From assembly GCF_008386395.1 (NCBI RefSeq), contig NZ_CP043761.1, positions 4,154,001 through 4,218,000 on the forward strand: 64,000 nucleotides of DNA, in the 5' to 3' direction. Below the pieces are notes generated by a model. The model did not search any database. It saw only the letters and a list, made by a program, of their open reading frames with translations, and was not told where the DNA came from. The stretch comes from Paenibacillus sp. 37. GTDB lineage: Bacteria; Bacillota; Bacilli; Paenibacillales; Paenibacillaceae. The position numbers were made by a program, and so were the translations under genes. Below, one piece after another: positions 1 to 64,000 of this stretch. Numbering within the stretch: position 1 is the stretch's first letter; each line of letters opens with the position of its first letter.

Positions 1-1554
1 CATGTAATACCCTGTTACACCCATAAGAATGGCTATAATCATCTCCCACCAGCGTACATATTGTTTGTTATACACCTCAAGTTTCTGCATAATGCGCGTG
101 ATGGTCTCATTCTGGGCATCATGGTCTAACTGAACTGGAGATAACTGCTGTAATGCTTTGGAGACTTCTTCGTATGTAGCTCCTCGGTTCATTTCTACAC
201 TTGCCAACACGGATTGATCTAACGCTGTTTTTTCCTCAGCTTTCCTGAGATCCGCTTCAGCCATTGCACCAAACATTCGATCATCTCGGATCGGATCATA
301 CAAGATGTGGTTCCGTTCAACCTGGTGCAACAGCAAGATGCAACCCATTGTAAGGACCAAACAACCTGCGAATAACATCACTCGTCGAATGGCAAACCAT
401 TCGTATTTCAACTCTGAGCTGCTCTCCCTCATGAGCCGTATCGTTTGACTGTACTGTGCACTGCCAGGTTTCGCTGCAAACAACATCGCCAATTTCCGTA
501 TGAAGGTCTGCCTGTACAGAAACTGATCCAACCATGAATGCTTATGCCCTGACCGGTAAGGTGTCTCATCGTATTGCTGGAGCCTTTGCAGAAGCAAATA
601 AGCAAGGATGATGATGACATAGATTGATATTTTGGTAATAAAACCAATTTTGCTGCGATAAAATTCATCCATCGTTGGAAAACTGACTCTGGCCCAGCGT
701 TCGATCGGAGCGGTGAATAATACCGGAGCGAGCGCGATGATATTAAGTCCTTTGAGCAGGTAATCCAATTTATCACGCCGCAAAATCTCCAGATGAATCT
801 CCTGAGTCAGGTTACCCAGTCCTTTAAGATAAATAGAGCCTTGTGCTCTGTCCTTATCCCCAAACTCCATGACCATATAGGAAACGCCGGCGAATCCTTT
901 GAGAAAACGGTTGGGAGCCACTTCATAATAACGCTCAAGTGCTTCATTCGGATCTGGAGAAGTTAGAGCTTCGTAGATCAGTCTTACTTGTTCTGCTGCT
1001 TCTCCCGTACCTGCTTCAGCGGCTTCATAGAGCGCTTCCTCAACCATGCCATGCTGGTGATACCGATGCCTTACATCTGCAAAGAGATCCAACATCTGCA
1101 CCAGCAACCTTTTTTCCATACGACTGAGGCACATATCCAATACCAGGCTGTTTAGTACCACAGCACAGAGTACGGAAAGTATTACAAAAGCGATACCCGG
1201 CTGCAGAAGAAACAGAATGACACTTATGCCTCCATAACCTCCAAGAATAATCAGAACCACTGTCATCGTCAGCCTGCGAAGTGAAGGCTCATCCCCAACA
1301 TGGCGGAATGAAATACGTTTCTGCACCTGTAGAATATAAGCTGATAGCAGTGGCACTTTCATTCCAAGACGGTAGGACTGCAACAAGATTGATCCCAGTC
1401 CCTTAAATCCCTTCCCGCTAGGAGCAAAAATCACGCCGGATTGACTTGTTGAACCACCTCCTCTATGACGTAACATACTTAAAACCAGAAGTGTGATCAG
1501 CAAACCTCCTGCACAAATACTTAATACGAGGAGCAAAATCCATTTAATTGTCAT
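1..1554 (-). CDS. TadB/TadC-like type II secretion F-family membrane protein (partial, 3' end outside window)
   Basis: The minus-strand frame is open from the ATG at 1554 to the window edge (518 codons, no stop), so the C-terminus is missing. Hydrophobic segments lie near residues 3-32, 97-137, 266-280, 306-322, 390-410 and 503-518. Between them, around residues 150-180, is an amphipathic stretch (LLVQMLDLFADVRHRY...) resembling the cytoplasmic T2SSF domain of TadB/TadC platform proteins. The start overlaps the end of the TadA-like gene by 11 bases, indicating translational coupling. In Tad/Flp systems this protein is the inner-membrane platform on which the ATPase acts. It is longer than a single TadB or TadC (about 300 residues), so it may combine both. 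The family call rests on hydropathy, that motif and the neighbours. Confidence 0.65.
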   Translation of the reverse strand, partial: MTIKWILLLVLSICAGGLLITLLVLSMLRHRGGGSTSQSGVIFAPSGKGFKGLGSILLQSYRLGMKVPLLSAYILQVQKRISFRHVGDEPSLRRLTMTVVLIILGGYGGISVILFLLQPGIAFVILSVLCAVVLNSLVLDMCLSRMEKRLLVQMLDLFADVRHRYHQHGMVEEALYEAAEAGTGEAAEQVRLIYEALTSPDPNEALERYYEVAPNRFLKGFAGVSYMVMEFGDKDRAQGSIYLKGLGNLTQEIHLEILRRDKLDYLLKGLNIIALAPVLFTAPIERWARVSFPTMDEFYRSKIGFITKISIYVIIILAYLLLQRLQQYDETPYRSGHKHSWLDQFLYRQTFIRKLAMLFAAKPGSAQYSQTIRLMRESSSELKYEWFAIRRVMLFAGCLVLTMGCILLLHQVERNHILYDPIRDDRMFGAMAEADLRKAEEKTALDQSVLASVEMNRGATYEEVSKALQQLSPVQLDHDAQNETITRIMQKLEVYNKQYVRWWEMIIAILMGVTGYYM

Positions 1555-3370
1555 GCTGATCACCCCAGTGTTGCTTCATAAACTGTTCAAACTTCTCGGC
1601 ATCCTGTAATGTCATCTGTTCTCGCATATCCACCATGCTTCCAGAGGAGATTGGAGCTGTTGCAACATACTCTCCATCTCTGTACTCCACAACATTATGA
1701 AATGTAAAACCTGCCCTCTCTTCCACGCTATCACCTTGATTCGCACGAGGAAGACACTCCGTAATTCGTTCGATATATCTTCGTCCCTCAGCATCTTTCT
1801 TCATATGAACATCAAAGTTAATTACACTCACAACCTGCTCCTCAGCAATATGCTCATGCTGGAACATACCTGTCTTGAGCAAGGAATTACGGAGGGAGAA
1901 GACCAGATCACGAAACGTTTTGGCATGGTGGGTAAACAGGGTGAACAGACTGGCAACCTGAGACATTTGAATCATCCATGCGGCCACCTCATCACTCGCA
2001 ACTTCACCGAGAATATTGACGGTACCATCCGTTTTTTTCTGCAAATCAAGCCCTTGTTGACCTGAAATGTGTTCAGTCTCTCGGAAACTCAAAATATTAC
2101 GTCGGCTATAGATCCGTCTTAATTGAAGTTCAAACGCCATCTCCTGCACCCGAAGGGTGTACGATGCATAGATGTGTTTGACCATAGCCATAAGCAGCGT
2201 CGTTTTGCCAGAACCCTGTGCTCCGGTTACAGCTGTGATCCGACTTCCTTTCATCAAATATTGAAGCAATATAATTGGCAGATCTGCGTTGTTACCCGTA
2301 ATCAACTGTTCAAGTGAAGCATTCGGGATATCGAACTTCCTAACGAAGAACGCCCACGATTCTGCGAAAGGAGGTCTAACAACTACGACACGGGAGCCGT
2401 CTTTCATCTCGTTCACCTTGTAGCCACTTGCTTCCGACAACTGTCCGGGATAATTGTATTTGTATATATTCTGGCATACCCTTTTCAGTTCACGAATACT
2501 GCCGAAGGACAGAAAGGATAGATGAATGGACTTACCTTTATAGAAAATCCAGACACTTTCCATGCCGCTAAGCGGTTCTACATGTGTAGCATCCTCCAGT
2601 CCCTGATCCAGCAAATCATTCCATGATGCCGGTTTTCGAAGTCCCATATTATGAACAGCATCAAGCATACCGCTAACACCACCACTAACGCCGTCAATAC
2701 GTTGGTCCCTTATCTCATCAACAACCGAGAATCCTTTATAATGCTGATAGATACGTTGCACGATGATATCCGTCTTTTCTCTGAATCCAAGCTCTCGATA
2801 TTCGCACTCGAAAACATAGTGAATGTCTTCCTCGGAAATATAATAACTCCCTCCGTCCTCCGTACCTTCCTCCATTCTCAGCCTTCCCAGATCGTAGGTA
2901 TCAATCATTCGGGAGAGTGCATCCACACCGAATTGCTGTCGGTACAGATAAAACACAATTTCGAATCGGTCCTGAATCGTCAACAAATCTGGTTCTGCAA
3001 ACAAAATAACTTCATCTACATTGGATTTGTTCAGCCCTATGCTTCGGGTCAGGAGATCCCCTATCAGATTTTTGACATACGTTTTGTCGCTGATACTGCC
3101 TGAGACACAGCCCTTCAGTGCTTTTCTCATCTCGGCACGTTGATTAATTCTTCGACGATATTCTTCTTCATGCAGACCCGCATCCGCGAGCTGACTATGA
3201 CTAAGCTCATGAAGTGAGTTCTTCACCTTCTCAATCAACATGTCAATCGTGAAAGATTCCTGTTCAGGAACACGAGCATTCTTTTCACGAAGAAACGTTC
3301 TATACTTGAACCAGATATAAGTCAGGCACAGAATCAAAATCAAACTTATCCATATGGTATTCCAGAGCAT
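1544..3370 (-). CDS. TadA/CpaF-like secretion ATPase with N-terminal membrane anchor
   Basis: 608 residues. The C-terminal half is a VirB11/TadA-type ATPase: Walker A GAQGSGKTTLL near residue 390, an acidic Walker B-like ILGEV near 455, and a His-box THHAKT near 485. It would power assembly or secretion of a Tad/Flp-type pilus. Two points are odd. Residues 3-20 form a clear transmembrane segment, whereas TadA/CpaF proteins are normally soluble. The usual RGGEA-like stretch after Walker B reads ASDEVAAW. The start lies 7 bases after the stop of the CpaE-like gene, and the 3' end overlaps the platform gene. Assignment to the TadA superfamily is firm; the substrate is unknown. Confidence 0.8.
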   Translation of the reverse strand: MLWNTIWISLILILCLTYIWFKYRTFLREKNARVPEQESFTIDMLIEKVKNSLHELSHSQLADAGLHEEEYRRRINQRAEMRKALKGCVSGSISDKTYVKNLIGDLLTRSIGLNKSNVDEVILFAEPDLLTIQDRFEIVFYLYRQQFGVDALSRMIDTYDLGRLRMEEGTEDGGSYYISEEDIHYVFECEYRELGFREKTDIIVQRIYQHYKGFSVVDEIRDQRIDGVSGGVSGMLDAVHNMGLRKPASWNDLLDQGLEDATHVEPLSGMESVWIFYKGKSIHLSFLSFGSIRELKRVCQNIYKYNYPGQLSEASGYKVNEMKDGSRVVVVRPPFAESWAFFVRKFDIPNASLEQLITGNNADLPIILLQYLMKGSRITAVTGAQGSGKTTLLMAMVKHIYASYTLRVQEMAFELQLRRIYSRRNILSFRETEHISGQQGLDLQKKTDGTVNILGEVASDEVAAWMIQMSQVASLFTLFTHHAKTFRDLVFSLRNSLLKTGMFQHEHIAEEQVVSVINFDVHMKKDAEGRRYIERITECLPRANQGDSVEERAGFTFHNVVEYRDGEYVATAPISSGSMVDMREQMTLQDAEKFEQFMKQHWGDQHDN

Positions 3371-3377
3371 CGGAGGT

Positions 3378-4208
3378 TCAGGCTCCCCTTTCCAGCCTCT
3401 TCAGAACTGTGCGCATACCTGCACCGTCCATAATCAGGCGAGCGAGTTCGCTCATGCTTGCAGCAAAACTCCCTTTACGAATATCCTTATCCTCAGTCAA
3501 ACTTTCCAACTGCAAATATCTAGCAACATCTCGCCGATTCATTGCATCCAGGTATCCGGTTGTGTACGGTATCGCAGATATCGTGCCTTTGTATCTGAAC
3601 TGGCGCCGAATATTGGAAAGCGTTGCACGGGAATGCAAATCGTATTTGTTAATTACAACATGTATATTCTTATTGTTCATTCGTTCTGGCAGGATCTCTT
3701 CAAAGAACAACTCCAGATTTCGCATATTTTGATCGAGATTAATGACAACATAGTCCGCTTGTTGCAGCTTGAGCTGTGAGTCAACACCAGCATGATCCGC
3801 ATCCAGAAGAACCAGATCATAATACTCGTTAGCTACATTTAGCAGCTTTTTCACAGTCTCACCATGTTCCTGCGGGGAACGTTCCATCTCATCAGTTCTT
3901 CCGGTTAGGAAATCAAGTCTTTCCTTCAGAAGTGGCTTGGTATAATCCCTGAGATTGTGCTTATTCAGACTTCCGCTCGAATGCAGCCGTTCAATCGCAT
4001 CCCAGCCACCCTCTTCGAAGGAGAACATAAAATCCTCTGAATCCGTATCTTTGGACGGTAGAGCAGCTTCTGTGCCAGTTCCGGCGAGGCCTGCATTAAC
4101 AAGTAACACTCTTGTCCTGTAGTGAAGCGCCATCGCATAAGCACTAATTAATGTGCTCGAAGTGCAACCTGTTCCTGCAAAAGGGCTCCAAAAGGTAATG
4201 GTGCTCAT
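3378..4208 (-). CDS. CpaE/MinD-like protein with degenerate P-loop
   Basis: 276 residues from the ATG at 4208, which overlaps the stop of the upstream gene as ATGA. A longer in-frame start at 4289 exists but would lie inside the upstream gene. The N-terminus (TFWSPFAGTGCTSST) sits where the deviant Walker A of ParA/MinD proteins (KGGxGKT) should be, but both lysines are absent. The rest follows the MinD fold: LLVNAG strand, YDLVLLDAD near residue 140, YVVINLDQN, and VVINKYD in the position of the guanine-specificity-like strand. CpaE proteins direct placement of Tad pilus machinery, so a localisation or scaffold role is inferred. Loss of the P-loop suggests it does not hydrolyse ATP in the usual way. 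Confidence 0.65.
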   Translation of the reverse strand: MSTITFWSPFAGTGCTSSTLISAYAMALHYRTRVLLVNAGLAGTGTEAALPSKDTDSEDFMFSFEEGGWDAIERLHSSGSLNKHNLRDYTKPLLKERLDFLTGRTDEMERSPQEHGETVKKLLNVANEYYDLVLLDADHAGVDSQLKLQQADYVVINLDQNMRNLELFFEEILPERMNNKNIHVVINKYDLHSRATLSNIRRQFRYKGTISAIPYTTGYLDAMNRRDVARYLQLESLTEDKDIRKGSFAASMSELARLIMDGAGMRTVLKRLERGA

Positions 4209-4918
4209 GCTCTCATCCTCTCTGCTTCTTTCATCGCACGGCGACTGCGAACACTTTCCCAACCTGTTAACTGCTCGACCACGCGACACAACGAATTTTT
4301 GTAATTTCGTGACAAAGGTCCAAGATGAACTCGGCGATGATGCTCATTCTCAAGCTTAACCGCAGCTGTTAACTCATCCCACGGAAGCACTAAGGATTCT
4401 CCTGTCCATACAAACGGACTGCCCTCCAGATACGCCCACAGATAACGAGCTTCAAGCTTGCAGTCAACCCCGTTAATTAAGATCCGCTGAAATGACAGCT
4501 CACCAGGTAATGATTGTTCTTCAAGCAACCGCTTCAACCAGCCCTTGCCACGTTCCAGATTGTAACGCTCATAATCACTCACCCAGACTCTTACATCAGC
4601 ATTCAGCCAGAGATTACGGGAAGCAAAGTGTGAGGTCTCCATGTCATATAACACATAGTCATAACTGTCTAATCGCTCTCCATTTACTTCAAGATGATTC
4701 TCTACAGCTGCTGAAGTGACAAAATGACAAGCGATATCAAATCCTTCAAATTCCGTAATTCGCAAAGACTGCTTACTGTCACCTACACCGTACCCATACT
4801 TCTGTTGTAAGGTTCCATCTACGAGCAAGACCTTGTTGCCTGTCGAAGCCAATATCTTGCATAGATATAACATCAGATCATTTTTCTCACATAAACCCGC
4901 AAAGATCCATGTATGCAT
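4205..4918 (-). CDS. Second CpaE/MinD-like protein lacking a P-loop
   Basis: 237 residues. The N-terminal strand (MHTWIFAGL) is followed by CEKNDLMLYLCKIL, so no Walker A glycine-lysine motif remains. The next strand, KVLLVDGTLQQKYGYG, and YDYVLYDMETS near residue 90 match the second and third conserved strands of MinD/ParA folds. It ends with EAERMRA and its stop overlaps the next CpaE-like start by four bases, so the two are translationally coupled and may pair as a pseudo-ATPase heterodimer (inference). No signal peptide or membrane segment. The function is unproven; context places it in Tad-type machinery. Confidence 0.55.
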   Translation of the reverse strand: MHTWIFAGLCEKNDLMLYLCKILASTGNKVLLVDGTLQQKYGYGVGDSKQSLRITEFEGFDIACHFVTSAAVENHLEVNGERLDSYDYVLYDMETSHFASRNLWLNADVRVWVSDYERYNLERGKGWLKRLLEEQSLPGELSFQRILINGVDCKLEARYLWAYLEGSPFVWTGESLVLPWDELTAAVKLENEHHRRVHLGPLSRNYKNSLCRVVEQLTGWESVRSRRAMKEAERMRA

Positions 4919-4993
4919 AGATGTTACAACTCCTTTCTTATTCCAAAACTCCTTGTTATCTGAATTATTCTAAAGTAAACCTCGGATTTCGCT

Positions 4994-6013
4994 CTATTCT
5001 CCACCCGTTAGCAAGCGCTGCTGTTCTGTTTGTAAAGCTTCAGCAGGATCATTTATGCTTCCAGAATTAGCTCCTGCTCCGTTTCCTGAACCATCATTCC
5101 ACATCACTCCATCCGACGTTGCCGGATTATTTGATGATGGACGACTGTTATATGTAACTGAGGATTGTGCCACATCCTGTTCAACCCCTTTTGATGGTGC
5201 TGTCATGGAGGCGGCCAGTGAACTTTCAAGCGAACTTCGCACCTGTCTGGATAACTCCTGCTCGGCTCGTCGAACAATATTCGGATCACTCTCCAGCAGT
5301 TTTAATACTTCTGAATTGGCAGGATACGTCGCGATTGCAGGTGTCTGAAACTGTGGTTCTACATAGGTTAAGGCATAGATTGAAGCTTTATGTAAATAGG
5401 CATCTACAATTGCACTTGAGAGTGACAGAATCTCTTCCTCCGTCATCGTAATCCATAAGGTAGCTGCATTAAGTCGTTCCACTTTTTTCTTCGATAAGAG
5501 AACATAGTCCTGTCCGGTAGGGAATTGGATACGAACATCAATAATATCTCCCTTAACAAGGGAGGACGGCAGTAATACAACTTGCAGCTCTCGATTTCTT
5601 AAATCGGGCGGAGCCGGTGTATCCTCATACACCATCTCAGTGGTAATGGCTGTTCCTTTTTTTAACTCTATTTTGGCCACTTGGCCTTCCATCTGCTTAG
5701 TACTGGACCAGAGATTTCGCGGTGCTTGTGCATCCGGAACAGCAATGAGCTTCAGATCCTCCGGTAATATCGGTTCACCTGCTTCAATATCCCGAATCGT
5801 AATCCATCCTTGTGCTCCCGAATCCCATTGTTGCTTTAATTCAGCTTCCTTTTCCTCATATGCCGATAAATAACGGGCTTCTACGGCTGACTTGACATCA
5901 CTCATCGTTTTGACATTGTAGATAACATATCCTCCGAACACCAACCCTACAGCTCCTGCTCCGATAAGTCCGGCATAGATCAGTTGACGGCTTTGTTTTC
6001 TTAATTTAGACAA
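4994..6013 (-). CDS. CpaB/SAF-domain protein, Tad-type assembly
   Basis: 339 residues. An N-terminal transmembrane segment (about residues 11-30, LIYAGLIGAGAVGLVFGGYV) follows a basic start. Next comes a coiled stretch, then a SAF-like domain with WITIRDIEAGEPILPEDL near residue 70 and KKGTAITTEMVY near 118. This arrangement is that of CpaB/RcpC, which in Gram-negative bacteria stabilises the Tad outer-membrane pore. In a Gram-positive host it would work at the outer face of the membrane. The C-terminal 70 residues are rich in Ser, Asn and Gly and look disordered. It lies between the kinase and the CpaE-like genes on one transcript. Confidence 0.7.
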   Translation of the reverse strand: MSKLRKQSRQLIYAGLIGAGAVGLVFGGYVIYNVKTMSDVKSAVEARYLSAYEEKEAELKQQWDSGAQGWITIRDIEAGEPILPEDLKLIAVPDAQAPRNLWSSTKQMEGQVAKIELKKGTAITTEMVYEDTPAPPDLRNRELQVVLLPSSLVKGDIIDVRIQFPTGQDYVLLSKKKVERLNAATLWITMTEEEILSLSSAIVDAYLHKASIYALTYVEPQFQTPAIATYPANSEVLKLLESDPNIVRRAEQELSRQVRSSLESSLAASMTAPSKGVEQDVAQSSVTYNSRPSSNNPATSDGVMWNDGSGNGAGANSGSINDPAEALQTEQQRLLTGGE

Positions 6014-6039
6014 AAGAGGCTCTCCTTTCGTAATCTCTT

Positions 6040-7518
6040 CTAATCATGTACTTTCCTTCGTGAAAAGAACGAACGTTTCTTGGGCTGCTGTGCCATCATG
6101 TGCGTTAAAATATGAGAAAACACTTTATCCATCTGTGCGTCCTTGTCAAAAGGGTCAATATGTAACGGCAGCCCATATACACTCGATGTATCCAGAGCTT
6201 TCCGAATGCGCTGAACTGCTTCACTTGCTGCCAGAGGCAGACAATATATCCATTTCTCTCGTGGATACCGATGATGTGTTCGAACAAAAGCACCAATCTC
6301 CGCCTGTCTCCATTCGGCACCTGAGCCTATAACAATAGGCAGATCTGCACGCAGGAATTCTTCAAGCCGGTTCTGGTCCTGACCACTACCAAGATCCATC
6401 ACGATGAATTGATAACTCCCCCCAAGCAAAGACAAAATATCCGCTCGCCCGGATTGTTTCCAATAATGCACACCATCCACTGCAAACTGTCTGCCTGCTG
6501 GCACCGGTTTACCCGCTTGAGCGATTTGTTGAATCCTTGCAAAGGATTGAGAGCGAGGTGACATTTCTATCACAGCTACTTTGAAGTTTTGCCTTTCGAG
6601 ATAATGACTGATAGCTATAGCCGTGTGGGTAACCCCTACACCAGATGAAGCACCAGTCAGGGCAATAACTCTTGTTCCCCCATTCAATGTCATCGTTGCA
6701 TCTCCACCGGGCATTGTTCCGCCGGGTATTCGGAGCAGTTCCTTCCTTACCTCATCGGCAGATTGGAATCGCTCCTCGGCATTATACCTTAACAGTCTTC
6801 TCGCCACAGGGATGTATGTCCTCGGAACATCACTCCGGATAGAGCTTTCTACACCCTGAATCCATTCCGTATACGCCCCACTTGTCATAAGATACAGCAG
6901 CAATGCTCCGAGTCCATATAGATCTGAACGCGCATCGGTCTGACCCGAGCCATATTGTTCTGGAGCGGCAAAACCAACGGTTCCCAACTTAACGGTATCT
7001 TCAGCATTGTGCGGTTTGTAACTTCTGGCGATGCCAAAATCAATTAATCTTACTTCATGTTCCGGGGTGATCATGATATTTGATGGTTTCAGATCCCTAT
7101 AGATCACAGGTGGATTCAGATTATGCAAATAACTCAACACATCCAGCAATTGAAGTACAAGCTCAGTCAATTGCTCCATCGGGATCTTCCCACGACACTG
7201 CTTGAAATACTCACTGAGCGTTAACCCGTCGATGTATTCCATCACCAAGTATGTGTACCCGTCTTCATCCGGGACAAAAAAATCAACAATTTGCGGCAAT
7301 CTTGGATGGCAAAGTGATGTCAGAAGAGCGGCTTCCGTCTCCATACTGCCTTCATATGGCATAATCGTTACGCTTTCTTTAATTGCCCATATCTTGCCCG
7401 GCAACTTCAGATCCTCCGCCTCGTATACATGGCTCATTCCGCCTGTTCCCAGAATGGATACGATACGATATCTACCTCCCAGCAGGCTTCCGCGTTCCAG
7501 CCTGGCCGGATGTCTCAT
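6040..7518 (-). CDS. Hanks-type Ser/Thr kinase fused to a MinD/CpaE-like domain
   Basis: 492 residues. ATG 7518 is chosen because GAAGGAGG lies 7 bases upstream; a TTG in frame at 7545 lies in the terminator T-run and lacks a ribosome site. Residues about 16-275 are a complete protein kinase: glycine loop LGTGGMSHVY, AIKE lysine, YRDLKPSN catalytic loop, DFGIAR and APEQYG. From about 282 a second domain begins with VIALTGASSGVGVTHTA, followed by FKVAVIEM and FIVMDLGSG, the strand pattern of MinD/CpaE proteins with a P-loop that lacks the lysine. It ends in a basic tail (KKRSFFSRRK). There is no membrane segment and no PASTA domain, unlike PrkC. It is the first gene of the Tad-like operon and probably its regulator (inference). 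Confidence 0.8.
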   Translation of the reverse strand: MRHPARLERGSLLGGRYRIVSILGTGGMSHVYEAEDLKLPGKIWAIKESVTIMPYEGSMETEAALLTSLCHPRLPQIVDFFVPDEDGYTYLVMEYIDGLTLSEYFKQCRGKIPMEQLTELVLQLLDVLSYLHNLNPPVIYRDLKPSNIMITPEHEVRLIDFGIARSYKPHNAEDTVKLGTVGFAAPEQYGSGQTDARSDLYGLGALLLYLMTSGAYTEWIQGVESSIRSDVPRTYIPVARRLLRYNAEERFQSADEVRKELLRIPGGTMPGGDATMTLNGGTRVIALTGASSGVGVTHTAIAISHYLERQNFKVAVIEMSPRSQSFARIQQIAQAGKPVPAGRQFAVDGVHYWKQSGRADILSLLGGSYQFIVMDLGSGQDQNRLEEFLRADLPIVIGSGAEWRQAEIGAFVRTHHRYPREKWIYCLPLAASEAVQRIRKALDTSSVYGLPLHIDPFDKDAQMDKVFSHILTHMMAQQPKKRSFFSRRKVHD

Positions 7519-7543
7519 ACCAATTCCTCCTTCAATACACAAC

Positions 7544-7614
7544 AAAAAAGGGAAAGCTTCACCGAAGAAGAACAGACCGGATATCCGGTTTCGTTCACTT
7601 CGGGATGCTTTCCC
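7544..7614 (-). terminator. Long terminator-like hairpin in the kinase 5' leader
   Basis: On the minus strand GGGAAAGC (7607-7614) pairs with GCTTTCCC (7550-7557). CCGAAG/CTTCGG, GAAC/GTTC and a perfect inner palindrome ACCGGATATCCGGT extend the stem, and six T residues follow (7544-7549). It could end transcription of the upstream methyltransferase operon. Because the promoter at 7644-7673 lies upstream of it, it may also act as an attenuator for the kinase operon. Confidence 0.7.
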
Positions 7615-7643
7615 TCAGGTTTGTTATGGTTAATATTGGTATC

Positions 7644-7673
7644 ATTATAGTACAGGCAGGAATAGATTGTAAA
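7644..7673 (-). promoter_or_regulatory. Sigma-A-type promoter of the Tad-like operon
   Basis: On the minus strand TTTACA (7668-7673), an 18-base spacer and a perfect TATAAT (7644-7649). Transcription would start near 7637, giving a leader of about 120 bases before the kinase ATG. Confidence 0.7.
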
Positions 7674-7744
7674 GCACAAAATTTAATGTGCTTTATCGAA
7701 TCAATTTCATAATACCCTAACTGCTTTAATCAAGGCTAGATCTC

Positions 7745-8794
7745 TTAATATTTGACCATATAAAGTGTAATCTCTTCCCGGTTATGGAACAACTGCTTGG
7801 AACGTTGAATCTGCATCCGCGAACGCTCAAACGTATCGATAACATCCTTAATAAGTGCGAGCGGTTTTTTATGCAATAACTTCACGGTAACAATCGCTGT
7901 TCCCCCAGGCTGAAGGCTATATAGAAGATCCGACACAAGTCGGCTCATCAGCTTCGGACTCCAACTCATATCACATACGAGCAGATCGAACTCTCCTTCG
8001 CGGAAGCGCACATCCCCTGCATTTTTCTTCAAAAAAGTTAGTTTTGGTGATGCCAGCAGCGTTGCGTCCATCTTCGCCGGATCTACCGCCGTTACTTCAA
8101 GCCCACGTTCAAGCAGGAAGGAGGTCCATCCACCTGGTGCTGCACCGATATCAAGTGCCTTATGAAATGAAGTAAAGTCAATGCCAAACGTTTGCTCGGC
8201 TTCAAGCAATTTGAACTTAGCACGCGAGATCTGCCCATCTTCTTTTTGAAAACGTACGGCTCCCCCGCTCCAGTCTGACAGGTTCTGTTCAGGTCTGGAT
8301 ATGCCAGCATACAACATATCATTCGCAGCAAATACAGAAATGACATATTCAGCATCACGTACAACCCACTCACAGCCTAGCTCATCCAGCTTTTCAGTTA
8401 GCAGTTGCTTCAATGAGGCTGCATTTTCTTGCCAAAAGGACCCTTCTGTCTTCCGCACCTGCAGCACGACAGGGGTACCGGTCAGTTCCTTATGATTCAA
8501 CACAAATGCAATCAATTTCTCAATAGACTTCTCCGAATCTTCTGTATTCTCCTGAAACTGAACAGGTTGAATATGACGTAAAAACGTTGGATACTCTGCC
8601 CACAGCTTATCTGCAACTTCTTCCTCCGCTACAGGCAGACCCGCAAGCAGTATTTCTCCTGGTACGAGTACCGTGCTCTTCACCGCTCCAAACGTACGGC
8701 GCAACTCTTCCTGAGCATAAGGGGCAAAGCCATGATTGGCCGTGCAGATAAAACGGGAGAAGTTGCCTTCTTCCCAAGACGATTGTGTACTCAA
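7745..8794 (-). CDS. FtsJ/RlmM-like SAM-dependent RNA methyltransferase
   Basis: 349 residues from a TTG start at 8794, supported by GGAGGG nine bases upstream, which overlaps the stop of the ABC gene. The C-terminal half has a Rossmann methyltransferase core with SAM motif I LDIGAAPGGWTSF near residue 210, VDPAKM, and FDLLVCDMSW near 265, followed by IVTVKLLHKKP. This is the RrmJ/RlmM arrangement, so 2'-O-methylation of rRNA is the likely reaction. The N-terminal 190 residues resemble the THUMP-like region of RlmM-type enzymes only loosely. It is the last gene of the operon, followed by the leader/terminator at 7544-7614. Confidence 0.7.
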   Translation of the reverse strand: MSTQSSWEEGNFSRFICTANHGFAPYAQEELRRTFGAVKSTVLVPGEILLAGLPVAEEEVADKLWAEYPTFLRHIQPVQFQENTEDSEKSIEKLIAFVLNHKELTGTPVVLQVRKTEGSFWQENAASLKQLLTEKLDELGCEWVVRDAEYVISVFAANDMLYAGISRPEQNLSDWSGGAVRFQKEDGQISRAKFKLLEAEQTFGIDFTSFHKALDIGAAPGGWTSFLLERGLEVTAVDPAKMDATLLASPKLTFLKKNAGDVRFREGEFDLLVCDMSWSPKLMSRLVSDLLYSLQPGGTAIVTVKLLHKKPLALIKDVIDTFERSRMQIQRSKQLFHNREEITLYMVKY

Positions 8795-8800
8795 ATTGTG

Positions 8801-9580
8801 TTACCCTCCAGAACGTACGCGTATCCACGGACGACCATTATCCCACTGGATATCGACCGGAACATCGTACGTATGCTTAATTGTATCTTGTGTCAAAACT
8901 TCATACTTGGGGCCAGCTGCCGCGATACGTCCATCGCGGATCAAGGCCACATGCGTAAATAAAGGTACGATCTCTTCAACATGATGTGTTACATACACAA
9001 CTGTAATGTTACGCTGGCGCAGACGATCAATCTCAGCCAGCATTTTCTCACGTTCATATAAGTCTAGTCCGGCACAAGGCTCGTCCATAATCAGCAATTT
9101 GGGCTCAACCATTAATGAACGAGCAAGCATGACTTTTTTGCGCTCCCCTTGGGATAACGTTCCAAGCGGGTTGTTGGCCAAGTTGGCAAAGCCCATGTCA
9201 TCTAACAAACTCATTGCCTTTGCTTTTACTTCATCAGGAATTGTCTGATAAAAACGCAAAAAAGCATAAGCTCCTGTAGCGACGACTTCCCATACCGGAT
9301 CTCTGGGTGTGAGTTTCTCAATCAACGTTTGGCTGATATAACCGATTTCCTTACGTACTTCCCTGACGTCACATTGCCCATACAGATTACCGAGTACTTC
9401 AATACGTCCCTGGCTTGGAAACATATATCCATTCATCATCTCCAACAACGTTGTTTTGCCAGAACCATTCCGACCCAGAATAACCCAATGTTCGCCTTGT
9501 TCAATGTGCAAATGTACGTTATCCAAAATCTGATTCTCTTCTCGTCTAAGTGAGACATGTTCCATCGAGATTATACTCAT
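8801..9580 (-). CDS. ABC transporter ATP-binding protein (YlmA-like)
   Basis: 259 residues. Walker A GRNGSGKTTL near residue 38, Q-loop region GYISQTL, signature LSQGERKKV near 143, Walker B LLIMDEPCAGLD, and the switch histidine in VTHHVEEI. This is a stand-alone ATPase with no permease gene beside it, like B. subtilis YlmA and E. coli ModF-type proteins. The start overlaps the thioredoxin-like gene by four bases (ATGA), and its stop is part of the ribosome site of the methyltransferase gene. The partner and substrate cannot be told from sequence. Confidence 0.85.
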   Translation of the reverse strand: MSIISMEHVSLRREENQILDNVHLHIEQGEHWVILGRNGSGKTTLLEMMNGYMFPSQGRIEVLGNLYGQCDVREVRKEIGYISQTLIEKLTPRDPVWEVVATGAYAFLRFYQTIPDEVKAKAMSLLDDMGFANLANNPLGTLSQGERKKVMLARSLMVEPKLLIMDEPCAGLDLYEREKMLAEIDRLRQRNITVVYVTHHVEEIVPLFTHVALIRDGRIAAAGPKYEVLTQDTIKHTYDVPVDIQWDNGRPWIRVRSGG

Positions 9581-9894
9581 TTCAGCACCACCTTCCGGAT
9601 CTCCGAGAGCAAATGCTCCACAGAGCTCATCCGATAAACCATTTTTGGAACATCTTGTTGGCCATCAAAAAGCATCACTGCTGGAACGCTTGAAATTTGA
9701 AATTGTTGTACAAGTTCAGGAATATCATGAATGTTCATTTCAGATAAAATACCTTCTGGCAGCATGTGCTCAACGACCTCTAACATACGCCGTGCTGCCG
9801 CACATGTCCCACATAAAGGGGTATATATAAATACAGCCTGTGGCATGCCTTCCCATACACTACGCATTAACATTTTGGATGTAATTGGCTTCAT
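9577..9894 (-). CDS. Small thioredoxin-like protein
   Basis: 105 residues with a thioredoxin fold pattern: strand AVFIYTPLCGTCAAAR carrying a CGTC active-site pair near residue 28, and the cis-proline region SSVPAVMLF near 70. CGTC differs from the usual CGPC, so the redox potential may differ. No signal peptide, hence cytoplasmic. The ATG shares a base with the stop of the upstream receiver-like gene (TAATG), and the 3' end overlaps the ABC ATPase. Similar small proteins (YdbP type) are widespread in Bacillales. The partner is unknown. Confidence 0.75.
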   Translation of the reverse strand: MKPITSKMLMRSVWEGMPQAVFIYTPLCGTCAAARRMLEVVEHMLPEGILSEMNIHDIPELVQQFQISSVPAVMLFDGQQDVPKMVYRMSSVEHLLSEIRKVVLK

Positions 9895-10232
9895 TAACTT
9901 TCTTCTCCCGCAGCAACACGCAGCATGACCTCACCCGTCATTGGTCCATTATGAATGGTTACCGAATCCGGTTTATTGCTATATAACACCTCGTACATCT
10001 GGCGTTTCCCAAACATACTGGACGTATGCAAATAGATCTCGCGCGGAAATAAACCTTCTCGTACAATAGATGCCGCGACCTCACCGCCATTGGGCGAATC
10101 TGGACCAAGCTCATAATCCAGAGACAAAATGTCCACGTCACCTTCTCTTAGCAGCATCAGGCACTCTTCTGCATTCGTTGCCAGAACAAAACCTTTCGGA
10201 CATGCCCGATAGTCATCCAAAAAAACATGCAT
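9894..10232 (-). CDS. Receiver-like protein (cyclic-phosphate processing cREC_REC type)
   Basis: 112 residues. It begins MHVFLDDYRACP, where LDD holds the acidic pair of a receiver fold, followed by DILSLDYELGP near residue 38 (the phospho-acceptor-like Asp) and IYLHTSS near 70. The early DD and LDYELG pattern matches the stand-alone cREC_REC family, which occurs in contexts of cyclic nucleotide or 2',3'-cyclic phosphate metabolism. No output domain. GGAGAGGAG precedes the ATG. It sits between endonuclease IV and the thioredoxin-like gene in one operon, so a link with nucleic acid repair or processing is possible but unproven. Confidence 0.6.
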   Translation of the reverse strand: MHVFLDDYRACPKGFVLATNAEECLMLLREGDVDILSLDYELGPDSPNGGEVAASIVREGLFPREIYLHTSSMFGKRQMYEVLYSNKPDSVTIHNGPMTGEVMLRVAAGEES

Positions 10233-10251
10233 ACAATCGCTCCTCTCCCCA

Positions 10252-11100
10252 TTATAGCCAGGAACGCATGAGCGCTATATCATCACGGTGCGTTCCATCT
10301 TCGCCCGTTTCTGTCTCGAGCACAACAACCGCATTTTGGAACTCAGGCGCCTTTAACAATGCTTTCATTGATTCATTTCCTATATATCCCTGTCCGATCC
10401 TTGCATGTCTATCCTTAGACAAACCAGATGCATATTTGGAATCATTAAAATGTATAGCAGCAACATTATCCCAATATCCGAGCATCCTGCCCTTATCGAG
10501 CATCGCCGCTTCGTTTCCTGACGACCACAAACCTGAAGCAAAAGCATGGCATGTGTCAAAACAAAAAGCAATATGCTCCGGATATCGGCTTAATTTGCGA
10601 ATCTGTATCATTTCTTCCATTGTCGTGCCCATGGGGCCATGATCACCTGCCTGATTCTCAAGCAGCACCTTCGAATGACCATTCCAATTCTCCAAGGCGG
10701 TATCCAGACAATGAATGAGGTTCTGATAACCCTCCAACGGATCGTTTGTTTTGATATGTCCAAAATGGACCACCGTCCCAACGGAACCGCAAGCATTCGA
10801 AATTTCAAGATCATTGCGAATAGAAGCTATTGTGGCATGAAACCCCGCCTCTCCACGGGTCATGCCCAACGCCGGATTCGTGGGATAGGGTGAATGGGCA
10901 ATCGAAGCAAGTCCATGCTGTTCACACCAATCCCTGCACTGCTCAGCATCCTTGAGGTCCAGACTTTTCAGGCTGAGACTACGCGGGTTCTTCGGAAAAT
11001 ACTGAAACGCCGTAGCCCCCATCGCATGTGCTCTTTTGGCTGCCTGAAGAAATCCACCTCTGGTGCTGACATGTGCCCCAATTCCGGTTTTAGGCTTCAT
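10252..11100 (-). CDS. nfo: Endonuclease IV (AP endonuclease)
   Basis: 282 residues from the ATG at 11100; longer in-frame starts lie inside the glycosylase gene. The TIM-barrel metal ligands are visible: GAHVSTRGG near residue 8, IAHSPYPTNPA, VHFGH near 115, LLENQAG near 150, CFDTCHAFA near 185, HFNDSK, HARIGQGYIG near 240 and VLETETGEDG at the end. The enzyme cuts DNA 5' to abasic sites. Its gene overlaps the Fpg-type glycosylase gene by 11 bases, so a glycosylase that makes abasic sites and the endonuclease that processes them are co-translated. Confidence 0.93.
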   Translation of the reverse strand: MKPKTGIGAHVSTRGGFLQAAKRAHAMGATAFQYFPKNPRSLSLKSLDLKDAEQCRDWCEQHGLASIAHSPYPTNPALGMTRGEAGFHATIASIRNDLEISNACGSVGTVVHFGHIKTNDPLEGYQNLIHCLDTALENWNGHSKVLLENQAGDHGPMGTTMEEMIQIRKLSRYPEHIAFCFDTCHAFASGLWSSGNEAAMLDKGRMLGYWDNVAAIHFNDSKYASGLSKDRHARIGQGYIGNESMKALLKAPEFQNAVVVLETETGEDGTHRDDIALMRSWL

Positions 11101-11911
11101 GCTGGCATTTCGGACAGAAGAATGCCTTCTTGCCCGTAATTTCCACTCGTTCAATTGTTCCCCCGCAGCGCGGACAAGTCTCGCCTTCCCGATCGTATAC
11201 GCGACATTGCTCGTCAAAACTTCCTGTCTTCGTATCCCCTTGCATCAGTGGCATTTCCATATAGCCACCCTCAGAAGCTGCTTCACGCAACACGGACTGC
11301 ATCGAATGGAACAAGCGCTCCGTCAACTCTGGTGAAGTCGCGATGTTCTGCGTTTTAGAGCTTGGTCTCAGGCCGGCAGCAAAAGCAATCTCATCCGAAT
11401 AACAGTTGCCAATTCCTGCAATGATATGCTGGTTTACCAATGTTGTCTTAAGTGTACCCCGACGACCTTTCAACAAAGAAGCAAAACGTTCCACGTTCAT
11501 CCGTCGATCCAAAGGTTCAGGTCCAAGATCAGACATCGCCTCTTCGGTTTCTTTCGAAGTAAGCAGATGTAAATAACCCAAGCGCAGACCAATGAAGAAC
11601 AAAATGTGATCGCCAAACTGGATTTCCACTTGTGTGGAACGATCAGGGCGTTCCTCTTCCGTGCCCCAGAAAATCATACCGCCCAACATGAGGTGCAGCA
11701 CCAGACGTTTGCCATTAGCCAAGTGGAAAATCAGATGCTTCGCGCGGCGCTCAACAAATATGATGCGATTACCTGTAAGTTCATTGATGAACAGATCAGG
11801 CTCCGTATTTATCGTTTTATCGCGGTTAATTACAACACCTGTAATCAGTAGATCAAGTATTTCCTCGGACAGCAAGGTCCGGTAATTTTCCATTTCCGGC
11901 AGTTCCGGCAT
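11090..11911 (-). CDS. mutM: Formamidopyrimidine-DNA glycosylase family (Fpg/Nei)
   Basis: 273 residues. The N-terminus PELPEMENYR gives the catalytic Pro2 and Glu3 after Met removal. RRAKHLIFHL near residue 56 holds the conserved Lys, and the helix-two-turn-helix NQHIIAGIGNCYSDEI lies near 165. A C-terminal zinc finger, CPRCGG...FFCPKCQ, completes the family. It removes oxidised bases such as 8-oxoguanine or FapyG. The M at position 7 (PELPEM instead of PELPEV) and TLLSEEI mark a subgroup distinct from the Fpg next to polA in Bacillus, so substrate choice is uncertain. Start ATG follows AAAGGGG that overlaps the stop of the phosphatase gene. Confidence 0.9.
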   Translation of the reverse strand: MPELPEMENYRTLLSEEILDLLITGVVINRDKTINTEPDLFINELTGNRIIFVERRAKHLIFHLANGKRLVLHLMLGGMIFWGTEEERPDRSTQVEIQFGDHILFFIGLRLGYLHLLTSKETEEAMSDLGPEPLDRRMNVERFASLLKGRRGTLKTTLVNQHIIAGIGNCYSDEIAFAAGLRPSSKTQNIATSPELTERLFHSMQSVLREAASEGGYMEMPLMQGDTKTGSFDEQCRVYDREGETCPRCGGTIERVEITGKKAFFCPKCQHEA

Positions 11912-11917
11912 CGTACA

Positions 11918-12727
11918 TTACCCCTTTTTGGAAGCTTGGTCTGCCTCTTGCGACAGCCACTCCATCAATTTATGCAAATCTTCAAACACATGATCAGGTC
12001 GAGCCTTCGCTGCTTGAATGTGTCCATCCATATTATCCCGGGTTGTCACACCGGTAAGTACCAACAGCGTCTCACAACCTGCTGCCACTCCAGCTGCAAT
12101 ATCGGTTCGCATATTATCTCCGATCACTGCCACTTCATGAGACGCCAGGTTTAGCCGGCTAATGGCCGACTTCATTATAACACTCGATGGCTTGCCTATG
12201 ACTGTAGGATGGACTCCGGTCGCGGCTTCAATTGCTGCTCCAATAGTCCCCGCTCCAGGTGTCAGTCCATCATCGGAAGGAAGCTGCAGATCCGGGTTGG
12301 TCATGATGAATTTTGATCCCGCATTAATCCACCTTAGCGCCTTGGTCAGTTTATGATAGGAAAATTCACGATCAATCCCCTGTATCACGTAATCTGGTGC
12401 ATCTTCCGTCAGCTGAAGTCCTGCTTCTTCTATGGCTTCCAGCAGTCCTGCTTCTCCAATACATGCCACTTTTGCACCCGGGGACTCTTCAGCAACATAT
12501 TCAGCAGCCGCCACAGCAGAAGTACATACTTGAGACGCGTCGGCAGGTATGCCCATCCCGTTCAAATGATCTGCCACACCTTGTGGTGTACGGGAAGAAT
12601 TATTTGTTACGAATAAATACGGCTTTCCTAGCTCTTGCAGTGTTCGAATAAGCTGATCGGCTCCTTCGATACGATGTCTGCCATGATAGAGCGTACCATC
12701 CAAGTCAATCAGATAGGCCTTAATCAC
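11918..12727 (-). CDS. HAD phosphatase, NagD/YutF type
   Basis: 269 residues from GTG 12727, with GAAAGGAAG six bases upstream; an in-frame GTG at 12736 has no spacing from that site. Motif I is LIDLDGTLYHG, motif II FVTNNSSR near residue 40, a lysine in IGKPSSV near 180, and motif III VIGDNMRTDIAAG near 205. The class IIA cap lies between. The match to B. subtilis YutF (TIGR01457 type) is good. YutF-like enzymes dephosphorylate small phosphorylated metabolites. First gene of the repair-linked operon; its stop lies six bases before the glycosylase start. Confidence 0.85.
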   Translation of the reverse strand: MIKAYLIDLDGTLYHGRHRIEGADQLIRTLQELGKPYLFVTNNSSRTPQGVADHLNGMGIPADASQVCTSAVAAAEYVAEESPGAKVACIGEAGLLEAIEEAGLQLTEDAPDYVIQGIDREFSYHKLTKALRWINAGSKFIMTNPDLQLPSDDGLTPGAGTIGAAIEAATGVHPTVIGKPSSVIMKSAISRLNLASHEVAVIGDNMRTDIAAGVAAGCETLLVLTGVTTRDNMDGHIQAAKARPDHVFEDLHKLMEWLSQEADQASKKG

Positions 12728-13083
12728 ACACAGCACTTCCTTTCTTCATTCCATTAACGTTTCATGTCCTTAATCATTTACCTCGAACTTGAACGCGAAC
12801 CTATGTATTCAGGCAAAAAATAATGGCTTGCTGGCATATGCACGCAACAAGTCGAACCGGATCGAACACCGACGGTTTAACTCGCGCGTCTTCTGTACAA
12901 GCTTGTCATTTCCTGCGCTTTCCCGGAAAATAATTTGAATCATTTCCCTCTTCATATTGCCCATCCTACACGCTTTCTGGCCAGATTGCAAAAGGGACCG
13001 CGGGAGTTCCTCTCCCTCAGTCCCGTGCAATTACCCGGATCTTTATATGACGTGTTTAACCGTGAACTGGTTCGCAATCAGGG
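12728..13083. other. Intergenic gap upstream of the phosphatase operon
   Basis: Apart from the possible small frame at 12809-12955 nothing is clear. No strong intrinsic terminator is seen after rnz, so read-through into the phosphatase operon is possible. Confidence 0.4.
12809..12955 (-). CDS. Possible small protein of 48 residues
   Basis: A short frame, MKREMIQIIFRESAGNDKL then VQKTRELNRRCSIRFDLLR, lies in the 350-base gap between RNase Z and the phosphatase operon. AGGATG sits about eight bases before the ATG at 12955. The composition is protein-like (mixed charges, amphipathic). I do not recognise the family; it could be chance. Confidence 0.3.
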   Translation of the reverse strand: MKREMIQIIFRESAGNDKLVQKTRELNRRCSIRFDLLRAYASKPLFFA

Positions 13084-14022
13084 TTAAGATTCTTGCTTGC
13101 GATGCACGACAGGAATAAGCTGGTGTTCGTTTGCAAGTCTGGTATTCGGGAATACGGACTGCGCCTCTTCCAAAAGTGGCTGAAGTTGATCCTCATCCTT
13201 ATAGCGTGAACTGAAGTGAGTCATGATTAGTTGCCCTACATTGGCTGCTCTAGCCGCTTCTGCCGCTTGTTTAGATGTACTATGATAGTACTCATGCGCT
13301 GTATCAGCCAAGTCATGCATGAATGTAGCTTCATGCACAAGTACATCTGCATTGATGGAAAGTGGCTGTACGTTGTCACATGGACGTGTATCACCCAATA
13401 TGGTGATAACCATGCCTCGTTTTGGCGCTCCCAATACATCTTCTGGACGAAGCGAATCACCGTTATCCAGCGTAATGGTTTCTCCACGTTTCAGCCGGCC
13501 GAACAATGGGCCTGGTTTCAAACCGTATTCCGCCAGTTTGGCTGGGTCCAGGCTTCCTGGACGATCTTTTTCCGTAATCCGGTATCCATAGCTGTCAATC
13601 CGATGCTCAAGCAAAGCAGCTTCCACGATAAAACTGTCATCCTCGAACAGGACGCCGCCCGTATGTTCCACGATATTCAAATCATAGTTAACCCGGGATT
13701 GGCTAAGCTCCATTGTTGTACTGATCATTCGTTCCGTACCTGGCGGACCATATACGGTTAATGGTGTGGTGCCACCTTGATAGGCTCTGCTTGAAAGCAG
13801 TCCTGGAAGTCCAAATACATGATCACCATGCAGGTGAGTAATGAATATTTTCTCCAATTTACTTAGTTTAAGCGGAGAACTTAATATCTGGTGCTGCGTT
13901 CCTTCCCCGCAGTCAAACAACCACAAAGCTCTGCGCTCATCCAACATGCGTAGCCCAATGGAAGTTACATTCCGTTGAAGCGTAGGTACACCAGCATTAG
14001 TTCCCAGGAAATATAGTTCCAT
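13084..14022 (-). CDS. rnz: Ribonuclease Z
   Basis: 312 residues from ATG 14022, preceded by AGAGGTG nine bases upstream; an upstream in-frame start at 14067 overlaps the metH terminator region and is rejected. MELYFLGTNAGVPT is the typical N-terminus. The zinc motif FITHLHGDHVFGLPG is near residue 60, ILGDTRPCDN near 205, VHEATFMHD near 225, and MTHFSSRY near 270. It removes the 3' trailer of tRNA precursors lacking encoded CCA. The exosite arm GYRITEKDRPG is present, as expected for a full-length bacterial enzyme. Confidence 0.95.
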   Translation of the reverse strand: MELYFLGTNAGVPTLQRNVTSIGLRMLDERRALWLFDCGEGTQHQILSSPLKLSKLEKIFITHLHGDHVFGLPGLLSSRAYQGGTTPLTVYGPPGTERMISTTMELSQSRVNYDLNIVEHTGGVLFEDDSFIVEAALLEHRIDSYGYRITEKDRPGSLDPAKLAEYGLKPGPLFGRLKRGETITLDNGDSLRPEDVLGAPKRGMVITILGDTRPCDNVQPLSINADVLVHEATFMHDLADTAHEYYHSTSKQAAEAARAANVGQLIMTHFSSRYKDEDQLQPLLEEAQSVFPNTRLANEHQLIPVVHRKQES

Positions 14023-14051
14023 TCTGGATCGCACCTCTTTCTGTTGCCAGC

Positions 14052-14075
14052 AAAAAACCTCCGACAATGCGGAGG
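14052..14075 (-). terminator. metH terminator
   Basis: On the minus strand CCTCCG, a six-base loop, CGGAGG and then six T residues, 25 bases after the metH stop. Confidence 0.85.
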
Positions 14076-14099
14076 GCTTTGCCTGACACTCTACTGAAT

Positions 14100-17000
14100 T
14101 TATGCCTTCTCTACATTAAAATACTTAGCTTGCGGATGGCTGAATACCATCGCTGATACGGAAGCTTCAGGTTCCATCATGAAACCTTCCGTCAATTCCA
14201 CACCGATATCCTCAGGCTGCAGCAACTTGAACAGCGGTCCTTGGTCTTCCAGATCCGGACAAGCTGGATATCCAAAAGATACCCTGATCCCTTGATAACG
14301 TGCACCGTGACGTTGCTTCATGGTCATCTGGGCAGAATCCGGGAATCCCCAGATATCTCTCATCATATGATGCACACGTTCAGCTAATCCCTCTGCTACT
14401 TCAAGCGCTACGGATTGCAGAGCATGCGAGCGAAGATAATCCCCTTGATCTTTCCACGCCGTGGATAGTTCACGTACACCGTGTCCGGCCGTAACAACCA
14501 TGAAACCAACGTAATCCATCTGACCAGATTCAACAGGTTTCAGGAAGTCGGACAGGCACAGGAACGGCTCGACTTTTTGACGTGGGAACGTAAAAGTATG
14601 CAAAATATTGCTGGTGTCCTTTGGATCATAGATGATGACGCTATTACCACTGGACTGAGCCGGGAAGAAACGATACATGGCATGCGCCTGAATAATCCCG
14701 TCACGAACAGCCTCTTGCATGATATCATCCACGACTGCTTTCAGGTTAGTAGCCTTCTTATCACCTGAAGCAAGCAGTTGTTCTACTGAACCGCGCAACC
14801 CCAGATGATGTCCAAGCAACATCTGCATGTTCACATATGGCAAGATATGTGATAATGGGTAGTTACGCATCGTATGCCGCTCCAGATCAGGCGGGACAAG
14901 AACCGGGTTATCTACAGCGATATCCGAACGTTCCACTCGCGTAAGGGCTGGAAGAGTCTGAACAGCTACAGCACTTGAAGCATCAGCTTCTTTTTCTGCT
15001 TCCATCTCCAGTTGCATCGCTTCACGTGAAACGGGGTTCATCAATTTGTTCGCCAGATCCAGACCGTCCATCGCGTCTTTAGCGTATACAACCATTCCGT
15101 TATATTCAGGACGAATGCGATTTTTGGTGAATTTACGTGTTAGCGCCGCTCCACCAACCATAATAGGCACATCAATACCTGCTGTTCGCAAATCCTGAGC
15201 GGTAAGAATCATCTGTTGCGCTGATTTTACCAATAGCCCCGAGAGGCCGATAGCATCGACTTTTTCTTCTCGGTACGCCTCAATGATACGTTCTGGTGGT
15301 ACTTTTATACCCAAATTAATGATCTGGTAACCGTTATTGGACAGGATGATCTCAACCAGGTTTTTACCGATGTCATGCACATCGCCCTTGACAGTGGCCA
15401 GAATGATCTTGCCTTTAACCGAAGTCTCGTTCTTCTCCATGAATTGCTCCAGATATGCTACAGAAGCCTTCATAACCTCCGCACTCTGCAACACCTCAGC
15501 TACAATTAACTCATTGTTGTTAAAGAGACGACCTACTTCCTCCATCCCCCGCATCAGTGGACCGTTAATCACTTGAAGTGCTGTGTATTTGGCAAGTGCC
15601 TGTTCGAGATCTGGCAGCAATCCTTCTTTACTTCCTTCTACTACATATGAAGCGAGACGCTCTTCTAATGAAAGGTTCGAGATTTTTTCCTTCTTCTCAA
15701 CCTTCTTGTTACGGAACGCCGCTACGAACGCCGCCAAAGTTTCATCATTTGTGTTATATAAAAGCTCTTCCGAGAGCCTGCGTTCTTCTTCTGGAATGGA
15801 CGCATAACGCTCCAGTTTCTCTGTGTTCACGATGGCATAGTCGAGACCTGCTTTGGTACATTCATACAAGAATACAGAGTTCAGCACTTCACGACCTGCT
15901 TCAGGCAGTCCGAATGAAATGTTACTGATCCCGAGTATCGTATGACATTCAGGCATCGCTTCCTTAATCACTCTTATACCTTCAATAGTTTCTTTGGCTG
16001 AACCGATGTACTGTTCATCTCCCGTACCAACCGGGAACACCAACGTATCGAAAATGAGGTCTTCTGGTTTGAGACCATATTTGTTCACCAGCAAATCGTA
16101 AGAGCGCTTCGCTACGTCAAGCTTGTCTTCCCGACTAATCGCCTGACCCCGTTCGTCAATCGTTCCGACAACAACCGCACCACCATATTTATGAAGCAAC
16201 GGCGTAATCAGCTCAAATTTCTCTTCGCCATCCTCAAGGTTAATGGAGTTAATTATCGCTTTACCTTGTGAGTACTGAAGGGCCAGATCAATTACTGAAG
16301 CATCTGTCGTATCAATCATGAGAGGAACCTTAACTTTTTTCACAACAAGTTCAAGGAACTTCACCATGTCTTCAGACTCTTCGCGGTCTGGGTCTTGTAC
16401 ACAAACGTCAACAATGTGCGCTCCATTTTTCACTTGAGCACGTGCAATTTCCGAAGCTTCTTCATATTTGCCCTCTACAATGAGTCGTTTGAATTTCCGT
16501 GATCCCAGCACGTTCGTACGCTCACCAACCATGTATGGACGATTGTCCTGTTCAATGTAGATTGGTTCTATACCAGACAATGCCGGTGGATGTGTTCCGT
16601 TCATTTCTCTTGGGGGATACTGGGCAAGTGTATCGCGCATCGCCCGAATATGTGCAGGGGTTGTCCCGCAACACCCACCAGCGATATTCAACCAGCCCTG
16701 TTCGGCAAAAGCACCAATCTTCTGAGCAAGCGAGTCTGGTGACTCATGGTAATTACCATTCTCATCCGGAAGACCCGCGTTCGGGTAACAACTAACGGCA
16801 ACCGATGCCATAGCGGAAAGTGAGCGAATGTGATCACGCATGAACTCCGGACCTGTAGCACAGTTTAGTCCTACCGAAATTGGGTTAAGGTGTTCTAAGG
16901 ATATATAAAAGGATTCGATGTTCTGACCTGCAAGGGTCGTTCCCATCGGTTCTATCGTTCCTGATATCATCAGGGGCAGTGTAACGCCACTCTGTTCGAA

Positions 17001-17540
17001 GGCCTGCTGAATTCCAATGCTGCCTGCTTTTACATTGAGGGTATCCTGTGAGGTTTCGAGTAGTAGCGCATCAACGCCTCCCTCTATTAAAGCAAGCGCT
17101 TGCTCCAAATAACTGTCGATAAGTTCCTGGAACGTTACTCCCCCAGTTACAGACAGTGTTTTGGTTGTTGGTCCCATCGCACCTACCACATAACGTGGAG
17201 ATTCAGGTGTAGAGAAACGATCAACCGCAGCTTTCGCAATTCTGGCTGCTTCCAGGTTAATCTCGCGTGCCCGATCCTGAATATCGTACTCAGCAAGCAC
17301 AACGGATGTCGCACCAAATGTATTAGTTTCAATTAAATCGGCGCCAGCCTCCAGATATTCTTCATGAATGCGCTGGATCAGCTCTGGACGAGTAAGCACT
17401 AACATTTCATTACATCCATCCAGATCTTCGCCGCCAAAATCTTCGCCAGTCAGATCAACTTGTTGAATCATGGTCCCCATTGCACCGTCGAGGATTAATA
17501 TTCGTTGTTTTAATGCATCGTGTAGACTAATCTTATCCAA
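14100..17540 (-). CDS. metH: Cobalamin-dependent methionine synthase
   Basis: About 1146 residues. TTG 17540 is preferred because GGGGGTG lies six bases upstream; a GTG at 17549 is the other option. Order of modules: homocysteine-binding barrel (about 1-325, zinc ligands in GLNCATGP and GGCCGTTP), pterin/methyl-tetrahydrofolate barrel (about 350-610, VGERTNVLGSRKF), helical cap (about 650-735), cobalamin domain (about 740-875, GDVHDIGKN supplying the cobalt-ligating His), and activation domain (about 920-1146). It transfers the methyl of 5-methyl-THF to homocysteine. No separate MetF or reductase domain is attached. No S-box was found upstream. It is divergent from mtnD. Confidence 0.97.
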   Translation of the reverse strand: MDKISLHDALKQRILILDGAMGTMIQQVDLTGEDFGGEDLDGCNEMLVLTRPELIQRIHEEYLEAGADLIETNTFGATSVVLAEYDIQDRAREINLEAARIAKAAVDRFSTPESPRYVVGAMGPTTKTLSVTGGVTFQELIDSYLEQALALIEGGVDALLLETSQDTLNVKAGSIGIQQAFEQSGVTLPLMISGTIEPMGTTLAGQNIESFYISLEHLNPISVGLNCATGPEFMRDHIRSLSAMASVAVSCYPNAGLPDENGNYHESPDSLAQKIGAFAEQGWLNIAGGCCGTTPAHIRAMRDTLAQYPPREMNGTHPPALSGIEPIYIEQDNRPYMVGERTNVLGSRKFKRLIVEGKYEEASEIARAQVKNGAHIVDVCVQDPDREESEDMVKFLELVVKKVKVPLMIDTTDASVIDLALQYSQGKAIINSINLEDGEEKFELITPLLHKYGGAVVVGTIDERGQAISREDKLDVAKRSYDLLVNKYGLKPEDLIFDTLVFPVGTGDEQYIGSAKETIEGIRVIKEAMPECHTILGISNISFGLPEAGREVLNSVFLYECTKAGLDYAIVNTEKLERYASIPEEERRLSEELLYNTNDETLAAFVAAFRNKKVEKKEKISNLSLEERLASYVVEGSKEGLLPDLEQALAKYTALQVINGPLMRGMEEVGRLFNNNELIVAEVLQSAEVMKASVAYLEQFMEKNETSVKGKIILATVKGDVHDIGKNLVEIILSNNGYQIINLGIKVPPERIIEAYREEKVDAIGLSGLLVKSAQQMILTAQDLRTAGIDVPIMVGGAALTRKFTKNRIRPEYNGMVVYAKDAMDGLDLANKLMNPVSREAMQLEMEAEKEADASSAVAVQTLPALTRVERSDIAVDNPVLVPPDLERHTMRNYPLSHILPYVNMQMLLGHHLGLRGSVEQLLASGDKKATNLKAVVDDIMQEAVRDGIIQAHAMYRFFPAQSSGNSVIIYDPKDTSNILHTFTFPRQKVEPFLCLSDFLKPVESGQMDYVGFMVVTAGHGVRELSTAWKDQGDYLRSHALQSVALEVAEGLAERVHHMMRDIWGFPDSAQMTMKQRHGARYQGIRVSFGYPACPDLEDQGPLFKLLQPEDIGVELTEGFMMEPEASVSAMVFSHPQAKYFNVEKA

Positions 17541-17657
17541 TATCTTCACCCCCGCAAAACGTTAGATCTTAGTTTAACAGAAACTAACTTAATGTGAAAG
17601 ATCGGGTTTGGTCCCGAAACATGGCGGGTTTGCGCGAATATGAACGGAATTTGAGAA

Positions 17658-17686
17658 TCGACAAAAACAAAGCAATCCGATATAAT
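17658..17686 (+). promoter_or_regulatory. mtnD promoter
   Basis: TCGACA (17658-17663), 17-base spacer, perfect TATAAT (17681-17686); 34 bases before the mtnD ATG. Confidence 0.75.
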
Positions 17687-17719
17687 TCAATTAAACCAAG
17701 TGGAAAAGAGGGAAAGAAC

Positions 17720-18265
17720 ATGGCTGAAATTGTTATCCGAAATACGAACGAACGCATCACTGGTGACGAAAATGTTCGAAATTTCTTGAACAAATACGAA
17801 GTATTATATGAGAAGTGGGACGCTTCCAAACTGAACACTGATCTGCAAAATAACTTTGGATTAACTGATGAACAGAAAACCGAGGTTTTGGAAACTTACG
17901 ATTACGAAATCAGAGATTTGGCTGCACGTCGCGGGTACCAGATCTGGGATGTCATCACGCTGTCCGAACAAACACCCGATATCGAAGAAAAGCTGGCCAA
18001 GTTCGAAGAGATCCACACCCACGCTGAAGATGAGATCCGTGCAATTGTCGCTGGTAAAGGAATCTTTGTTATCAAAGCTACAGATGATGTGGGCTACTTT
18101 AATGTAGAACTGTCTCCTGGAGACGTTATCTCTGTACCTGAGAATACACCGCACTTCTTCACTTTAATGGAGAACAAACAAATAATTGCTGTACGTCTGT
18201 TCATCGAAAAAGATGGCTGGATTGCAGATCCATACCCTGATCCTACTTTTATCAAACAAGCCTAA
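17720..18265 (+). CDS. mtnD: Acireductone dioxygenase
   Basis: 181 residues from ATG 17720, just after AGAGGGAAAG; upstream in-frame ATGs lie before the promoter and are rejected. Cupin fold with the metal motif HTHAEDEIRAIVAG near residue 103 (two His and one Glu) and the second His in ENTPHFFTL near 147. The enzyme oxidises 1,2-dihydroxy-3-keto-5-methylthiopentene in the methionine salvage pathway. It is transcribed from its own promoter away from metH, so methionine synthesis and salvage genes share a divergent intergenic region. The other mtn genes are not nearby. Confidence 0.93.
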   Translation: MAEIVIRNTNERITGDENVRNFLNKYEVLYEKWDASKLNTDLQNNFGLTDEQKTEVLETYDYEIRDLAARRGYQIWDVITLSEQTPDIEEKLAKFEEIHTHAEDEIRAIVAGKGIFVIKATDDVGYFNVELSPGDVISVPENTPHFFTLMENKQIIAVRLFIEKDGWIADPYPDPTFIKQA

Positions 18266-18292
18266 CACTCTCGTGTTACAACTTGCTTAACC

Positions 18293-18322
18293 AAAACCCC
18301 TGTTCAATTGAACAGGGGTTTT
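18293..18322. terminator. Bidirectional terminator between mtnD and gntR
   Basis: A 30-base perfect palindrome: AAAACCCCTGTTC, AATT, GAACAGGGGTTTT. It serves both convergent genes. Confidence 0.9.
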
Positions 18323-18361
18323 CGCTTATTCATATGGAGAGTAGTATACAACATCGGTGCA

Positions 18362-19036
18362 TTATATAAAATAATGCGGGTATTTCGCCTTAATCGATTC
18401 CTGTTCAATAACAACTAGTCTAAGGTGAGCTTCCATCACCTGAACAGCTTGCTCGGTCTGACGTTCTGTGATAAGACGATAAATCTCTTTGTGCTGGGAG
18501 ATAATGACCTCCAGGTTGGAGTCTTCCGCTAGACGTAATAAACGCAACCGATTAAACGGAATATTCAGTTGTTGCAACATTTTCCATGTTCTCAGCTTAC
18601 CCGTGCCCTGGAACAAAATCTGATGAAACTCTTCATCCAGTTCAAAAAGCCGATAGAAATTGTTTTTCCCTATACAGACTTCCTGCATTGCAATGTTGGT
18701 TTCAAGTCGAAATCTGAACTCTTCAGGAAAAGAAACACAAGCCAAAGTCACGATTTCCTTCTCCATCTTCTCCCGCATAAACCTGCCTTCTTCCACATGC
18801 TCCAGATTAATATGAGAGACGATCGTCCCACTCTGGGGAATAATGTCCAGCAGTTCTTCTTCAGCAAGCTTCATAAATGCTTCTCTCACGGGTGTTCTGC
18901 TCACCTGCAGTTCATCTGCAATCTCTTTCTCCGAAATCTTGGTACCCGGCTTAAGTTCCAGATGAAGAATCCGTTCTTTTAACAGGTTATATGAATATGC
19001 CCGGGTCGAGCCTCTAATTTTTTGATTAAGTGACAT
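18362..19036 (-). CDS. GntR-family regulator, FadR/FCD subfamily
   Basis: 224 residues. The winged helix-turn-helix fills about 12-75: ISEKEIADELQVSRTPVREAFMKL is split across the helices. Behind it is an all-helical FCD ligand domain with DEEFHQILF near residue 130 and a metal-type His in AHLRLV near 204. AGAGGTC precedes the ATG. It lies 102 bases downstream of the sugar-binding lipoprotein gene in the same direction, so it probably controls the transporter and may be cotranscribed. The effector is unknown. The choice of a GntR/FCD regulator is notable, since Lpl-type importers are often controlled by AraC-type or two-component regulators. Confidence 0.88.
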   Translation of the reverse strand: MSLNQKIRGSTRAYSYNLLKERILHLELKPGTKISEKEIADELQVSRTPVREAFMKLAEEELLDIIPQSGTIVSHINLEHVEEGRFMREKMEKEIVTLACVSFPEEFRFRLETNIAMQEVCIGKNNFYRLFELDEEFHQILFQGTGKLRTWKMLQQLNIPFNRLRLLRLAEDSNLEVIISQHKEIYRLITERQTEQAVQVMEAHLRLVVIEQESIKAKYPHYFI

Positions 19037-19082
19037 GCCTAGACCTCTTTCTATCAGCCGTATTCATTCATCTTAGCACAAA

Positions 19083-19120
19083 TTACCGTTCCACTTATAT
19101 ATCGGTGTGAAACGGTAATC
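19083..19120. repeat. Inverted repeat between the sugar-binding gene and gntR
   Basis: ATTACCGTT and AACGGTAAT form nine paired bases, with CAC/GTG inside. On the minus strand only a weak T run follows, so it may be a weak terminator, an mRNA stabiliser or an operator. Confidence 0.5.
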
Positions 19121-19138
19121 TGGCCAGCATCAACTATA

Positions 19139-20773
19139 TTATTGCTTGTTTTCTTTGTAGGCTTTGTACGTATCATTTGCCAGTTTCAGATAATTAGACA
19201 ACCCTTGGCTATCCAGCTCTTTGGCAAACGTATCGAATTCAGACAAGTCCCGCTCACCCAAGATAAATTTAAGCGTATTTTGATCCGAATAATCTTTAAG
19301 TGGTGTACTCAGAAGCGTCACCCGTTCACGGTCCTCAGAAGAGTAAGGAATCGGTGGTTCTGCCGGGATCACTTCCTTGGTATCCTTCATGTCTTGTTGG
19401 AATTTCAACTCTTCTTCACTAAACATCGATTGCAGCAGATCTGTGGTACCACCATAGGCAAATACTCCACCAGAGAAACCAAAGTCAATACGCAGATCTT
19501 TCGTTCCTTTCGGATTCAAGCCATTGTAGTTCACGTCTTCTACCAATTTACGTGTTCCGCCCTCTTTGGTAAATGTTTCGCCTTCAACGCCCCATTTGGC
19601 GAACTCTTGACCCTCATCGCTGTAGTATAACCAATCAATAAATTGCATAATAGCTTTGAAGTTTTCGCTTTTTTTAATTTTTCCGGATATCATGACACCG
19701 TTTTCAAGTCTGGAGCCAGACATTAATTGCCCTTTTGGTCCACCAGGTACTGTAATCTTTGCAACTGAGTATTTACCTTCTCCCAGCGTTTTGTTCATAT
19801 CATTTCGGTGCAGCACCACCGTTTGGGAATTACCATTAATCATGAATGATTTGCCGGATACAAATTTCTGTACAGCCTGATCATCATCCTGTGTGAAACT
19901 TTCTTTGTCCAGCAATCCTTCGGATACCAACTTGTTAAAGTACGTTAGCATCTCTTTGTATTCTGGTGTTGTAGCCGTGTACACAAATTGATCCTGATCT
20001 TCCTTATACGTCAATCCGTTACCAAAACCCCATCCAGCCTTGGTACCAAAGCCGGTAGCCGCAATACCTAATGTGCTATTAAATTTGAAACGGTCCGAGA
20101 ACGGAGTGGAATCCGGGTACAGCTCTTTGAGTTTCTTTGCTGCGTCATACAGTTCATCCCATGTGGTTGGGATAGCAATGTTATTTTCTTCAAAAACATC
20201 TGTTCTTACGATTAATGTATAATCTGGCCATACTTCTTCATGCAGACCCGGGAGTACATAATACTTGCCATCTTCCTGTCGAAGTCCTTCGATTTCTTCT
20301 TCCAATCCCCATTTTTCCACTTTATCCTTGAAGTTGGGCATCAAATCAATATAATCACTAACGGGCAGAATCGCACCGGAGGATACAAAAGCAGATTCTT
20401 CACCAGGATAGGTCTTTGGAATAACCAGCGGTGCATCACCAGAACTGATTAGAAGAGATCTCTTCTGAGAATAGTCACTCATAGGAACAATCGTTGGCTC
20501 AAGTGTAACACCAGTCATTTCAGTCATCTTTTCGAAAAGCAACCAGTCTTTTTTGTACGGATAGGTAGGTTGATCACTATACAGTATCGATAGATTAAAC
20601 GGCTCACTCGCCTTGAATGTATCCCCTACATTGTACGTCTCCATCGCTGCCTTGGTTTGAACTTCAGTGACGTCACCTCCAGCTCCAGTACCGCTGCTAC
20701 ATGCTGCCAGAACAACGGTCATCATTGATGCCAACACCATTTTACCAACAAACTTACGTGGTTTTTGATTCAT
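19139..20773 (-). CDS. Extracellular sugar-binding lipoprotein (LplA type)
   Basis: 544 residues. A lipoprotein signal (MNQKPRKFVGKMVLASMM then VVLAAC) ends at the lipobox LAAC with Cys25. The mature protein has the long solute-binding form typical of LplA/YtcQ proteins in Paenibacillus: FNLSILYSDQPTYPY near residue 60 and NNIAIPTTWDELYDAAKKL near 195. It captures an oligosaccharide or its fragment for the two permeases encoded upstream. A GGGGGA ribosome site precedes the ATG. No ATPase or glycoside hydrolase gene is adjacent, so an MsmX-like shared ATPase elsewhere is likely (known for this class). Confidence 0.9.
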   Translation of the reverse strand: MNQKPRKFVGKMVLASMMTVVLAACSSGTGAGGDVTEVQTKAAMETYNVGDTFKASEPFNLSILYSDQPTYPYKKDWLLFEKMTEMTGVTLEPTIVPMSDYSQKRSLLISSGDAPLVIPKTYPGEESAFVSSGAILPVSDYIDLMPNFKDKVEKWGLEEEIEGLRQEDGKYYVLPGLHEEVWPDYTLIVRTDVFEENNIAIPTTWDELYDAAKKLKELYPDSTPFSDRFKFNSTLGIAATGFGTKAGWGFGNGLTYKEDQDQFVYTATTPEYKEMLTYFNKLVSEGLLDKESFTQDDDQAVQKFVSGKSFMINGNSQTVVLHRNDMNKTLGEGKYSVAKITVPGGPKGQLMSGSRLENGVMISGKIKKSENFKAIMQFIDWLYYSDEGQEFAKWGVEGETFTKEGGTRKLVEDVNYNGLNPKGTKDLRIDFGFSGGVFAYGGTTDLLQSMFSEEELKFQQDMKDTKEVIPAEPPIPYSSEDRERVTLLSTPLKDYSDQNTLKFILGERDLSEFDTFAKELDSQGLSNYLKLANDTYKAYKENKQ

Positions 20774-20808
20774 TTAGGTTATCCCCCTGAATTTGGTTTA
20801 GGTTGACC

Positions 20809-21681
20809 TTACTGCTTAACAGACCCTAACATGATACCGGTTACAAAGTATCTTTGGACAAATGGATAGATGGTGAGTATCGGCAAGATGGTGAGTACCA
20901 TCGTTACTGACTTAATATTGGCAGCAATCTGTGTCAGGTTATCAGCTGAGGTTGCACCGGCAGTCGCCCCGCTAGTCGCTCCTGCAATCATATTGCGCAA
21001 ATAAATGGTGACCGGGAACAGTTCTTTTTTGTCCAAATACAGAAAGGCTGGGAACCATGAATTCCAATGACCTACTGCGTAGAACAGCACCATGGTTGCC
21101 ATAACTGCTTTACTTAGCGGCAATATAATGCGTAGCAAGATCCCGTAGGTGTTCAAACCGTCAATGGAGGCAGCTTCCTCCAATTCTTCAGGCATATTTT
21201 CAAAAAATGACTTCATGATCAGCATGTTGTATATGCTAATTGCGCCAGGAACAACAAGTGCCCACATGGTGTTGTTGAACCCAAGGGAATTAATCAACAC
21301 ATAGTTTGGAATCAATCCACCACTGAAGAACATCGTGAACACGGCGAACATCGTCAAAAACTTGCGACCCATCAACCTCTTTTTGGACAGGGCATAGGCG
21401 AAAATAGTCGTCATGAACATGGAGATTAACGTACCTACTACAGTGTAAATAATTGTATTTTTATAATTAGTCCAGAACATGCTGTCACGCGAGATGGTCT
21501 TATACGTCTCCACATTGAATCCTCTTGGGAACAAACTAACCTTACCCGAATTAATATACGACTCACTACTGAAGGATTGTGCCACGACATTTAAGAATGG
21601 ATAGAGCGTTATAAATACCACGAACAGCAGAAAGATGACATTGAATACTTTAAATACCTTATAAGATCTGGATTCCTGCAT
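20809..21681 (-). CDS. Sugar ABC transporter permease (LplC/YtcP type)
   Basis: 290 residues with six predicted membrane helices, the first at about 10-35 (VFNVIFLLFVVFITLYPFLN). The EAA loop reads EELEEAASIDGLNTYGILLRI, split in the middle of the protein, as in MalG-like permeases. It ends with GSVKQ, typical of this subgroup. AAAGGAGGAG precedes the ATG. The gene starts 12 bases after the partner permease and is followed by the lipoprotein gene. It forms the channel with the 21694-22656 product. Confidence 0.92.
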   Translation of the reverse strand: MQESRSYKVFKVFNVIFLLFVVFITLYPFLNVVAQSFSSESYINSGKVSLFPRGFNVETYKTISRDSMFWTNYKNTIIYTVVGTLISMFMTTIFAYALSKKRLMGRKFLTMFAVFTMFFSGGLIPNYVLINSLGFNNTMWALVVPGAISIYNMLIMKSFFENMPEELEEAASIDGLNTYGILLRIILPLSKAVMATMVLFYAVGHWNSWFPAFLYLDKKELFPVTIYLRNMIAGATSGATAGATSADNLTQIAANIKSVTMVLTILPILTIYPFVQRYFVTGIMLGSVKQ

Positions 21682-21693
21682 GATGCTCCTCCT

Positions 21694-22656
21694 TTACCAT
21701 AAGCTTCTTTGTGTCAGTCTGCGTGAGATGGCATTTACGGAGAACACCAGAATCAGACCGATCAGCGATTCGAACAAGCCAATTGCGGTAGCATAACTGA
21801 AGTTACTGGATTCCAGTCCGACCCGATACAGGTAAGTGGAGATCACATCAGATGTCTCGTAGATCAGCGGGTTGTACAAGAGCAAGATTTTTTCAAATCC
21901 AACAGCCAGGAAATTACCCATGTTCAAAATCAATAACGTCACAATCGTTGGCAAGATCCCTGGTAACGTTACATGAATCGTCTGCTTCCACCGGTTGGCA
22001 CCATCGATACGTGCAGCTTCATACAAAGAATCATCAATGGTTGTCAGTGCAGCCAGATACAAAATCGCTCCCCAACCCATACCCTGCCATACCTCAGACG
22101 TGATATAGATTGTTCTGAACCACTCAGCCCGCTGCATAAAAGGAATATTGTCTCCGGTGAAGAAAGCCACCAGTCCATTAATGGAACCATTCACTGCTGT
22201 CAGCTGCAGGATCATACCTGCAACGATAACGATAGACAGAAAATGAGGCAGATAAGACGCAGTCTGTACAAACTTCTTGAATCGTTTACTTTTCACTTCG
22301 TTAAGCATCAAGGCAAAAATGATTGGAACCGGGAATGTAAAGAGTAACGCAAGTCCGCCTAACATCAGCGTATTACCGAATACTCTCCAGAAGGTAGGGT
22401 CCTCAATGAACATTCTGAAGTACCTTAATCCAACCCACTTTTCTCCAAATATACTTCCCCCGGGAACAAAACGTCTGAACGCAATCACATTACCAATCAT
22501 CGGTCCATATTTGAAAATAAGGAGATAAATGATGGGAAGGATTAATAGTGAATACAGCTGCCAGTCTTTGCGGAACAAAGTTGCTGCCGTTCGTAATCTG
22601 CTCTCTTTACGTAAAGATGTCATGGTTAACGTTGTTTTAGCGGTTTCCGACTCCAT
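21694..22656 (-). CDS. Sugar ABC transporter permease (LplB/YteP type)
   Basis: 320 residues with six membrane helices, starting near residue 35 (LYSLLILPIIYLLIFKYGP). The EAA loop DDSLYEAARIDGANRWKQTI is near residue 220. This is the MalF-like half of the importer and the first gene of the operon. The ATG at 22656 has GGAGTG seven bases upstream. A short frame with a stronger ribosome site (22637-22714) overlaps this start, so translation may be coupled. Two cre-like sites lie upstream. Confidence 0.92.
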   Translation of the reverse strand: MESETAKTTLTMTSLRKESRLRTAATLFRKDWQLYSLLILPIIYLLIFKYGPMIGNVIAFRRFVPGGSIFGEKWVGLRYFRMFIEDPTFWRVFGNTLMLGGLALLFTFPVPIIFALMLNEVKSKRFKKFVQTASYLPHFLSIVIVAGMILQLTAVNGSINGLVAFFTGDNIPFMQRAEWFRTIYITSEVWQGMGWGAILYLAALTTIDDSLYEAARIDGANRWKQTIHVTLPGILPTIVTLLILNMGNFLAVGFEKILLLYNPLIYETSDVISTYLYRVGLESSNFSYATAIGLFESLIGLILVFSVNAISRRLTQRSLW

Positions 22657-22714
22657 GTGTTTTCACTCCGATCCAGGACTTGATAAGTAAGAGTAATTCA
22701 TGTACATTTCCCAT
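22637..22714 (-). CDS. Possible 25-residue leader peptide of the sugar importer operon
   Basis: ATG 22714 is preceded by AAGAGGAG five to six bases upstream, a better site than that of the permease. The peptide is MGNVHELLLLIKSWIGVKTH plus GVGNR, and its stop lies 20 bases inside the permease gene. This arrangement suggests translational coupling. It could also be chance; no homologue is known to me. Confidence 0.35.
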   Translation of the reverse strand: MGNVHELLLLIKSWIGVKTHGVGNR

Positions 22715-22784
22715 CGTTTCTCCTCTTATAGAAGACAACAGCTCCTTTAACTTCACCCCCACTACGAAATAGATAATTGCCAAA

Positions 22785-22798
22785 TGTAAGCGATATCA
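22785..22798 (+). promoter_or_regulatory. Catabolite response element (cre)
   Basis: TGTAAGCGATATCA matches the consensus TGWAANCGNTNWCA at every position. It lies 129 bases before the permease start. CcpA repression of sugar uptake is expected. Confidence 0.75.
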
Positions 22799-22902
22799 AT
22801 TTGATGTATTATGTAGAATCACACAATCCAAGGTGCTTTACATCATTCATTAGCACTTAATAAGTGGTGTGATCTCCAAATCGAAAGAAGCTATTCTAAA
22901 AT

Positions 22903-22916
22903 ATTAAGCGCTTACA
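22903..22916 (-). promoter_or_regulatory. Second cre-like site
   Basis: On the minus strand TGTAAGCGCTTAAT, 12 of 14 bases of the cre consensus, with the central AAGCGCTT palindrome. Confidence 0.5.
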
Positions 22917-22997
22917 ATTAATCGAAAATAATAAGCAATAACTCCCTGCTTCCCTTTAATGAAGTAAGTCAAAAAGAAATTGCTTAGGACAATCTAA

Positions 22998-23017
22998 ATA
23001 CTAGTCATACTAGTATG
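22998..23017. repeat. Direct repeat and palindrome, candidate operator
   Basis: ATACTAGT occurs twice with a nine-base period (22998-23005, 23007-23014), and the second copy is part of the perfect 12-base palindrome CATACTAGTATG (23006-23017). A repressor site for the importer operon is possible; GntR/FCD proteins bind short palindromes. Confidence 0.4.
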
Positions 23018-23117
23018 TTAGTTATATTTTAATCCAGCTCCCCCCTAATTTCAATAACTTTTAGCAAAATAAATGAAAATCTCATTTAACAAGGTAACTT
23101 AGTCGATAAAATCAAAT

Positions 23118-23174
23118 AAAAAAACATTGGTAACTTCAAGAACGATATCATCGTTCATTGAAGCTTCCAATGTT
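23118..23174 (-). terminator. Terminator after the HAD hydrolase gene
   Basis: On the minus strand AACATTGGAAGCTTCAA pairs, with one bulge, with TTGAAGTTACCAATGTT around GAACGAT/ATCGTTC. Seven T residues follow. Confidence 0.85.
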
Positions 23175-23210
23175 TCAGGGTGCTGAGGTAAGATGTTATA
23201 GCTGATCTGC

Positions 23211-24002
23211 TCAGAACTTAGCAATAAGTTGATCTAATTCGGATAAATGCGTGATTTCATGGTCGGGCGCATACGTTTCATTGTTGGTCTTATGCTCACG
23301 GTTAATCCATACGGCTTGGATGCCTGCTGATAGAGCACCACGAATATCCGTCGTCAACTTGTCCCCAACCATCATGCTCTCTTCGGGTTTAACACCCAGT
23401 TTACTCAAAGCATGCTCAAATATGGACGGATCTGGTTTTCCTTTTCCAAAGTTACCCGAGATAATAATCTCATCAAAGAAAGGAGTCAATTCAGGTACAC
23501 CATCCAACTTCTCTTGTTGCAAAGCAGGACAACCGTTCGTTAACAGCAACAGTTTGTATTTCCCTTGTAATTGACGCAAAGTATCCATCGTTTCTTCGTA
23601 CACATGAGGTCTGGATCTACGTTCTACTCCAAACTGTGCGGCCAGTTGTTCAGCAAGATCTTCCCGATCTATACCCAACTTCAACAAGCCACGACGCCAG
23701 GATTCTTTACGGTAAACTGGAGCAAGTTGTTCCAACTGACGGAACTCAGCTTGATCCCCACCTGTAAAGTTGGCCCAAAGGCCTTCAAACGGATTGATTC
23801 CAATCATTTTGGTAAAAGGAAAGGTCTCATAAGATTCATACAGTGCACGTGCCTCGTTACGAACAGCTTCTTCAAGTTCCTCCGGTTTGACCCCAGTCTC
23901 TTGTGCTGCAATTAGACAAGTCTCATGAAAAGCTTCTCGAACACTACGCTCATCCCATAATAAAGTATCATCCAGGTCGAACAAAATCGCTTTTAACGCC
24001 AT
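23211..24002 (-). CDS. HAD-family hydrolase (YjjG/YfnB-like)
   Basis: 263 residues if started at MALKAILFD (24002); an ATG three codons earlier (24011) is as possible. Motif I ILFDLDDTLLWDE, motif II LLLTNGCP near residue 150, lysine GKGKPDPSIF near 190, and motif III MVGDKLTTDIRGA near 212. The all-alpha C1 cap and the DLDDT motif are those of nucleotidase-like YjjG/YfnB proteins. It probably dephosphorylates nucleoside monophosphates or small sugar phosphates. It is followed by a strong terminator, so it ends its transcript. Confidence 0.82.
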   Translation of the reverse strand: MALKAILFDLDDTLLWDERSVREAFHETCLIAAQETGVKPEELEEAVRNEARALYESYETFPFTKMIGINPFEGLWANFTGGDQAEFRQLEQLAPVYRKESWRRGLLKLGIDREDLAEQLAAQFGVERRSRPHVYEETMDTLRQLQGKYKLLLLTNGCPALQQEKLDGVPELTPFFDEIIISGNFGKGKPDPSIFEHALSKLGVKPEESMMVGDKLTTDIRGALSAGIQAVWINREHKTNNETYAPDHEITHLSELDQLIAKF

Positions 24003-24030
24003 TCCGATCATCTACCCCTTTATGAAATAA

Positions 24031-24540
24031 TTACTTTTCGACTGTTTCCACGGTGATCTGGTGTGCTTTTGCAAATTTCAGCAAACGTTCTGCAATCGCA
24101 TCTGTATCGTAACGGTTCAATAACTTGGTGAACACCCATCTTTTCCCGCGACTGTTATGTTCGATAACAACTGTACCCGGTTCAATTCTGAATTTGACGA
24201 TATCTTCAACCCCGATTGAACGTTCACGATTACCCTTCGTCGTTATAATCCGATTACTGCTAATCTTGATGTATGGACGGCGAAGCATGAAGATGACTGC
24301 CAAAAATACGTAAAGCAGCATGGTCACCCAGTCCCAAGTTGTCATTGGAGCTTGCACAAGGAATGTGCTCATAAACAGATACAAAAAGGCGAGACCGATC
24401 AAAAATATTGGGAACAACAAGCTGCGTCCCTTAAAGACTTCTTCACCTGGTGTACCAGTGATTGGTTGACCACTTTTTTTGCGTTGCTGATTTAACTGCT
24501 TGGAATTTTTCTTAACCGTTCTCTCGAACGAACGCGACAT
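24031..24540 (-). CDS. Two-helix membrane protein of unknown function
   Basis: 169 residues from ATG 24540, with GGGGGAT upstream; earlier in-frame starts run into the ynzC terminator. A basic N-terminus (MSRSFERTVKKNSKQLNQQR) is followed by two hydrophobic helices near residues 42-62 and 70-88. Behind them is a short domain with IKISSNRIITTKGNRERSI, VVIEHNSRGKRW and LLKFAKAH that resembles a PH-like (bPH) small sheet. I do not recognise the family. It lies between the SOS genes and the HAD hydrolase gene on the same strand. Confidence 0.7.
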   Translation of the reverse strand: MSRSFERTVKKNSKQLNQQRKKSGQPITGTPGEEVFKGRSLLFPIFLIGLAFLYLFMSTFLVQAPMTTWDWVTMLLYVFLAVIFMLRRPYIKISSNRIITTKGNRERSIGVEDIVKFRIEPGTVVIEHNSRGKRWVFTKLLNRYDTDAIAERLLKFAKAHQITVETVEK

Positions 24541-24629
24541 GTGAATCCCCCTTATGTGTCTTTGTATCGGCTTACATAATTGCAAACCAACATTTCCCCC
24601 TATAAATTGCACACTCAAAATAACAGGAA

Positions 24630-24664
24630 GAAACCTAAATATCATAATGATATCATTAGGTTTC
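24630..24664 (-). terminator. Terminator after ynzC
   Basis: GAAACCTAA/TTAGGTTTC with GATATC/GATAT inside directly follows the ynzC stop. The T run is weak. Confidence 0.55.
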
Positions 24665-24665
24665 G

Positions 24666-24875
24666 TTAGTGTTTGAGTTTGCCTTGGTGGCCTTTGTCAT
24701 TCTCATCATCAACAATCTCAATGGTATCCAGTTGTTGTCTGAAATTGCTGCGAATATTGCTCAAATAAATCTCTCTTAGCTCGGCACGTTCAGCAAGTTC
24801 TTCCTCTGACAATCCAGTGGACTTTTGCTTACGAGCCAATTCGTTAATGCGTGCTACCAGACTATCTATATCCAA
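24666..24875 (-). CDS. DUF896 protein, YnzC-like
   Basis: 69 residues from TTG 24875, with GGAGGGG six bases upstream. The protein IDSLVARINELARKQKST is followed by GLSEEELAERAELREIYLSN and FRQQLD, which is the DUF896 pattern (two-helix hairpin, conserved RINELA and RSNFRXQL). In B. subtilis ynzC is the last gene of the LexA-controlled yneA operon, and here it also follows yneA. The protein's role is not established. Confidence 0.85.
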   Translation of the reverse strand: MDIDSLVARINELARKQKSTGLSEEELAERAELREIYLSNIRSNFRQQLDTIEIVDDENDKGHQGKLKH

Positions 24876-24970
24876 GCTTGTCCCCTCCAAAAATACAAAG
24901 TCATATTAACTTTGCCATTATAAAGGCTGCTTGTCAAGCTGACACGCGCTAACACTCATTGACGTGCATT

Positions 24971-25348
24971 TTATTCTGCAAATTGCGGTAGAGCTAGTAC
25001 TTGACCCACTTGGATGGAAGTCGTATGAAGTTGATTCACTTTCTTAATTGCTTCTATATAAATACGTGTATCCATATTCGTCGGTTTATGTTCCAAAGAA
25101 ATACTCCATAAGGTTTCCCCTTGTGAAACGGCAATCTTCCCTCCAGGCAGAACATCATTCTCATTGCCAGCAAATACAGTTAAAACGGTGCTGCATCCAA
25201 TAAATATAATCATAGAGGTAATTGCTACCTTTAACATCCATGAAGAAATCTTGAAACGCGCTAAAACCTTCTTGTAGTTCCCTATGTTAGACTTCACCAG
25301 TTCCGAATTCATTGGTTCATAAATGCTTTGATAAGTAGAATATCTCAT
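24971..25348 (-). CDS. yneA: SOS cell-division suppressor YneA
   Basis: 125 residues. A 38-residue cytoplasmic head, one membrane helix near 39-60 (VAITSMIIFIGCSTVLTVFA), and an external LysM domain (ISVSQGE-type start KIAVSQGETLWSISLEH near 72, ending VGQVLALPQ). The layout and position, divergent from lexA, are those of YneA, which delays septum formation after DNA damage. GGAGG lies ten bases before the ATG. Two LexA boxes overlap its promoter. The resolvase-like yneB found between yneA and ynzC in B. subtilis is absent. Confidence 0.88.
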   Translation of the reverse strand: MRYSTYQSIYEPMNSELVKSNIGNYKKVLARFKISSWMLKVAITSMIIFIGCSTVLTVFAGNENDVLPGGKIAVSQGETLWSISLEHKPTNMDTRIYIEAIKKVNQLHTTSIQVGQVLALPQFAE

Positions 25349-25390
25349 TAAATACCCGCCTCCAAACGTTTGTTCCTATCTGTTGAAATC

Positions 25391-25419
25391 AATATAACAC
25401 GAACACTTGTTTTGTTCAA
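25391..25419 (-). promoter_or_regulatory. yneA promoter with LexA box
   Basis: Minus strand TTGAAC (25414-25419), 17-base spacer, TATATT (25391-25396). The LexA-like site CGAACACTTGTTTT (25400-25413, 12 of 14) lies in the spacer. Confidence 0.8.
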
Positions 25420-25428
25420 TAGATTTTC

Positions 25429-25442
25429 AGAACAATTGTTCG
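25429..25442. promoter_or_regulatory. LexA box upstream of yneA
   Basis: AGAACAATTGTTCG matches CGAACNNNNGTTCG at 9 of the 10 fixed positions and is an almost perfect palindrome. Confidence 0.8.
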
Positions 25443-25570
25443 CTTCTTTTTTAGAAGGAGAAATTTCTTATTTCACTTCCTTTTGCAAAGCATTTGCAGT
25501 ATTATGCTCTGACTTTTGGACAATTACTGTTCTATAAGTTAAAAAACACTGATTTAATGCTATTTTATTT

Positions 25571-25610
25571 AGAACTTATGTTTGTACGAACGGAGGTTCT
25601 ATGTTATAAT
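25571..25610 (+). promoter_or_regulatory. lexA promoter with two LexA boxes
   Basis: TTGTAC (25582-25587), 17-base spacer, TATAAT (25605-25610). CGAACGGAGGTTCT (25587-25600) fills the spacer and AGAACTTATGTTTG (25571-25584) overlaps the -35. Autorepression by LexA is expected. Confidence 0.85.
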
Positions 25611-25645
25611 TTTCCCAAACGTTACTAAAATGGGGTTGATACGGT

Positions 25646-26272
25646 ATGTCGAAGATATCCAGCAGGCAGCAGGCTATTCTGGAGTTTATACGAAATGAAG
25701 TCCGGTTGAAGGGGTATCCTCCTTCCGTACGGGAAATTGGTGAAGCGGTTGGACTGGCTTCCAGCTCAACAGTACATGGACATTTGGATCGTTTGGAGAA
25801 AAAAGGTTTGATCCGACGCGACCCTACCAAGCCAAGAGCCATTGAGCTTCTGAGCCAGGAAGAGTCTGAGCATTCTCATCAATTTGCTCATAGCGTTGCA
25901 CGTATTCCTGTTGTTGGTAAGGTTACAGCCGGGGTTCCAATCACTGCAACCGAGAACATTGAAGACTACTTCCCTCTTCCTACACATTATGTAGGCGAAC
26001 AGAAAGTGTTTATGCTTTCGGTAGTCGGAGATAGTATGGTGGAAGCTGGAATCGTTAACGGAGATTACGTTATTGTCCGTCAACAGCAAACTGCTGATAA
26101 CGGTGATATCGTCGTTGCAATGACTGAAGACGATGAAGCTACAGTGAAAACGTTCTATAAAGAGAAAGATCATATTCGCCTTCAACCGGAGAATGCGACC
26201 TTCGAACCTTTACGTTTGAAACATGTTAGTATTCTGGGTAAAGTCATTGGCCTTTTCCGAGATATTCATTAA
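25646..26272 (+). CDS. lexA: SOS repressor LexA
   Basis: 208 residues. The N-terminal winged helix (about 1-70) holds [21 protein letters not shown]. The self-cleavage site is the Ala-Gly pair in VTAGVPITA near residue 95. The catalytic Ser lies in [10 protein letters not shown] near 130 and the Lys in EATVKTFYK near 168. It represses SOS genes until RecA filaments trigger self-cleavage. Two LexA boxes cover its own promoter and two more cover divergent yneA. Confidence 0.97.
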
Positions 26273-26314
26273 TATTTAACTTGAGTAACAAAACTAGATG
26301 TAATGAAATACGAA

Positions 26315-26353
26315 AGAGGTTGCCCTGATGAACAGGGCAACCTCTTTTTTTCA
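26315..26353 (+). terminator. lexA terminator
   Basis: AGAGGTTGCCCTG, ATGA, ACAGGGCAACCTCT and a long T run. It may also serve the convergent aldehyde dehydrogenase gene. Confidence 0.9.
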
Positions 26354-26377
26354 TGTTTATGTTATTTATGCGGCTAA

Positions 26378-27679
26378 TTATTCACTGCGTTTCAGAACAC
26401 TCTTGTGATGCGAGAACACATCAAAGCTCTGTTGTCCGTGGTATGAGCCCATACCACTCTCTCCGACACCACCAAACGGGAGATAGTGTGAAGTCATATG
26501 AGAAAGTGTGTCATTAATACATCCCCCACCGAAGGATACTTGATTCAGAACCTGATCCTGCAGTTGCTCATCCTGTGTGAAGAGATATAGCGCCAATGGT
26601 TTTGGCCGGCGAACAATCTCATCCAGCATAGGATTCAGGTCACTGTACGTAAACACAGGAAGAATCGGACCGAAGATCTCTTCTTGCATCACAGCTGATT
26701 CCCATTTCACATCTCCAAGTACAGTCGGCTCAATGAGCAACTGCTCACGTACAGAACGCCCACCAATTAGCGTTTTGCCATCTGTGAGGAATTTCGACAA
26801 CCGATTAAAGTTACGTTCGTTGACAATATGCGGGAAATCAGCGTTTTGTAACACATCATCCCCAAATTTATCTTTGATCTCTGCGCCAATCAGATTGATC
26901 AATTCGTCATGAACTTGTTCATGTACAAGCAAATAATCCGGAGCAACGCAAGTTTGGCCTGCATTCAGGAACTTACCACGAACAATACGCTGGGCCACCA
27001 GCTTCAGATCTGCATCACTATGCACAATAGCCGGACTCTTACCACCCAACTCAAGAGTTACAGGAGTCAAGTGCTCCGCAGCTGCCTTCATCACAATGCG
27101 ACCAACACCTGTGCTTCCTGTGAAGAAAATATAATCAAACTTCTCTTTCAACAATGCTGTACTGGCCTCAACTTCTCCTTCCATAACCGCAATATACTCC
27201 TGAGGGAAGATCTCCCGAATCAGATCATACGTTAGACGAGATACGGCTGGTGTTAATTCAGAAGGCTTGATAACTGCACAGTTACCGGCCGCAATTGCTC
27301 CAATAAGTGGGCCAAAGGCCAGTTGGAACGGATAATTCCAAGGTGCAATAATAAGCGCCACTCCGTATGGTTCCGGGTAAATGGTACTCACCCCATCCGG
27401 CATAGCCGAATTGGTTGGGACTTGTTTGGGTGCAGCCCATTCCTGCAGGTGTTCTAATGCAAAATCCAGTTCACCCAGAACAATGCGAATCTCGGAACCG
27501 TATGCTTCCGCCTCAGATTTGTTCAGATCAGCCCGAAGTGCATCTTGAATCCGTTGTTGATACTTTTCAATTCCCTTTCTAAGCTGTTGCAGCGCATTAA
27601 TCCGATACTCGATATTTTTAGTTTGTCCTGTATAAAAAAATGTACGTTGTTCTGTCACTAGTTGTTTTGTCTGATCCAT
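26378..27679 (-). CDS. Aldehyde dehydrogenase, class 3 type
   Basis: 433 residues. IIAPWNYPFQL near residue 108, IFFTGSTGVGR for NAD binding near 185, general base Glu in TLELGGKSP near 208, and catalytic Cys in LNAGQTCVAPDY near 242. There is a GGVGESGMGSYHG stretch near the end. Length and motifs fit the class 3 branch (YwdH/AldX-like), which oxidises medium- and long-chain aliphatic aldehydes. There is no C-terminal membrane helix as in the mammalian enzyme. GGAGATG precedes the ATG. It is a single-gene unit convergent with lexA. Confidence 0.93.
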   Translation of the reverse strand: MDQTKQLVTEQRTFFYTGQTKNIEYRINALQQLRKGIEKYQQRIQDALRADLNKSEAEAYGSEIRIVLGELDFALEHLQEWAAPKQVPTNSAMPDGVSTIYPEPYGVALIIAPWNYPFQLAFGPLIGAIAAGNCAVIKPSELTPAVSRLTYDLIREIFPQEYIAVMEGEVEASTALLKEKFDYIFFTGSTGVGRIVMKAAAEHLTPVTLELGGKSPAIVHSDADLKLVAQRIVRGKFLNAGQTCVAPDYLLVHEQVHDELINLIGAEIKDKFGDDVLQNADFPHIVNERNFNRLSKFLTDGKTLIGGRSVREQLLIEPTVLGDVKWESAVMQEEIFGPILPVFTYSDLNPMLDEIVRRPKPLALYLFTQDEQLQDQVLNQVSFGGGCINDTLSHMTSHYLPFGGVGESGMGSYHGQQSFDVFSHHKSVLKRSE

Positions 27680-28569
27680 AATAACATCTCCAATTAATTA
27701 TTTAAAATTAAATTGTTCAAAATTTAATTAAAGTATACCTCTTTTATATGAAACTTTCAACATATAGTTGAAACATTGATTTGAAACTATCTGAAATTTG
27801 GTAGAAGTTTTAAGATATGAGAAAGCTATTATTCTTTTTAATGCAGGTATCCAGTGATTATAGCGAATTATTGGCATTATTAGAATTCATCTTTATTTCC
27901 ACAGAAGATTATATGTACTGAGATCTGAAGAGATAGATGTAGCCTTGTAGATCTTACGCATTCAATGTCAACATCTGCCAACATATGTCCTAATTGCGGA
28001 TAACATCGCGGACGAGGAGAAGTGGTTTCTCTAATTCAATGATTTGTGATTTTATCATTGGGTTTGTTTGCATAGTAAACAAAGGAGCCGGTGAAGATGG
28101 CTCCTATTTTTGCACCCTATACTCGAATGTATCACGAAAGTTTCTCTTTCCCATGTTCTTAATGGATACTGTGCGCTACGCTTCTACTACTCCTCCATAG
28201 TCAATGTTTTAGTACATACCAGATAGATACCCGAACCTACATAAGGCTACCGGGAGGAAATCATCTTTTATAATAATGTCTTATATATTTTTATCTTATT
28301 ATCAACCAAACCTATTAGTTCGATAAAAGGCATGTTTGTTGCAAAAATAGATCATTACTATCAATTAGTCAACCTTAGCATTCCAAAAGAATATCCATAA
28401 ATCCAACATTTTACAACTATATCATTTACAAATAACGATCTTATATGGTATATTTAACCATGGTTGGCCAACCTAATTATGTGAGATCTACTCGATATCT
28501 TTAATTTCAAATAACAACTTAAAACAGAATCTTACTCTATTGGTTCTAGTATATTTGGGAGGTTTGAAT
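27680..28569. other. AT-rich intergenic region
   Basis: About 890 bases without a convincing gene. A frame at 27994-28200 has no ribosome site and low-complexity content. A terminator-like hairpin at 28083-28111 has no obvious gene in front of it. The base composition is lower in GC than the flanks, which suggests decayed or acquired DNA. Confidence 0.6.
28083..28111 (+). terminator. Orphan terminator-like hairpin
   Basis: AGGAGCC, nine-base loop, GGCTCCT, then ATTTTT. No gene ends just before it; it may be a relic or end a small RNA. Confidence 0.5.
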
Positions 28570-29037
28570 ATGAAAAGATTAAGAAAATTCTCTATTTCTG
28601 TTATGGCAACTGCTTGTCTATTAGCATTCGGTTCCAGCTCTGCATTCGCTAAAACTGGTTGGGCTGATTCATTTGAGACAGCAGAAGTGATGTACTCAAG
28701 TGTAAACCAGTCTTCTGGATTTAGCGCAACACAGTATTTAGATAGCATGAGCGACAACGATTTTTATGTAGTCGACAACACAAACGGTTCATCCGAAATC
28801 ACATATTCTGTTATAGCCACTCCACCAGCTAACTTCGACATTGTTATGGGTGTTATTAAAATGAATGCAAGCGGGGCGATCCTGTCCATTCAAATGGATA
28901 ACTGGAATGGACGGGGATACCCTGAGGCAATTAGTTGGAATGCTAAACCTGGTGAGAAGGTTTACTTCAGAATTATGGATAACGGTATCAACAACTATAA
29001 CGAGCCTTATACAATTCAATTCACAAAAACCAGCTAA
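28570..29037 (+). CDS. Small secreted protein, possible PPC-like beta-sandwich
   Basis: 155 residues from ATG 28570, with GGGAGG seven bases upstream. A signal peptide (MKRLRKFSISVMATACLLAF then GSSSAFA) is cut after AFA, leaving about 128 residues. The mature part is rich in Ser, Asn and aromatic residues and alternates strands: DSMSDNDFYVVDN, ITYSVIATPPANFDIVMGV, KPGEKVYFRIMDNG and YTIQF. The D-x-D-F-Y and KPGEKVYFRI patterns recall bacterial pre-peptidase C-terminal (PPC) domains, which usually sit behind proteases. Here it stands alone. The function is unknown and the family call is tentative. Confidence 0.75.
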   Translation: MKRLRKFSISVMATACLLAFGSSSAFAKTGWADSFETAEVMYSSVNQSSGFSATQYLDSMSDNDFYVVDNTNGSSEITYSVIATPPANFDIVMGVIKMNASGAILSIQMDNWNGRGYPEAISWNAKPGEKVYFRIMDNGINNYNEPYTIQFTKTS

Positions 29038-29059
29038 ATAATATTTTAGTAGATATTCA

Positions 29060-29096
29060 ATGGCTCCCCGCTATATTAATGGGTGGCCATTTTTTT
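29060..29096 (+). terminator. Terminator of the secreted protein gene
   Basis: ATGGC...CCC and GGG..GCCAT pair, followed by seven T residues. Confidence 0.75.
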
Positions 29097-29624
29097 ATAC
29101 TTTGTCAATAAGGATGAGTACAGTGAAACATTCATTTTTCGTTTTCCAGAGAGAATGCCCTTTAATTTGTTGAATTGTAACTCAAGAGAATTTTTCATCG
29201 AGTCAATATTGCTTATTCAGATTGAGAAGAGCTTTATTATCTACTATTTAAATGAAGTAATAATTTAGTGATCGAATCAATTTATTCTCTCTGATTGACA
29301 TTTTCCATCAAATTCTCGGAATAGCTATGCATCATATTTTATCATTTTCAAAGTTTGAACGAAGATTTTTTACTCATGGTTAGGAAACAGAATTCAATAG
29401 AATATTTTAAGGTTCGTTATTGAATCTAAAGTTATCAGAATTTTACAACATTGTGATCTTCCCTCCCTTTCCGTTCACTATCTCATACCTGCGTGGTTCT
29501 TTTACTTGAGTGCGGGGAAGATATGAAATTCACTGAAGAAATTTTCGAATAGAAAAATATTTTGTGGGCATTTTGTGGGCACTTTGATTTTTCTTTAAAT
29601 ATATAGGTACTTGCCCACAAAAAG
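29097..29624. other. AT-rich gap downstream of glnA
   Basis: About 530 bases without a supported gene. It contains two tandem copies of ATTTTGTGGGCA (29559-29570, 29570-29581) and an inverted copy TGCCCACAAAAA (29612-29623). A short frame at 29083-29268 starts inside the terminator and is not credible. Confidence 0.6.
29559..29623. repeat. GTGGGCA direct and inverted repeats
   Basis: ATTTTGTGGGCA is repeated in tandem with one shared base, then mirrored 30 bases later as TGCCCACAAAAA. It can fold into an 11-pair stem. The function is unknown. Confidence 0.6.
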
Positions 29625-29654
29625 AAAAACCCCTCAGCGCTAGAGCGCCAAGGG
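29625..29654 (-). terminator. glnA terminator
   Basis: Minus strand CCCTTGGCGC, TCTA, GCGCTGAGGG, then a T-rich tail, ten bases after the glnA stop. Confidence 0.85.
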
Positions 29655-29663
29655 ATTGAGCTA

Positions 29664-30992
29664 TTAGTACAACGTGATATATTGATCGCGTTCCCATTGG
29701 TGGACTTGTGTTCTATACATATCCCACTCAATTTCTTTCAGCTCATAGAAGTGAGCCAAGGCGTGGTCGCCGAGAGCATCACAGATTACTTCGCTGCGGA
29801 TCAATTCATTCAATGCTTCTTTCAGGTCAGCTGGCAAGCTTGGAATGCCTTCTTCCACACGCTCTTCTTCTGACATGATGTAAATGTTACGGTCAATCGG
29901 AGTTGGTAAGGAAAGCTCACGTTTGATTCCGTCCAGACCTGCTTTCAACAGAACAGACAAAGCCAGGTAAGGGTTAGCAGCCGGATCCGGGTTACGAACC
30001 TCAACACGTGTACTCAGACCACGGGAAGCTGGAATACGAATCATTGGGCTACGGTTACTAGCAGACCATGCTACATAACAAGGTGCTTCATAACCTGGTA
30101 CAAGACGTTTGTATGAGTTCACAGTTGGGTTAGTAATTGCTGCAAACGCACGTGCGTGCTTCAGAGTTCCAGCCATGAAGTGACGAGCAGTTTTGCTCAG
30201 ACCCAACTCGTCCGACTCATCAACGAATGCGTTCTCATTGCCTTTGAACAAGGATTGGTTACAGTGCATACCGGATCCGTTCATACCAAACAGTGGTTTC
30301 GGCATGAATGTAGCATGTAAACCATGCTGACGTGCAATCGTTTTAACAACGAGTTTGAACGTTTGGATCTGGTCAGCTGCTTTCAGAGCATCAGCATATT
30401 TGAAGTCGATCTCATGCTGACCTGGAGCTACCTCATGGTGGGAAGCTTCGATCTCAAAGCCCATTTCTTCAAGTGTGATAACGATGTCACGACGACAGTT
30501 TTCACCAAGATCCGTAGGCGCAAGGTCGAAATAACCACCTTGGTCATTCAGTTCGTTAGTTGGATTTCCTTTTTCGTCTGTTTTGAACAAGAAGAACTCG
30601 GGTTCAGGACCAACGTTAAAGGAAGTGAATCCCATATCTTGGGCTTCCTTCAGGTTTCGTTTCAAGATGCCACGTGGATCTCCTGGGAACGGATTACCAT
30701 CCGGAAGATATACGTCGCAAATCAGACGTGCAACACGGTTCTCTGCAACCCATGGGAAAATAAGCCAAGAATCTAGATCTGGATAGAGGTACATGTCGGA
30801 CTCTTCAATACGTACATAACCTTCAATGGAAGATCCATCGAACATCATTTTGTTATCCAGAGCCTTAGTCAACTGACTCACAGGAATCTCAACGTTTTTG
30901 ATAGCTCCAAGCAAATCAGTAAATTGCAATCGAATGAATCGTACGTTTTCTTCTTTCGAAATGCGGAGAATGTCTTCTTTTGTATAACTCAC
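29664..30992 (-). CDS. glnA: Glutamine synthetase, type I
   Basis: 442 residues from GTG 30992, with GGGAGAGG upstream. [16 protein letters not shown] near residue 50, the metal/ATP motif [15 protein letters not shown] near 185-200, [19 protein letters not shown] near 290 and [12 protein letters not shown] near 315. The length and the lack of an adenylylation tyrosine loop fit the GSI-alpha form that is feedback-inhibited rather than adenylylated. It makes glutamine from glutamate and ammonia. It lies 130 bases behind glnR on one transcript. A weak internal promoter (TTGACC at 31062-31067, TACAAA at 31039-31044) may add expression. Confidence 0.97.
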
Positions 30993-31121
30993 TATAACCT
31001 CTCCCTTTCTTATCTGCGTATTTGGCTTGCCTGTTATATTTGTACATTAGAAAGTTCCACGGGTCAAGGAGTCTCACACCAAAAGTGCATGTTTTCCCCT
31101 CACTCGCCAAGTTATGCGAAT

Positions 31122-31535
31122 TTAGTTTTTATTAAAGAATCGGGAAAGCTCTCCCTGAATGAGAGATACTTGTCCTGGTCTCTTACCTGATACAAGCTGC
31201 TGCTTCAGCAAGCGGTGCAACTGCGTATCGGACAGCTCTCTGCGTTTAACTTCAGTATCTGGCGTGATAACTGTAGCTTCCTCGGATTCTTTCGAAACAG
31301 GATTCATCACTTGTTTGATGCCCGCGATGTTAACTCCTTTTTCAATCAAAGCCTTGATCTCTAGCAATCTCTCTACGTCATTAAAAGAGAATAACCGTTG
31401 ATTACCTGACGTTCTCGCAGGAACGATCAAGCTGTGCTGCTCATAGTAACGAATCTGACGTGCAGACAGATCCGTAAGTTTCATTACAATACCAATTGGG
31501 AATAAGGCCATATTTCTGCGGATTTCATCACCCAT
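31122..31535 (-). CDS. glnR: Nitrogen repressor GlnR (MerR family)
   Basis: 137 residues from ATG 31535, with GGAAGG nine bases upstream; an ATG seven codons earlier is less well placed. The MerR-type winged helix holds MKLTDLSARQIRYYEQHSLI and the wing RTSGNQRLFSFNDVERL. The C-terminal tail, with TQLHRLLKQQLVSG and SLIQGELSRF, corresponds to the regulatory tail that senses feedback-inhibited glutamine synthetase. It represses glnRA and other nitrogen genes when nitrogen is plentiful. A GlnR box lies upstream. Confidence 0.93.
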   Translation of the reverse strand: MGDEIRRNMALFPIGIVMKLTDLSARQIRYYEQHSLIVPARTSGNQRLFSFNDVERLLEIKALIEKGVNIAGIKQVMNPVSKESEEATVITPDTEVKRRELSDTQLHRLLKQQLVSGKRPGQVSLIQGELSRFFNKN

Positions 31536-31570
31536 GTTCATCAACCTTCCAGTCATCTATTCTTCACCCT

Positions 31571-31600
31571 ATTGTACATTTAGTTATTACCAAGTGTCAA
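31571..31600 (-). promoter_or_regulatory. glnRA promoter
   Basis: Minus strand TTGACA (31595-31600), 18-base spacer, TACAAT (31571-31576). Confidence 0.8.
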
Positions 31601-31605
31601 TGACG

Positions 31606-31622
31606 TGTTAGATAAACTCACA
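31606..31622. promoter_or_regulatory. GlnR/TnrA operator
   Basis: TGTTAGATAAACTCACA fits TGTNA-N7-TNACA exactly. It lies six bases before the glnR -35 and covers the stop codon of the ynbB-like gene. Confidence 0.8.
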
Positions 31623-32871
31623 ATAATTTACGATCTTTCATCGTCTGTAACGCCATTAAAACGCCATATTTGACATGAGAGTACGTTAATCCGCCTTGCA
31701 TATACCCGATATACGGCTCCCGAATAGGCGCATCGGCTGATAATTCCAGACTTCCACCCTGAATGAACGTACCTGCCGCCATAATGACAGGGTGCTCATA
31801 ACCCGGCATATCCCACGGTTCAGGAACCACATGACTATCCACAGCTGCTGCACGCTGAATCCCTTGCACGAAGGCGATCAGATGCTCAGCAGAGCTAAAC
31901 TTAACAGCCTGGATCAGATCTGTGCGAGCTTCATTCCAGGCGGGTTTGGTTACAAATCCGGTTTCAGCAAACATCGCAGCAGCAAACGTACTTCCTTTGA
32001 TAGCTTGTCCTACAATTGTCGGTGCCATGTAAAGTCCTTGGTAGATGCCACGTGTTGTCCCCAGCATTGCTCCCACCTCTCCCCCAATTCCAGGGGCTGT
32101 CAGACGATAAGCTGCCAACTGTACGTATTGTTCCTTCCCACATATGTATCCACCAGTTTCCGCAATGCCTCCACCAGGGTTCTTGATCAGTGACCCGGCC
32201 ATCAGATCAACTCCGACTTCTGTCGGTTCACGTTCCTCCGTGAATTCACCGTAACAATTATCTACGAATACGATAACATCTTCCTTCATCGCTTTAACAC
32301 GCGTAACCATCTCAGCGATCTCAGCAACGCAGAAAGAGGAGCGCCAGTCATAACCCCGTGAACGTTGAATCCCAATGACTTTTGTAGCTGGTGTAATGCT
32401 TTTTTCAACTGCTGCCCAGTCCACTCCACCTTCATCAGTTAAGGCCGTCTCACGGTAACCGATGCCAAAATCGCGTAATGAACCTGTGCCATCACCGGGT
32501 TTGCCAATAACTTTATGCAAAGTGTCATAAGGCTTACCCGTGATGTACAATAATTCGTCACCTGGACGCAAAACGCCAAAGAGAGCTGTACTAATCGTAT
32601 GAGTACCTGAAGCAAAATGAGGACGCACCAACGCGGCCTCCGCGCCGAAAACATCAGCATATACTTCATCAAGCACTTCACGCCCACGATCGTTATAGGC
32701 ATAACCTGTTGAACCTGCAAAGTGAAAATCACTTACTTTTCGCTGTTGAAAAGCATTAATCACCTTCCATTGATTGTGATCTGTGATCCGATCAATCTGT
32801 TGCAGTTTTCCTTCAATCTGACGCTCCACTTGATGTTGAAGTTCAGATATTTCTGAATCAAAGCTTACCAT
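31618..32871 (-). CDS. PLP-dependent lyase/aminotransferase-fold protein, YnbB family
   Basis: 417 residues. VRPHFASGTHTISTALFG near residue 82, GIQRSRGYDWR near 168, VFVDNCYGEF near 200 holding the PLP-contacting Asp, and the PLP lysine in AGSLIKNPGGG near 230. These are features of the Cys/Met metabolism (CBL/MGL-like) branch called YnbB or aluminium-resistance protein. The exact reaction is unknown. Its place between hflX and glnR matches B. subtilis. Its stop codon lies inside the GlnR box. Confidence 0.88.
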   Translation of the reverse strand: MVSFDSEISELQHQVERQIEGKLQQIDRITDHNQWKVINAFQQRKVSDFHFAGSTGYAYNDRGREVLDEVYADVFGAEAALVRPHFASGTHTISTALFGVLRPGDELLYITGKPYDTLHKVIGKPGDGTGSLRDFGIGYRETALTDEGGVDWAAVEKSITPATKVIGIQRSRGYDWRSSFCVAEIAEMVTRVKAMKEDVIVFVDNCYGEFTEEREPTEVGVDLMAGSLIKNPGGGIAETGGYICGKEQYVQLAAYRLTAPGIGGEVGAMLGTTRGIYQGLYMAPTIVGQAIKGSTFAAAMFAETGFVTKPAWNEARTDLIQAVKFSSAEHLIAFVQGIQRAAAVDSHVVPEPWDMPGYEHPVIMAAGTFIQGGSLELSADAPIREPYIGYMQGGLTYSHVKYGVLMALQTMKDRKLL

Positions 32872-32954
32872 CTTACTTCATTCCCCTTCATAGCACGAAT
32901 CTGACGTTGAATAGCCATTATCGTGTAACTTATCACATCAATATGTCATGAGTA

Positions 32955-34241
32955 TTACGCTTCAATAAAATTTTCGAGCATATAACCAAATTTCTCATAT
33001 TCACCTTTTTGCAATTCAACTTCATAAATGACATCATTCTCTTCAAAGCTGGTATCCACCACATCACCAATTTTGTAGAGTATGGACGTTAGATCACCAC
33101 GTTCTGCTGGAATACGGAAGCGTTTCGTATCACCTGTCAGCTCTATCTGAATTAATTCACGGATTTTAAGCAGATCCTCAGAGTCTAATGCGCTTACTTT
33201 AATATGGCCTTTATCCAATGGAAGCATCTCAAGCTGCTCTGGTGTACATGCATCTTTTTTGTTATACAGTACTAACTGCGGCTTGTCCCCTGAACCAAGT
33301 TCTTGCAAAATTGTGTTAACCGTCCGCATTTGATCTTCGCGCATAGCTGATGAGGCGTCCACAACATGCAGGATGAGATCTGCTTCATTCACTTCCTCCA
33401 GCGTTGCCCGGAAAGCTGCAATCAGATCATGTGGCAGATTTTGAATAAAACCAACCGTATCGGTAAGGACGATTTCTTTACCACTTGGAAGTTCCATGGT
33501 ACGTGATGTTGGATCCAGAGTAGCGAATAGCTGATCTTGAATATACACATCTGCAGCCGTCAACTGCTTGAGCAAGGTCGATTTGCCAGCATTGGTATAA
33601 CCAACAAGTGCCACCTGTACAATACCTGTTTTTTTGCGGCGTTCACGATGCAATTTACGATGACGAGTCAATTCTTCCAAATGACGCTTCAGATCATCGA
33701 TACGACCACGAATGTGACGGCGGTCTGTCTCCAGCTTGCTTTCACCCGGGCCTCTTGTTCCAATTCCGCCCCCGAGTCTGGACAGGTTCTTGCCATGACC
33801 AGACAACCGTGGCAGCAAGTAACTATGTTGAGCCAATTCCACTTGAATAATACCTTCTCTAGTGTTGGCCCGTTGTGCAAAGATATCCAAAATCAGTTGG
33901 GTACGGTCAATAATTTTGAGATCAAGGGTTTCTTCCAGATTACGAACCTGCGCACCTGACAATTCCTGATCAAAAATAGCCGTAGTTGCTCCGAGTTCCT
34001 CCGCGATTGCACGGAGCTCTTCCACCTTACCTTTACCAATGAACCATTTGGTATCACGTTTTTCCCTGTTCTGAGAAAGTACACTTAGCACTTCCACTCC
34101 AGCTGTCTCGGCAAGTTTCACCAGTTCCTCTAAAGAGTACTCAGGGTTGATACCTGTACGTTTTACATCATCCGTAACAAGACTCACCAAGACGGCGCGA
34201 TCTTTTTTGACCATATCAGTATCATGTGTGCCATTTGTCAT
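32955..34241 (-). CDS. hflX: GTPase HflX
   Basis: 428 residues from ATG 34241 (MTNGTHDTDM); the GTG four codons earlier abuts GAGGGAG and leaves no spacing. The N-terminal HflX domain has KWFIGKGKVEEL near 70 and the GLGG-like linker RLGGGIGTRGPGE near 160. The G domain has G1 GYTNAGKST near 215, G3 DTVGFI near 260 and G4 NKKD near 330. It binds and splits 70S ribosomes, especially after stress. The neighbours spoVK and ynbB match B. subtilis. Confidence 0.95.
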   Translation of the reverse strand: MTNGTHDTDMVKKDRAVLVSLVTDDVKRTGINPEYSLEELVKLAETAGVEVLSVLSQNREKRDTKWFIGKGKVEELRAIAEELGATTAIFDQELSGAQVRNLEETLDLKIIDRTQLILDIFAQRANTREGIIQVELAQHSYLLPRLSGHGKNLSRLGGGIGTRGPGESKLETDRRHIRGRIDDLKRHLEELTRHRKLHRERRKKTGIVQVALVGYTNAGKSTLLKQLTAADVYIQDQLFATLDPTSRTMELPSGKEIVLTDTVGFIQNLPHDLIAAFRATLEEVNEADLILHVVDASSAMREDQMRTVNTILQELGSGDKPQLVLYNKKDACTPEQLEMLPLDKGHIKVSALDSEDLLKIRELIQIELTGDTKRFRIPAERGDLTSILYKIGDVVDTSFEENDVIYEVELQKGEYEKFGYMLENFIEA

Positions 34242-34360
34242 GTATATGTTCACTCCCTCTAATTACTATTCCGTTGATATTCATTTCCACGAATATGCCA
34301 TGGCATGCCTTAAGCCGAACCGGTTGGCCCGGCCGGCTGGTGTAAAAACTATATTATCGC

Positions 34361-35332
34361 TTACTTTCGCTCAAAGTTCAAATCCTCTGTACGGATTGTC
34401 ATCAGCTCCAGTTTTCCTGGGCTGCCTTCCGTGTATTGTTCCAACAAACGAACCGCCTGATGCCTGATCGAACGCTCAATGGCATTACGAACGTATCTGG
34501 CGTTACTGAACGCATGCAGCGAATCATTTTTTTCCTGAAGCAAATGTTGCTTTAGCTTGAGTATGGTCTGAGGCATTAGAATATAATCACGCTCTTTGGC
34601 CATAATCTCAGAGATTTGAATCAACTGATCAATGCTATAGTCTGGAAACTCCACTTGAATGGGGAAACGGGAAGGTAATCCAGGGTTCGTCTGGAGAAAA
34701 AAATCAATTTCTTCCGAATACCCGGCAAGAATCAGTATAAACTGATTTTTGTTATCTTCCATGGACTTTACAAGCGTATCAATAGCTTCCTTGCCAAAAT
34801 CCTTCTCTCCCCCGCGGGCCAAACTGTAAGCTTCATCAATGAACAATATCCCACCGAGTGCCTTCTTGACCAAATCTCTTGTTTTCTGCGCCGTGTGACC
34901 GATATATTCCCCAACCAGATCCGCACGCTCTACTTCAATAAGATGCCCTTTACTCAACACACCCATCTTCTGAAAGAGTTTGGCAACGATCCTCGCCACG
35001 GTGGTCTTACCGGTCCCCGGATTGCCTTTGAAGATCATATGATACACGTGCGCACCACTAAGTAAACCTGCTTCAGTACGCATCTGAGCAATCTGTAGAA
35101 AAGCATAGATCTCAAATACCAAGTCTTTGATATTTTCAAGTCCAACCAATTGCTCCAATTCACCCTGTATCTCCTGAAAGTGCGCATGTTTGGTTATACT
35201 CTTGGCTGCCTGTACTGCCGCTGCTTCATCTTTGACCAACATCTGAGGTTCCTGGTTACGCAACACAATATTAATTTGTCTGGATGGTCTGCCTCCTGGT
35301 TGCTCTCCTGCAGCCATGACCCGTCCGTTCAT
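34361..35332 (-). CDS. spoVK: Stage V sporulation protein K, AAA ATPase
   Basis: 323 residues. CbxX/CfqX-type AAA domain: Walker A FKGNPGTGKTTVAR near residue 101, Walker B GILFIDEAYSLA near 160, sensor 1 ILAGYSEEID near 203, and arginine finger region LPSRF near 220. SpoVK is made in the mother cell and is needed for spore maturation in B. subtilis. AGAGGTG lies eight bases before the ATG. It is followed 120 bases later by hflX. Confidence 0.92.
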   Translation of the reverse strand: MNGRVMAAGEQPGGRPSRQINIVLRNQEPQMLVKDEAAAVQAAKSITKHAHFQEIQGELEQLVGLENIKDLVFEIYAFLQIAQMRTEAGLLSGAHVYHMIFKGNPGTGKTTVARIVAKLFQKMGVLSKGHLIEVERADLVGEYIGHTAQKTRDLVKKALGGILFIDEAYSLARGGEKDFGKEAIDTLVKSMEDNKNQFILILAGYSEEIDFFLQTNPGLPSRFPIQVEFPDYSIDQLIQISEIMAKERDYILMPQTILKLKQHLLQEKNDSLHAFSNARYVRNAIERSIRHQAVRLLEQYTEGSPGKLELMTIRTEDLNFERK

Positions 35333-35442
35333 TCGCCATCACCTCTATTTTATCGGGCTGAACTCTCCTGATTATTAATGTATTCTATCAGGTGCTCCAA
35401 TATTAGAAGGATCATGAAGAATTCTACGGATAAGTAGATGTC

Positions 35443-36006
35443 TCAAATCTGAATGTTTTTTCGAAACTCTCCGTTCTCAAACAAACTCGGCCTATGCTTC
35501 AGTGATAACTGAAAGTATGGGAATACATGGGCATCAATGGCATGTAGCAGTTCCTTTGCAGTCTTGTTAGCCAAGTCATAATCACCGGTCGTAATATGCT
35601 TACGTGACAGTGCATCTTCAAGCTCATCTTCATCCAGCAAAAATACTTCTCCATCTTTCAGTACAACGACATCCAGATACAGGTCATCAAACCAAGGAAC
35701 GCCCTGATCGGTTATCCCCTGACTACGACATGTATCAATGTACCACTCTACAATCCGTTCCTGATCGTCAAACATCGCCGTAACAACAAAGTGCTCTCCC
35801 TTCGGATAGTATTGCAGCCAGGAATAACCTTTATCTGCGATACAGAAGGTACTGCCTCCATAAGTTTTCCACAAAGGTTCTTTTAAATCCTGTATGGTGT
35901 ACAACGTAATATAACCTGTGAAAATTTTGGATTGAACGAACCGGCATGTGAATTGTCGGTTCGTAATCCGGCGCCAGTTCGCGCGGTCCCCGAATTTCCG
36001 TTTCAT
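35443..36006 (-). CDS. DUF402 family protein
   Basis: 187 residues. ADKGYSWLQYYPKGEHFVVT, DQERIVEWYIDTCRSQGI and PWFDDLYLDVVVLKDGEVFL then DEDELEDAL give the DUF402 pattern of aromatic and paired Asp residues. Related proteins (for example YgaC and Ntdp) hydrolyse nucleoside tri- and diphosphates with Mg or Mn, so a nucleotide phosphatase role is possible. AGAGGGG precedes the ATG. It is cytoplasmic. It stands alone between spoVK and the PBP gene. Confidence 0.8.
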   Translation of the reverse strand: MKRKFGDRANWRRITNRQFTCRFVQSKIFTGYITLYTIQDLKEPLWKTYGGSTFCIADKGYSWLQYYPKGEHFVVTAMFDDQERIVEWYIDTCRSQGITDQGVPWFDDLYLDVVVLKDGEVFLLDEDELEDALSRKHITTGDYDLANKTAKELLHAIDAHVFPYFQLSLKHRPSLFENGEFRKNIQI

Positions 36007-36225
36007 ACGAACCCCTCTTTGCCGACTACAGGTCCGTGACCTGCTCTGATGTTATTGGTGAACAATGTAATAACGTCCGCCTGATGGATTCCAGCGCTCT
36101 GGGCCCGCCCTTGCACAACGTATTACGAATAGTTACAGCTTACCATATTTAAGGTTTACACTCAAAATCAAGCTTTGTCCCACCTATTCATCAAATCAGC
36201 TTCCATTGAGAGTTGTTCCGTATAA
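36007..36225. other. Gap between the PBP and DUF402 genes
   Basis: No gene seen; presumably the DUF402 promoter region. Confidence 0.4.
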
Positions 36226-36266
36226 CAAAAAAACTGCTTCACCGGTTTTCCGGGAAGCAGTTTTTT
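36226..36266. terminator. Terminator after the PBP gene
   Basis: ACTGCTTC/GAAGCAGT with ACCGG/CCGG inside, flanked by an A run and a T run. It can work on both strands. Confidence 0.85.
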
Positions 36267-36294
36267 CAATGTAGTTATTTAGTGATTTAATGGC

Positions 36295-38967
36295 TTAGCC
36301 GCCGGTACCAGCTTGAGAATCTACAGGTGCATCTGTTCCTCCAGTATCCCCACTTGTTCCGCTGTCCGGAGTTACAACCTCGCCCGGCGTTGTTACGCCC
36401 CCATCATCGGAGCCTTCATCGGTACCGCCTGGCTCTGTTGTGCCCTGACCAGGTGGGGTCGTGTTTCCTCCCCCAGGTTGACCGTTTCCTTGGCCGGGTC
36501 CACCGTTATTGCCACCGTTGCCATTGTTTCCGTTATTACCATTACCATTTCCGTTGTTGCCATTTTCATTTCCATTACCGTTATTACCGTTCGAGTTGCC
36601 ATTATCCGGTGAACCATTGTCCGGATTCTCCGTACCTGGCTGCTCAGGATCTATCTCTGTTCCAGGGTCTATACCAGGATCAGGTTCCTCCGGCGGCATT
36701 TCCTGTGCTTCAATCATCAAGGAAATGGTGTTGGAAGGATCCGTCTCAAGTCCTGATGCCAGGTCGTAAGCTGTCACATAGTACTCATAGGTTAGACCAG
36801 GCAACGCACTTAAATCTTGTGCATTGGTCGCTCCTATTGCATCAATGAGATGAGTGAACTGGGCTTCCGATGTTTCTTTCCGATAAATCCGATATTGCGT
36901 ACTCGCGTCACCCGTTCCAGTCCAACTCAGAGAGACGGTTTGTGCATTTGGATCGTATGATCCACTCAGCCCACTAACGGACAGAGCCGGCTTTTCTGGT
37001 TCTTCCACTGGCGGAGGTGCCTGCCCTCCAGCTGGTGCTTTGAATTGCTTCACTGGAACGCCTTTTAAAGCATCTCCCATGACTTTGGCAAAGAAAGCTG
37101 CCGACAGCTTACTGCTGTTCTTAAGCATATGATTAGCATCCGGATTGTCGTAGCCCATCCAGACTGCGGCAGTCCATTCCGGCGTGTATCCAACAAACCA
37201 TACATCACGGTTGGCACTGTTGCCAGAGATACCACTTTGAACAGTTCCTGTTTTACCCGCTACCGGACGATCCAGACGCGCTGAACGCCCTGTACCGTCA
37301 TTAACAACGTTCTGCAGCATCTGTGTAAGCTGATACGCATTTTGCTCACTCATGACACGCGTTGTGTCCGAATTATCGTGTTTGTACGTGGTTTTGCCTG
37401 CGCTATCCTTAATTTCCTTAATCGAATAGGCTTGACGGTATTCTCCAAGGTTAGCAAATGCACTATAGGCTTGCGCCATTTCCAGTGTATTTGTACCTTT
37501 ACTTAGACCACCGAGGGCAATCGCCAAGTTTTTGTCTTCATCTGTCAGCTGTATACCTACACTCTTGGCAAAATTAATGCCTGTGTTAACGCCTATTTTA
37601 TCAAGCAGCCAAACCGCAGGAATATTTTCCGACTTCGTAATGGCTTCCGTCATACTGATCGTTGAAGAATATCCATGCAAGTTACCAGGACAGTAGTTAC
37701 CAAAACATTGCTTCGCATTACTCAGCGAGGAGTTGGCACTGTAATTGCCTGATTCAAGCGCCGGTGCATAAGACACAATCGGTTTAAAAGCTGAACCTGG
37801 TTGTCTTCGACTCTGCGTTACACGGCTATAACCTTTAGTCTGATAATCCCGTCCACCCAAGAGGGCAACGAGGCTACCATTCTCATGGTTCATGATAACC
37901 ATGGAGCCTTGGACCTGTTGATCGTCTTTACTTGCCTCGAACAGATTATCATCTGTAAAAGCAGTTTCCATGGCTGTTTGAGCCTGAGCATCCATAGTTG
38001 TATAGATTTTGTATCCGCCGATATTCAAATCATCTTCCGTTTTGCCTGTTACACGTTCAGCTTCACGGAGCACATAATCGATAAAGGCTTGATATTTCTG
38101 ATCTTTTTCTGGTCGCTTGTAGTTATAATCTACTGCTTTAGCTTTATCCATCTCTTCCTTCGTGATGTAGCCTTGTTCATACATTAGCTGGAGTACAACA
38201 CCACGCCGTGCCTTGGAATCGTTTGGATTGCTCACCGGATTGTAGGCAGAAGGCCCCTTGGGCATCGCGGCGAGTGTGGCAATTTCCCACAATTCAAGCT
38301 TATTCAAATCTTTTTCTCCAAAATAAAATTCAGATGCTGCTTTAATCCCGTAACGCTGATGACCGAAGAAAATCCGGTTCAGATACATCGTCAGGATTTC
38401 GTCTTTTGTGTACTTGCGCTCTAATGCCATGGCAATCGATACTTCCGTTGCTTTACGGAAGAACGTTTTGTCACGGGACAAGAACATGTTCTTGGCAAGC
38501 TGTTGGGTTAATGTACTACCACCTTCCACCATGGAACGAGCCATGACGTCCTTAACCGCCGCACGCCCAATGGACCAGATATCCACGCCCTGATGATCGT
38601 AGAATCGCTTATCCTCTGTTGCAACAAAGGCTTGCTTCACCAGCTCAGGAATATCATCTTCTTTGACGGGGTCAAGCTTCTGAATGGATAGCTCCCCCAT
38701 TAATTGGCCATTGCGATCATATACTTTTGAAGTTTCATTAATTGTAGTTTTGTCCTTGTTGGCTTTGAGCAGATTTTCACCACTCACCATAATAAATAAA
38801 TATCCGCCTAGTGCACAGAATATGGCGATTGCCATTGTGAAAAACAGTGTCCATCCAACGCGTTTACCCGTAATTTTTTTCTTTTTAGAGGTCTTCGGCT
38901 TCGCTTTTTTGGGTGACTTGTTATTGTTGTTGCGATTGTTAGACCTCGACAACGGATCGTTTGGCAT
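36295..38967 (-). CDS. Class A penicillin-binding protein (PBP1a/PonA type) with FN3 and Asn/Gly-rich tail
   Basis: 890 residues from ATG 38967, preceded by AGGAGG; an ORF start 23 codons earlier lacks a site. A Lys-rich head and one membrane helix near 40-62. Glycosyltransferase 51 domain with ATEDKRFYDHQGVD near 120 and GGSTLTQQLAKN near 150. Transpeptidase domain with SxxK GSAFKP near 400, the SEN motif and KTGT near 580. Then a fibronectin type III domain (about 690-770), and a 120-residue Pro/Asn/Gly tail ending in Gly/Thr/Asp repeats. It polymerises and cross-links peptidoglycan. The tail is exposed and may interact with the wall. Confidence 0.93.
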   Translation of the reverse strand: MPNDPLSRSNNRNNNNKSPKKAKPKTSKKKKITGKRVGWTLFFTMAIAIFCALGGYLFIMVSGENLLKANKDKTTINETSKVYDRNGQLMGELSIQKLDPVKEDDIPELVKQAFVATEDKRFYDHQGVDIWSIGRAAVKDVMARSMVEGGSTLTQQLAKNMFLSRDKTFFRKATEVSIAMALERKYTKDEILTMYLNRIFFGHQRYGIKAASEFYFGEKDLNKLELWEIATLAAMPKGPSAYNPVSNPNDSKARRGVVLQLMYEQGYITKEEMDKAKAVDYNYKRPEKDQKYQAFIDYVLREAERVTGKTEDDLNIGGYKIYTTMDAQAQTAMETAFTDDNLFEASKDDQQVQGSMVIMNHENGSLVALLGGRDYQTKGYSRVTQSRRQPGSAFKPIVSYAPALESGNYSANSSLSNAKQCFGNYCPGNLHGYSSTISMTEAITKSENIPAVWLLDKIGVNTGINFAKSVGIQLTDEDKNLAIALGGLSKGTNTLEMAQAYSAFANLGEYRQAYSIKEIKDSAGKTTYKHDNSDTTRVMSEQNAYQLTQMLQNVVNDGTGRSARLDRPVAGKTGTVQSGISGNSANRDVWFVGYTPEWTAAVWMGYDNPDANHMLKNSSKLSAAFFAKVMGDALKGVPVKQFKAPAGGQAPPPVEEPEKPALSVSGLSGSYDPNAQTVSLSWTGTGDASTQYRIYRKETSEAQFTHLIDAIGATNAQDLSALPGLTYEYYVTAYDLASGLETDPSNTISLMIEAQEMPPEEPDPGIDPGTEIDPEQPGTENPDNGSPDNGNSNGNNGNGNENGNNGNGNGNNGNNGNGGNNGGPGQGNGQPGGGNTTPPGQGTTEPGGTDEGSDDGGVTTPGEVVTPDSGTSGDTGGTDAPVDSQAGTGG

Positions 38968-39137
38968 GTTACCTCCTGACTCCCTTTCGGTTGCATAATT
39001 TCTAATCGTCTGTAGGCTCAGGCATATATTAAACATATTTTGCCCGGAATGAAAAGAACAACCCTTTATTCAGGTTGCTCTGTTTCAATACCTATACTTG
39101 TAGACGAAATGGTTGGTGAAAAGGTTTCGTAATTTTT

Positions 39138-39380
39138 TTAAGCTTCGCCACTGTTATCTTGCTGCATCAGCGATACGCTGCGTTGCGGCGTGAACGTGGA
39201 GATGGCATGCTTGTAGACCATTTGCTGGCGTCCGTCGCTGTCAATGACGATCGTAAAATTGTCAAATGCCTTGATCGTCCCGCGGATTTGGAAGCCGTTG
39301 GTCAGATAGACCGTAGCAGGAATATTTTCTTTCCGCAGTTGGTTCAAGAACGTATCTTGGATGTTGATGGACTTGTTCAT
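39138..39380 (-). CDS. hfq: RNA chaperone Hfq
   Basis: 80 residues from ATG 39380 ([19 protein letters not shown]), with GGGGG upstream; longer starts add a non-conserved head. Sm1 motif [20 protein letters not shown] and Sm2 motif VYKHAIST are both present. It forms a hexameric ring that pairs small RNAs with mRNAs. Directly downstream of miaA as in most bacteria, but separated from it by a terminator and its own likely promoter. Confidence 0.96.
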
Positions 39381-39548
39381 TAGCCGTACCCCCATTGGTT
39401 CATTTGAATTCGTGTTCAAGTAATATTCAATATCGCTGAGTAGCTTTCGTGCTATTATATCATGAACAGTTTCATATAATCCACAAAAACCCCTTGTCTG
39501 CTATTTTACACCCATTCTTGGCGAGGCGAACAAATAGAAGACTTATCC

Positions 39549-39576
39549 ATTATACACCGCTTGCCAGTTTTGCAAA
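39549..39576 (-). promoter_or_regulatory. Likely hfq promoter
   Basis: Minus strand TTTGCA (39571-39576), 16-base spacer, perfect TATAAT (39549-39554), about 170 bases before hfq. Confidence 0.45.
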
Positions 39577-39660
39577 AGAGGGACAAACTCTTCATTTTAA
39601 AGCTCATTTATTCATTGTTTAGCGAATCCTTAATCTCAACAACCTATTCTAGTGATAAAT

Positions 39661-39700
39661 AAAAACCTCTATCCTTTTGATAACCAAAAGGTAGAGGTTT
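39661..39700 (-). terminator. miaA terminator
   Basis: AAACCTCTACCTTTTGG, TTAT, CAAAAGGATAGAGGTTT and a T run on the minus strand. Confidence 0.85.
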
Positions 39701-39753
39701 ACATATCTTGATCTATTCGATGCCTGTCAGAAGAATACTAATCATCGCTCAAA

Positions 39754-40710
39754 TCAATCAAATTTCCGTGTAATCAATTCACTTATCTGCTTGTATTTTC
39801 CTTCAAAATCCTGGGTATCCGTCATGTCCACCCATTTAATATCCTTCATATGGCGGAACCAGGAAAGCTGCCGTTTGGCAAACCGGCGCGTATCCCTCTT
39901 CAACCACTCCACCGCAGCTTCCCAACTCACTTCCCCTTGCAGGAACGCTGCAATCTCCTTATATCCCAGTCCTTGCATGGAAATATGACCTCTGGCCACT
40001 CCTCGTTCCAACAAACATTTCACTTCATCTACCAGACCTTGTTCGATCATCAGATCAATCCGTTCTTCTACCCGGGCATACAACTTCTGGCGATCCATTG
40101 TCAAACCAACAATAAGAAGGTCATAAGGTGACTCTTTCTTCTGTACTGCCAGCTGATCAGACCACTTCTCGCCTGTGAGGTGATGGATCTCAAGCGCACG
40201 TACAATTCGCCTTTGGTCATTCGGATGCAGACGATCTGCACTGACCGGATCAACTTCCCTCAATCGATCATGAAGGGCCTGTGCGCCATGTTGCTCCGCA
40301 TAGCTGAATTGTTGCTCCCTAAATGCTTCATCCGAACCACTATCGGAAAATTGGAAGCCGTAACATACCGATTCCACATACAGACCGGTGCCACCTACAA
40401 TAAAAGGCATTTTACCACGTTCATGGATTTCACTAATCAATCGGGTGCAACTCTCCTGAAACTCTGCCACAGAATACGGGTACTCCGGTTCATGAATATC
40501 AATGAGATGATGAGGTACACCCTTCATTTCTTCAGAGGTAATCTTGGCTGTTCCGATATCCATTTCACGATATACCTGCATTGAATCCCCTGAGATAATT
40601 TCACAATTGAAAGCTTGGGCAAGCTCGATGCTCATTCTTGTTTTGCCTACTGCTGTTGGTCCAACCAACACAAGCAGTTTGGGTTTTGGTTTAACTTCCA
40701 CGTTCAACAT
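39754..40710 (-). CDS. miaA: tRNA dimethylallyltransferase
   Basis: 318 residues. P-loop LVGPTAVGKTRMS near residue 15, SGDSMQVYREMDIGTAK near 38, IVGGTGLYVES near 102 and RRIVRALEIH near 168. It adds the dimethylallyl group to A37 of tRNAs reading UNN codons. The first 20 bases overlap the end of the methyltransferase gene. A GTG three codons in (40701) is a second start option. The miaA-hfq order is conserved. Confidence 0.96.
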   Translation of the reverse strand: MLNVEVKPKPKLLVLVGPTAVGKTRMSIELAQAFNCEIISGDSMQVYREMDIGTAKITSEEMKGVPHHLIDIHEPEYPYSVAEFQESCTRLISEIHERGKMPFIVGGTGLYVESVCYGFQFSDSGSDEAFREQQFSYAEQHGAQALHDRLREVDPVSADRLHPNDQRRIVRALEIHHLTGEKWSDQLAVQKKESPYDLLIVGLTMDRQKLYARVEERIDLMIEQGLVDEVKCLLERGVARGHISMQGLGYKEIAAFLQGEVSWEAAVEWLKRDTRRFAKRQLSWFRHMKDIKWVDMTDTQDFEGKYKQISELITRKFD

Positions 40711-41476
40711 TAATCACTCCGTACAGGGTTTTTGCATTCGCCCGATCAAGTATTTCAAATCCGAGCCTGTCAAACTCCGCGCTGCCGCGCTTTTCTTTCA
40801 TCACTACCCGTTTACGGGCAACCCGTTTCGCTTCCATAATGCTCTGTTCATCCAGCGCGTGAGCATTTGCATAATCTCGCAAGGGCTGTATAGCACTTGA
40901 ATCCATCATTGGTTCACGGAACATGGGGTCAAAATATACGGTGTCACAGCTTCGATCCGGCATGGACCGGAGTAACTCAAGATGATCCACATGCCGCAGA
41001 TCTATGCGCCGGAAAGCCTCATCCACCAAGGGCTGATTGCTCTTATAATGAGACATGCCCTCCAGCAACAGGGTATAGAGCGGTTGAGAACTTTCACAGG
41101 CGATGACTTGTCCACTCTTCCCAGCCGCAACCGAAAATACCAGCGCATCTGAACCGAGTCCAGCGGTACAATCAACAATGGTGTCTCCTTCGAGTACTGC
41201 ACCAGCTTCCAGCATAGGATCGGCTTCACCTCTCAGAACACGTTTAGCGCGAACAAATCCCATACTGGGGTGAAACTCAAGCTCCGTCGCATCTTTGCGA
41301 AACAAACGCGCTCTGCCATTGAGCACGACCAGGATTTCGTTGATACCATAATGTTCAATCAGTTTGGGTAAAGATGTTCTATTGCGCGGAACGTAGGTAC
41401 CTCCTGTCGTTTCGGCGAGCTTACGTGCACGCTCCACCTGAGAGGCTATCTCCTTGTCACCGGTTGTAATGTACAT
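40691..41476 (-). CDS. RsmJ-like (UPF0341) SAM-dependent methyltransferase
   Basis: 261 residues. TIVDCTAGLGSDALVFSVAAG near residue 100 is SAM motif I, VIACESSQPLY follows, and TVYFDPMFREPMMDS near 185 is the D-P-M-F-R active-site motif similar to DPMYP of RsmJ (16S rRNA m2G1516). The N-terminal 75 residues are an extra domain (YVPRNRTSLPKLIEHYG) shared by Bacillales proteins of the YpiP type. Hence an rRNA base methyltransferase is likely but unproven. GGGGGAC precedes the ATG. The gene lies between mutL and miaA. Confidence 0.8.
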   Translation of the reverse strand: MYITTGDKEIASQVERARKLAETTGGTYVPRNRTSLPKLIEHYGINEILVVLNGRARLFRKDATELEFHPSMGFVRAKRVLRGEADPMLEAGAVLEGDTIVDCTAGLGSDALVFSVAAGKSGQVIACESSQPLYTLLLEGMSHYKSNQPLVDEAFRRIDLRHVDHLELLRSMPDRSCDTVYFDPMFREPMMDSSAIQPLRDYANAHALDEQSIMEAKRVARKRVVMKEKRGSAEFDRLGFEILDRANAKTLYGVINVERGS

Positions 41477-41493
41477 AATGTCCCCCTAAATAG

Positions 41494-43722
41494 CTACATC
41501 ACTCGTTTAAATAATTTTTCCAGATCATACGTTGAAAATGAAACCACAATCGGCCGCCCATGCGGACAAGTGTACGGCTGCCGACAAGAACCCAGACGCT
41601 GAATCAGCACTTCTGCTTCCTGATCCGTCAGCTTCTGGTTAGCTTTGATAGACGCCTTGCAGGAACACATGATGGATGCAGCTTCTCGCATTTTGGCTAC
41701 ATCTATGCTGCGTTCGCTTAGAACCCATTCGGACATCTCTTCGATAATGTCTTTCTCATCCCCTTTGGGGAACCAAAACGGATGGGAGCGCACACGGAAC
41801 GTCTGTCCACCAAAATGCTCCAAATATACACCCGCCTGTTCGAACCAGGCCAGTCTTGTTTTCAGCTTTTCCGTCTCCGAAGGTGTAAACTCCAGCGTAA
41901 TCGGCAGCAGTAACTCTTGTGAGGCCTGGGCAGGGTTACCGAATTTCTCGTAATAGTATTCATAATTCACACGTTCATGAGCGGCATGCTGATCAATCAA
42001 ATATAAACCTTGATCATTTTGCGCGATCAAATACGTACCATGATGCTGTCCAATCAGACTCAGCTCAGGAAATTCGGGCATGGATGCATCCGATTTAATG
42101 GCTGCAGCAAGTTTAGTGGCATCAGGTAGACCTGAGGTTTTCCACGTCCGTTCGCCTCTTGCAATCGAAGACGGGTTGTAGGTTGACCGAGCTTCCCTAA
42201 CCGGTGAATTTACAGATTCGGAGCGATACGTAGCTGGTTTACCTTCAGCCAACGGTTTTTCTGTTGCTCCACGATCCCCACCATCTTGAGAAGAGAGGTC
42301 AGATTTGGGAACAGTTTCGGTAGAACTTGTACTTGAACTTGTACTTACATCCTTAGTACCTTCCTGCACTTTAGAGATTGTCTGCCCCCCATCATTACTC
42401 GCCCCCTTCTGCAAAATATCCTCGTTCCAACTTTCTAACTGCTCAGGGGGGTGTGTAACCTCAGGTGGAGCTTCGGGCAAAGGCACGGTTTGTTTCTGTT
42501 CAGATACCGGCTGTACTGCGGACACATCCGCCGGAGCATCCAAATCCAGATCATCATCTTCCGTAGTCAACTTTAACAATGCATTAGAAGGTTTCCCGAG
42601 TGGACCTTCTTGCCCATACCCTTCTGCATCAGACTGGTCTTTCAGCGGACCACGTGGAAAGAGAAATTGTTCCTGAATAAAGGAACTATCGTCTCCACGT
42701 CGAATCTGCTGTTTTTTGACCTGTGGAATTAATACCTCCTGCCGGAGTATACCCCGCAACGTCGTCTCTATAAATTCATACAGTTCTGGTTCCTTGCTGA
42801 AGCGAACCTCCAACTTGGCTGGATGCACGTTCACATCCACAAGAGAGGGGTGCATCTCCAACTGCACCACGACAAGTGGAAAGCGATTAATGGGCAGCAA
42901 GGTATGGTAGGCTTTGAGAATCGCCTGATTGAGACCGTAATTGCGAACAAATCGCCCATTAACAATCGTTGACATACCATTACGATTCGCTCGTGTCCAT
43001 TCTGGCAGGCTGATCAGCCCGCTCACCCGGTAATCCAGACTTTCACCCCGGATGGGAAGCATCGCTTTGGCAGCACTTGTCCCATAGATCGCTGCAACCA
43101 CTTGCAGCAGATCGCCATTACCCAATGTCTGAAGCAACACATTCTCATTATGGCGCAGTCGGAACGAAATGTTTGGGTGAGACATCGCCATTCGGTAAAG
43201 GACATCTGATATATGTCCCAGTTCCGTCTGGATCGTTTTCATATATTTGAGTCTGGCAGGTGTATTGTAAAATAGTTCTCTCACTGCAAAATCTGTACCT
43301 TGGGGTGAGGTTGCATCTTCATGAGAGACAAGGTTCCCGCCTTCAATCACGATGCGGCGTCCTCGCCCGTCATTGTCACTTGCCGACAATACCTCTACCT
43401 TGGATACTGCCGCGATACTCGCCAAGGCTTCTCCACGGAATCCAAGACTTGTGATCTGGAACAGATCTCGGCCATGAGCTATTTTGCTGGTCGCGTGACG
43501 ATAAAAGGCGGTTTCCATATCCTCTGGCTCGATACCTGAACCATTGTCTTTGACACGAATACTGAGGAGTCCGCCCTCTTCCACCGTCACTTCAATCTTG
43601 GTGGCGCCTGCATCCACCGAGTTTTCGAGCAACTCTTTGACAACTGAAGCAGGCCGTTCGACCACTTCACCCGCCGCGATCTGGTTGGCAATATGTTCAT
43701 CAAGCACATGTATTTTCGCCAC
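41494..43722 (-). CDS. mutL: DNA mismatch repair protein MutL
   Basis: 742 residues from GTG 43722, with GGAGGGG seven bases upstream. GHKL ATPase head: VVERPASVVKELLENSVDAGA near residue 20 is split by the catalytic Glu, DNGSGI, and GFRGEALASI near 95. The middle linker (about 360-550) is acidic, Ser/Thr-rich and disordered. The C-terminal dimerisation/nuclease domain contains DQHAAHERVNYE near 595, the endonuclease motif DQHA(X)2E(X)4E in agreement with a MutH-less host, plus CSCKASIKAN and SCRQPYTCPHGRP for metal binding. It follows mutS by 21 bases. Confidence 0.97.
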   Translation of the reverse strand: MAKIHVLDEHIANQIAAGEVVERPASVVKELLENSVDAGATKIEVTVEEGGLLSIRVKDNGSGIEPEDMETAFYRHATSKIAHGRDLFQITSLGFRGEALASIAAVSKVEVLSASDNDGRGRRIVIEGGNLVSHEDATSPQGTDFAVRELFYNTPARLKYMKTIQTELGHISDVLYRMAMSHPNISFRLRHNENVLLQTLGNGDLLQVVAAIYGTSAAKAMLPIRGESLDYRVSGLISLPEWTRANRNGMSTIVNGRFVRNYGLNQAILKAYHTLLPINRFPLVVVQLEMHPSLVDVNVHPAKLEVRFSKEPELYEFIETTLRGILRQEVLIPQVKKQQIRRGDDSSFIQEQFLFPRGPLKDQSDAEGYGQEGPLGKPSNALLKLTTEDDDLDLDAPADVSAVQPVSEQKQTVPLPEAPPEVTHPPEQLESWNEDILQKGASNDGGQTISKVQEGTKDVSTSSSTSSTETVPKSDLSSQDGGDRGATEKPLAEGKPATYRSESVNSPVREARSTYNPSSIARGERTWKTSGLPDATKLAAAIKSDASMPEFPELSLIGQHHGTYLIAQNDQGLYLIDQHAAHERVNYEYYYEKFGNPAQASQELLLPITLEFTPSETEKLKTRLAWFEQAGVYLEHFGGQTFRVRSHPFWFPKGDEKDIIEEMSEWVLSERSIDVAKMREAASIMCSCKASIKANQKLTDQEAEVLIQRLGSCRQPYTCPHGRPIVVSFSTYDLEKLFKRVM

Positions 43723-43743
43723 AGGTTTTCCCCTCCCTTATAC

Positions 43744-46551
43744 TCAGGATAATTGCTGTGCCTTCAATTTGAGTTCATTCAATATCTGCATCGCCTGAAG
43801 AGGCGTCATATTCATGACATCGATATCTTTCATCGTACGGATGAATTCTCGCGCTGGTTTATCCACCGCAACTACATCCGGTTTCGTTGCCACATTCGGC
43901 TCATCATCCCCAAAGATGGACAGTTGAACCACATCCGAATGGTTTGCGCTGGACTGTGCTTTGCTGTTTGATTTCTTGGCATGCTGCTTCCCAGCCCCGG
44001 TCGAATCTTCAATAGGAGATGTGTAATCTGCACTTTCCGCAGTATCATGCTCCCGGAGCATAGACGCTGAATCCGTGTGTTGGAGCTCTCCATCTTTTAA
44101 TTTCAAGCCTTCTTCCTGCTTCTCGTTTCCGATATATTCACTGCCCACCGCAACCTGAGCTGCCGCATGTTCAAACCCATGCAAAAGTCCATTCGCCCGC
44201 TCAATAATACTATCAGGCAGACCTGCAAGGCGCGCACAATAGATACCATAACTGCTGCTGGCTGCCCCGGCAATCAATTTGCGCAGGAAATTAACTTTGT
44301 CACCACTCTCCTGTACCGCCATGGAGTAGTTGGCCAGCTTGTCCAGACTCTCCTCCAGATGAGCAAGCTCATGGAAATGAGTTGATACAAGGGCTTTACA
44401 GCCGATGATATCATGTACATATTCAATAACAGACTGAGCAATAGCCATGCCTTCGCTGGTTGACGTTCCCCGTCCCAATTCATCGATTATAATCAGACTG
44501 CGTGGTGTGGCTTTGTCCGTCATGACCTGAATGTCGGCCATCTCCACCATGAATGTGCTTTGTCCACCAATGAGATCATCCGCGGCACCGATCCGTGTGA
44601 AAATACGATCCATGATCGGCACTTCCGCCTGAGCTGCAGGTACAAAACAACCCACTTGTGCCAAAATGGAGATTAAAGCGACCTGTCGCATATACGTACT
44701 CTTACCAGCCATATTTGGTCCAGTAATCAGCAGAATACGTGCCTCTTCCTTGGTCATTGCCGTGTGATTGGCAATAAATGCGCCATCTCGCATGACCGCC
44801 TCAACGACCGGATGGCGTCCTTCTTCCACAACCAGATCATAACCGTCGGTCAACGTGGGCCGTACAAAGTTGCGCTCAGCACTGATCACCGCAAAAGATT
44901 GATACACATCAATTTCCGCTACCTGTTCAGCCAGCTTCTGCAATCTTGCAATCTCTTTGTTCAGCCGCTCGCGCAGCTCTGCGAATAGTCCATACTCAAT
45001 ATCAACCATTTTGTCCTGAGCTTCGAGAATCAGCGTCTCTTTTTCCTTCAACTCCGGCGTAATATATCGTTCTGCATTGGCAAGTGTCTGTTTACGTTCA
45101 TAACGTCCCTCTGGCAGCGCGGACAGATTGGACTTGGTGATCTCGATATAATAACCAAACACTTTGTTATATCCAATCTTCAGCGATCGAATGCCCGTCG
45201 CCTCACGCTCTCGCGCTTCCAGCTCTGCAATCCACTGTTTCCCGTTGACCGAAGCCTCACGCAATTCATCCAGACGTTCATGATACCCTTCACGAATCAG
45301 GCCTCCGTCCCTTACCGATACAGGCGGCTCGTCCACAATGGCTTGCCCGATCGCTTCACGCAGATCATTGCAATCATCCATCGTTTCGGCAATATGTTGC
45401 AGTGTTGCGGAAGATGATCCTGCGCAATGCTGACGGAGTCCTGGAATTTTCTCCAGCGATGATTTGAGCGCATTCAGGTCACGACCATTGGCATTACCAA
45501 ACGCAATTCGGCCTACCAAGCGCTCCAAATCATAGATGTCTTTGAGTTCTGCACGCAGGTCCTCACGCAATATAAACTGGTTGTACAACGTATCCACTGC
45601 TTCAAGACGCTCATTAATCTTCCCTTTTTGCAATAATGGCTTATCGACCCAGCGACGCAGCATTCTTGCACCCATGGACGTCTCGGTCCGATCAAGCAAC
45701 CAGAGCAATGAACCTTTTTTGGAGCGTTCACGCACGGTTTCAACCAATTCCAGGTTCCGGCGGGTAAACGGGTCCAAGATCATATAATGATCCGGCTCAT
45801 ACGTTGAGATTTGGGTTAATTGTCCCAGAGAACGTTTCTGTGTCTCACTCAGATAGGAGAAAAGACGTGCAATGCACGCTTGACGTTCAGGCTCTAATCT
45901 TGCCCATACAGCCTCACCAAACTGCTGACGGACCAGTTCTTCCTTATTCTTTGTCCACGCCGTGTAGACCACAGGGCGACCGATTGGAGATGCCTCGGCT
46001 TCTACCGTTTCGAGCAGCGCTGCATCCCCCACCAGCTCCGATGGTTCATAGATGCCGATTTCATCCTTAAGCCATTCCTTGGAATATGGTACCGAAGTCA
46101 CATACAACTCACCCGTTGACAGATCACAGGCCGCGAGCGCCAGCGTATTTTGATTACCTGTAAGACACACCATGTAGTTATTGGACTTGTCCCCTAGTGT
46201 TTTGCCTTCCATTACCGTTCCGGGTGTAACCACACGAACAATTTCACGTCGTACCATGCCTTTGGTTACACTGGCATCTTCCATCTGTTCACATATCGCA
46301 ACTTTATATCCTTTTTCAATCAGACGCTGTATGTAATTGTCAGCCGAATGATAAGGTACACCGCACATCGGGATTTTGTCATCCGTGCCCCCGTTACGTG
46401 CAGTCAGCGTGATCTCAAGTTCACGAGCAGCATTAATCGCATCCTCGAAGAACATTTCATAGAAGTCACCCAGTCTAAAAAATAAAAAAGCATCTTGTGC
46501 TTCGGCCTTCACTTGCAAATATTGTTGAATCATTGGCGTATACTGAGCCAT
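43744..46551 (-). CDS. mutS: DNA mismatch recognition protein MutS
   Basis: 935 residues from ATG 46551, with GGAGG nine bases upstream. The mismatch-binding head has the Phe-x-Glu wedge FRLGDFYEMF near residue 30. Walker A TGPNMAGKSTYMRQ near 610, Walker B IIDELGRGTST near 690, and STHFHELAHL near 725. After the ATPase comes a disordered acidic linker of about 110 residues with VVQLSIFGDD near 870, a QLSLF-like clamp-binding peptide. The protein ends with a MutL/dimer helix NMTPLQAMQILNELK. The length is slightly above the usual 860 because of the linker. Confidence 0.97.
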   Translation of the reverse strand: MAQYTPMIQQYLQVKAEAQDAFLFFRLGDFYEMFFEDAINAARELEITLTARNGGTDDKIPMCGVPYHSADNYIQRLIEKGYKVAICEQMEDASVTKGMVRREIVRVVTPGTVMEGKTLGDKSNNYMVCLTGNQNTLALAACDLSTGELYVTSVPYSKEWLKDEIGIYEPSELVGDAALLETVEAEASPIGRPVVYTAWTKNKEELVRQQFGEAVWARLEPERQACIARLFSYLSETQKRSLGQLTQISTYEPDHYMILDPFTRRNLELVETVRERSKKGSLLWLLDRTETSMGARMLRRWVDKPLLQKGKINERLEAVDTLYNQFILREDLRAELKDIYDLERLVGRIAFGNANGRDLNALKSSLEKIPGLRQHCAGSSSATLQHIAETMDDCNDLREAIGQAIVDEPPVSVRDGGLIREGYHERLDELREASVNGKQWIAELEAREREATGIRSLKIGYNKVFGYYIEITKSNLSALPEGRYERKQTLANAERYITPELKEKETLILEAQDKMVDIEYGLFAELRERLNKEIARLQKLAEQVAEIDVYQSFAVISAERNFVRPTLTDGYDLVVEEGRHPVVEAVMRDGAFIANHTAMTKEEARILLITGPNMAGKSTYMRQVALISILAQVGCFVPAAQAEVPIMDRIFTRIGAADDLIGGQSTFMVEMADIQVMTDKATPRSLIIIDELGRGTSTSEGMAIAQSVIEYVHDIIGCKALVSTHFHELAHLEESLDKLANYSMAVQESGDKVNFLRKLIAGAASSSYGIYCARLAGLPDSIIERANGLLHGFEHAAAQVAVGSEYIGNEKQEEGLKLKDGELQHTDSASMLREHDTAESADYTSPIEDSTGAGKQHAKKSNSKAQSSANHSDVVQLSIFGDDEPNVATKPDVVAVDKPAREFIRTMKDIDVMNMTPLQAMQILNELKLKAQQLS

Positions 46552-46714
46552 GATGAATATCCTCCATCCCGTTCCTATAATGTCAGGAAGAAACGCGTCC
46601 TGGAAGGACAATAAGACGGTCAGGCACTGTGTTTGCGCCTCCGCCTTATGTGTTGGCTAATCGCCACTTCCTTCAAAGGTTGCTGCTCCATATCTTCCGT
46701 AGCTCTCACTTATA
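46552..46714. other. Gap upstream of mutS
   Basis: No gene seen. Followed by the MITE-like repeat and the end of the amidoligase-like gene. Confidence 0.4.
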
Positions 46715-46894
46715 AAGGTTGTTCAAAAAGTCCGCTTTTGATTACGAAGGATGCCTAGTGGCATCATCAGCGTCGAATATGGCATTCAGCCGAAATGTCC
46801 GTTGCTCACGTAGTTTTCCTACGCTCCGCTACTCCATTTCTAGCTTCATCCAATCTTCTCGGTACTAAAAACCGTTCTTTTTGAACTCGCACTT
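46715..46894 (+). repeat. MITE-like repeat, copy 1 (about 180 bases)
   Basis: The ends are imperfect inverted repeats: GTTCAAAAAG (46721-46730) pairs with CTTTTTGAAC (46877-46886) and similarity continues for about 30 bases, for example GATTACGAAG against TACCGAGAAG. An inner hairpin GATGCC/GGCATC lies at 46750-46765. A shorter copy in the opposite orientation lies at 54789-54909. It has no coding capacity. Confidence 0.75.
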
Positions 46895-46936
46895 AAAAAG
46901 ACTTGTTTCTTATTATATCAAAAAAACGTCCGTACT

Positions 46937-48187
46937 TCATGAACCTGCCCGAATATTCCAGAGTTTGCGAATATCGCGGCTCTCATCCCAAGTTCTTCCC
47001 AGTTTTAATTGAAGGAGTAACGGACACGCGTACCGTTCATAACGTGCATATCCATCCAACCTCTTCAGATCATCTACCAGAGTTGGAATGTGTTCCTGAA
47101 TCACTTCGCGCTTTCCCTCATAAAAAGCGGCATGAACCTCAGCTTTCGCCAACGGACGCTGCCGTAATTGAGTATACCCGCTCGCGATCAGACCTGCCAA
47201 GGCCACAACACCTTTCGCAACAAGGGGCGACACAAGAAAGCTGGGTAACGTACGGTACTCAAACCCACCATAGGATTTCAGGCGAAAATCACCAAGCGCT
47301 CCATAACGGGGTCGTCTTCCCGATCCACGTGGGTCTTGCAGAAATGCCAGTGGCAATGCCAGATAATTGTCCAGTGCACGAAGCAGTTCCCCGGTAAGAT
47401 TCACCCCGCTAAAATGAATATGACCACCCAGAGGTAACCCCCGTTGTGGCATCCCTCCTGCCTGCCAGATGAGCGAGTGATCACTGATGCTGCGGGAAGC
47501 GGCTGCGAATGCCCTCATCAGATGAGCCAGCAGTTCTCGTGGTTCGGAGCTGGGAGCAGGCCGCAATTCGGCAACCGGATATATGCGCCGTCCACCAATC
47601 GTCACGGAATCACAGCCTGCCATTCCTGTACGTTCAAGAAATCTGGAGGCGGGTACGATTTTGGATTCCGGCATCTGCACCAGAAGAAACTCCGGGTCCA
47701 TGCCGAGTATCGGAGTGGGTCTGTGACTCTGCTCCTCATCCAGCAGTTCCTGATGCTGCTTCCAGCTTTCCCTATAGGTAGCAGCAAGGTTGGTCACCCC
47801 TTTCCAGGGACACGGGTCAATCGAAATCACTGCACAGCCGCCATTCCCTGAGGATTCCATTCGAACAGCTCCATGATCCAGTCCTAACGTATACAGCGTT
47901 TTGATCGCAAGTCGTTCTACGCGCTTGAACAAGGTTGAACTCCCTTCACGCTCCACCAGAGTTTCCTGTGCCCCTCCCATGCCACTAGTATCCTTGCGTT
48001 TGATCCGGATCGCCTGCAGACAACTTATCTCTACGTCATAGCGTACACGCAAGCCTGGTTCACGTTTGCGCCGATCGTGCAGTGACAATACTTCAATGCC
48101 TGCCTGTTTCAACCGTTCTGCACGTTGTCCAGAAGTCATCCTTTCATATCGTCGCAGCGCTTCCTCCGCTTGTTCCATCACATTCAT
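46937..48187 (-). CDS. Amidoligase-like protein (phage COOH-NH2 ligase type 2 family)
   Basis: 416 residues. ILGMDPEFLLVQMPESK near residue 160, YPVAELRPAPSSEPRELLAHL near 205, LPLGGHIHFSG near 250 and YGGFEYRTLPSFLVSP near 310 match the glutamine-synthetase/GCS-like COOH-NH2 ligase type 2 fold first described in phiEco32-like phages. Acidic and His residues at GMDPEF, VAELRP and GGHIHF would bind Mg-ATP. It probably forms peptide bonds on a protein or wall peptide. A 120-residue N-terminal extension is not part of the domain. It stands between cotE and mutS, so a spore-coat role is possible (inference). Confidence 0.75.
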   Translation of the reverse strand: MNVMEQAEEALRRYERMTSGQRAERLKQAGIEVLSLHDRRKREPGLRVRYDVEISCLQAIRIKRKDTSGMGGAQETLVEREGSSTLFKRVERLAIKTLYTLGLDHGAVRMESSGNGGCAVISIDPCPWKGVTNLAATYRESWKQHQELLDEEQSHRPTPILGMDPEFLLVQMPESKIVPASRFLERTGMAGCDSVTIGGRRIYPVAELRPAPSSEPRELLAHLMRAFAAASRSISDHSLIWQAGGMPQRGLPLGGHIHFSGVNLTGELLRALDNYLALPLAFLQDPRGSGRRPRYGALGDFRLKSYGGFEYRTLPSFLVSPLVAKGVVALAGLIASGYTQLRQRPLAKAEVHAAFYEGKREVIQEHIPTLVDDLKRLDGYARYERYACPLLLQLKLGRTWDESRDIRKLWNIRAGS

Positions 48188-48316
48188 TACGTCCCCCCTC
48201 CCGGATCATGCAACCAAAAATAAAAATAACCCCGCAATGCGGAGCCTTCCCGTGAAAGGTATTCCAGGCACATTGCGAGGCTCGTTACCACCCATTTTTC
48301 AATATTTAAGAAGAAA

Positions 48317-48332
48317 GAGGGCTTACGCCCTC
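48317..48332 (-). terminator. cotE terminator
   Basis: GAGGGC, GTAA, GCCCTC and a T/C-rich tail on the minus strand. Confidence 0.7.
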
Positions 48333-48389
48333 TTCACCGCGCCTTCTGGCGCATATGATACCTTAGGTTATCCATTACAGGCGTCAAAC

Positions 48390-48950
48390 TCACAGTTCAT
48401 CGTCGAGCAGATCGGGATCGAGATCGTCATAATCTCCATCGCCACTGCCAAAGTCATAGTCCTTGTCTTCGTAATCACCGCAACCATCTGTGCAGACCTT
48501 CACACAAACTTTGGTTTCGGCAACGAGTTCCACAGCGAATTCCCGTTCAACCCGGATAATTACACTGCTTCCACCTGCTGATACTGTGGCTTCCACACAG
48601 CTGGGTTCCTGCGTTGCATCCGCAGATACCTCCACTGTGGAAGTCCGGTGTTTCGGGTCCAGATAGGACAAAGGCACATGTTCTACATACGAGACCGTTT
48701 CTTTGGCTACATCCGTCTGCGAATTCTTGTCGTAGGAATACCAAATGTTGATATCGTAAGTACCAATAACTTCAATTCCGTCACCCGCTGATACGGCTTC
48801 ATATTGGTGGTTGATAATCCAAGCCCCCAAAATACTTGTCGGACCATTTGGCGGAGTCACGGTATGTGTTACGGTAGAGAACTTACGACCTTTGCCGCAG
48901 ATCGCCTTCGTGATAATCTCTCTACATTGATGTTTATGACTCAATGACAT
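48390..48950 (-). CDS. cotE: Outer spore coat morphogenetic protein CotE
   Basis: 186 residues from ATG 48950 (MSLSHKHQCREIITKAICGK); an earlier in-frame start adds seven residues. ITKAICGKGRKFS, GAWIINHQYEA, IGTYDINIWYSYDKNSQTDV and VCVKVCTDGCG follow the CotE family, ending in a strongly acidic tail (DEL). CotE directs assembly of the outer coat on the mother-cell side. It lies upstream of mutS as in B. subtilis, but an amidoligase-like gene has entered between them. Confidence 0.93.
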   Translation of the reverse strand: MSLSHKHQCREIITKAICGKGRKFSTVTHTVTPPNGPTSILGAWIINHQYEAVSAGDGIEVIGTYDINIWYSYDKNSQTDVAKETVSYVEHVPLSYLDPKHRTSTVEVSADATQEPSCVEATVSAGGSSVIIRVEREFAVELVAETKVCVKVCTDGCGDYEDKDYDFGSGDGDYDDLDPDLLDDEL

Positions 48951-49025
48951 CTTTAAACCTCCTCCATACAATCATTCACTACAAGTGTATGCAGGGCATT
49001 CGTCTAGGGTGACAACTATTTTCTA

Positions 49026-50003
49026 TTATTCGTTTGTAGATTGGGACCGGTCCGAGATTGGGGACGGTGCTTTGTCCTTCTTCGCGACTTTCAGATACAG
49101 CGCGAGTTCACGGCACAACTGGAGAATTGCGGAACGAATCTCGAATTCTTCCCTTGTATCCGGCAGCTCCATACGTTTGAATTCTTCTTGCACATTCGCA
49201 AGAAGTTTTTCAGTTCGTCCGGTGTAGGATTCAGTAAGTACATCCTGACTAAGCTGATCGAACAGTTCCGATACCATTTCCGCATGTGGCATCTTCTGAT
49301 AGATCTGGGACACCAGATGCATCATGTGCTGGATGGAGTCCAGCTGCGTTTTGCGCATATAGAAGTAGACACTCCATTCCTCATTCGGATGAATCACCTG
49401 ATTCTCCAGAGAACGCTTGGCAGCATCAATACCGCCAAGGATCGCTTGATCTGCTTCAATCAGCTCTCTCCCCGCCCATGCTTCATTGGGATTACGCAGC
49501 GTGGCCGCAAATTCCTTGAAAATCTTCGAGAAGAGTTCATCGATTCGTTTGCGAATGCGTAGCATCTGTGGATCCGCTGCCGGCATATAGGCCAGGTTAA
49601 CCACCATTGCGGAACCAAGACCAATTAACAACAAAGCAATTTGTACGAGGACGACATGCACGTCCATCTCCCCGCCGCCGAACACCCGAAACACAACAAC
49701 AGAACCTGTAACAATACCTTCTTTGAAGCCTACCCGGACAATAGCCGGGAATGCGATCAATATGTATACCGCCAGCACCCAATAATGGAAGCCTAGAAAG
49801 TGAAAAAGTACACTTGCAAATAAAAGTCCAACTACGGAAGCAAAGAACCGCGCCGATATGGTGCGAATACTTCGTTTTCTCGTTACATCCACGCCAAGAA
49901 TGGCAAGCAATCCCGCTGATGTTGGTCCCGGCAAGCGACACCAGTCTGCAATCAATACAGCCATTAATGCGGCGATTGCAGTTTTAATTACCCTAAAACC
50001 CAT
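49026..50003 (-). CDS. Aromatic acid exporter family (ArAE/FUSC-type) membrane protein
   Basis: 325 residues. Six hydrophobic segments in the first 150 residues (from ALMAVLIADW to LLLIGLGSAMVV), then a long cytoplasmic helical part (about 160-325) with RKRIDELFSKIFKEFAATL and QLSQDVLTESYTGRTEKLL. This is the DUF939/ArAE layout seen in B. subtilis YqjA. The substrate is unknown. GAGGAG precedes the ATG at some distance. Confidence 0.85.
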   Translation of the reverse strand: MGFRVIKTAIAALMAVLIADWCRLPGPTSAGLLAILGVDVTRKRSIRTISARFFASVVGLLFASVLFHFLGFHYWVLAVYILIAFPAIVRVGFKEGIVTGSVVVFRVFGGGEMDVHVVLVQIALLLIGLGSAMVVNLAYMPAADPQMLRIRKRIDELFSKIFKEFAATLRNPNEAWAGRELIEADQAILGGIDAAKRSLENQVIHPNEEWSVYFYMRKTQLDSIQHMMHLVSQIYQKMPHAEMVSELFDQLSQDVLTESYTGRTEKLLANVQEEFKRMELPDTREEFEIRSAILQLCRELALYLKVAKKDKAPSPISDRSQSTNE

Positions 50004-50351
50004 TTAACATTCCATCTCCTCTAAGCTGCAAAAAAATTCTTAGCCAGCTCGTCGCCTCATTCATTTATGATGACTAGTATGTCTCATCCAAATGTAAACT
50101 AGACGACATCAACCGACATGCGCATGCATGCCGGTCACAGCAACACGCCCCGAATGAGGGACGCTGGCAAGTTAGATCGTTGCGACAGAACCTCAAGGCC
50201 CTCTTCTCCAATCATCGCATTCATTCCGGATCTGCGCGGAATAATCATACTAAATATGGTACTTGATTTTACAGTATCGGGCAACGTGACACCCCTTGTG
50301 AAATTGTATACATACCATACCCGGTCACATTACGAGTAAAACACTTCCGAA
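50004..50351. other. Gap between the ArAE gene and the ABC importer
   Basis: About 350 bases with no supported gene or clear terminator. It includes short palindromes such as GCATGCATGC near 50123. Confidence 0.4.
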
Positions 50352-51185
50352 TCACCTGCGGCCAGCCAGCATTTTGCGTTCTGCATAGACAACAAGTTGG
50401 TACATGGCTGTTGCAACTGCAGCAATAATTAACAGACTCGATAATACAAGTGTGAAGTTGAATACCTGAAATCCGTAGATAATGAGATAACCGAGCCCTT
50501 GTTTGGCGACCAGAAACTCACCCACAATTACACCCACCCAAGCCATGCCAACATTCACTTTCAAGGTGGATACAATCGCCGGAAAAGAAGCAGGTAATAC
50601 AACTTTTGTAAAAATCTCGGAACGGTCCCCACCAAACGTACGAATGACTTTAATATAATTGGGATCGACTTCATTGAAGCTGTTATACACCACCAGTGTC
50701 GTGATAATGACCGTGATGGACAATGTGGTCATGACAATCGCTGTAAAACCCGCGCCGAACATCACAATAAAGATCGGGCCAAGTGCTACCTTTGGCATAC
50801 TGTTGAACACAACCATATAGGGGTCCAACACTTTGGACAAAAAAGGAGACCACCAAATTAAAACCGCAAGCAAGGTTCCAACGAGTGTTCCCAATAAAAA
50901 ACCAACTGCCGTTTCCCCTACGGTTACCCCAACATGTGCCCACAACTCGCCACTAGCGATGTCCTTGCCAATCTGGACAAAAACTTTACTCGGATAACTG
51001 AACAACAACACATCAATCCAGCGAAGTCTGCCTGCCACTTCCCATAGCAAAAACATACATACTAGCATAGATAACTGTACGGCAAGCACTTGATGTCGCC
51101 ATCTGGCCACCTGCTGAATATGATTCCGATGCAGCTGTCCCATCCATTCGTCACGCTTTTCCTGCTTCGGATTCATTGGATTCAC
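50352..51185 (-). CDS. NitT/TauT-type ABC transporter permease
   Basis: 277 residues from GTG 51185, which overlaps the ATPase stop as GTGA; ATG 51176 is an alternative. About six membrane helices, and a permease loop NEVDPNYIKVIRTFGGDRSEIFTKV near residue 190 read in two parts. This is the SsuC/ThiX/TauC family. Cosubunits are the ATPase and binding protein genes just upstream. The substrate (sulfonate, thiamine precursor or other) cannot be told. Confidence 0.9.
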   Translation of the reverse strand: MNPMNPKQEKRDEWMGQLHRNHIQQVARWRHQVLAVQLSMLVCMFLLWEVAGRLRWIDVLLFSYPSKVFVQIGKDIASGELWAHVGVTVGETAVGFLLGTLVGTLLAVLIWWSPFLSKVLDPYMVVFNSMPKVALGPIFIVMFGAGFTAIVMTTLSITVIITTLVVYNSFNEVDPNYIKVIRTFGGDRSEIFTKVVLPASFPAIVSTLKVNVGMAWVGVIVGEFLVAKQGLGYLIIYGFQVFNFTLVLSSLLIIAAVATAMYQLVVYAERKMLAGRR

Positions 51186-51976
51186 GCGTCTTCTTCACCT
51201 CCCCCGGACTGATCCAGTTCACTCCACAATGCCTGAAACAACGCATTGAATCCTTCTTGCTCCCTGGCATGAAACGGCTGAGATTTACGAATTCCATCGG
51301 GAATGATAAATTCACGACGGATGCGGCCCGGATTGCGATCCAGTACAATGACGCGGTCACTGACCGCAATGGCTTCAGACAAATCATGGGTGACGAGAAC
51401 AGAAGTTTTGCCAAACTGTTTTAACGTGTCCGAGACCAGATCCTCCAATTGCAGCTTGGTTTGATAATCAAGTGCCGAGAATGGTTCATCCAACAATAAA
51501 ATTCCCGGATCGGTTGCCAGCGTGCGCACCAGAGCCACTCGCTGTCTCATGCCTCCTGAAAGCTCTGAAGGGTACTGATTCTCTGTTCCGGCCAAGCCCA
51601 TACTTATCAGCAGTTCCCGTACACGTTCACGACTCCGTTCATCCAATCTGCCTGTCAGTTCAAGACCGATCAATGCGTTATCGAGAATGGTCCGCCATGG
51701 AAACAGATAGTCCTGTTGAAGCATATAACCAATCTGTGATGAGGGACCGCCAACGAGTTTCCCTTTAACCTTAACCTCTCCTCGGGTGGGTGTGAGCAGC
51801 CCGGCGATGATCGACAACAATGTCGTTTTACCGCATCCACTCGGTCCAACCAGACTGACGAACTCTCCTTTTTGGATCTCCAGACTCAAGTCCTCAATCA
51901 CCAAGGAAGCTTCCCGCTCACTGACGTATACTTGAGAGATCCCCTCCAGTCGGATCACACTTTCGGATTCAGGCAT
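51182..51976 (-). CDS. NitT/TauT-type ABC transporter ATPase
   Basis: 264 residues from ATG 51976, after GGAAAGGAAG; longer frames overlap the binding protein gene. Walker A LVGPSGCGKTTLL near residue 43, signature ELSGGMRQRVALVR near 137, Walker B ILLLDEPFSALD near 160, and H-loop LVTHDLSEAI. The Q-loop region IGYMLQQDYLFPWRT is typical of SsuB/TauB proteins. Confidence 0.93.
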   Translation of the reverse strand: MPESESVIRLEGISQVYVSEREASLVIEDLSLEIQKGEFVSLVGPSGCGKTTLLSIIAGLLTPTRGEVKVKGKLVGGPSSQIGYMLQQDYLFPWRTILDNALIGLELTGRLDERSRERVRELLISMGLAGTENQYPSELSGGMRQRVALVRTLATDPGILLLDEPFSALDYQTKLQLEDLVSDTLKQFGKTSVLVTHDLSEAIAVSDRVIVLDRNPGRIRREFIIPDGIRKSQPFHAREQEGFNALFQALWSELDQSGGGEEDA

Positions 51977-52004
51977 TCTGCTCACTTCCTTTCCTGAATA
52001 CCCA

Positions 52005-53009
52005 TTACTTTGATTTCGTGGCTTCTTCCGCATAGGCATTATCCACAATGGCATTCAAATCCACGCGTTCTTTCAACTCTCCCGCAGCACTCATGACATC
52101 CAGCAGATTGTTCCACTCTTCCTCATCAATGATCGGGTCCGTTGCATAGCTGCCCTGTTCCTTATAACGGTTTACACTACTGATCAAAATGGCTGAATCG
52201 ATGTCTTTGAAAAAAGGAGAAATGACCTCCGCAATCTCTTCAGCACTGTGGGAATCTACCCATGCCTGCGCTTTGTGCAGACCATTCGTAAATTTCTGTA
52301 CGATATCCTTATTGTCATTCAGATAACTCTGTTTCGTCATGAAGACGGTATAAGGCAGACGACCACTTTCTGTTCCAAACGATGCAACAACCTTGCCCCG
52401 ATCTTCTTGTTCAAAGATGGATGCCTGGGGCTCAAACAGTTGAACATAATCTCCCGTACCTGAGGCGAAAGCAGACGCAATGTTGGCAAAGTCCACATTT
52501 TGAATCAGCTCTAGATCACTTTGCGGATCAATGCCATGTTTGTTCAGTGCGAACTCCCCTGCCATTTGCGGCATACCGCCTTTGCGCTGACCGAGAAATG
52601 TCGAATCCCTCAGTTGCTCCCAATCGAAGCTACCTTCTGTGTTACGAGCGAACAGAAATGTACCATCCGTCTGGGTGAGCTGGGCAAAGTTAATGACCGG
52701 ATCTTCCGCTCCCTGCTGATAGACATATATGGACGTCTCCGCTCCTACCAGTGCGATATCCACTGAACCTGCGAGTAATGCCGCCATCGTTTTGTCACCG
52801 CCAGCAGTCGTCTGAATATCCACCTCAAGTCCCTGCTCTTCAAAAAAACCTTGAGCCACAGCCACATATTCCGGTGCGTAAAATACCGAACGAGTCACTT
52901 CGCCAATCGTAATCTTGGCTTCATTCTCTTCCTTATTACAGCTGGTGAGCGCCACAATGATAATCAGCAGAATAACGATGCCCCGGACGAACCATGGCGT
53001 GTATTTCAT
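52005..53009 (-). CDS. NitT/TauT-type substrate-binding lipoprotein
   Basis: 334 residues from ATG 53009. A lipoprotein signal (MKYTPWFVRGIVILLIIIVA then LTSC) gives Cys24 as the lipid-bearing residue. The mature part begins KITIGEVTRSVFYAPEYVA, the NMT1/SsuA-like ABC fold, with GGDKTMAALLAGSVDIALVG near residue 75. First gene of the three-gene importer; the order binding protein, ATPase, permease is usual. No THI-box or S-box is seen upstream, so the substrate is left open. Confidence 0.88.
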   Translation of the reverse strand: MKYTPWFVRGIVILLIIIVALTSCNKEENEAKITIGEVTRSVFYAPEYVAVAQGFFEEQGLEVDIQTTAGGDKTMAALLAGSVDIALVGAETSIYVYQQGAEDPVINFAQLTQTDGTFLFARNTEGSFDWEQLRDSTFLGQRKGGMPQMAGEFALNKHGIDPQSDLELIQNVDFANIASAFASGTGDYVQLFEPQASIFEQEDRGKVVASFGTESGRLPYTVFMTKQSYLNDNKDIVQKFTNGLHKAQAWVDSHSAEEIAEVISPFFKDIDSAILISSVNRYKEQGSYATDPIIDEEEWNNLLDVMSAAGELKERVDLNAIVDNAYAEEATKSK

Positions 53010-53094
53010 GTTGTTTCCCTCCTTCACTGGTTTCAGCAGTTTCTCTCTATTATGGATATGCCGATGCCCAACAAAAGGTTAAGAACTTAAATGC

Positions 53095-53124
53095 AAAAAA
53101 GAGCCGGGCAATGATGCCCGACTC
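53095..53124 (-). terminator. Terminator after the carboxypeptidase gene
   Basis: GAGTCGGGCA, TCAT, TGCCCGGCTC and six T residues on the minus strand. Confidence 0.88.
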
Positions 53125-53168
53125 TTCAGCTCTTCGAAATGTTATTCAATATGTTATATATGGGTTAC

Positions 53169-54683
53169 CTACAGCTTGTAAATCTCGGCGTATTTGGCTT
53201 CCAGATAATCGGCCAGATAATCCGGGTTCAACTCTTCACCCGTTACGGCAACAATCAATTCGGAAGGTGTGCGACTTTTGCCATACCGATAGATCTTGTC
53301 TGTAAGCCATTCCTTAATTGGAATCAGATTACCTTCGGCAATAAGAGTATCAAACTCCGGCATTTCCTTGCGCAATGTATGTAGAATTTGAGCTGCATAC
53401 ATATTACCCAGAGAATACGAAGCAAAGTAACCAAAGTCACCACCAGACCAGTGAACATCCTGAAGAACGCCGTCTCCATCATTCGTTGGCATAATACCGA
53501 GGTATTCCTTGTATTTTGCATTCCAGGTCTCCGGGAGGTCTTTCACTTCCAGACCATCGTTGAATAACATTTTCTCGATCTCATACCGGATAATAATATG
53601 CAGGTTATAGGTCAGTTCATCCGCTTCAATCCGAATGAGTGAACTCTCCACCCGATTGATTGCACGATAGAAATCTTCCAGTTCAACCTCGCTCAGTTGC
53701 GGGAAATGCTGCTGCAAATCTTTATAATAACGTGTCCAGAATGGCAGGCTGCGACCAATCATGTTTTCCCAAAGACGGGACTGTGACTCATGAATCCCCA
53801 TGGACGTTCCTTCGGCAAGAAGGGTACCCGCCAGACTGTCATCAATATTTTGCTCGTACAGGGCATGTCCGCCCTCATGCAGTGAACTGAAGACTGCGCT
53901 TGCTACATCATCTTGCAGATAATGTGTTGTGATCCGCACATCACCCGGGTTAAGACCCGTTGCAAAAGGATGAACACTCTCGTCCAATCGTCCAGCTTCA
54001 AAGTCATAGCCCATTTGTTCCAAGATGAACAGACTGAATTTTTCCTGCTGTTCGGTGTCAAACAACTGATTCAGGAACTCTGTATTTGGCTTGTTTTCTG
54101 AAGCATTGATCTTCTCTTGCAAAGGTACCAAACGTGCTTTGAGGCGAGCGAACACAGCGTCCACTTTCTCAACCGTCAGATCTGGTTCATACATATCAAG
54201 CAACGTATCATAACGTGTATCCTTCACACCCCAATAATCAATAAACTCCTGTTTGAGCTTAACGATATCTGTCAGATATGGGGAGAACCCGGCAAAATCA
54301 CTGTTATGCTTGGCATCTTCCCATGCCGTTTCTGACTTGGCCGTGAGCACGGTATATGCTTGCACTTTCTCAGGCGGTACAGACTGACTGCGATCATATT
54401 CTTTCTTGCAATCTTCAACCTGACGACGATCTATATCTTCGAGCTGTTCCAATACCGCTGGAGTCGTTAATGCATCCAGGTAAGTCTTCATGTCAGCCGA
54501 GGTTTGCAGCTTGAATGCTTCGGTGGACAACATACCCAGCGTCTCCGAACGTGTCGGAACGCCTTTTTTCGGCGCACCTGTGCGCAGATCCCAGTGAAGC
54601 AAACCAATGGCTTCATGATAGCTCTTAATTTTACGAGCCAGATTACGGAAGGATTCCAAATGTTCCTGTGTTTGTTTATCCAT
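53169..54683 (-). CDS. M32 carboxypeptidase (Taq type)
   Basis: 504 residues. The zinc motif HEGGHALYEQ (HExxH) is near residue 265 and the third ligand Glu in GIHESQSRLWENMIG near 295, with the conserved DxRxT region DVRITTHY near 240. Almost all-helical, no signal peptide, so a cytoplasmic metallocarboxypeptidase that removes C-terminal residues other than Pro, Asp or Glu. AGAGGTG precedes the ATG. A single-gene unit with its own terminator. Confidence 0.95.
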   Translation of the reverse strand: MDKQTQEHLESFRNLARKIKSYHEAIGLLHWDLRTGAPKKGVPTRSETLGMLSTEAFKLQTSADMKTYLDALTTPAVLEQLEDIDRRQVEDCKKEYDRSQSVPPEKVQAYTVLTAKSETAWEDAKHNSDFAGFSPYLTDIVKLKQEFIDYWGVKDTRYDTLLDMYEPDLTVEKVDAVFARLKARLVPLQEKINASENKPNTEFLNQLFDTEQQEKFSLFILEQMGYDFEAGRLDESVHPFATGLNPGDVRITTHYLQDDVASAVFSSLHEGGHALYEQNIDDSLAGTLLAEGTSMGIHESQSRLWENMIGRSLPFWTRYYKDLQQHFPQLSEVELEDFYRAINRVESSLIRIEADELTYNLHIIIRYEIEKMLFNDGLEVKDLPETWNAKYKEYLGIMPTNDGDGVLQDVHWSGGDFGYFASYSLGNMYAAQILHTLRKEMPEFDTLIAEGNLIPIKEWLTDKIYRYGKSRTPSELIVAVTGEELNPDYLADYLEAKYAEIYKL

Positions 54684-55032
54684 TGTTATCGTTCACCTCT
54701 TCAAAAAAAATGTTATACCCTATTGATGATACTTTTTGCATTGCGTATAATCAACTTTTAACAGATGAAAATTGCATTGTTCTCCTAAAGATACGTGTTC
54801 CAAAAGTCTGGTTTTCATTACCGAGAAGATAGTAATTGAATTTAACTTCGATGCTGATGATGCCCTTAGGCATGATTTGTAATCAAAAGTGGACTTTTTG
54901 AACAACCTCTAAAGGGTTCGAGTAATGCCATCTGCTGACCGTGAAATACTATTAAAGCAAAGGCGCGTAGGACAAGCTGCATCATATGCAAGTGGCCGTG
55001 CTCGTCGTATTGGATAACAGGAGGCAATGGAC
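54684..55032. other. Gap between the carboxypeptidase and carbonic anhydrase genes
   Basis: Holds the short MITE-like copy at 54789-54909. Otherwise no gene is seen; it carries the divergent promoters. Confidence 0.5.
54789..54909 (-). repeat. MITE-like repeat, copy 2 (about 120 bases)
   Basis: Read on the minus strand it starts GTTGTTCAAAAAGTCC, continues CTTTTGATTAC and GGGCATCATCAGCATCGAA, and ends TCTTCTCGGTA...GACTTTTGGAAC. The outer 60 and 45 bases match copy 1; about 60-80 inner bases are missing. Confidence 0.75.
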
Positions 55033-55608
55033 ATGAACAACATTCAAGAGATTTTGGCTTACAACAAATCATTTGTCGAGACCAAAGAATACGAAAAGTA
55101 TACGGCTGGCAAGTTTCCAACCAAAAAGATGGTTATCATCACTTGTATGGATACACGTCTGGTGGAATTGCTGCCCAAGGCTATGAACCTGAAAAACGGT
55201 GATGTGAAAATCATCAAAAACGCAGGCGCAATTATCTCTCAGCCTTTCGGGAGTGTAATGCGTAGTGTACTTGTCGCCATCTATGAACTGGGTGCAGATG
55301 AAGTCCTGGTAGTGGGGCATACGGAATGTGGTATGGCTTCCCTTCACGCAGAAACCATGATTGGACATATGGTAGAGCGTGGTGTATCGGAAGAAGTCAT
55401 GACTACTCTGGAGAATTCGGGGATCCGTTTGCAAAAATGGTTGCGCGGGTTTGACAGCGTCGAAGAAGGGGTAAAGCATACTGTGGAAGTGATCAAGAAG
55501 CATCCTTTACTTCCTCCCAATGTACCCGTCCACGGCATGGTTATCGATTCTGCCACAGGTGAGCTTGATCTTGTCGCTGAGGGGTATAGACAACAGGCAT
55601 CTCTCTAA
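55033..55608 (+). CDS. Beta-class carbonic anhydrase
   Basis: 191 residues from ATG 55033, eight bases after AGGAGG; the ATG at 55027 is too close to it. Zinc ligands: ITCMDTRL near residue 38 (Cys and the Asp-Arg pair) and VGHTECGM near 92 (His and Cys). The short loop form resembles the B. subtilis YtiB group. It interconverts CO2 and bicarbonate in the cytoplasm. It is followed by a strong terminator. Confidence 0.92.
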   Translation: MNNIQEILAYNKSFVETKEYEKYTAGKFPTKKMVIITCMDTRLVELLPKAMNLKNGDVKIIKNAGAIISQPFGSVMRSVLVAIYELGADEVLVVGHTECGMASLHAETMIGHMVERGVSEEVMTTLENSGIRLQKWLRGFDSVEEGVKHTVEVIKKHPLLPPNVPVHGMVIDSATGELDLVAEGYRQQASL

Positions 55609-55617
55609 ATGGTTTGG

Positions 55618-55648
55618 AGTGCGGACCTTATGGTTCGCACTTTTTTTG
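55618..55648 (+). terminator. Carbonic anhydrase terminator
   Basis: AGTGCGGACC, TTAT, GGTTCGCACT and seven T residues. Confidence 0.9.
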
Positions 55649-55781
55649 TCTAAATTAAGGCAGTTGTTCTGTCAGGTTGTCAAACCATACAGTTTCAGTG
55701 TACACTTTTTATGAAAGCGGTCAAAGAAAGTAAAAACGATTGTTCTCTCTGACCTAGCCCTAATATTAAGGAGACATGTGC

Positions 55782-56348
55782 ATGAACATACTTTCCTACG
55801 GATTACTCGGGCTGCTTACCCGCGAGGAGTCATCGGGCTATGATCTGATGCTGAAAATCCAGCCTCATTGGCAGGCGAAACACAGCCAGATCTATCCCCT
55901 CCTGTCCAAGATGGAAAACGATGAGTTATTGGCCTCCCGCTGGGTACAACAGTCTGACAAACCGGACAAGAAAATGTACGCAGTTACGGAAAAAGGCATT
56001 GAAAAGCTCTTGGAATGGATGATTACTCCTGTTACCGCACCGGTTACACGCGATGAATTTAATTTGCGTATTTTGTGTGTTGGCATAGCGGAAGACGGAA
56101 GCATGAGACGCATTCTGAATGAGCGTAAAAGCTGGTTCATGGAACGCATACGTTATTTCGAGGATCTGAAGTCACGTATACCTCAGGATAATCTTCGTGT
56201 AGGCAACCGAGATTTTGGAAGCTACATCCTGGTACAAAAAGGGTTAATGCACGCACAAACAGGCCTGGAATGGTGTCATTGGGTTACCCAATTGCTTGAT
56301 GGCCAAGCTGCAATTCAAGACCCAAGTCCAAGCGTTTCGGAAGTTTAA
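55782..56348 (+). CDS. PadR-family transcriptional regulator
   Basis: 188 residues from ATG 55782, with AAGGAG eight bases upstream. The winged helix is MNILSYGLLGLLTREESSGY then QIYPLLSKMENDELLASRWV and KKMYAVTEKGIEKL, the PadR pattern. The C-terminal part is a Vir_act_alpha_C helical dimerisation domain (RILNERKSWFMERIRYFEDL). PadR proteins respond to phenolic acids or other small molecules. The target is unknown; the Gly-rich membrane protein follows on the same strand about 100 bases later. Confidence 0.9.
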   Translation: MNILSYGLLGLLTREESSGYDLMLKIQPHWQAKHSQIYPLLSKMENDELLASRWVQQSDKPDKKMYAVTEKGIEKLLEWMITPVTAPVTRDEFNLRILCVGIAEDGSMRRILNERKSWFMERIRYFEDLKSRIPQDNLRVGNRDFGSYILVQKGLMHAQTGLEWCHWVTQLLDGQAAIQDPSPSVSEV

Positions 56349-56446
56349 TAAAATTTGAAACGTTCCTGCAAGTTGACCGTATTACATGAGTAAGGCCCAT
56401 TTTTGGGCGATTCAAACAAATTAATCGGGGGGTTACGATCTTTACA

Positions 56447-56947
56447 ATGAAGAAAAAATTTGGATTTAAACATCTAATGATGGTATTTATGGCCTTTACA
56501 TTATTGTTCGCAACAGTGGGAGTAACGAATCCGGATTCTGCGGATGCAAGACGTGGTGGCGGATTCAAATCCGGTACAAAAAGTTATAGCAATACACCTA
56601 AGAAATCCGACTCCAACAGTAACGTGAATAAATCCAATTCCGGTAATAATTCCGGTACTGGTGCAGCTGCAACTCGTGGTGGATTCTTCGGCGGTGGCGG
56701 AGGATTCATGAAAGGCATGATGCTTGGTGGTCTTGCTGGTATGATGTTCGGCGGATTGTTCGGTGGCATGGGCGCTCTGGGTAACATCCTTGGATTGCTC
56801 GTGAACGTTGCAGCAATTATGTTGATTGTTATGCTGGCTATGGCACTCTTCAGAGCCATCTCCAATCGTCGCAAACCTGCAGCGGATGGTCGTTATGACC
56901 GTCGCAATGATCGTGATGACGACCGTAACAGAAACGGACGGTACTAA
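56447..56947 (+). CDS. Secreted or membrane Gly-rich protein, Tim44-like N-terminal part
   Basis: 166 residues. A signal-like segment (about 8-32) ends in DSADARRGGGFKSGTKSY, a motif found after the signal in bacterial Tim44-like proteins. Then Asn/Ser-rich and Gly/Phe/Met-rich stretches (GGFFGGGGGFMKGMMLGG), a membrane helix near 110-135, and a basic/acidic tail RYDRRNDRDDDRNRNGRY. The Tim44 domain itself is missing. Function unknown. No good ribosome site is seen at the ATG; GGGGGG lies 18 bases upstream. Confidence 0.7.
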   Translation: MKKKFGFKHLMMVFMAFTLLFATVGVTNPDSADARRGGGFKSGTKSYSNTPKKSDSNSNVNKSNSGNNSGTGAAATRGGFFGGGGGFMKGMMLGGLAGMMFGGLFGGMGALGNILGLLVNVAAIMLIVMLAMALFRAISNRRKPAADGRYDRRNDRDDDRNRNGRY

Positions 56948-56952
56948 TCTCT

Positions 56953-57231
56953 ATGGTTCTGAGCATGGATGAAATTGTGAATGCAATCTGTATTCATATG
57001 GCAGAACGTAAGGGTGTACGTCCAACCGATGTGAATGTAGAACTGAGCTGGGAAGAAGATACAGGTTATTCCGCTGAAGTTTGGATCCAAGGCCGTAGTC
57101 AATATCTGGTGGAGTCCAATATGATTGAAGCGATTCTTCGTTACCTGCACAGTGAATACAACATCCGGGCGTACCGTGAGAACGTACGACTTGATCTGGA
57201 TGAAGAGATCACAGCGATCGTTAATCAATAA
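56953..57231 (+). CDS. DUF2653 (YxcD-like) protein
   Basis: 92 residues. MDEIVNAICIHMAERKGVRP, PTDVNVELSWEEDTGYSAEV then WIQGRSQYLVESNMIEAILRYL match the YxcD/DUF2653 family, an all alpha-beta cytoplasmic protein of unknown role. ATG 56953 or MDEIV four codons in are both possible. It lies five bases after the Gly-rich protein gene, so the two are one unit ended by the terminator at 57260. Confidence 0.8.
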   Translation: MVLSMDEIVNAICIHMAERKGVRPTDVNVELSWEEDTGYSAEVWIQGRSQYLVESNMIEAILRYLHSEYNIRAYRENVRLDLDEEITAIVNQ

Positions 57232-57259
57232 GATAGGTCAGTCACTGGCCTGATATACG

Positions 57260-57309
57260 AAAGACCGCCTCCCCTCTGTCGCCTGACAGAGATGGAAGGC
57301 GGTCTTTTT
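57260..57309. terminator. Bidirectional terminator between DUF2653 and tyrS
   Basis: AAAGACCGCCT and AGGCGGTCTTTTT pair, with an inner CTGTC/GACAG stem. Confidence 0.88.
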
Positions 57310-57386
57310 GTTTCTTTATTTGTAGCTTTATTTGTACTCTAATGCAGTCTCTATATGTGTCTGTGTTACATTCTACTTCTTGGAAA

Positions 57387-58649
57387 CTACGATTGAAGTT
57401 TAACCAGGCTGTAGTTCTTCTTACCTTTACGGATAATGATGAATTTACCGCCAATGGCGTGTTCTGCCGACACCGTGAATTCAAGCTCCGTGATTTTCTC
57501 ACCATTCATGGAAATTGCACCTTTGGTGACATCCTCCCGCGCTTGGCGCTTGGATGGCTCCAGACCCAGATCTACGAGCCAATCCACAATATTTTTGGCT
57601 TCGCCGTCCGTTTCAAAGGTAGGCATTTCCTTGAAGCCCTGCTCGATTTCGTCTGCGGTCAGGGAACGGATATCACCACTGAACAGCGCCGCTGTAATAC
57701 GTTTAGCCTGTTCAAGCATTTCTTCGCCGTGTACGAATTTTGTCATTTCTTCCGCAAGTGCTTTCTGTGCTTCACGTCTGTGCGGCTCTGTCTCTACCTT
57801 TTCAGCCAAAGCTTCAATTTCTTCTTTGCTCAGGAAGGTAAAGTATTTCAAGTATTTGATCACATCACGGTCATCTGTGTTCGCCCAGAACTGGTAGAAT
57901 TCAAATGGTGTCGTTTTGTTCGGATCAAGCCAGATTGCGCCGCCAGCTGTTTTACCGAATTTGGTTCCATCGGATTTAAGCATAAGTGGAATGGTCAGAC
58001 CGTACGCCTTCGCTTCAGATCCTTCTTTTTTACGAATCAGATCAAGACCACTCGTGATATTCCCCCATTGATCGGAACCGCCAATTTGAAGCTGTACATC
58101 TTCGTTCTGGAACAGGTGCAGGTAGTCGAGTGATTGAAGAATCTGGTAGGAGAACTCAGTGAACGAGATTCCGCCTTCCAGTCTGCTCGCAACTACATCC
58201 TTAGCAAGCATTGTGTTGAGGTTAAAGTTTTTGCCGTAGTCACGCAAGAATTCAATGACATTGATTTTGTGTGTCCAATCGTAGTTGTTCACCATGCGTA
58301 CCTGATTATCCCCGTCTGTTACGAACAACTTCTTCATCTGCGCGGTCAGTGCATCCACGTTCTCCTGCACTTGCTCCATCGTTTGCAAAGAACGCTCTGC
58401 CTGACGACCACTTGGATCACCAATCGTGCCTGTAGCTCCACCAATCAAAATAACCGGACGGTGTCCTGCCAGTTGAAAACGTTTCAGCATCATGAAGGGA
58501 ATTAAATGTCCGATATGCATGCTATCCCCCGTAGGGTCAACACCGCAGTACAAAGAAACGGACTTCGTTTCAGTCAATTCACGTAATCCCTCTGCATCCG
58601 TTTGCTGGTTAATGGCGTCACGCCACTGTAGTTCATCAATAATATTCAT
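57387..58649 (-). CDS. tyrS: Tyrosyl-tRNA synthetase
   Basis: 420 residues. HIGH box DSMHIGHLIPF near residue 43, GGATGTIGDPSGR near 78, tyrosine-binding YQILQSLDYLHLF near 168, QIGGSDQWGNI near 190, and KMSKS-like KFGKTAGG near 230. The S4 RNA-binding domain follows (WLVDLGLEPSKRQAREDV near 360). This is the TyrS (not TyrZ) class of Firmicutes. Expression is controlled by the T-box upstream. Confidence 0.97.
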   Translation of the reverse strand: MNIIDELQWRDAINQQTDAEGLRELTETKSVSLYCGVDPTGDSMHIGHLIPFMMLKRFQLAGHRPVILIGGATGTIGDPSGRQAERSLQTMEQVQENVDALTAQMKKLFVTDGDNQVRMVNNYDWTHKINVIEFLRDYGKNFNLNTMLAKDVVASRLEGGISFTEFSYQILQSLDYLHLFQNEDVQLQIGGSDQWGNITSGLDLIRKKEGSEAKAYGLTIPLMLKSDGTKFGKTAGGAIWLDPNKTTPFEFYQFWANTDDRDVIKYLKYFTFLSKEEIEALAEKVETEPHRREAQKALAEEMTKFVHGEEMLEQAKRITAALFSGDIRSLTADEIEQGFKEMPTFETDGEAKNIVDWLVDLGLEPSKRQAREDVTKGAISMNGEKITELEFTVSAEHAIGGKFIIIRKGKKNYSLVKLQS

Positions 58650-58735
58650 TCGTATAACCCCTTTTCTATCCTCAAAATTCAGTCATGATCTACGTTAATT
58701 TACAAAAAACACACTGGAACGGCTTTTTTGGACAC

Positions 58736-58985
58736 AAAAAAATCGCCTCCTTGTCTTCATTAGACACAGGGACGATTATCATAACCGTGGTACCACCCAA
58801 ATTGCATGGATAACACATAACCTTAACACGCTATCCATACCACTTTTGGCAATATATCGTTTGCCCATCCGCTTGGCATTACCCAAGTACTCCAGAGTGT
58901 AATTCGCAGCCCTTGTATGTATCAGGTTCCATCAACCCCTGACTTTCTGTAACAGGGACAAAGCCGCTACTGCGCTCTATCAACG
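58736..58985 (-). ncRNA. T-box leader, tyrosine
   Basis: On the minus strand the T-box core TGGGTGGTACCACGG is at 58785-58799. The Stem I specifier loop reads GAATTACACTCT with codon UAC (Tyr) at 58899-58901. The terminator AATCG.CC.TGTGTC / GACA.GG.GGCGATT plus T run is at 58736-58780. Uncharged tRNA-Tyr should permit read-through into tyrS. Confidence 0.95.
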
Positions 58986-59010
58986 TGATTCATGTATTCA
59001 ATTTATAGCA

Positions 59011-59039
59011 AGTATAGCCGAACGTTTCAGTCATTGCAA
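59011..59039 (-). promoter_or_regulatory. tyrS promoter
   Basis: Minus strand TTGCAA (59034-59039), 17-base spacer, TATACT (59011-59016), just before the T-box leader. Confidence 0.75.
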
Positions 59040-59090
59040 GACCAAGTATTAATCTTCGAACAGAACAACGGATGCGTAGTTGAAACCAGA

Positions 59091-59540
59091 TTATATAATC
59101 ATCATGTTCAATTTTCCGTGATAATAACCATAGGCTTTCTCCGCGATCTGATCCTCATTGTTCCAAAATTGCTGATCCAGTTCATCTAACTGGTGCTCTT
59201 GTTCCTTTGTCAGTAATTTAGGAATGTCCCATAGTTCAGTAAGCCTTTCATCCTCTTTCAGATGCTCAATGCAGCCGTATGGTGACGTTATAATCTCCAC
59301 AACTTGAGTCGCACCAATGATATGTAATGCCCGCAACGCGTAACGGTATACTTCTTCCCCCCAGTTGCAGAAAAACTGTATAAAACCACCATTAAAGACA
59401 TCCGCCTCTAACAGCCATAAAGCAGCAACGTCCTGCTCGTTCGAAGTTAACGATGCCCAGCCCTGTTCAGATTCATTCTTTTTTTCGACAAATAACACAG
59501 CATAGTCATGCCATACATCATTAATATCTTGCTCACTCAC
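59091..59540 (-). CDS. DUF4375 (DMP19-like) protein
   Basis: 149 residues from GTG 59540, with GAGGTG six bases upstream. EQDVAALWLLEADVFNGGFI and QFFCNWGEEVYRYALRAL near residues 40-70 are the typical DUF4375/DMP19 stretch (asparagine/glycine turn with QFF.N), and DELDQQFWN lies near the end. All-helical and cytoplasmic. Members often occur in polymorphic toxin immunity loci (inference from family context). It follows an Imm63-like gene by 20 bases. Confidence 0.75.
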   Translation of the reverse strand: MSEQDINDVWHDYAVLFVEKKNESEQGWASLTSNEQDVAALWLLEADVFNGGFIQFFCNWGEEVYRYALRALHIIGATQVVEIITSPYGCIEHLKEDERLTELWDIPKLLTKEQEHQLDELDQQFWNNEDQIAEKAYGYYHGKLNMMII

Positions 59541-59560
59541 GTTACACACCTCACTTTTCT

Positions 59561-60004
59561 TTATGCCATGCTCTCTAACTCCTGACGTTTACCCGTCTGA
59601 TGCCAATGTAAATACGGATCACCGATCTGCTGGAAAGCTTCCTGAACACCCCTGTTCAGTTCCTTCATGACTTCATCTGTATAGTTCAAATGCGTCTGTT
59701 TATTATCCACGCCATGTCGTTCCAACAATCCTACATGCGTCGCGGTGAAAATAATATCTTCCAGCAGCCAATAGATGACTTCCTCTGGCTGTTTTACTCG
59801 TTTCTCTAACGAGACGAGACCACGTTCGTATATTCGAACAATATACGTATCTTTTCCACACTCTACATAGGGTACACCATCCCATTTAAAGGTCTCAAAC
59901 AAGCGGTTAACATAGTTCTGCATCTGTTCTCTAGGGAAGAATGTAAGCTTTAAAAGCTGTATAAGGATGTCTGCCAATTGTTGTTTGCTTAACATGTTGG
60001 ACAT
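59561..60004 (-). CDS. Imm63-like immunity protein
   Basis: 147 residues. VPYVECGKDTYIVRIYERGL then EEVIYWLLEDIIFTATH near residues 40-85 correspond to the Imm63 pattern of a tyrosine-rich strand, ERG turn and DELLYWIF-like helix. No signal peptide. AGGTG is five to six bases from the ATG. Imm63 proteins neutralise secreted toxins of contact-dependent systems; no toxin gene is near. The family call is by eye and moderate. Confidence 0.55.
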   Translation of the reverse strand: MSNMLSKQQLADILIQLLKLTFFPREQMQNYVNRLFETFKWDGVPYVECGKDTYIVRIYERGLVSLEKRVKQPEEVIYWLLEDIIFTATHVGLLERHGVDNKQTHLNYTDEVMKELNRGVQEAFQQIGDPYLHWHQTGKRQELESMA

Positions 60005-60106
60005 GAATGCACCTGCCTCTATAAAAGTAAATCTCTATTTCTCTAATTATTGCATGATAATCTCCGAATTCAATTCCCATGATGGATTTTAACATCGATG
60101 ACAGAA

Positions 60107-60137
60107 TGAAAAAATGAAAAGACTGCCCAAGGCAGCC
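60107..60137 (-). terminator. selO terminator
   Basis: GGCTGCC, TTG, GGCAGTC, then TTTTCATTTTTTC on the minus strand. Confidence 0.75.
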
Positions 60138-60158
60138 TCCTCATTCCATACTGTTCAA

Positions 60159-61628
60159 TCAGGTCCCACAAAAAGTCTGATACGAAGTATTGCATTGTGC
60201 AGGTAGTTCGGCATATTCAGCCTGCTCAGGTGAGTATGCGAACGGGTCTGAAAGAACCTTCAAAAGCTTCTGCATCACGCTAAGATCTCCGTGGTTCTCC
60301 GCTCGCTCAAGGGCTTCCTCGACCCGATGATTGCGGGGAATGACGGCTGGATTGCTTGTTCTCATCAACTGCCGAGAGACTTCCTTCCCCTCATGCTGTC
60401 TTTCCAATCTTGCTTGCCAACGTTCATGCCATTCCGAAAATTCTGTCGAGGCATACATTGTTATCCCTTCCAATGTGTCAATGGTCAACGCCAGGAACGT
60501 ATTGGTGTAATCCGCACTATGCTTCTCCATGAGTTCGAGGAGATCCTTGATCAGCGCTTCATCTTCGGCTTCTTCATCCAACAAGCCCAGTTTGGCACGC
60601 ATCCCCTTAAGCCAGTGCTGATGGTACAATTCAGAAAATTGTGCGATAGCATCCTGCGCAAGTTGCACTGCCTGCTCTTCATCTTCATGCAACAACGGCA
60701 GAAGTGTCTCGGCAAATCGAGCCAAATTCCACCCGGCAATATAAGGTTGATTGCCATATGCATAGCGACCTTGTCTGTCAATGGAGCTAAATACGGTCCC
60801 AGGATTGTAAGCATCCATAAAGGCACATGGACCGTAATCAATGGTCTCACCACTAATGGCCATGTTATCCGTGTTCATCACACCATGAATGAAACCAATA
60901 CGCTGCCATTGGGCAATGAGAGCCGCCTGCCGTTTAATCACTTCCTGAAGGAGCAAAAGATAACGATTTTCGGCTTGAGCAACCTCGGGGAAATGTCGAT
61001 GCAACGTGTACTCAGCCAACGCCCGAAGATCTTCAATAGACCCCCATCTTGCTGCGTACTGAAAGGTTGCCACCCTGATGTGACTAGAAGCAACACGGGT
61101 CAAGATAGCCCCTGGCCGCTCTGTTTCGCGGATAATGTTTTCACCTGTTGATACCACAGCCAGACTGCGTGTCGTTGGGATCCCCAGTGCATACATTGCT
61201 TCACTAATAATATACTCTCGCAACATTGGCCCTACAGCAGCACGTCCATCTCCTCCACGGGAGTAGGGTGTTCTTCCTGAACCTTTCAGCTGGATATCCA
61301 CTCGCTCGCCCTGTGGCGTAATCTGTTCTCCCAGCAGCAAAGCACGACCATCACCAAGCATGTTAAAATTGCCAAATTGATGTCCTGCATAGGCCTGAGC
61401 CAAAGGCTCGGCTCCTTCCGGAATCGAATTACCTGCAAAAATTTGCGCCCCTTCATCACTGTCAAGAGACTCCACATCCAGTCCCAAGCCGGATGCAAGC
61501 AGTCTATTGAAAATGATCAGCTTTGGTGATTCAACAGGCACCGCACCCTGACTTGTAAAAAAGGGTTGCGGTAACTGCGCATAACTATTCTCCAAGTTCC
61601 ACCCTTTGTTCAACGTTTCTTGTTGCAT
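60159..61628 (-). CDS. selO: Protein adenylyltransferase SelO (YdiU/UPF0061)
   Basis: 489 residues. [23 protein letters not shown] near residue 82 is split by the Gly loop, then [19 protein letters not shown] near 112, [20 protein letters not shown] near 240 with the catalytic N and D residues, and a C-terminal TFCGT with Cys where eukaryotic SelO has Sec. SelO has a flipped pseudokinase fold and transfers AMP to Ser, Thr or Tyr, protecting against oxidative stress. AAAAGGAG precedes the ATG. A single-gene unit. Confidence 0.95.
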
Positions 61629-61859
61629 GTGATCACAACTCCTTTTCTGTACCAGAGATATCCCTTGGTTATATTGTAGCCTTGTGAACCAATGCTCATT
61701 TATGTAGTCGCATGGAAATTCAATTCAAGAGGATGTTGACTTAAACGAACATCTAAAATGTTCTTGATGAAACTTTAGCATATTTGCATTCCTTTTGCAT
61801 TCCTCATGAATAGTCACTTTGATAAGGGAACCACCACATTGTTGGTTTCGCGCAAAAAA
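61629..61859. other. selO upstream gap
   Basis: No gene seen. Confidence 0.4.
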
Positions 61860-61930
61860 ATCCAAGAAGTTTTTTGGCCAAGTGGAGTCATTTCCTTTCA
61901 TTCCACTTCCCAGAGAAACCTTCTTGGATC
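61860..61930 (-). terminator. Nested terminator of the permease gene
   Basis: ATCCAAGAAG (61921-61930 strand mate) pairs with CTTCTTGGAT and seven T residues follow on the minus strand. A second stem AGTGGA/TCCACT lies in the loop. Confidence 0.75.
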
Positions 61931-61969
61931 TGTTCCGTTTACCCGATGACATGTATGTTATTACAAGAA

Positions 61970-63286
61970 TTACGTATGTGCTTCCTGAACCTGTACGGGT
62001 TGTACAGGCAAGCTTTCTTTTTTGAAACCGAGGTTAAAGAAGACATTGAGCAGGATCGCTGACAGGCTTCCCGTAATAATACCATCACTAACAATAATCC
62101 GAATACTTTGAGGAAGCTGGGCAAACAGGTCGGGTACAGCAGTAACACCGAGCCCAAGTGAAACGGAGCAAGCCACGATCAACAGATTGGATTGTTTGCC
62201 AAAGTCGACGTTTTGCAGCATTTTGATCCCGGATGAAACAACCATTCCGAACAGGATAACAGTCGCTCCCCCGAGGACAGCACTTGGAATAATGGTTGCA
62301 AAAGCAGCTACCTTCGGAATGAGCCCCAGAAAGACCAGAATACCTCCAGCTGCAACAACAACATTGGTCGTTTTCACTTTGGAGAGCTGAACCAAACCAA
62401 CATTCTGTGCAAATGTATTGTATGGAAAAGCATTGAATATGCCGCCAAGGACAAACGCGAGACCTTCTGCACGATATCCCCGTGCCAGATCGTTTTCGTT
62501 GATCGGTTGATCACAGATTTTGCTCAAAGCCATAAATACACCTGTTGATTCGATGATAACCACCGTACCTACAATAATCATTGTAATGATTGGGCCGATT
62601 TCGAAGGTAGGCCATCCAAAGTAAAAGGGTTGAGGTAAATGGAACCAGGAGGCTTCCTGTACAGAGGCAAAATTCACTTTTCCCATGATGGCTGCGATGA
62701 GGGTTCCCACGATAATTCCAAGGAGAACAGCCAGGGATTTAACAAACCCGCGAGCATATCGATTCAGGATTAGAATAAAAAGTAATACACCAAATGAAAG
62801 CGCCAAATTATCCAAACTTCCGAAATTCTCACTGTTTGCTCCACCCGCCATGTTTTTAATGCCGGTTGGGATTAGCGCAAGACCGATAATGGTTACCACT
62901 GTACCGATCACGACTGGCGGAAACAATTTGACGATTTTGCTAAAAAATACGGCAAAGATGACGATAAATAACCCCGCTGCGATGATCGACCCATATATGG
63001 CAGGAATTCCGTATTGCGATCCAATCGCAATCATCGGTGTCACCGCTACAAAAGAACTTCCGAGCACCGCTGGCAAACCAATCCCCAAGTACTTCCCTTT
63101 TCGTGCCTGAAGCCATGTGGCAATCCCACACGTTAACAGGTCAATGGATACCAGATACGCCAACTGCTCTGCAGTCAGATTTAGTGCTCTGCCCACAAGC
63201 AAAGGCACCAGAATCGCTCCCGCATACATCGCGAGTACGTGCTGAATCCCCAGTGAAAAAACTCTCATCTTTTTGGTTTCTTTCAT
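61970..63286 (-). CDS. NCS2 nucleobase permease (xanthine/uracil type, PbuX-like)
   Basis: 438 residues from ATG 63286, after GGGGGG; a longer frame from 63325 lacks a site. Fourteen hydrophobic segments. Family signature NTFAQNVGLVQLSKVKT near residue 295, substrate-site IGLPAVLGSSFVAV near 68 and IIESTGVFMALSKI near 255. The pattern FPYNTFAQN is that of the xanthine/uric acid (PbuX/PucJK) branch of the proton-coupled transporters. No purine riboswitch was found upstream. Confidence 0.9.
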   Translation of the reverse strand: MKETKKMRVFSLGIQHVLAMYAGAILVPLLVGRALNLTAEQLAYLVSIDLLTCGIATWLQARKGKYLGIGLPAVLGSSFVAVTPMIAIGSQYGIPAIYGSIIAAGLFIVIFAVFFSKIVKLFPPVVIGTVVTIIGLALIPTGIKNMAGGANSENFGSLDNLALSFGVLLFILILNRYARGFVKSLAVLLGIIVGTLIAAIMGKVNFASVQEASWFHLPQPFYFGWPTFEIGPIITMIIVGTVVIIESTGVFMALSKICDQPINENDLARGYRAEGLAFVLGGIFNAFPYNTFAQNVGLVQLSKVKTTNVVVAAGGILVFLGLIPKVAAFATIIPSAVLGGATVILFGMVVSSGIKMLQNVDFGKQSNLLIVACSVSLGLGVTAVPDLFAQLPQSIRIIVSDGIITGSLSAILLNVFFNLGFKKESLPVQPVQVQEAHT

Positions 63287-63609
63287 CCCACGTTGCCCCC
63301 CTGAAATTAGAATCAACAGAACCACTGCAAAATCATGTTATGTTGATTCACATTATATAAATTATTCAGGGAAGTTCCATGATTCATAACATAGAATTGT
63401 GATCAGAGATAAAGAGCCCAACTAAAATTGGGCGTGTTATACAAAAGGTACTCTCATACCGATTATTCAGGTTATATTAGTTGACACATAAGGTTGGATA
63501 GCCCTCTTTGACTCTCCGAAGAAAAGAAACATGAACGTGAGATTTAACTTCAGTACTTCAATGTTTAATACATATTTCTGAACATCACTTGTTTCATCTT
63601 CTCAGCTTG
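63287..63609. other. Gap upstream of the nucleobase permease
   Basis: An imperfect inverted repeat ATGTTATGTTGATTCA (63335-63350) and TGATTCATAACAT (63380-63392) may be an operator. GCCCAA/TTGGGC at 63416-63433 is a terminator-like stem for the NRDE gene. Otherwise nothing is seen. Confidence 0.45.
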
Positions 63610-64000
63610 TCAGTTGAGAAGATTGATGTTAAATCGTTGCTCCATTACTTCTCCGTTCTGGTGAACCATCTCCGTAAAAAACACTTCTTCTCTATTCATC
63701 AGAACAACGGATGAAGCTCTGGTCCCATAGTCGAATTTTTCACTTTTAACGAAGATGGGAGAAAGCAAACGCTCCCATTCCATTGGAACACCTGTATGGG
63801 GGAGAAGCTCATCCACTGAAGGGTCAGCCATTTGCAGCAAAACTAATATTTGTTCTGTCAGGGTAGCTTCGTCCTCCCCTTGGATGATTTTCTCCAGCCC
63901 TTCTTTTCCACGTTTTACCTTGGGCCAATCTGTATTGATCAAGTGATTACTAATCCCGTATATTCCCGGTTTCAACTTCATCACAACATTGCCCACATTA
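63610..64000 (-). CDS. NRDE/TANGO2 family protein (partial, 5' end outside window)
   Basis: The frame is open at the right edge (130 codons visible). LKPGIYGISNHLINTDWPKV then KRGKEGLEKII, DELLPHTGVPMEWERLLSPI and YGTRASSVVLMNREEVFFTE are the C-terminal half of the NRDE (TANGO2) family. These have an N-terminal nucleophile-type start, which is outside the window. Its role in bacteria is unclear. A weak hairpin follows at 63416. Confidence 0.85.
   Translation of the reverse strand, partial: NVGNVVMKLKPGIYGISNHLINTDWPKVKRGKEGLEKIIQGEDEATLTEQILVLLQMADPSVDELLPHTGVPMEWERLLSPIFVKSEKFDYGTRASSVVLMNREEVFFTEMVHQNGEVMEQRFNINLLN

Follow-up and report, generated by a model that had tools for sequence, protein, structure and literature searches.

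Here we describe a gene cluster that is common across Paenibacillus chromosomes and resembles the surface-machine operons of large plasmids. In Paenibacillus sp. 37 it runs over the left edge of the window (the whole stretch of 64,000 nucleotides analysed, positions 4,154,001 to 4,218,000 of NZ_CP043761.1), and its genes follow, from the head, in the order kinase-MinD fusion, CpaB-like gene, E1, E2, TadA-like gene, platform-like gene and p1 to p4 (Table 1). The spacing between the head gene and the CpaB-like gene is 26 bp, and beyond p1-p4, 138 bp further on, stands an ABC-F gene. A scan for promoters and terminators gave a signal no higher than in shuffled sequences.

Table 1. Features of the operon and its surroundings (positions in the window unless stated otherwise).
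Feature	Position	Strand	Remarks
Head gene, Ser/Thr (Hanks) kinase plus MinD-like domain lacking the P-loop lysine, 492 aa	6040..7518	-	
Kinase domain core	6868..7470	-	Pfam Pkinase, residues 26-226 of the ORF starting at 7545
MinD-like domain without P-loop lysine	6049..6678	-	
CpaB-like SAF-domain protein, 339 aa	4994..6013	-	
E1, small, marginally MinD-like, 237 aa	4205..4918	-	AAA_31, E 0.017
E2, MinD/CpaE-like, degenerate P-loop, about 276 aa	3378..4208	-	start placed at an internal ATG
TadA/CpaF-like secretion ATPase, 608 aa, Walker A present	1544..3370	-	
Platform-like membrane protein, cut by the window	1..1563	-	full length 691 aa, 8 hydrophobic segments
p1-p4, four small genes left of the window	16940-17425, 16525-16923, 15977-16528 and 15007-15990 of stretch L005	- (all)	
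SAM-dependent methyltransferase, upstream neighbour, synteny marker	7745..8794	-	named from the annotated homologue in L009

The head gene encodes, in one protein, a complete Hanks kinase and a domain of the MinD/CpaE fold, as an earlier note on this DNA had proposed. The kinase part matches Pkinase of Pfam at E 1.3e-35 and contains the strings YRDLKPSN, IDFG and APEQ; the fused C-terminal domain, which the note had wished to see checked, does have a MinD-like fold, and the fusion is conserved in related genomes. Among 56 kinase-MinD ORFs, DFG occurs in all 56, APEQ in 53, [AV][VI]KE in 52, the strict pattern [HYF]RDLKP[STA]N in 50 and the exact string GTGGM in 13. Four ORFs are devoid of RDLKP: two read HRDVKPSN, one YRDMKPSN, and the piece of L080 examined does not include this region. 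The P-loop lysine is absent from 47 of 47 aligned MinD-like domains. One similarity search behind the evidence on the head gene scored the 7999 candidates with most words in common. Searches of an open-access library for papers on the fusion, on DUF5704 and on Tad-like genes with conjugation listed no description of this kinase-MinD fusion. A defence system was dropped as an explanation, the PADLOC matches coming from the kinase domain and the P-loop, and so was a phage origin: PHROGs matches are kinase and P-loop matches only, and the TadA-like protein matches 4 of 50,697 phage records, none with 80% coverage.

The genes behind the head agree with a Tad-related motor operon. The TadA-like ATPase matches TIGR03819 at E 1.2e-9, under the cut-off of NCBIfam, and CpaF structures at E 2.5e-16 in a profile comparison; at E 1e-40 it is found in 5 of 398 genomes of a phylum-wide sample. 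Walker A is present in 95 of 97 TadA-like proteins across the loci scanned, in 1 of the 92 ORFs recognised as E1 and in 2 of 95 E2 proteins. The CpaB-like protein scores above the cut-off for SAF and reaches 38.9 bits against TIGR03177 (cut-off 71). The motor operon headed by the fusion, as the earlier note conceived it, is supported together with its CpaB-, CpaE/MinD- and TadA-like genes, but its TadB/C homology is not: the platform-like protein gave no T2SSF match in 15 members and none by hhalign, one such comparison using 18 of 30 fetched T2SSF stretches (12 had been read on the wrong strand and were dropped). This protein is TadB/TadC-like by place and topology only.

The operon is closed by p1-p4, small proteins with a single transmembrane segment. 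Prepilin and peptidase genes had been expected to the left of the window; reading leftwards ends at p1-p4 and then the ABC-F gene, and neither a class III prepilin nor a peptidase adjoins the locus. Pfam scans of the operon genes returned no secretin, no WXG100 and no EssC-type match. The class III prepilin motif occurs in 0 of 88 p1, 1 of 74 p2 (that of locus L023), 0 of 92 p3 and 0 of 89 p4 proteins, the controls from canonical Tad being positive (3/3). A model of the p1 of L039 predicts a 54-aa N-terminal helix followed by a beta head (pLDDT 83, pTM 0.60); as this model is moderate, it is by topology that p1 may be called "pilin-like". Against the PDB p1 gave no significant match, and VIA and Foldseek list no pilin chain. 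Because the class III motif is lacking from p1-p4, apart from that single p2, we do not class the locus as a Tad pilus.

The locus could nevertheless be conceived as an ordinary pilus operon of the Tad/Flp kind if a canonical Tad locus supplied prepilins and peptidase in trans and the kinase were its dedicated regulator. Such a canonical locus exists in this genome, with Flp-, TadE- and TadF-like proteins (named from their translations), T2SSF platforms and, inside it, the one A24 peptidase match found in the genome; canonical-type CpaF is present in 238 of 245 family genomes, and the sharing of a peptidase among filament systems is described in passages of PMC6668835. However, the module (as we call the operon hereafter) has conserved p1-p4 of its own, in which the cleavage motif is absent and which recur on plasmids, and genomes that lack the module can still retain the kinase gene. 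We regard this explanation as quite improbable.

A 543-kb replicon of this genome repeats the gene order of the chromosomal operon, as do plasmids of Cohnella, Thermobacillus, Paenibacillus, Alkalihalophilus, Cytobacillus, Sporosarcina, Lysinibacillus and Butyrivibrio, some small Butyrivibrio genes having escaped the profiles used; the p1-p4 set is found again on plasmids. The plasmid heads mostly carry the same MinD-like domain together with a receiver-like domain, and no kinase. In ten plasmid-type heads the MinD-like domain matches that of the window with 80-143 bits (E 8e-21 to 1e-43; the set comprised 14 sequences, the L006 and L019 heads being identical). The match of their receiver-like part is weak (PF00072 in 2/8, best E 0.035), and against a canonical CpaE-like protein the plasmid heads gave no match. 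A search at E 1e-60 through 72,556 plasmid records found the fusion in 1, where it is flanked by the neighbours known from the chromosomal site.

Transfer genes, either coupling-protein genes or replication-relaxation genes that we read as relaxase-type, are annotated in 9 of 13 fetched plasmid stretches, with a coupling-type ATPase in 6 of the 13; on pCY360 the module is followed by coupling protein, PrgI and VirB4 genes. One L. sphaericus plasmid with the module bears PrgI, DUF87 ATPase, T4SS and peptidoglycan-hydrolase genes at 132-142 kb; excerpts of PMC13239906 report pBsph-like plasmids of this species as conjugative, with a T4SS, and by resemblance these would carry the module. Moreover, the coupling protein family PF02534 is confined in this genome to replicon C2, the one with the plasmid copy (at 341,591 and 232,442), and the search found none accompanying the chromosomal copy. 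All this favours a somewhat unlikely alternative, in which the plasmid modules would be mating-pair pili aiding VirB/VirD4 conjugation and the chromosomal copy would have been domesticated for cell-cell or surface contact. It has to face, however, the four stretches of the 13 without an annotated transfer gene (L009, L011, L013 and L018, in a PLSDB gene table that is incomplete, L009 being a chromosomal-type locus) and the typing of module-bearing plasmids by MOB-suite as non-mobilizable. The unusual transfer locus of pXO16, known here from the description in a review, was dropped as a relative.

On chromosomes, the kinase heads share one site in 54 of 55 loci. The SAM-dependent methyltransferase gene lies upstream of 54 of the 55 kinase-headed loci and of 0 of 25 other loci. 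In another survey the best 80 of 476 relatives were kept, and its numbers per class should not be taken as a full count. L054 holds the 3′ half of the operon only, and L063, whose head is in two frames, was counted as kinase. The kinase heads form one clade in neither of two free trees; holding them as one clade gives a slightly better tree and is not rejected (p-AU 0.58), and grouping L078 and L080 with headless loci is likewise not rejected (p-AU 0.54). A proven single clade of kinase heads was dropped, given that neither free tree shows one.

The kinase-MinD gene also occurs alone, motif-intact and at the same chromosomal site, in 27 loci that form one clade. It is under purifying selection, with a median dN/dS of 0.13 in the kinase and 0.285 in the MinD part over 91 pairs (simple Nei-Gojobori; pairs with usable dS, below 1.5 in the MinD part, were kept and the others dropped). 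In 23 of these 27 genomes the module is absent at E 1e-40, and 22 of the 23 are also without DUF5704. The canonical Tad system was dropped as an explanation of this persistence, because canonical-type CpaF, present in 238/245 genomes, is uninformative. The gene outlives the module; therefore the kinase probably serves another client too, and the fusion, kept alone, probably does more than regulate a pilus operon and probably has a job beyond this one.

Taken further, the lone copies under purifying selection and the scarcity of module and DUF5704 in their genomes would suit a kinase-MinD protein that is mainly a regulator of the cell envelope or cell cycle, unrelated to the machine, its place at the operon head being a historical accident of fusion. 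This we hold unlikely: the MinD-like domain has its homologue in the head proteins of the plasmid modules, and the fusion, 26 bp away from the CpaB-like gene here, stands immediately 5′ of that gene in 55 kinase-headed loci.

The module is accompanied by a second gene family. DUF5704 is present in 130 of 135 module-positive against 1 of 110 module-negative genomes of Paenibacillaceae, and among kinase-positive genomes in 102/102 with the module against 1/23 without it; these counts concern one bacterial family, are raw with respect to relatedness and are trivial where the genes adjoin. The family sample comprised 245 genomes, positives being set at E 1e-40 for the TadA-like protein and 1e-90 for the fusion, and the exceptions are five module-positive genomes without DUF5704 and one module-negative genome with it. 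On plasmids, DUF5704 and a companion gene adjoin the module; on this chromosome, the one genome in which an unlinked position was examined, they lie elsewhere. Calls of SLH and DUF5704 hinge on score limits (L083 and L107 gave weaker matches), and the 'slh' profile derives from genes annotated as SLH, copper amine oxidase N-terminal or stalk domain. In L097, a metagenome-assembled genome, a kinase head, an SLH-type gene and DUF5704 are found together, yet p2 looks plasmid-type; it is possibly a chimera and was retained in the counts. The DUF5704 protein would act at the surface, perhaps, as a guess, as an adhesin.

Among known systems, the locus is like Tad/Flp (type IVc) operons in its CpaF/TadA-type ATPase, CpaB-like SAF protein, CpaE/TadZ-like MinD-fold proteins and platform-like protein. 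Unlike them, it is without Flp prepilin and peptidase, the p1-p4 of the window lack the class III motif, the platform is not recognisable as T2SSF and the head protein carries a fused kinase. As in CpaE/TadZ, a partner precedes the MinD-like domain at the N-terminus (that of the plasmid heads being receiver-like by a weak match), and passages of PMC6668835 describe TadZ with an atypical Walker A; here, unlike CpaE/TadZ, a Hanks kinase with intact motifs serves as partner and the P-loop lysine is lacking throughout. A backbone with MinD-like, CpaF/TadA-like, TadB/TadC-like and T4SS proteins is reported for the Sulfobacillus plasmids pL15 and pY0017 and for a plasmid-like region of S. thermotolerans Kr1 (PMC6803676), and is set beside the module by description; the excerpts of that account mention no kinase. 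Plasmids of Cutibacterium acnes combine a tad locus with conjugation-like genes, a link between the two being left open by the authors (PMC5696575); unlike here, that tad locus is actinobacterial and a putative pilin was detected in the surface fraction. Ser/Thr kinases are reported in variants of T7SS, for example T7SSc and T7SSd, and T7SSg/h adjoin Tad genes (PMC11217815); the operon described here differs from T7SS in having no WXG100 or EssC-type match in Pfam. In Paenibacillus sp. NAIST15-1, motility was unaffected when pili-related genes were deleted at two loci, one of which may be this locus (PMC5072692).

Altogether, we propose that the cluster, kinase-headed and fixed in the chromosome, belongs to a group of Tad-related envelope machines that occur also on large plasmids and at other loci of Bacillota, often close to genes of conjugation type, a reading whose chances we judge about even. 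A CpaB-like protein and MinD-like scaffold proteins (the latter mostly P-loop-less) would hold the TadA-like motor and the platform; the motor and the polytopic platform would probably export or assemble p1-p4, and the outward partner would probably be the DUF5704 protein with its companion gene. The Ser/Thr kinase occupies the place taken in most plasmid heads by a receiver-like domain, in the CpaE-like arrangement of receiver-like and MinD-like domains. Because the kinase in that place is motif-intact, the position or activity of the machine would probably be set by Thr/Ser phosphorylation, and the phospho-control of assembly that the earlier note had suggested is possible. A bolder form of the proposal, which we find rather unlikely, is a peptidase-independent relative of type IV filament machines, whose TadA-type motor would assemble uncleaved p1-type subunits and display DUF5704 proteins, and which conjugative plasmids would carry as a mating-contact organelle; after uptake into the Paenibacillaceae chromosome, its CpaE-like receiver module would have been exchanged for a Ser/Thr kinase with an added role of its own.

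DUF5704 thereby receives a testable function, and the locus suggests a Tad-like machine that seems to do without the processing of prepilins. Furthermore, a receiver-like domain and a kinase appear as alternative partners of one MinD-like domain at the operon head, and the lone kinase-MinD genes constitute a natural separation of the kinase from the machine.

The kinase-MinD fusion heads a minus-strand operon of ten genes, tightly packed with gaps of -20 to 75 bp, inside which the window starts. The gene order read in the operon bears out the earlier note's proposal that a fusion of a Hanks kinase with a MinD-like domain is followed by CpaB-, CpaE- and TadA-like genes, and a match to the fusion was found in 75/75 genomes of the genus (in two of them split over two frames). 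The nearest named homologue among the 7999 candidates scored is from Paenibacillus and is 97% identical over the part searched. The genome, 7.6 Mb in two contigs, has the window on the larger one. Methyltransferase, ABC transporter and DNA-repair genes occupy one flank (names borrowed from annotated relatives in L009, a fetched plasmid-type locus); ABC-F and thiamine genes, named from translations, occupy the other. Left of the window, where the same note had suggested that prepilin and peptidase genes may be found, lie instead four small proteins, p1-p4, and then, after 138 bp, the ABC-F gene.

Genes of the operon, with positions in the window
Feature	Operon gene	Position	Strand	
Kinase-MinD fusion	1	6040-7518	-	
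CpaB-like SAF protein	2	4994-6013	-	
Small MinD/CpaE-like protein (marginally so)	3	4205-4918	-	
Small MinD/CpaE-like protein	4	3378-4208	-	
TadA/CpaF-like ATPase	5	1544-3370	-	
691-aa membrane protein	6	truncated by window edge at position 1	-	
p1-p4, small single-TM proteins	7-10	beyond window	-	

By the tests applied here, this module is not a Tad pilus. The Tad/Flp-like assignment stood for the ATPase, which is TadA/CpaF-like, but p1-p4 lack the class III prepilin motif, the only A24 peptidase found in the genome lies at another locus, and the membrane protein is a putative TadB/C-like platform. The motif scan was positive in three canonical Tad controls of the same genome; among relatives of the module, only one p2 has the motif. 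A canonical Tad locus (L008 8878-19539; first contig 1,626,878-1,637,539) encodes CpaE-like, CpaF, TadB, TadC, Flp, TadE/F-like and FHA-type proteins and an A24 peptidase, the T2SSF and A24 assignments being confirmed by search and the remaining names taken from translations. The p1 model, built from a 99%-identical copy in a relative (L039), presents a 54-residue helix and a beta head (pLDDT 83, pTM 0.60); p1 is predicted to be pilin-like in outline, and its model has no significant match among known structures. The module may work like a Tad machine all the same. An atypical Walker A in TadZ and peptidase sharing have been described (PMC6668835), P. polymyxa tadB and tadE have been presented as possible Flp pilus genes (PMC8370563), and in Paenibacillus sp. 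NAIST15-1 deletion of pili-related genes at two loci left motility unaffected (PMC5072692).

Relatives of the module are also found on plasmids. The second contig (543 kb) of the same genome carries a complete second copy (L006), and 22 plasmid records cover at least 80% of the TadA-like protein. Across the set classified, 13 fetched plasmid stretches plus this copy, the recognised module genes keep the same order and the head gene differs. In nine loci (L006, L011, L012, L019-L024; L006 and L019 are the same in sequence) its product combines a receiver-like domain with a MinD-like one, and in three (L013, L018, L025) it is missing or unrelated. In Caulobacter, the N-terminal part of CpaE is receiver-like. 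On Thermobacillus composti pTHECO01 (L010 6597-11221) an insertion that carries genes for an integrase and an AAA ATPase splits a receiver-MinD head gene. A kinase head occurs only in L009 (NZ_CP013205.1 83487-100758, labelled plasmid pHD02), where the kinase gene is frame-broken and rnz, deoxyribonuclease IV, glycosylase and methyltransferase genes, chromosomal neighbours, are present; this record may itself be part of a chromosome. It is also the single match to the fusion in 72,556 plasmid records at E 1e-60.

A gene for a replication-relaxation protein (relaxase-type) or a coupling protein is annotated in 9/13 plasmid stretches (L010, L012, L019-L025), and a coupling-type ATPase in 6/13 (L010, L012, L020, L022, L024, L025). 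Butyrivibrio pCY360 has genes for a coupling protein, PrgI and VirB4 after the module. The L. sphaericus plasmid carries the module at 67-78 kb and a cluster of PrgI, DUF87 ATPase, T4SS and hydrolase genes at 132-142 kb. Matches to the coupling-protein family in the genome that holds the window were found on the second contig only. Across the phylum the TadA-like protein is rare at E 1e-40 (5/398 genomes sampled, 2/266 genera). pBsph-like plasmids of L. sphaericus are reported as conjugative, with a T4SS (PMC13239906). On Sulfobacillus plasmids, MinD-like, TadA-like and TadB/C-like proteins are encoded next to T4SS genes (PMC6803676), and C. acnes has plasmids carrying tad (PMC5696575), so that there are published precedents for Tad-like genes next to conjugation genes. 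T7SS variants with kinases, and Tad loci adjoining some T7SS, have also been described (PMC11217815). No description of a kinase-bearing head protein of this kind, of the lone kinase gene or of the link to DUF5704 considered below was found in the open-access literature searched.

DUF5704 and a companion gene, annotated as SLH or copper amine oxidase N-terminal or stalk domain, adjoin the module in 8/13 plasmid stretches (L010-L012, L018-L021, L023) and on the genome's own second contig. From their N-termini and domains, we infer that both proteins would be located at the cell surface. Two more pairs, their SLH-like companions named by resemblance, stand alone on the chromosome (L109 8678-13337, L110 7293-12262), with no Tad-like module genes seen in the surrounding ORF lists. 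On Cytobacillus (L022 from 20603) and Sporosarcina (L024 from 21317) plasmids, huge surface-type proteins with leucine-rich repeat or SLH annotation (>8 kb coding) take the usual DUF5704 place. Among 245 genomes of the family, kinship ignored, DUF5704 is present in 130/135 module-positive vs 1/110 module-negative ones (the latter G648). Four of the five module-positive genomes without it (G492, G508, G541, G571, G618) have a distant TadA-like match (E ~1e-166 to 1e-168). The split persists among kinase-positive genomes (102/102 with the module vs 1/23 without) and, within these, in the genus of the lone kinase (8/8 vs 1/23); DUF5704 therefore goes with the module rather than with kinase or genus. 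It also occurs in 28/33 module-positive genomes lacking the fusion. Adjacency accounts for part of this association, and DUF5704 is a possible surface partner of the module.

The kinase-headed version has a preferred site. Among the best 80 of 476 relatives, from named genomes, 55 loci have a kinase head, one a receiver-like head, one MinD-like alone and 23 none; L054 contains just the 3′ half of the operon. The same methyltransferase lies upstream of 54/55 kinase loci (the exception is L095) vs 0/25 others. DUF5704 and companion adjoin two of the kinase loci and not the other 53; the 23 headless loci have both in 13, the companion alone in 1 and neither in 9. Two p1-type genes stand in tandem in L086 (13951-14949), L102 (15210-15713), L104 (15755-16195) and L106 (15788-16351). 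Kinase heads are not monophyletic in either free tree of TadA plus platform, and a topology test rejected neither a single kinase clade (p-AU 0.58) nor the alternative placing L078 and L080 with headless loci (0.54); a single origin of the kinase heads is possible. L078 (Paenibacillus terrigena, 5809-21707) is a kinase-headed operon in the usual chromosomal position; an SLH-type gene and DUF5704 still follow its p4, and it may represent a stage between the mobile and chromosomal versions.

The fusion, present in 125/245 genomes and 8/19 genera of the family, is accompanied by the module in 102 and stands without it in 23, all from one genus. In all 23 it lies beside the same methyltransferase, and ABC-F was found in the fetched stretch of 21. 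The 17-19 kb examined gave no match above 25 bits to any gene of the module. Four further genomes of this genus have the lone gene at the usual site and the module elsewhere. Kinase and DFG motifs are kept in 27/27 lone-gene loci. Over 91 pairs their median dN/dS is 0.13 in the kinase and 0.285 in the MinD portion, and under a midpoint root the 27 genes group together as a single clade with support 1.0. With such a root, the direction of change is our inference; the simplest reading is that the module was lost once and the fusion was kept because it has some other role.
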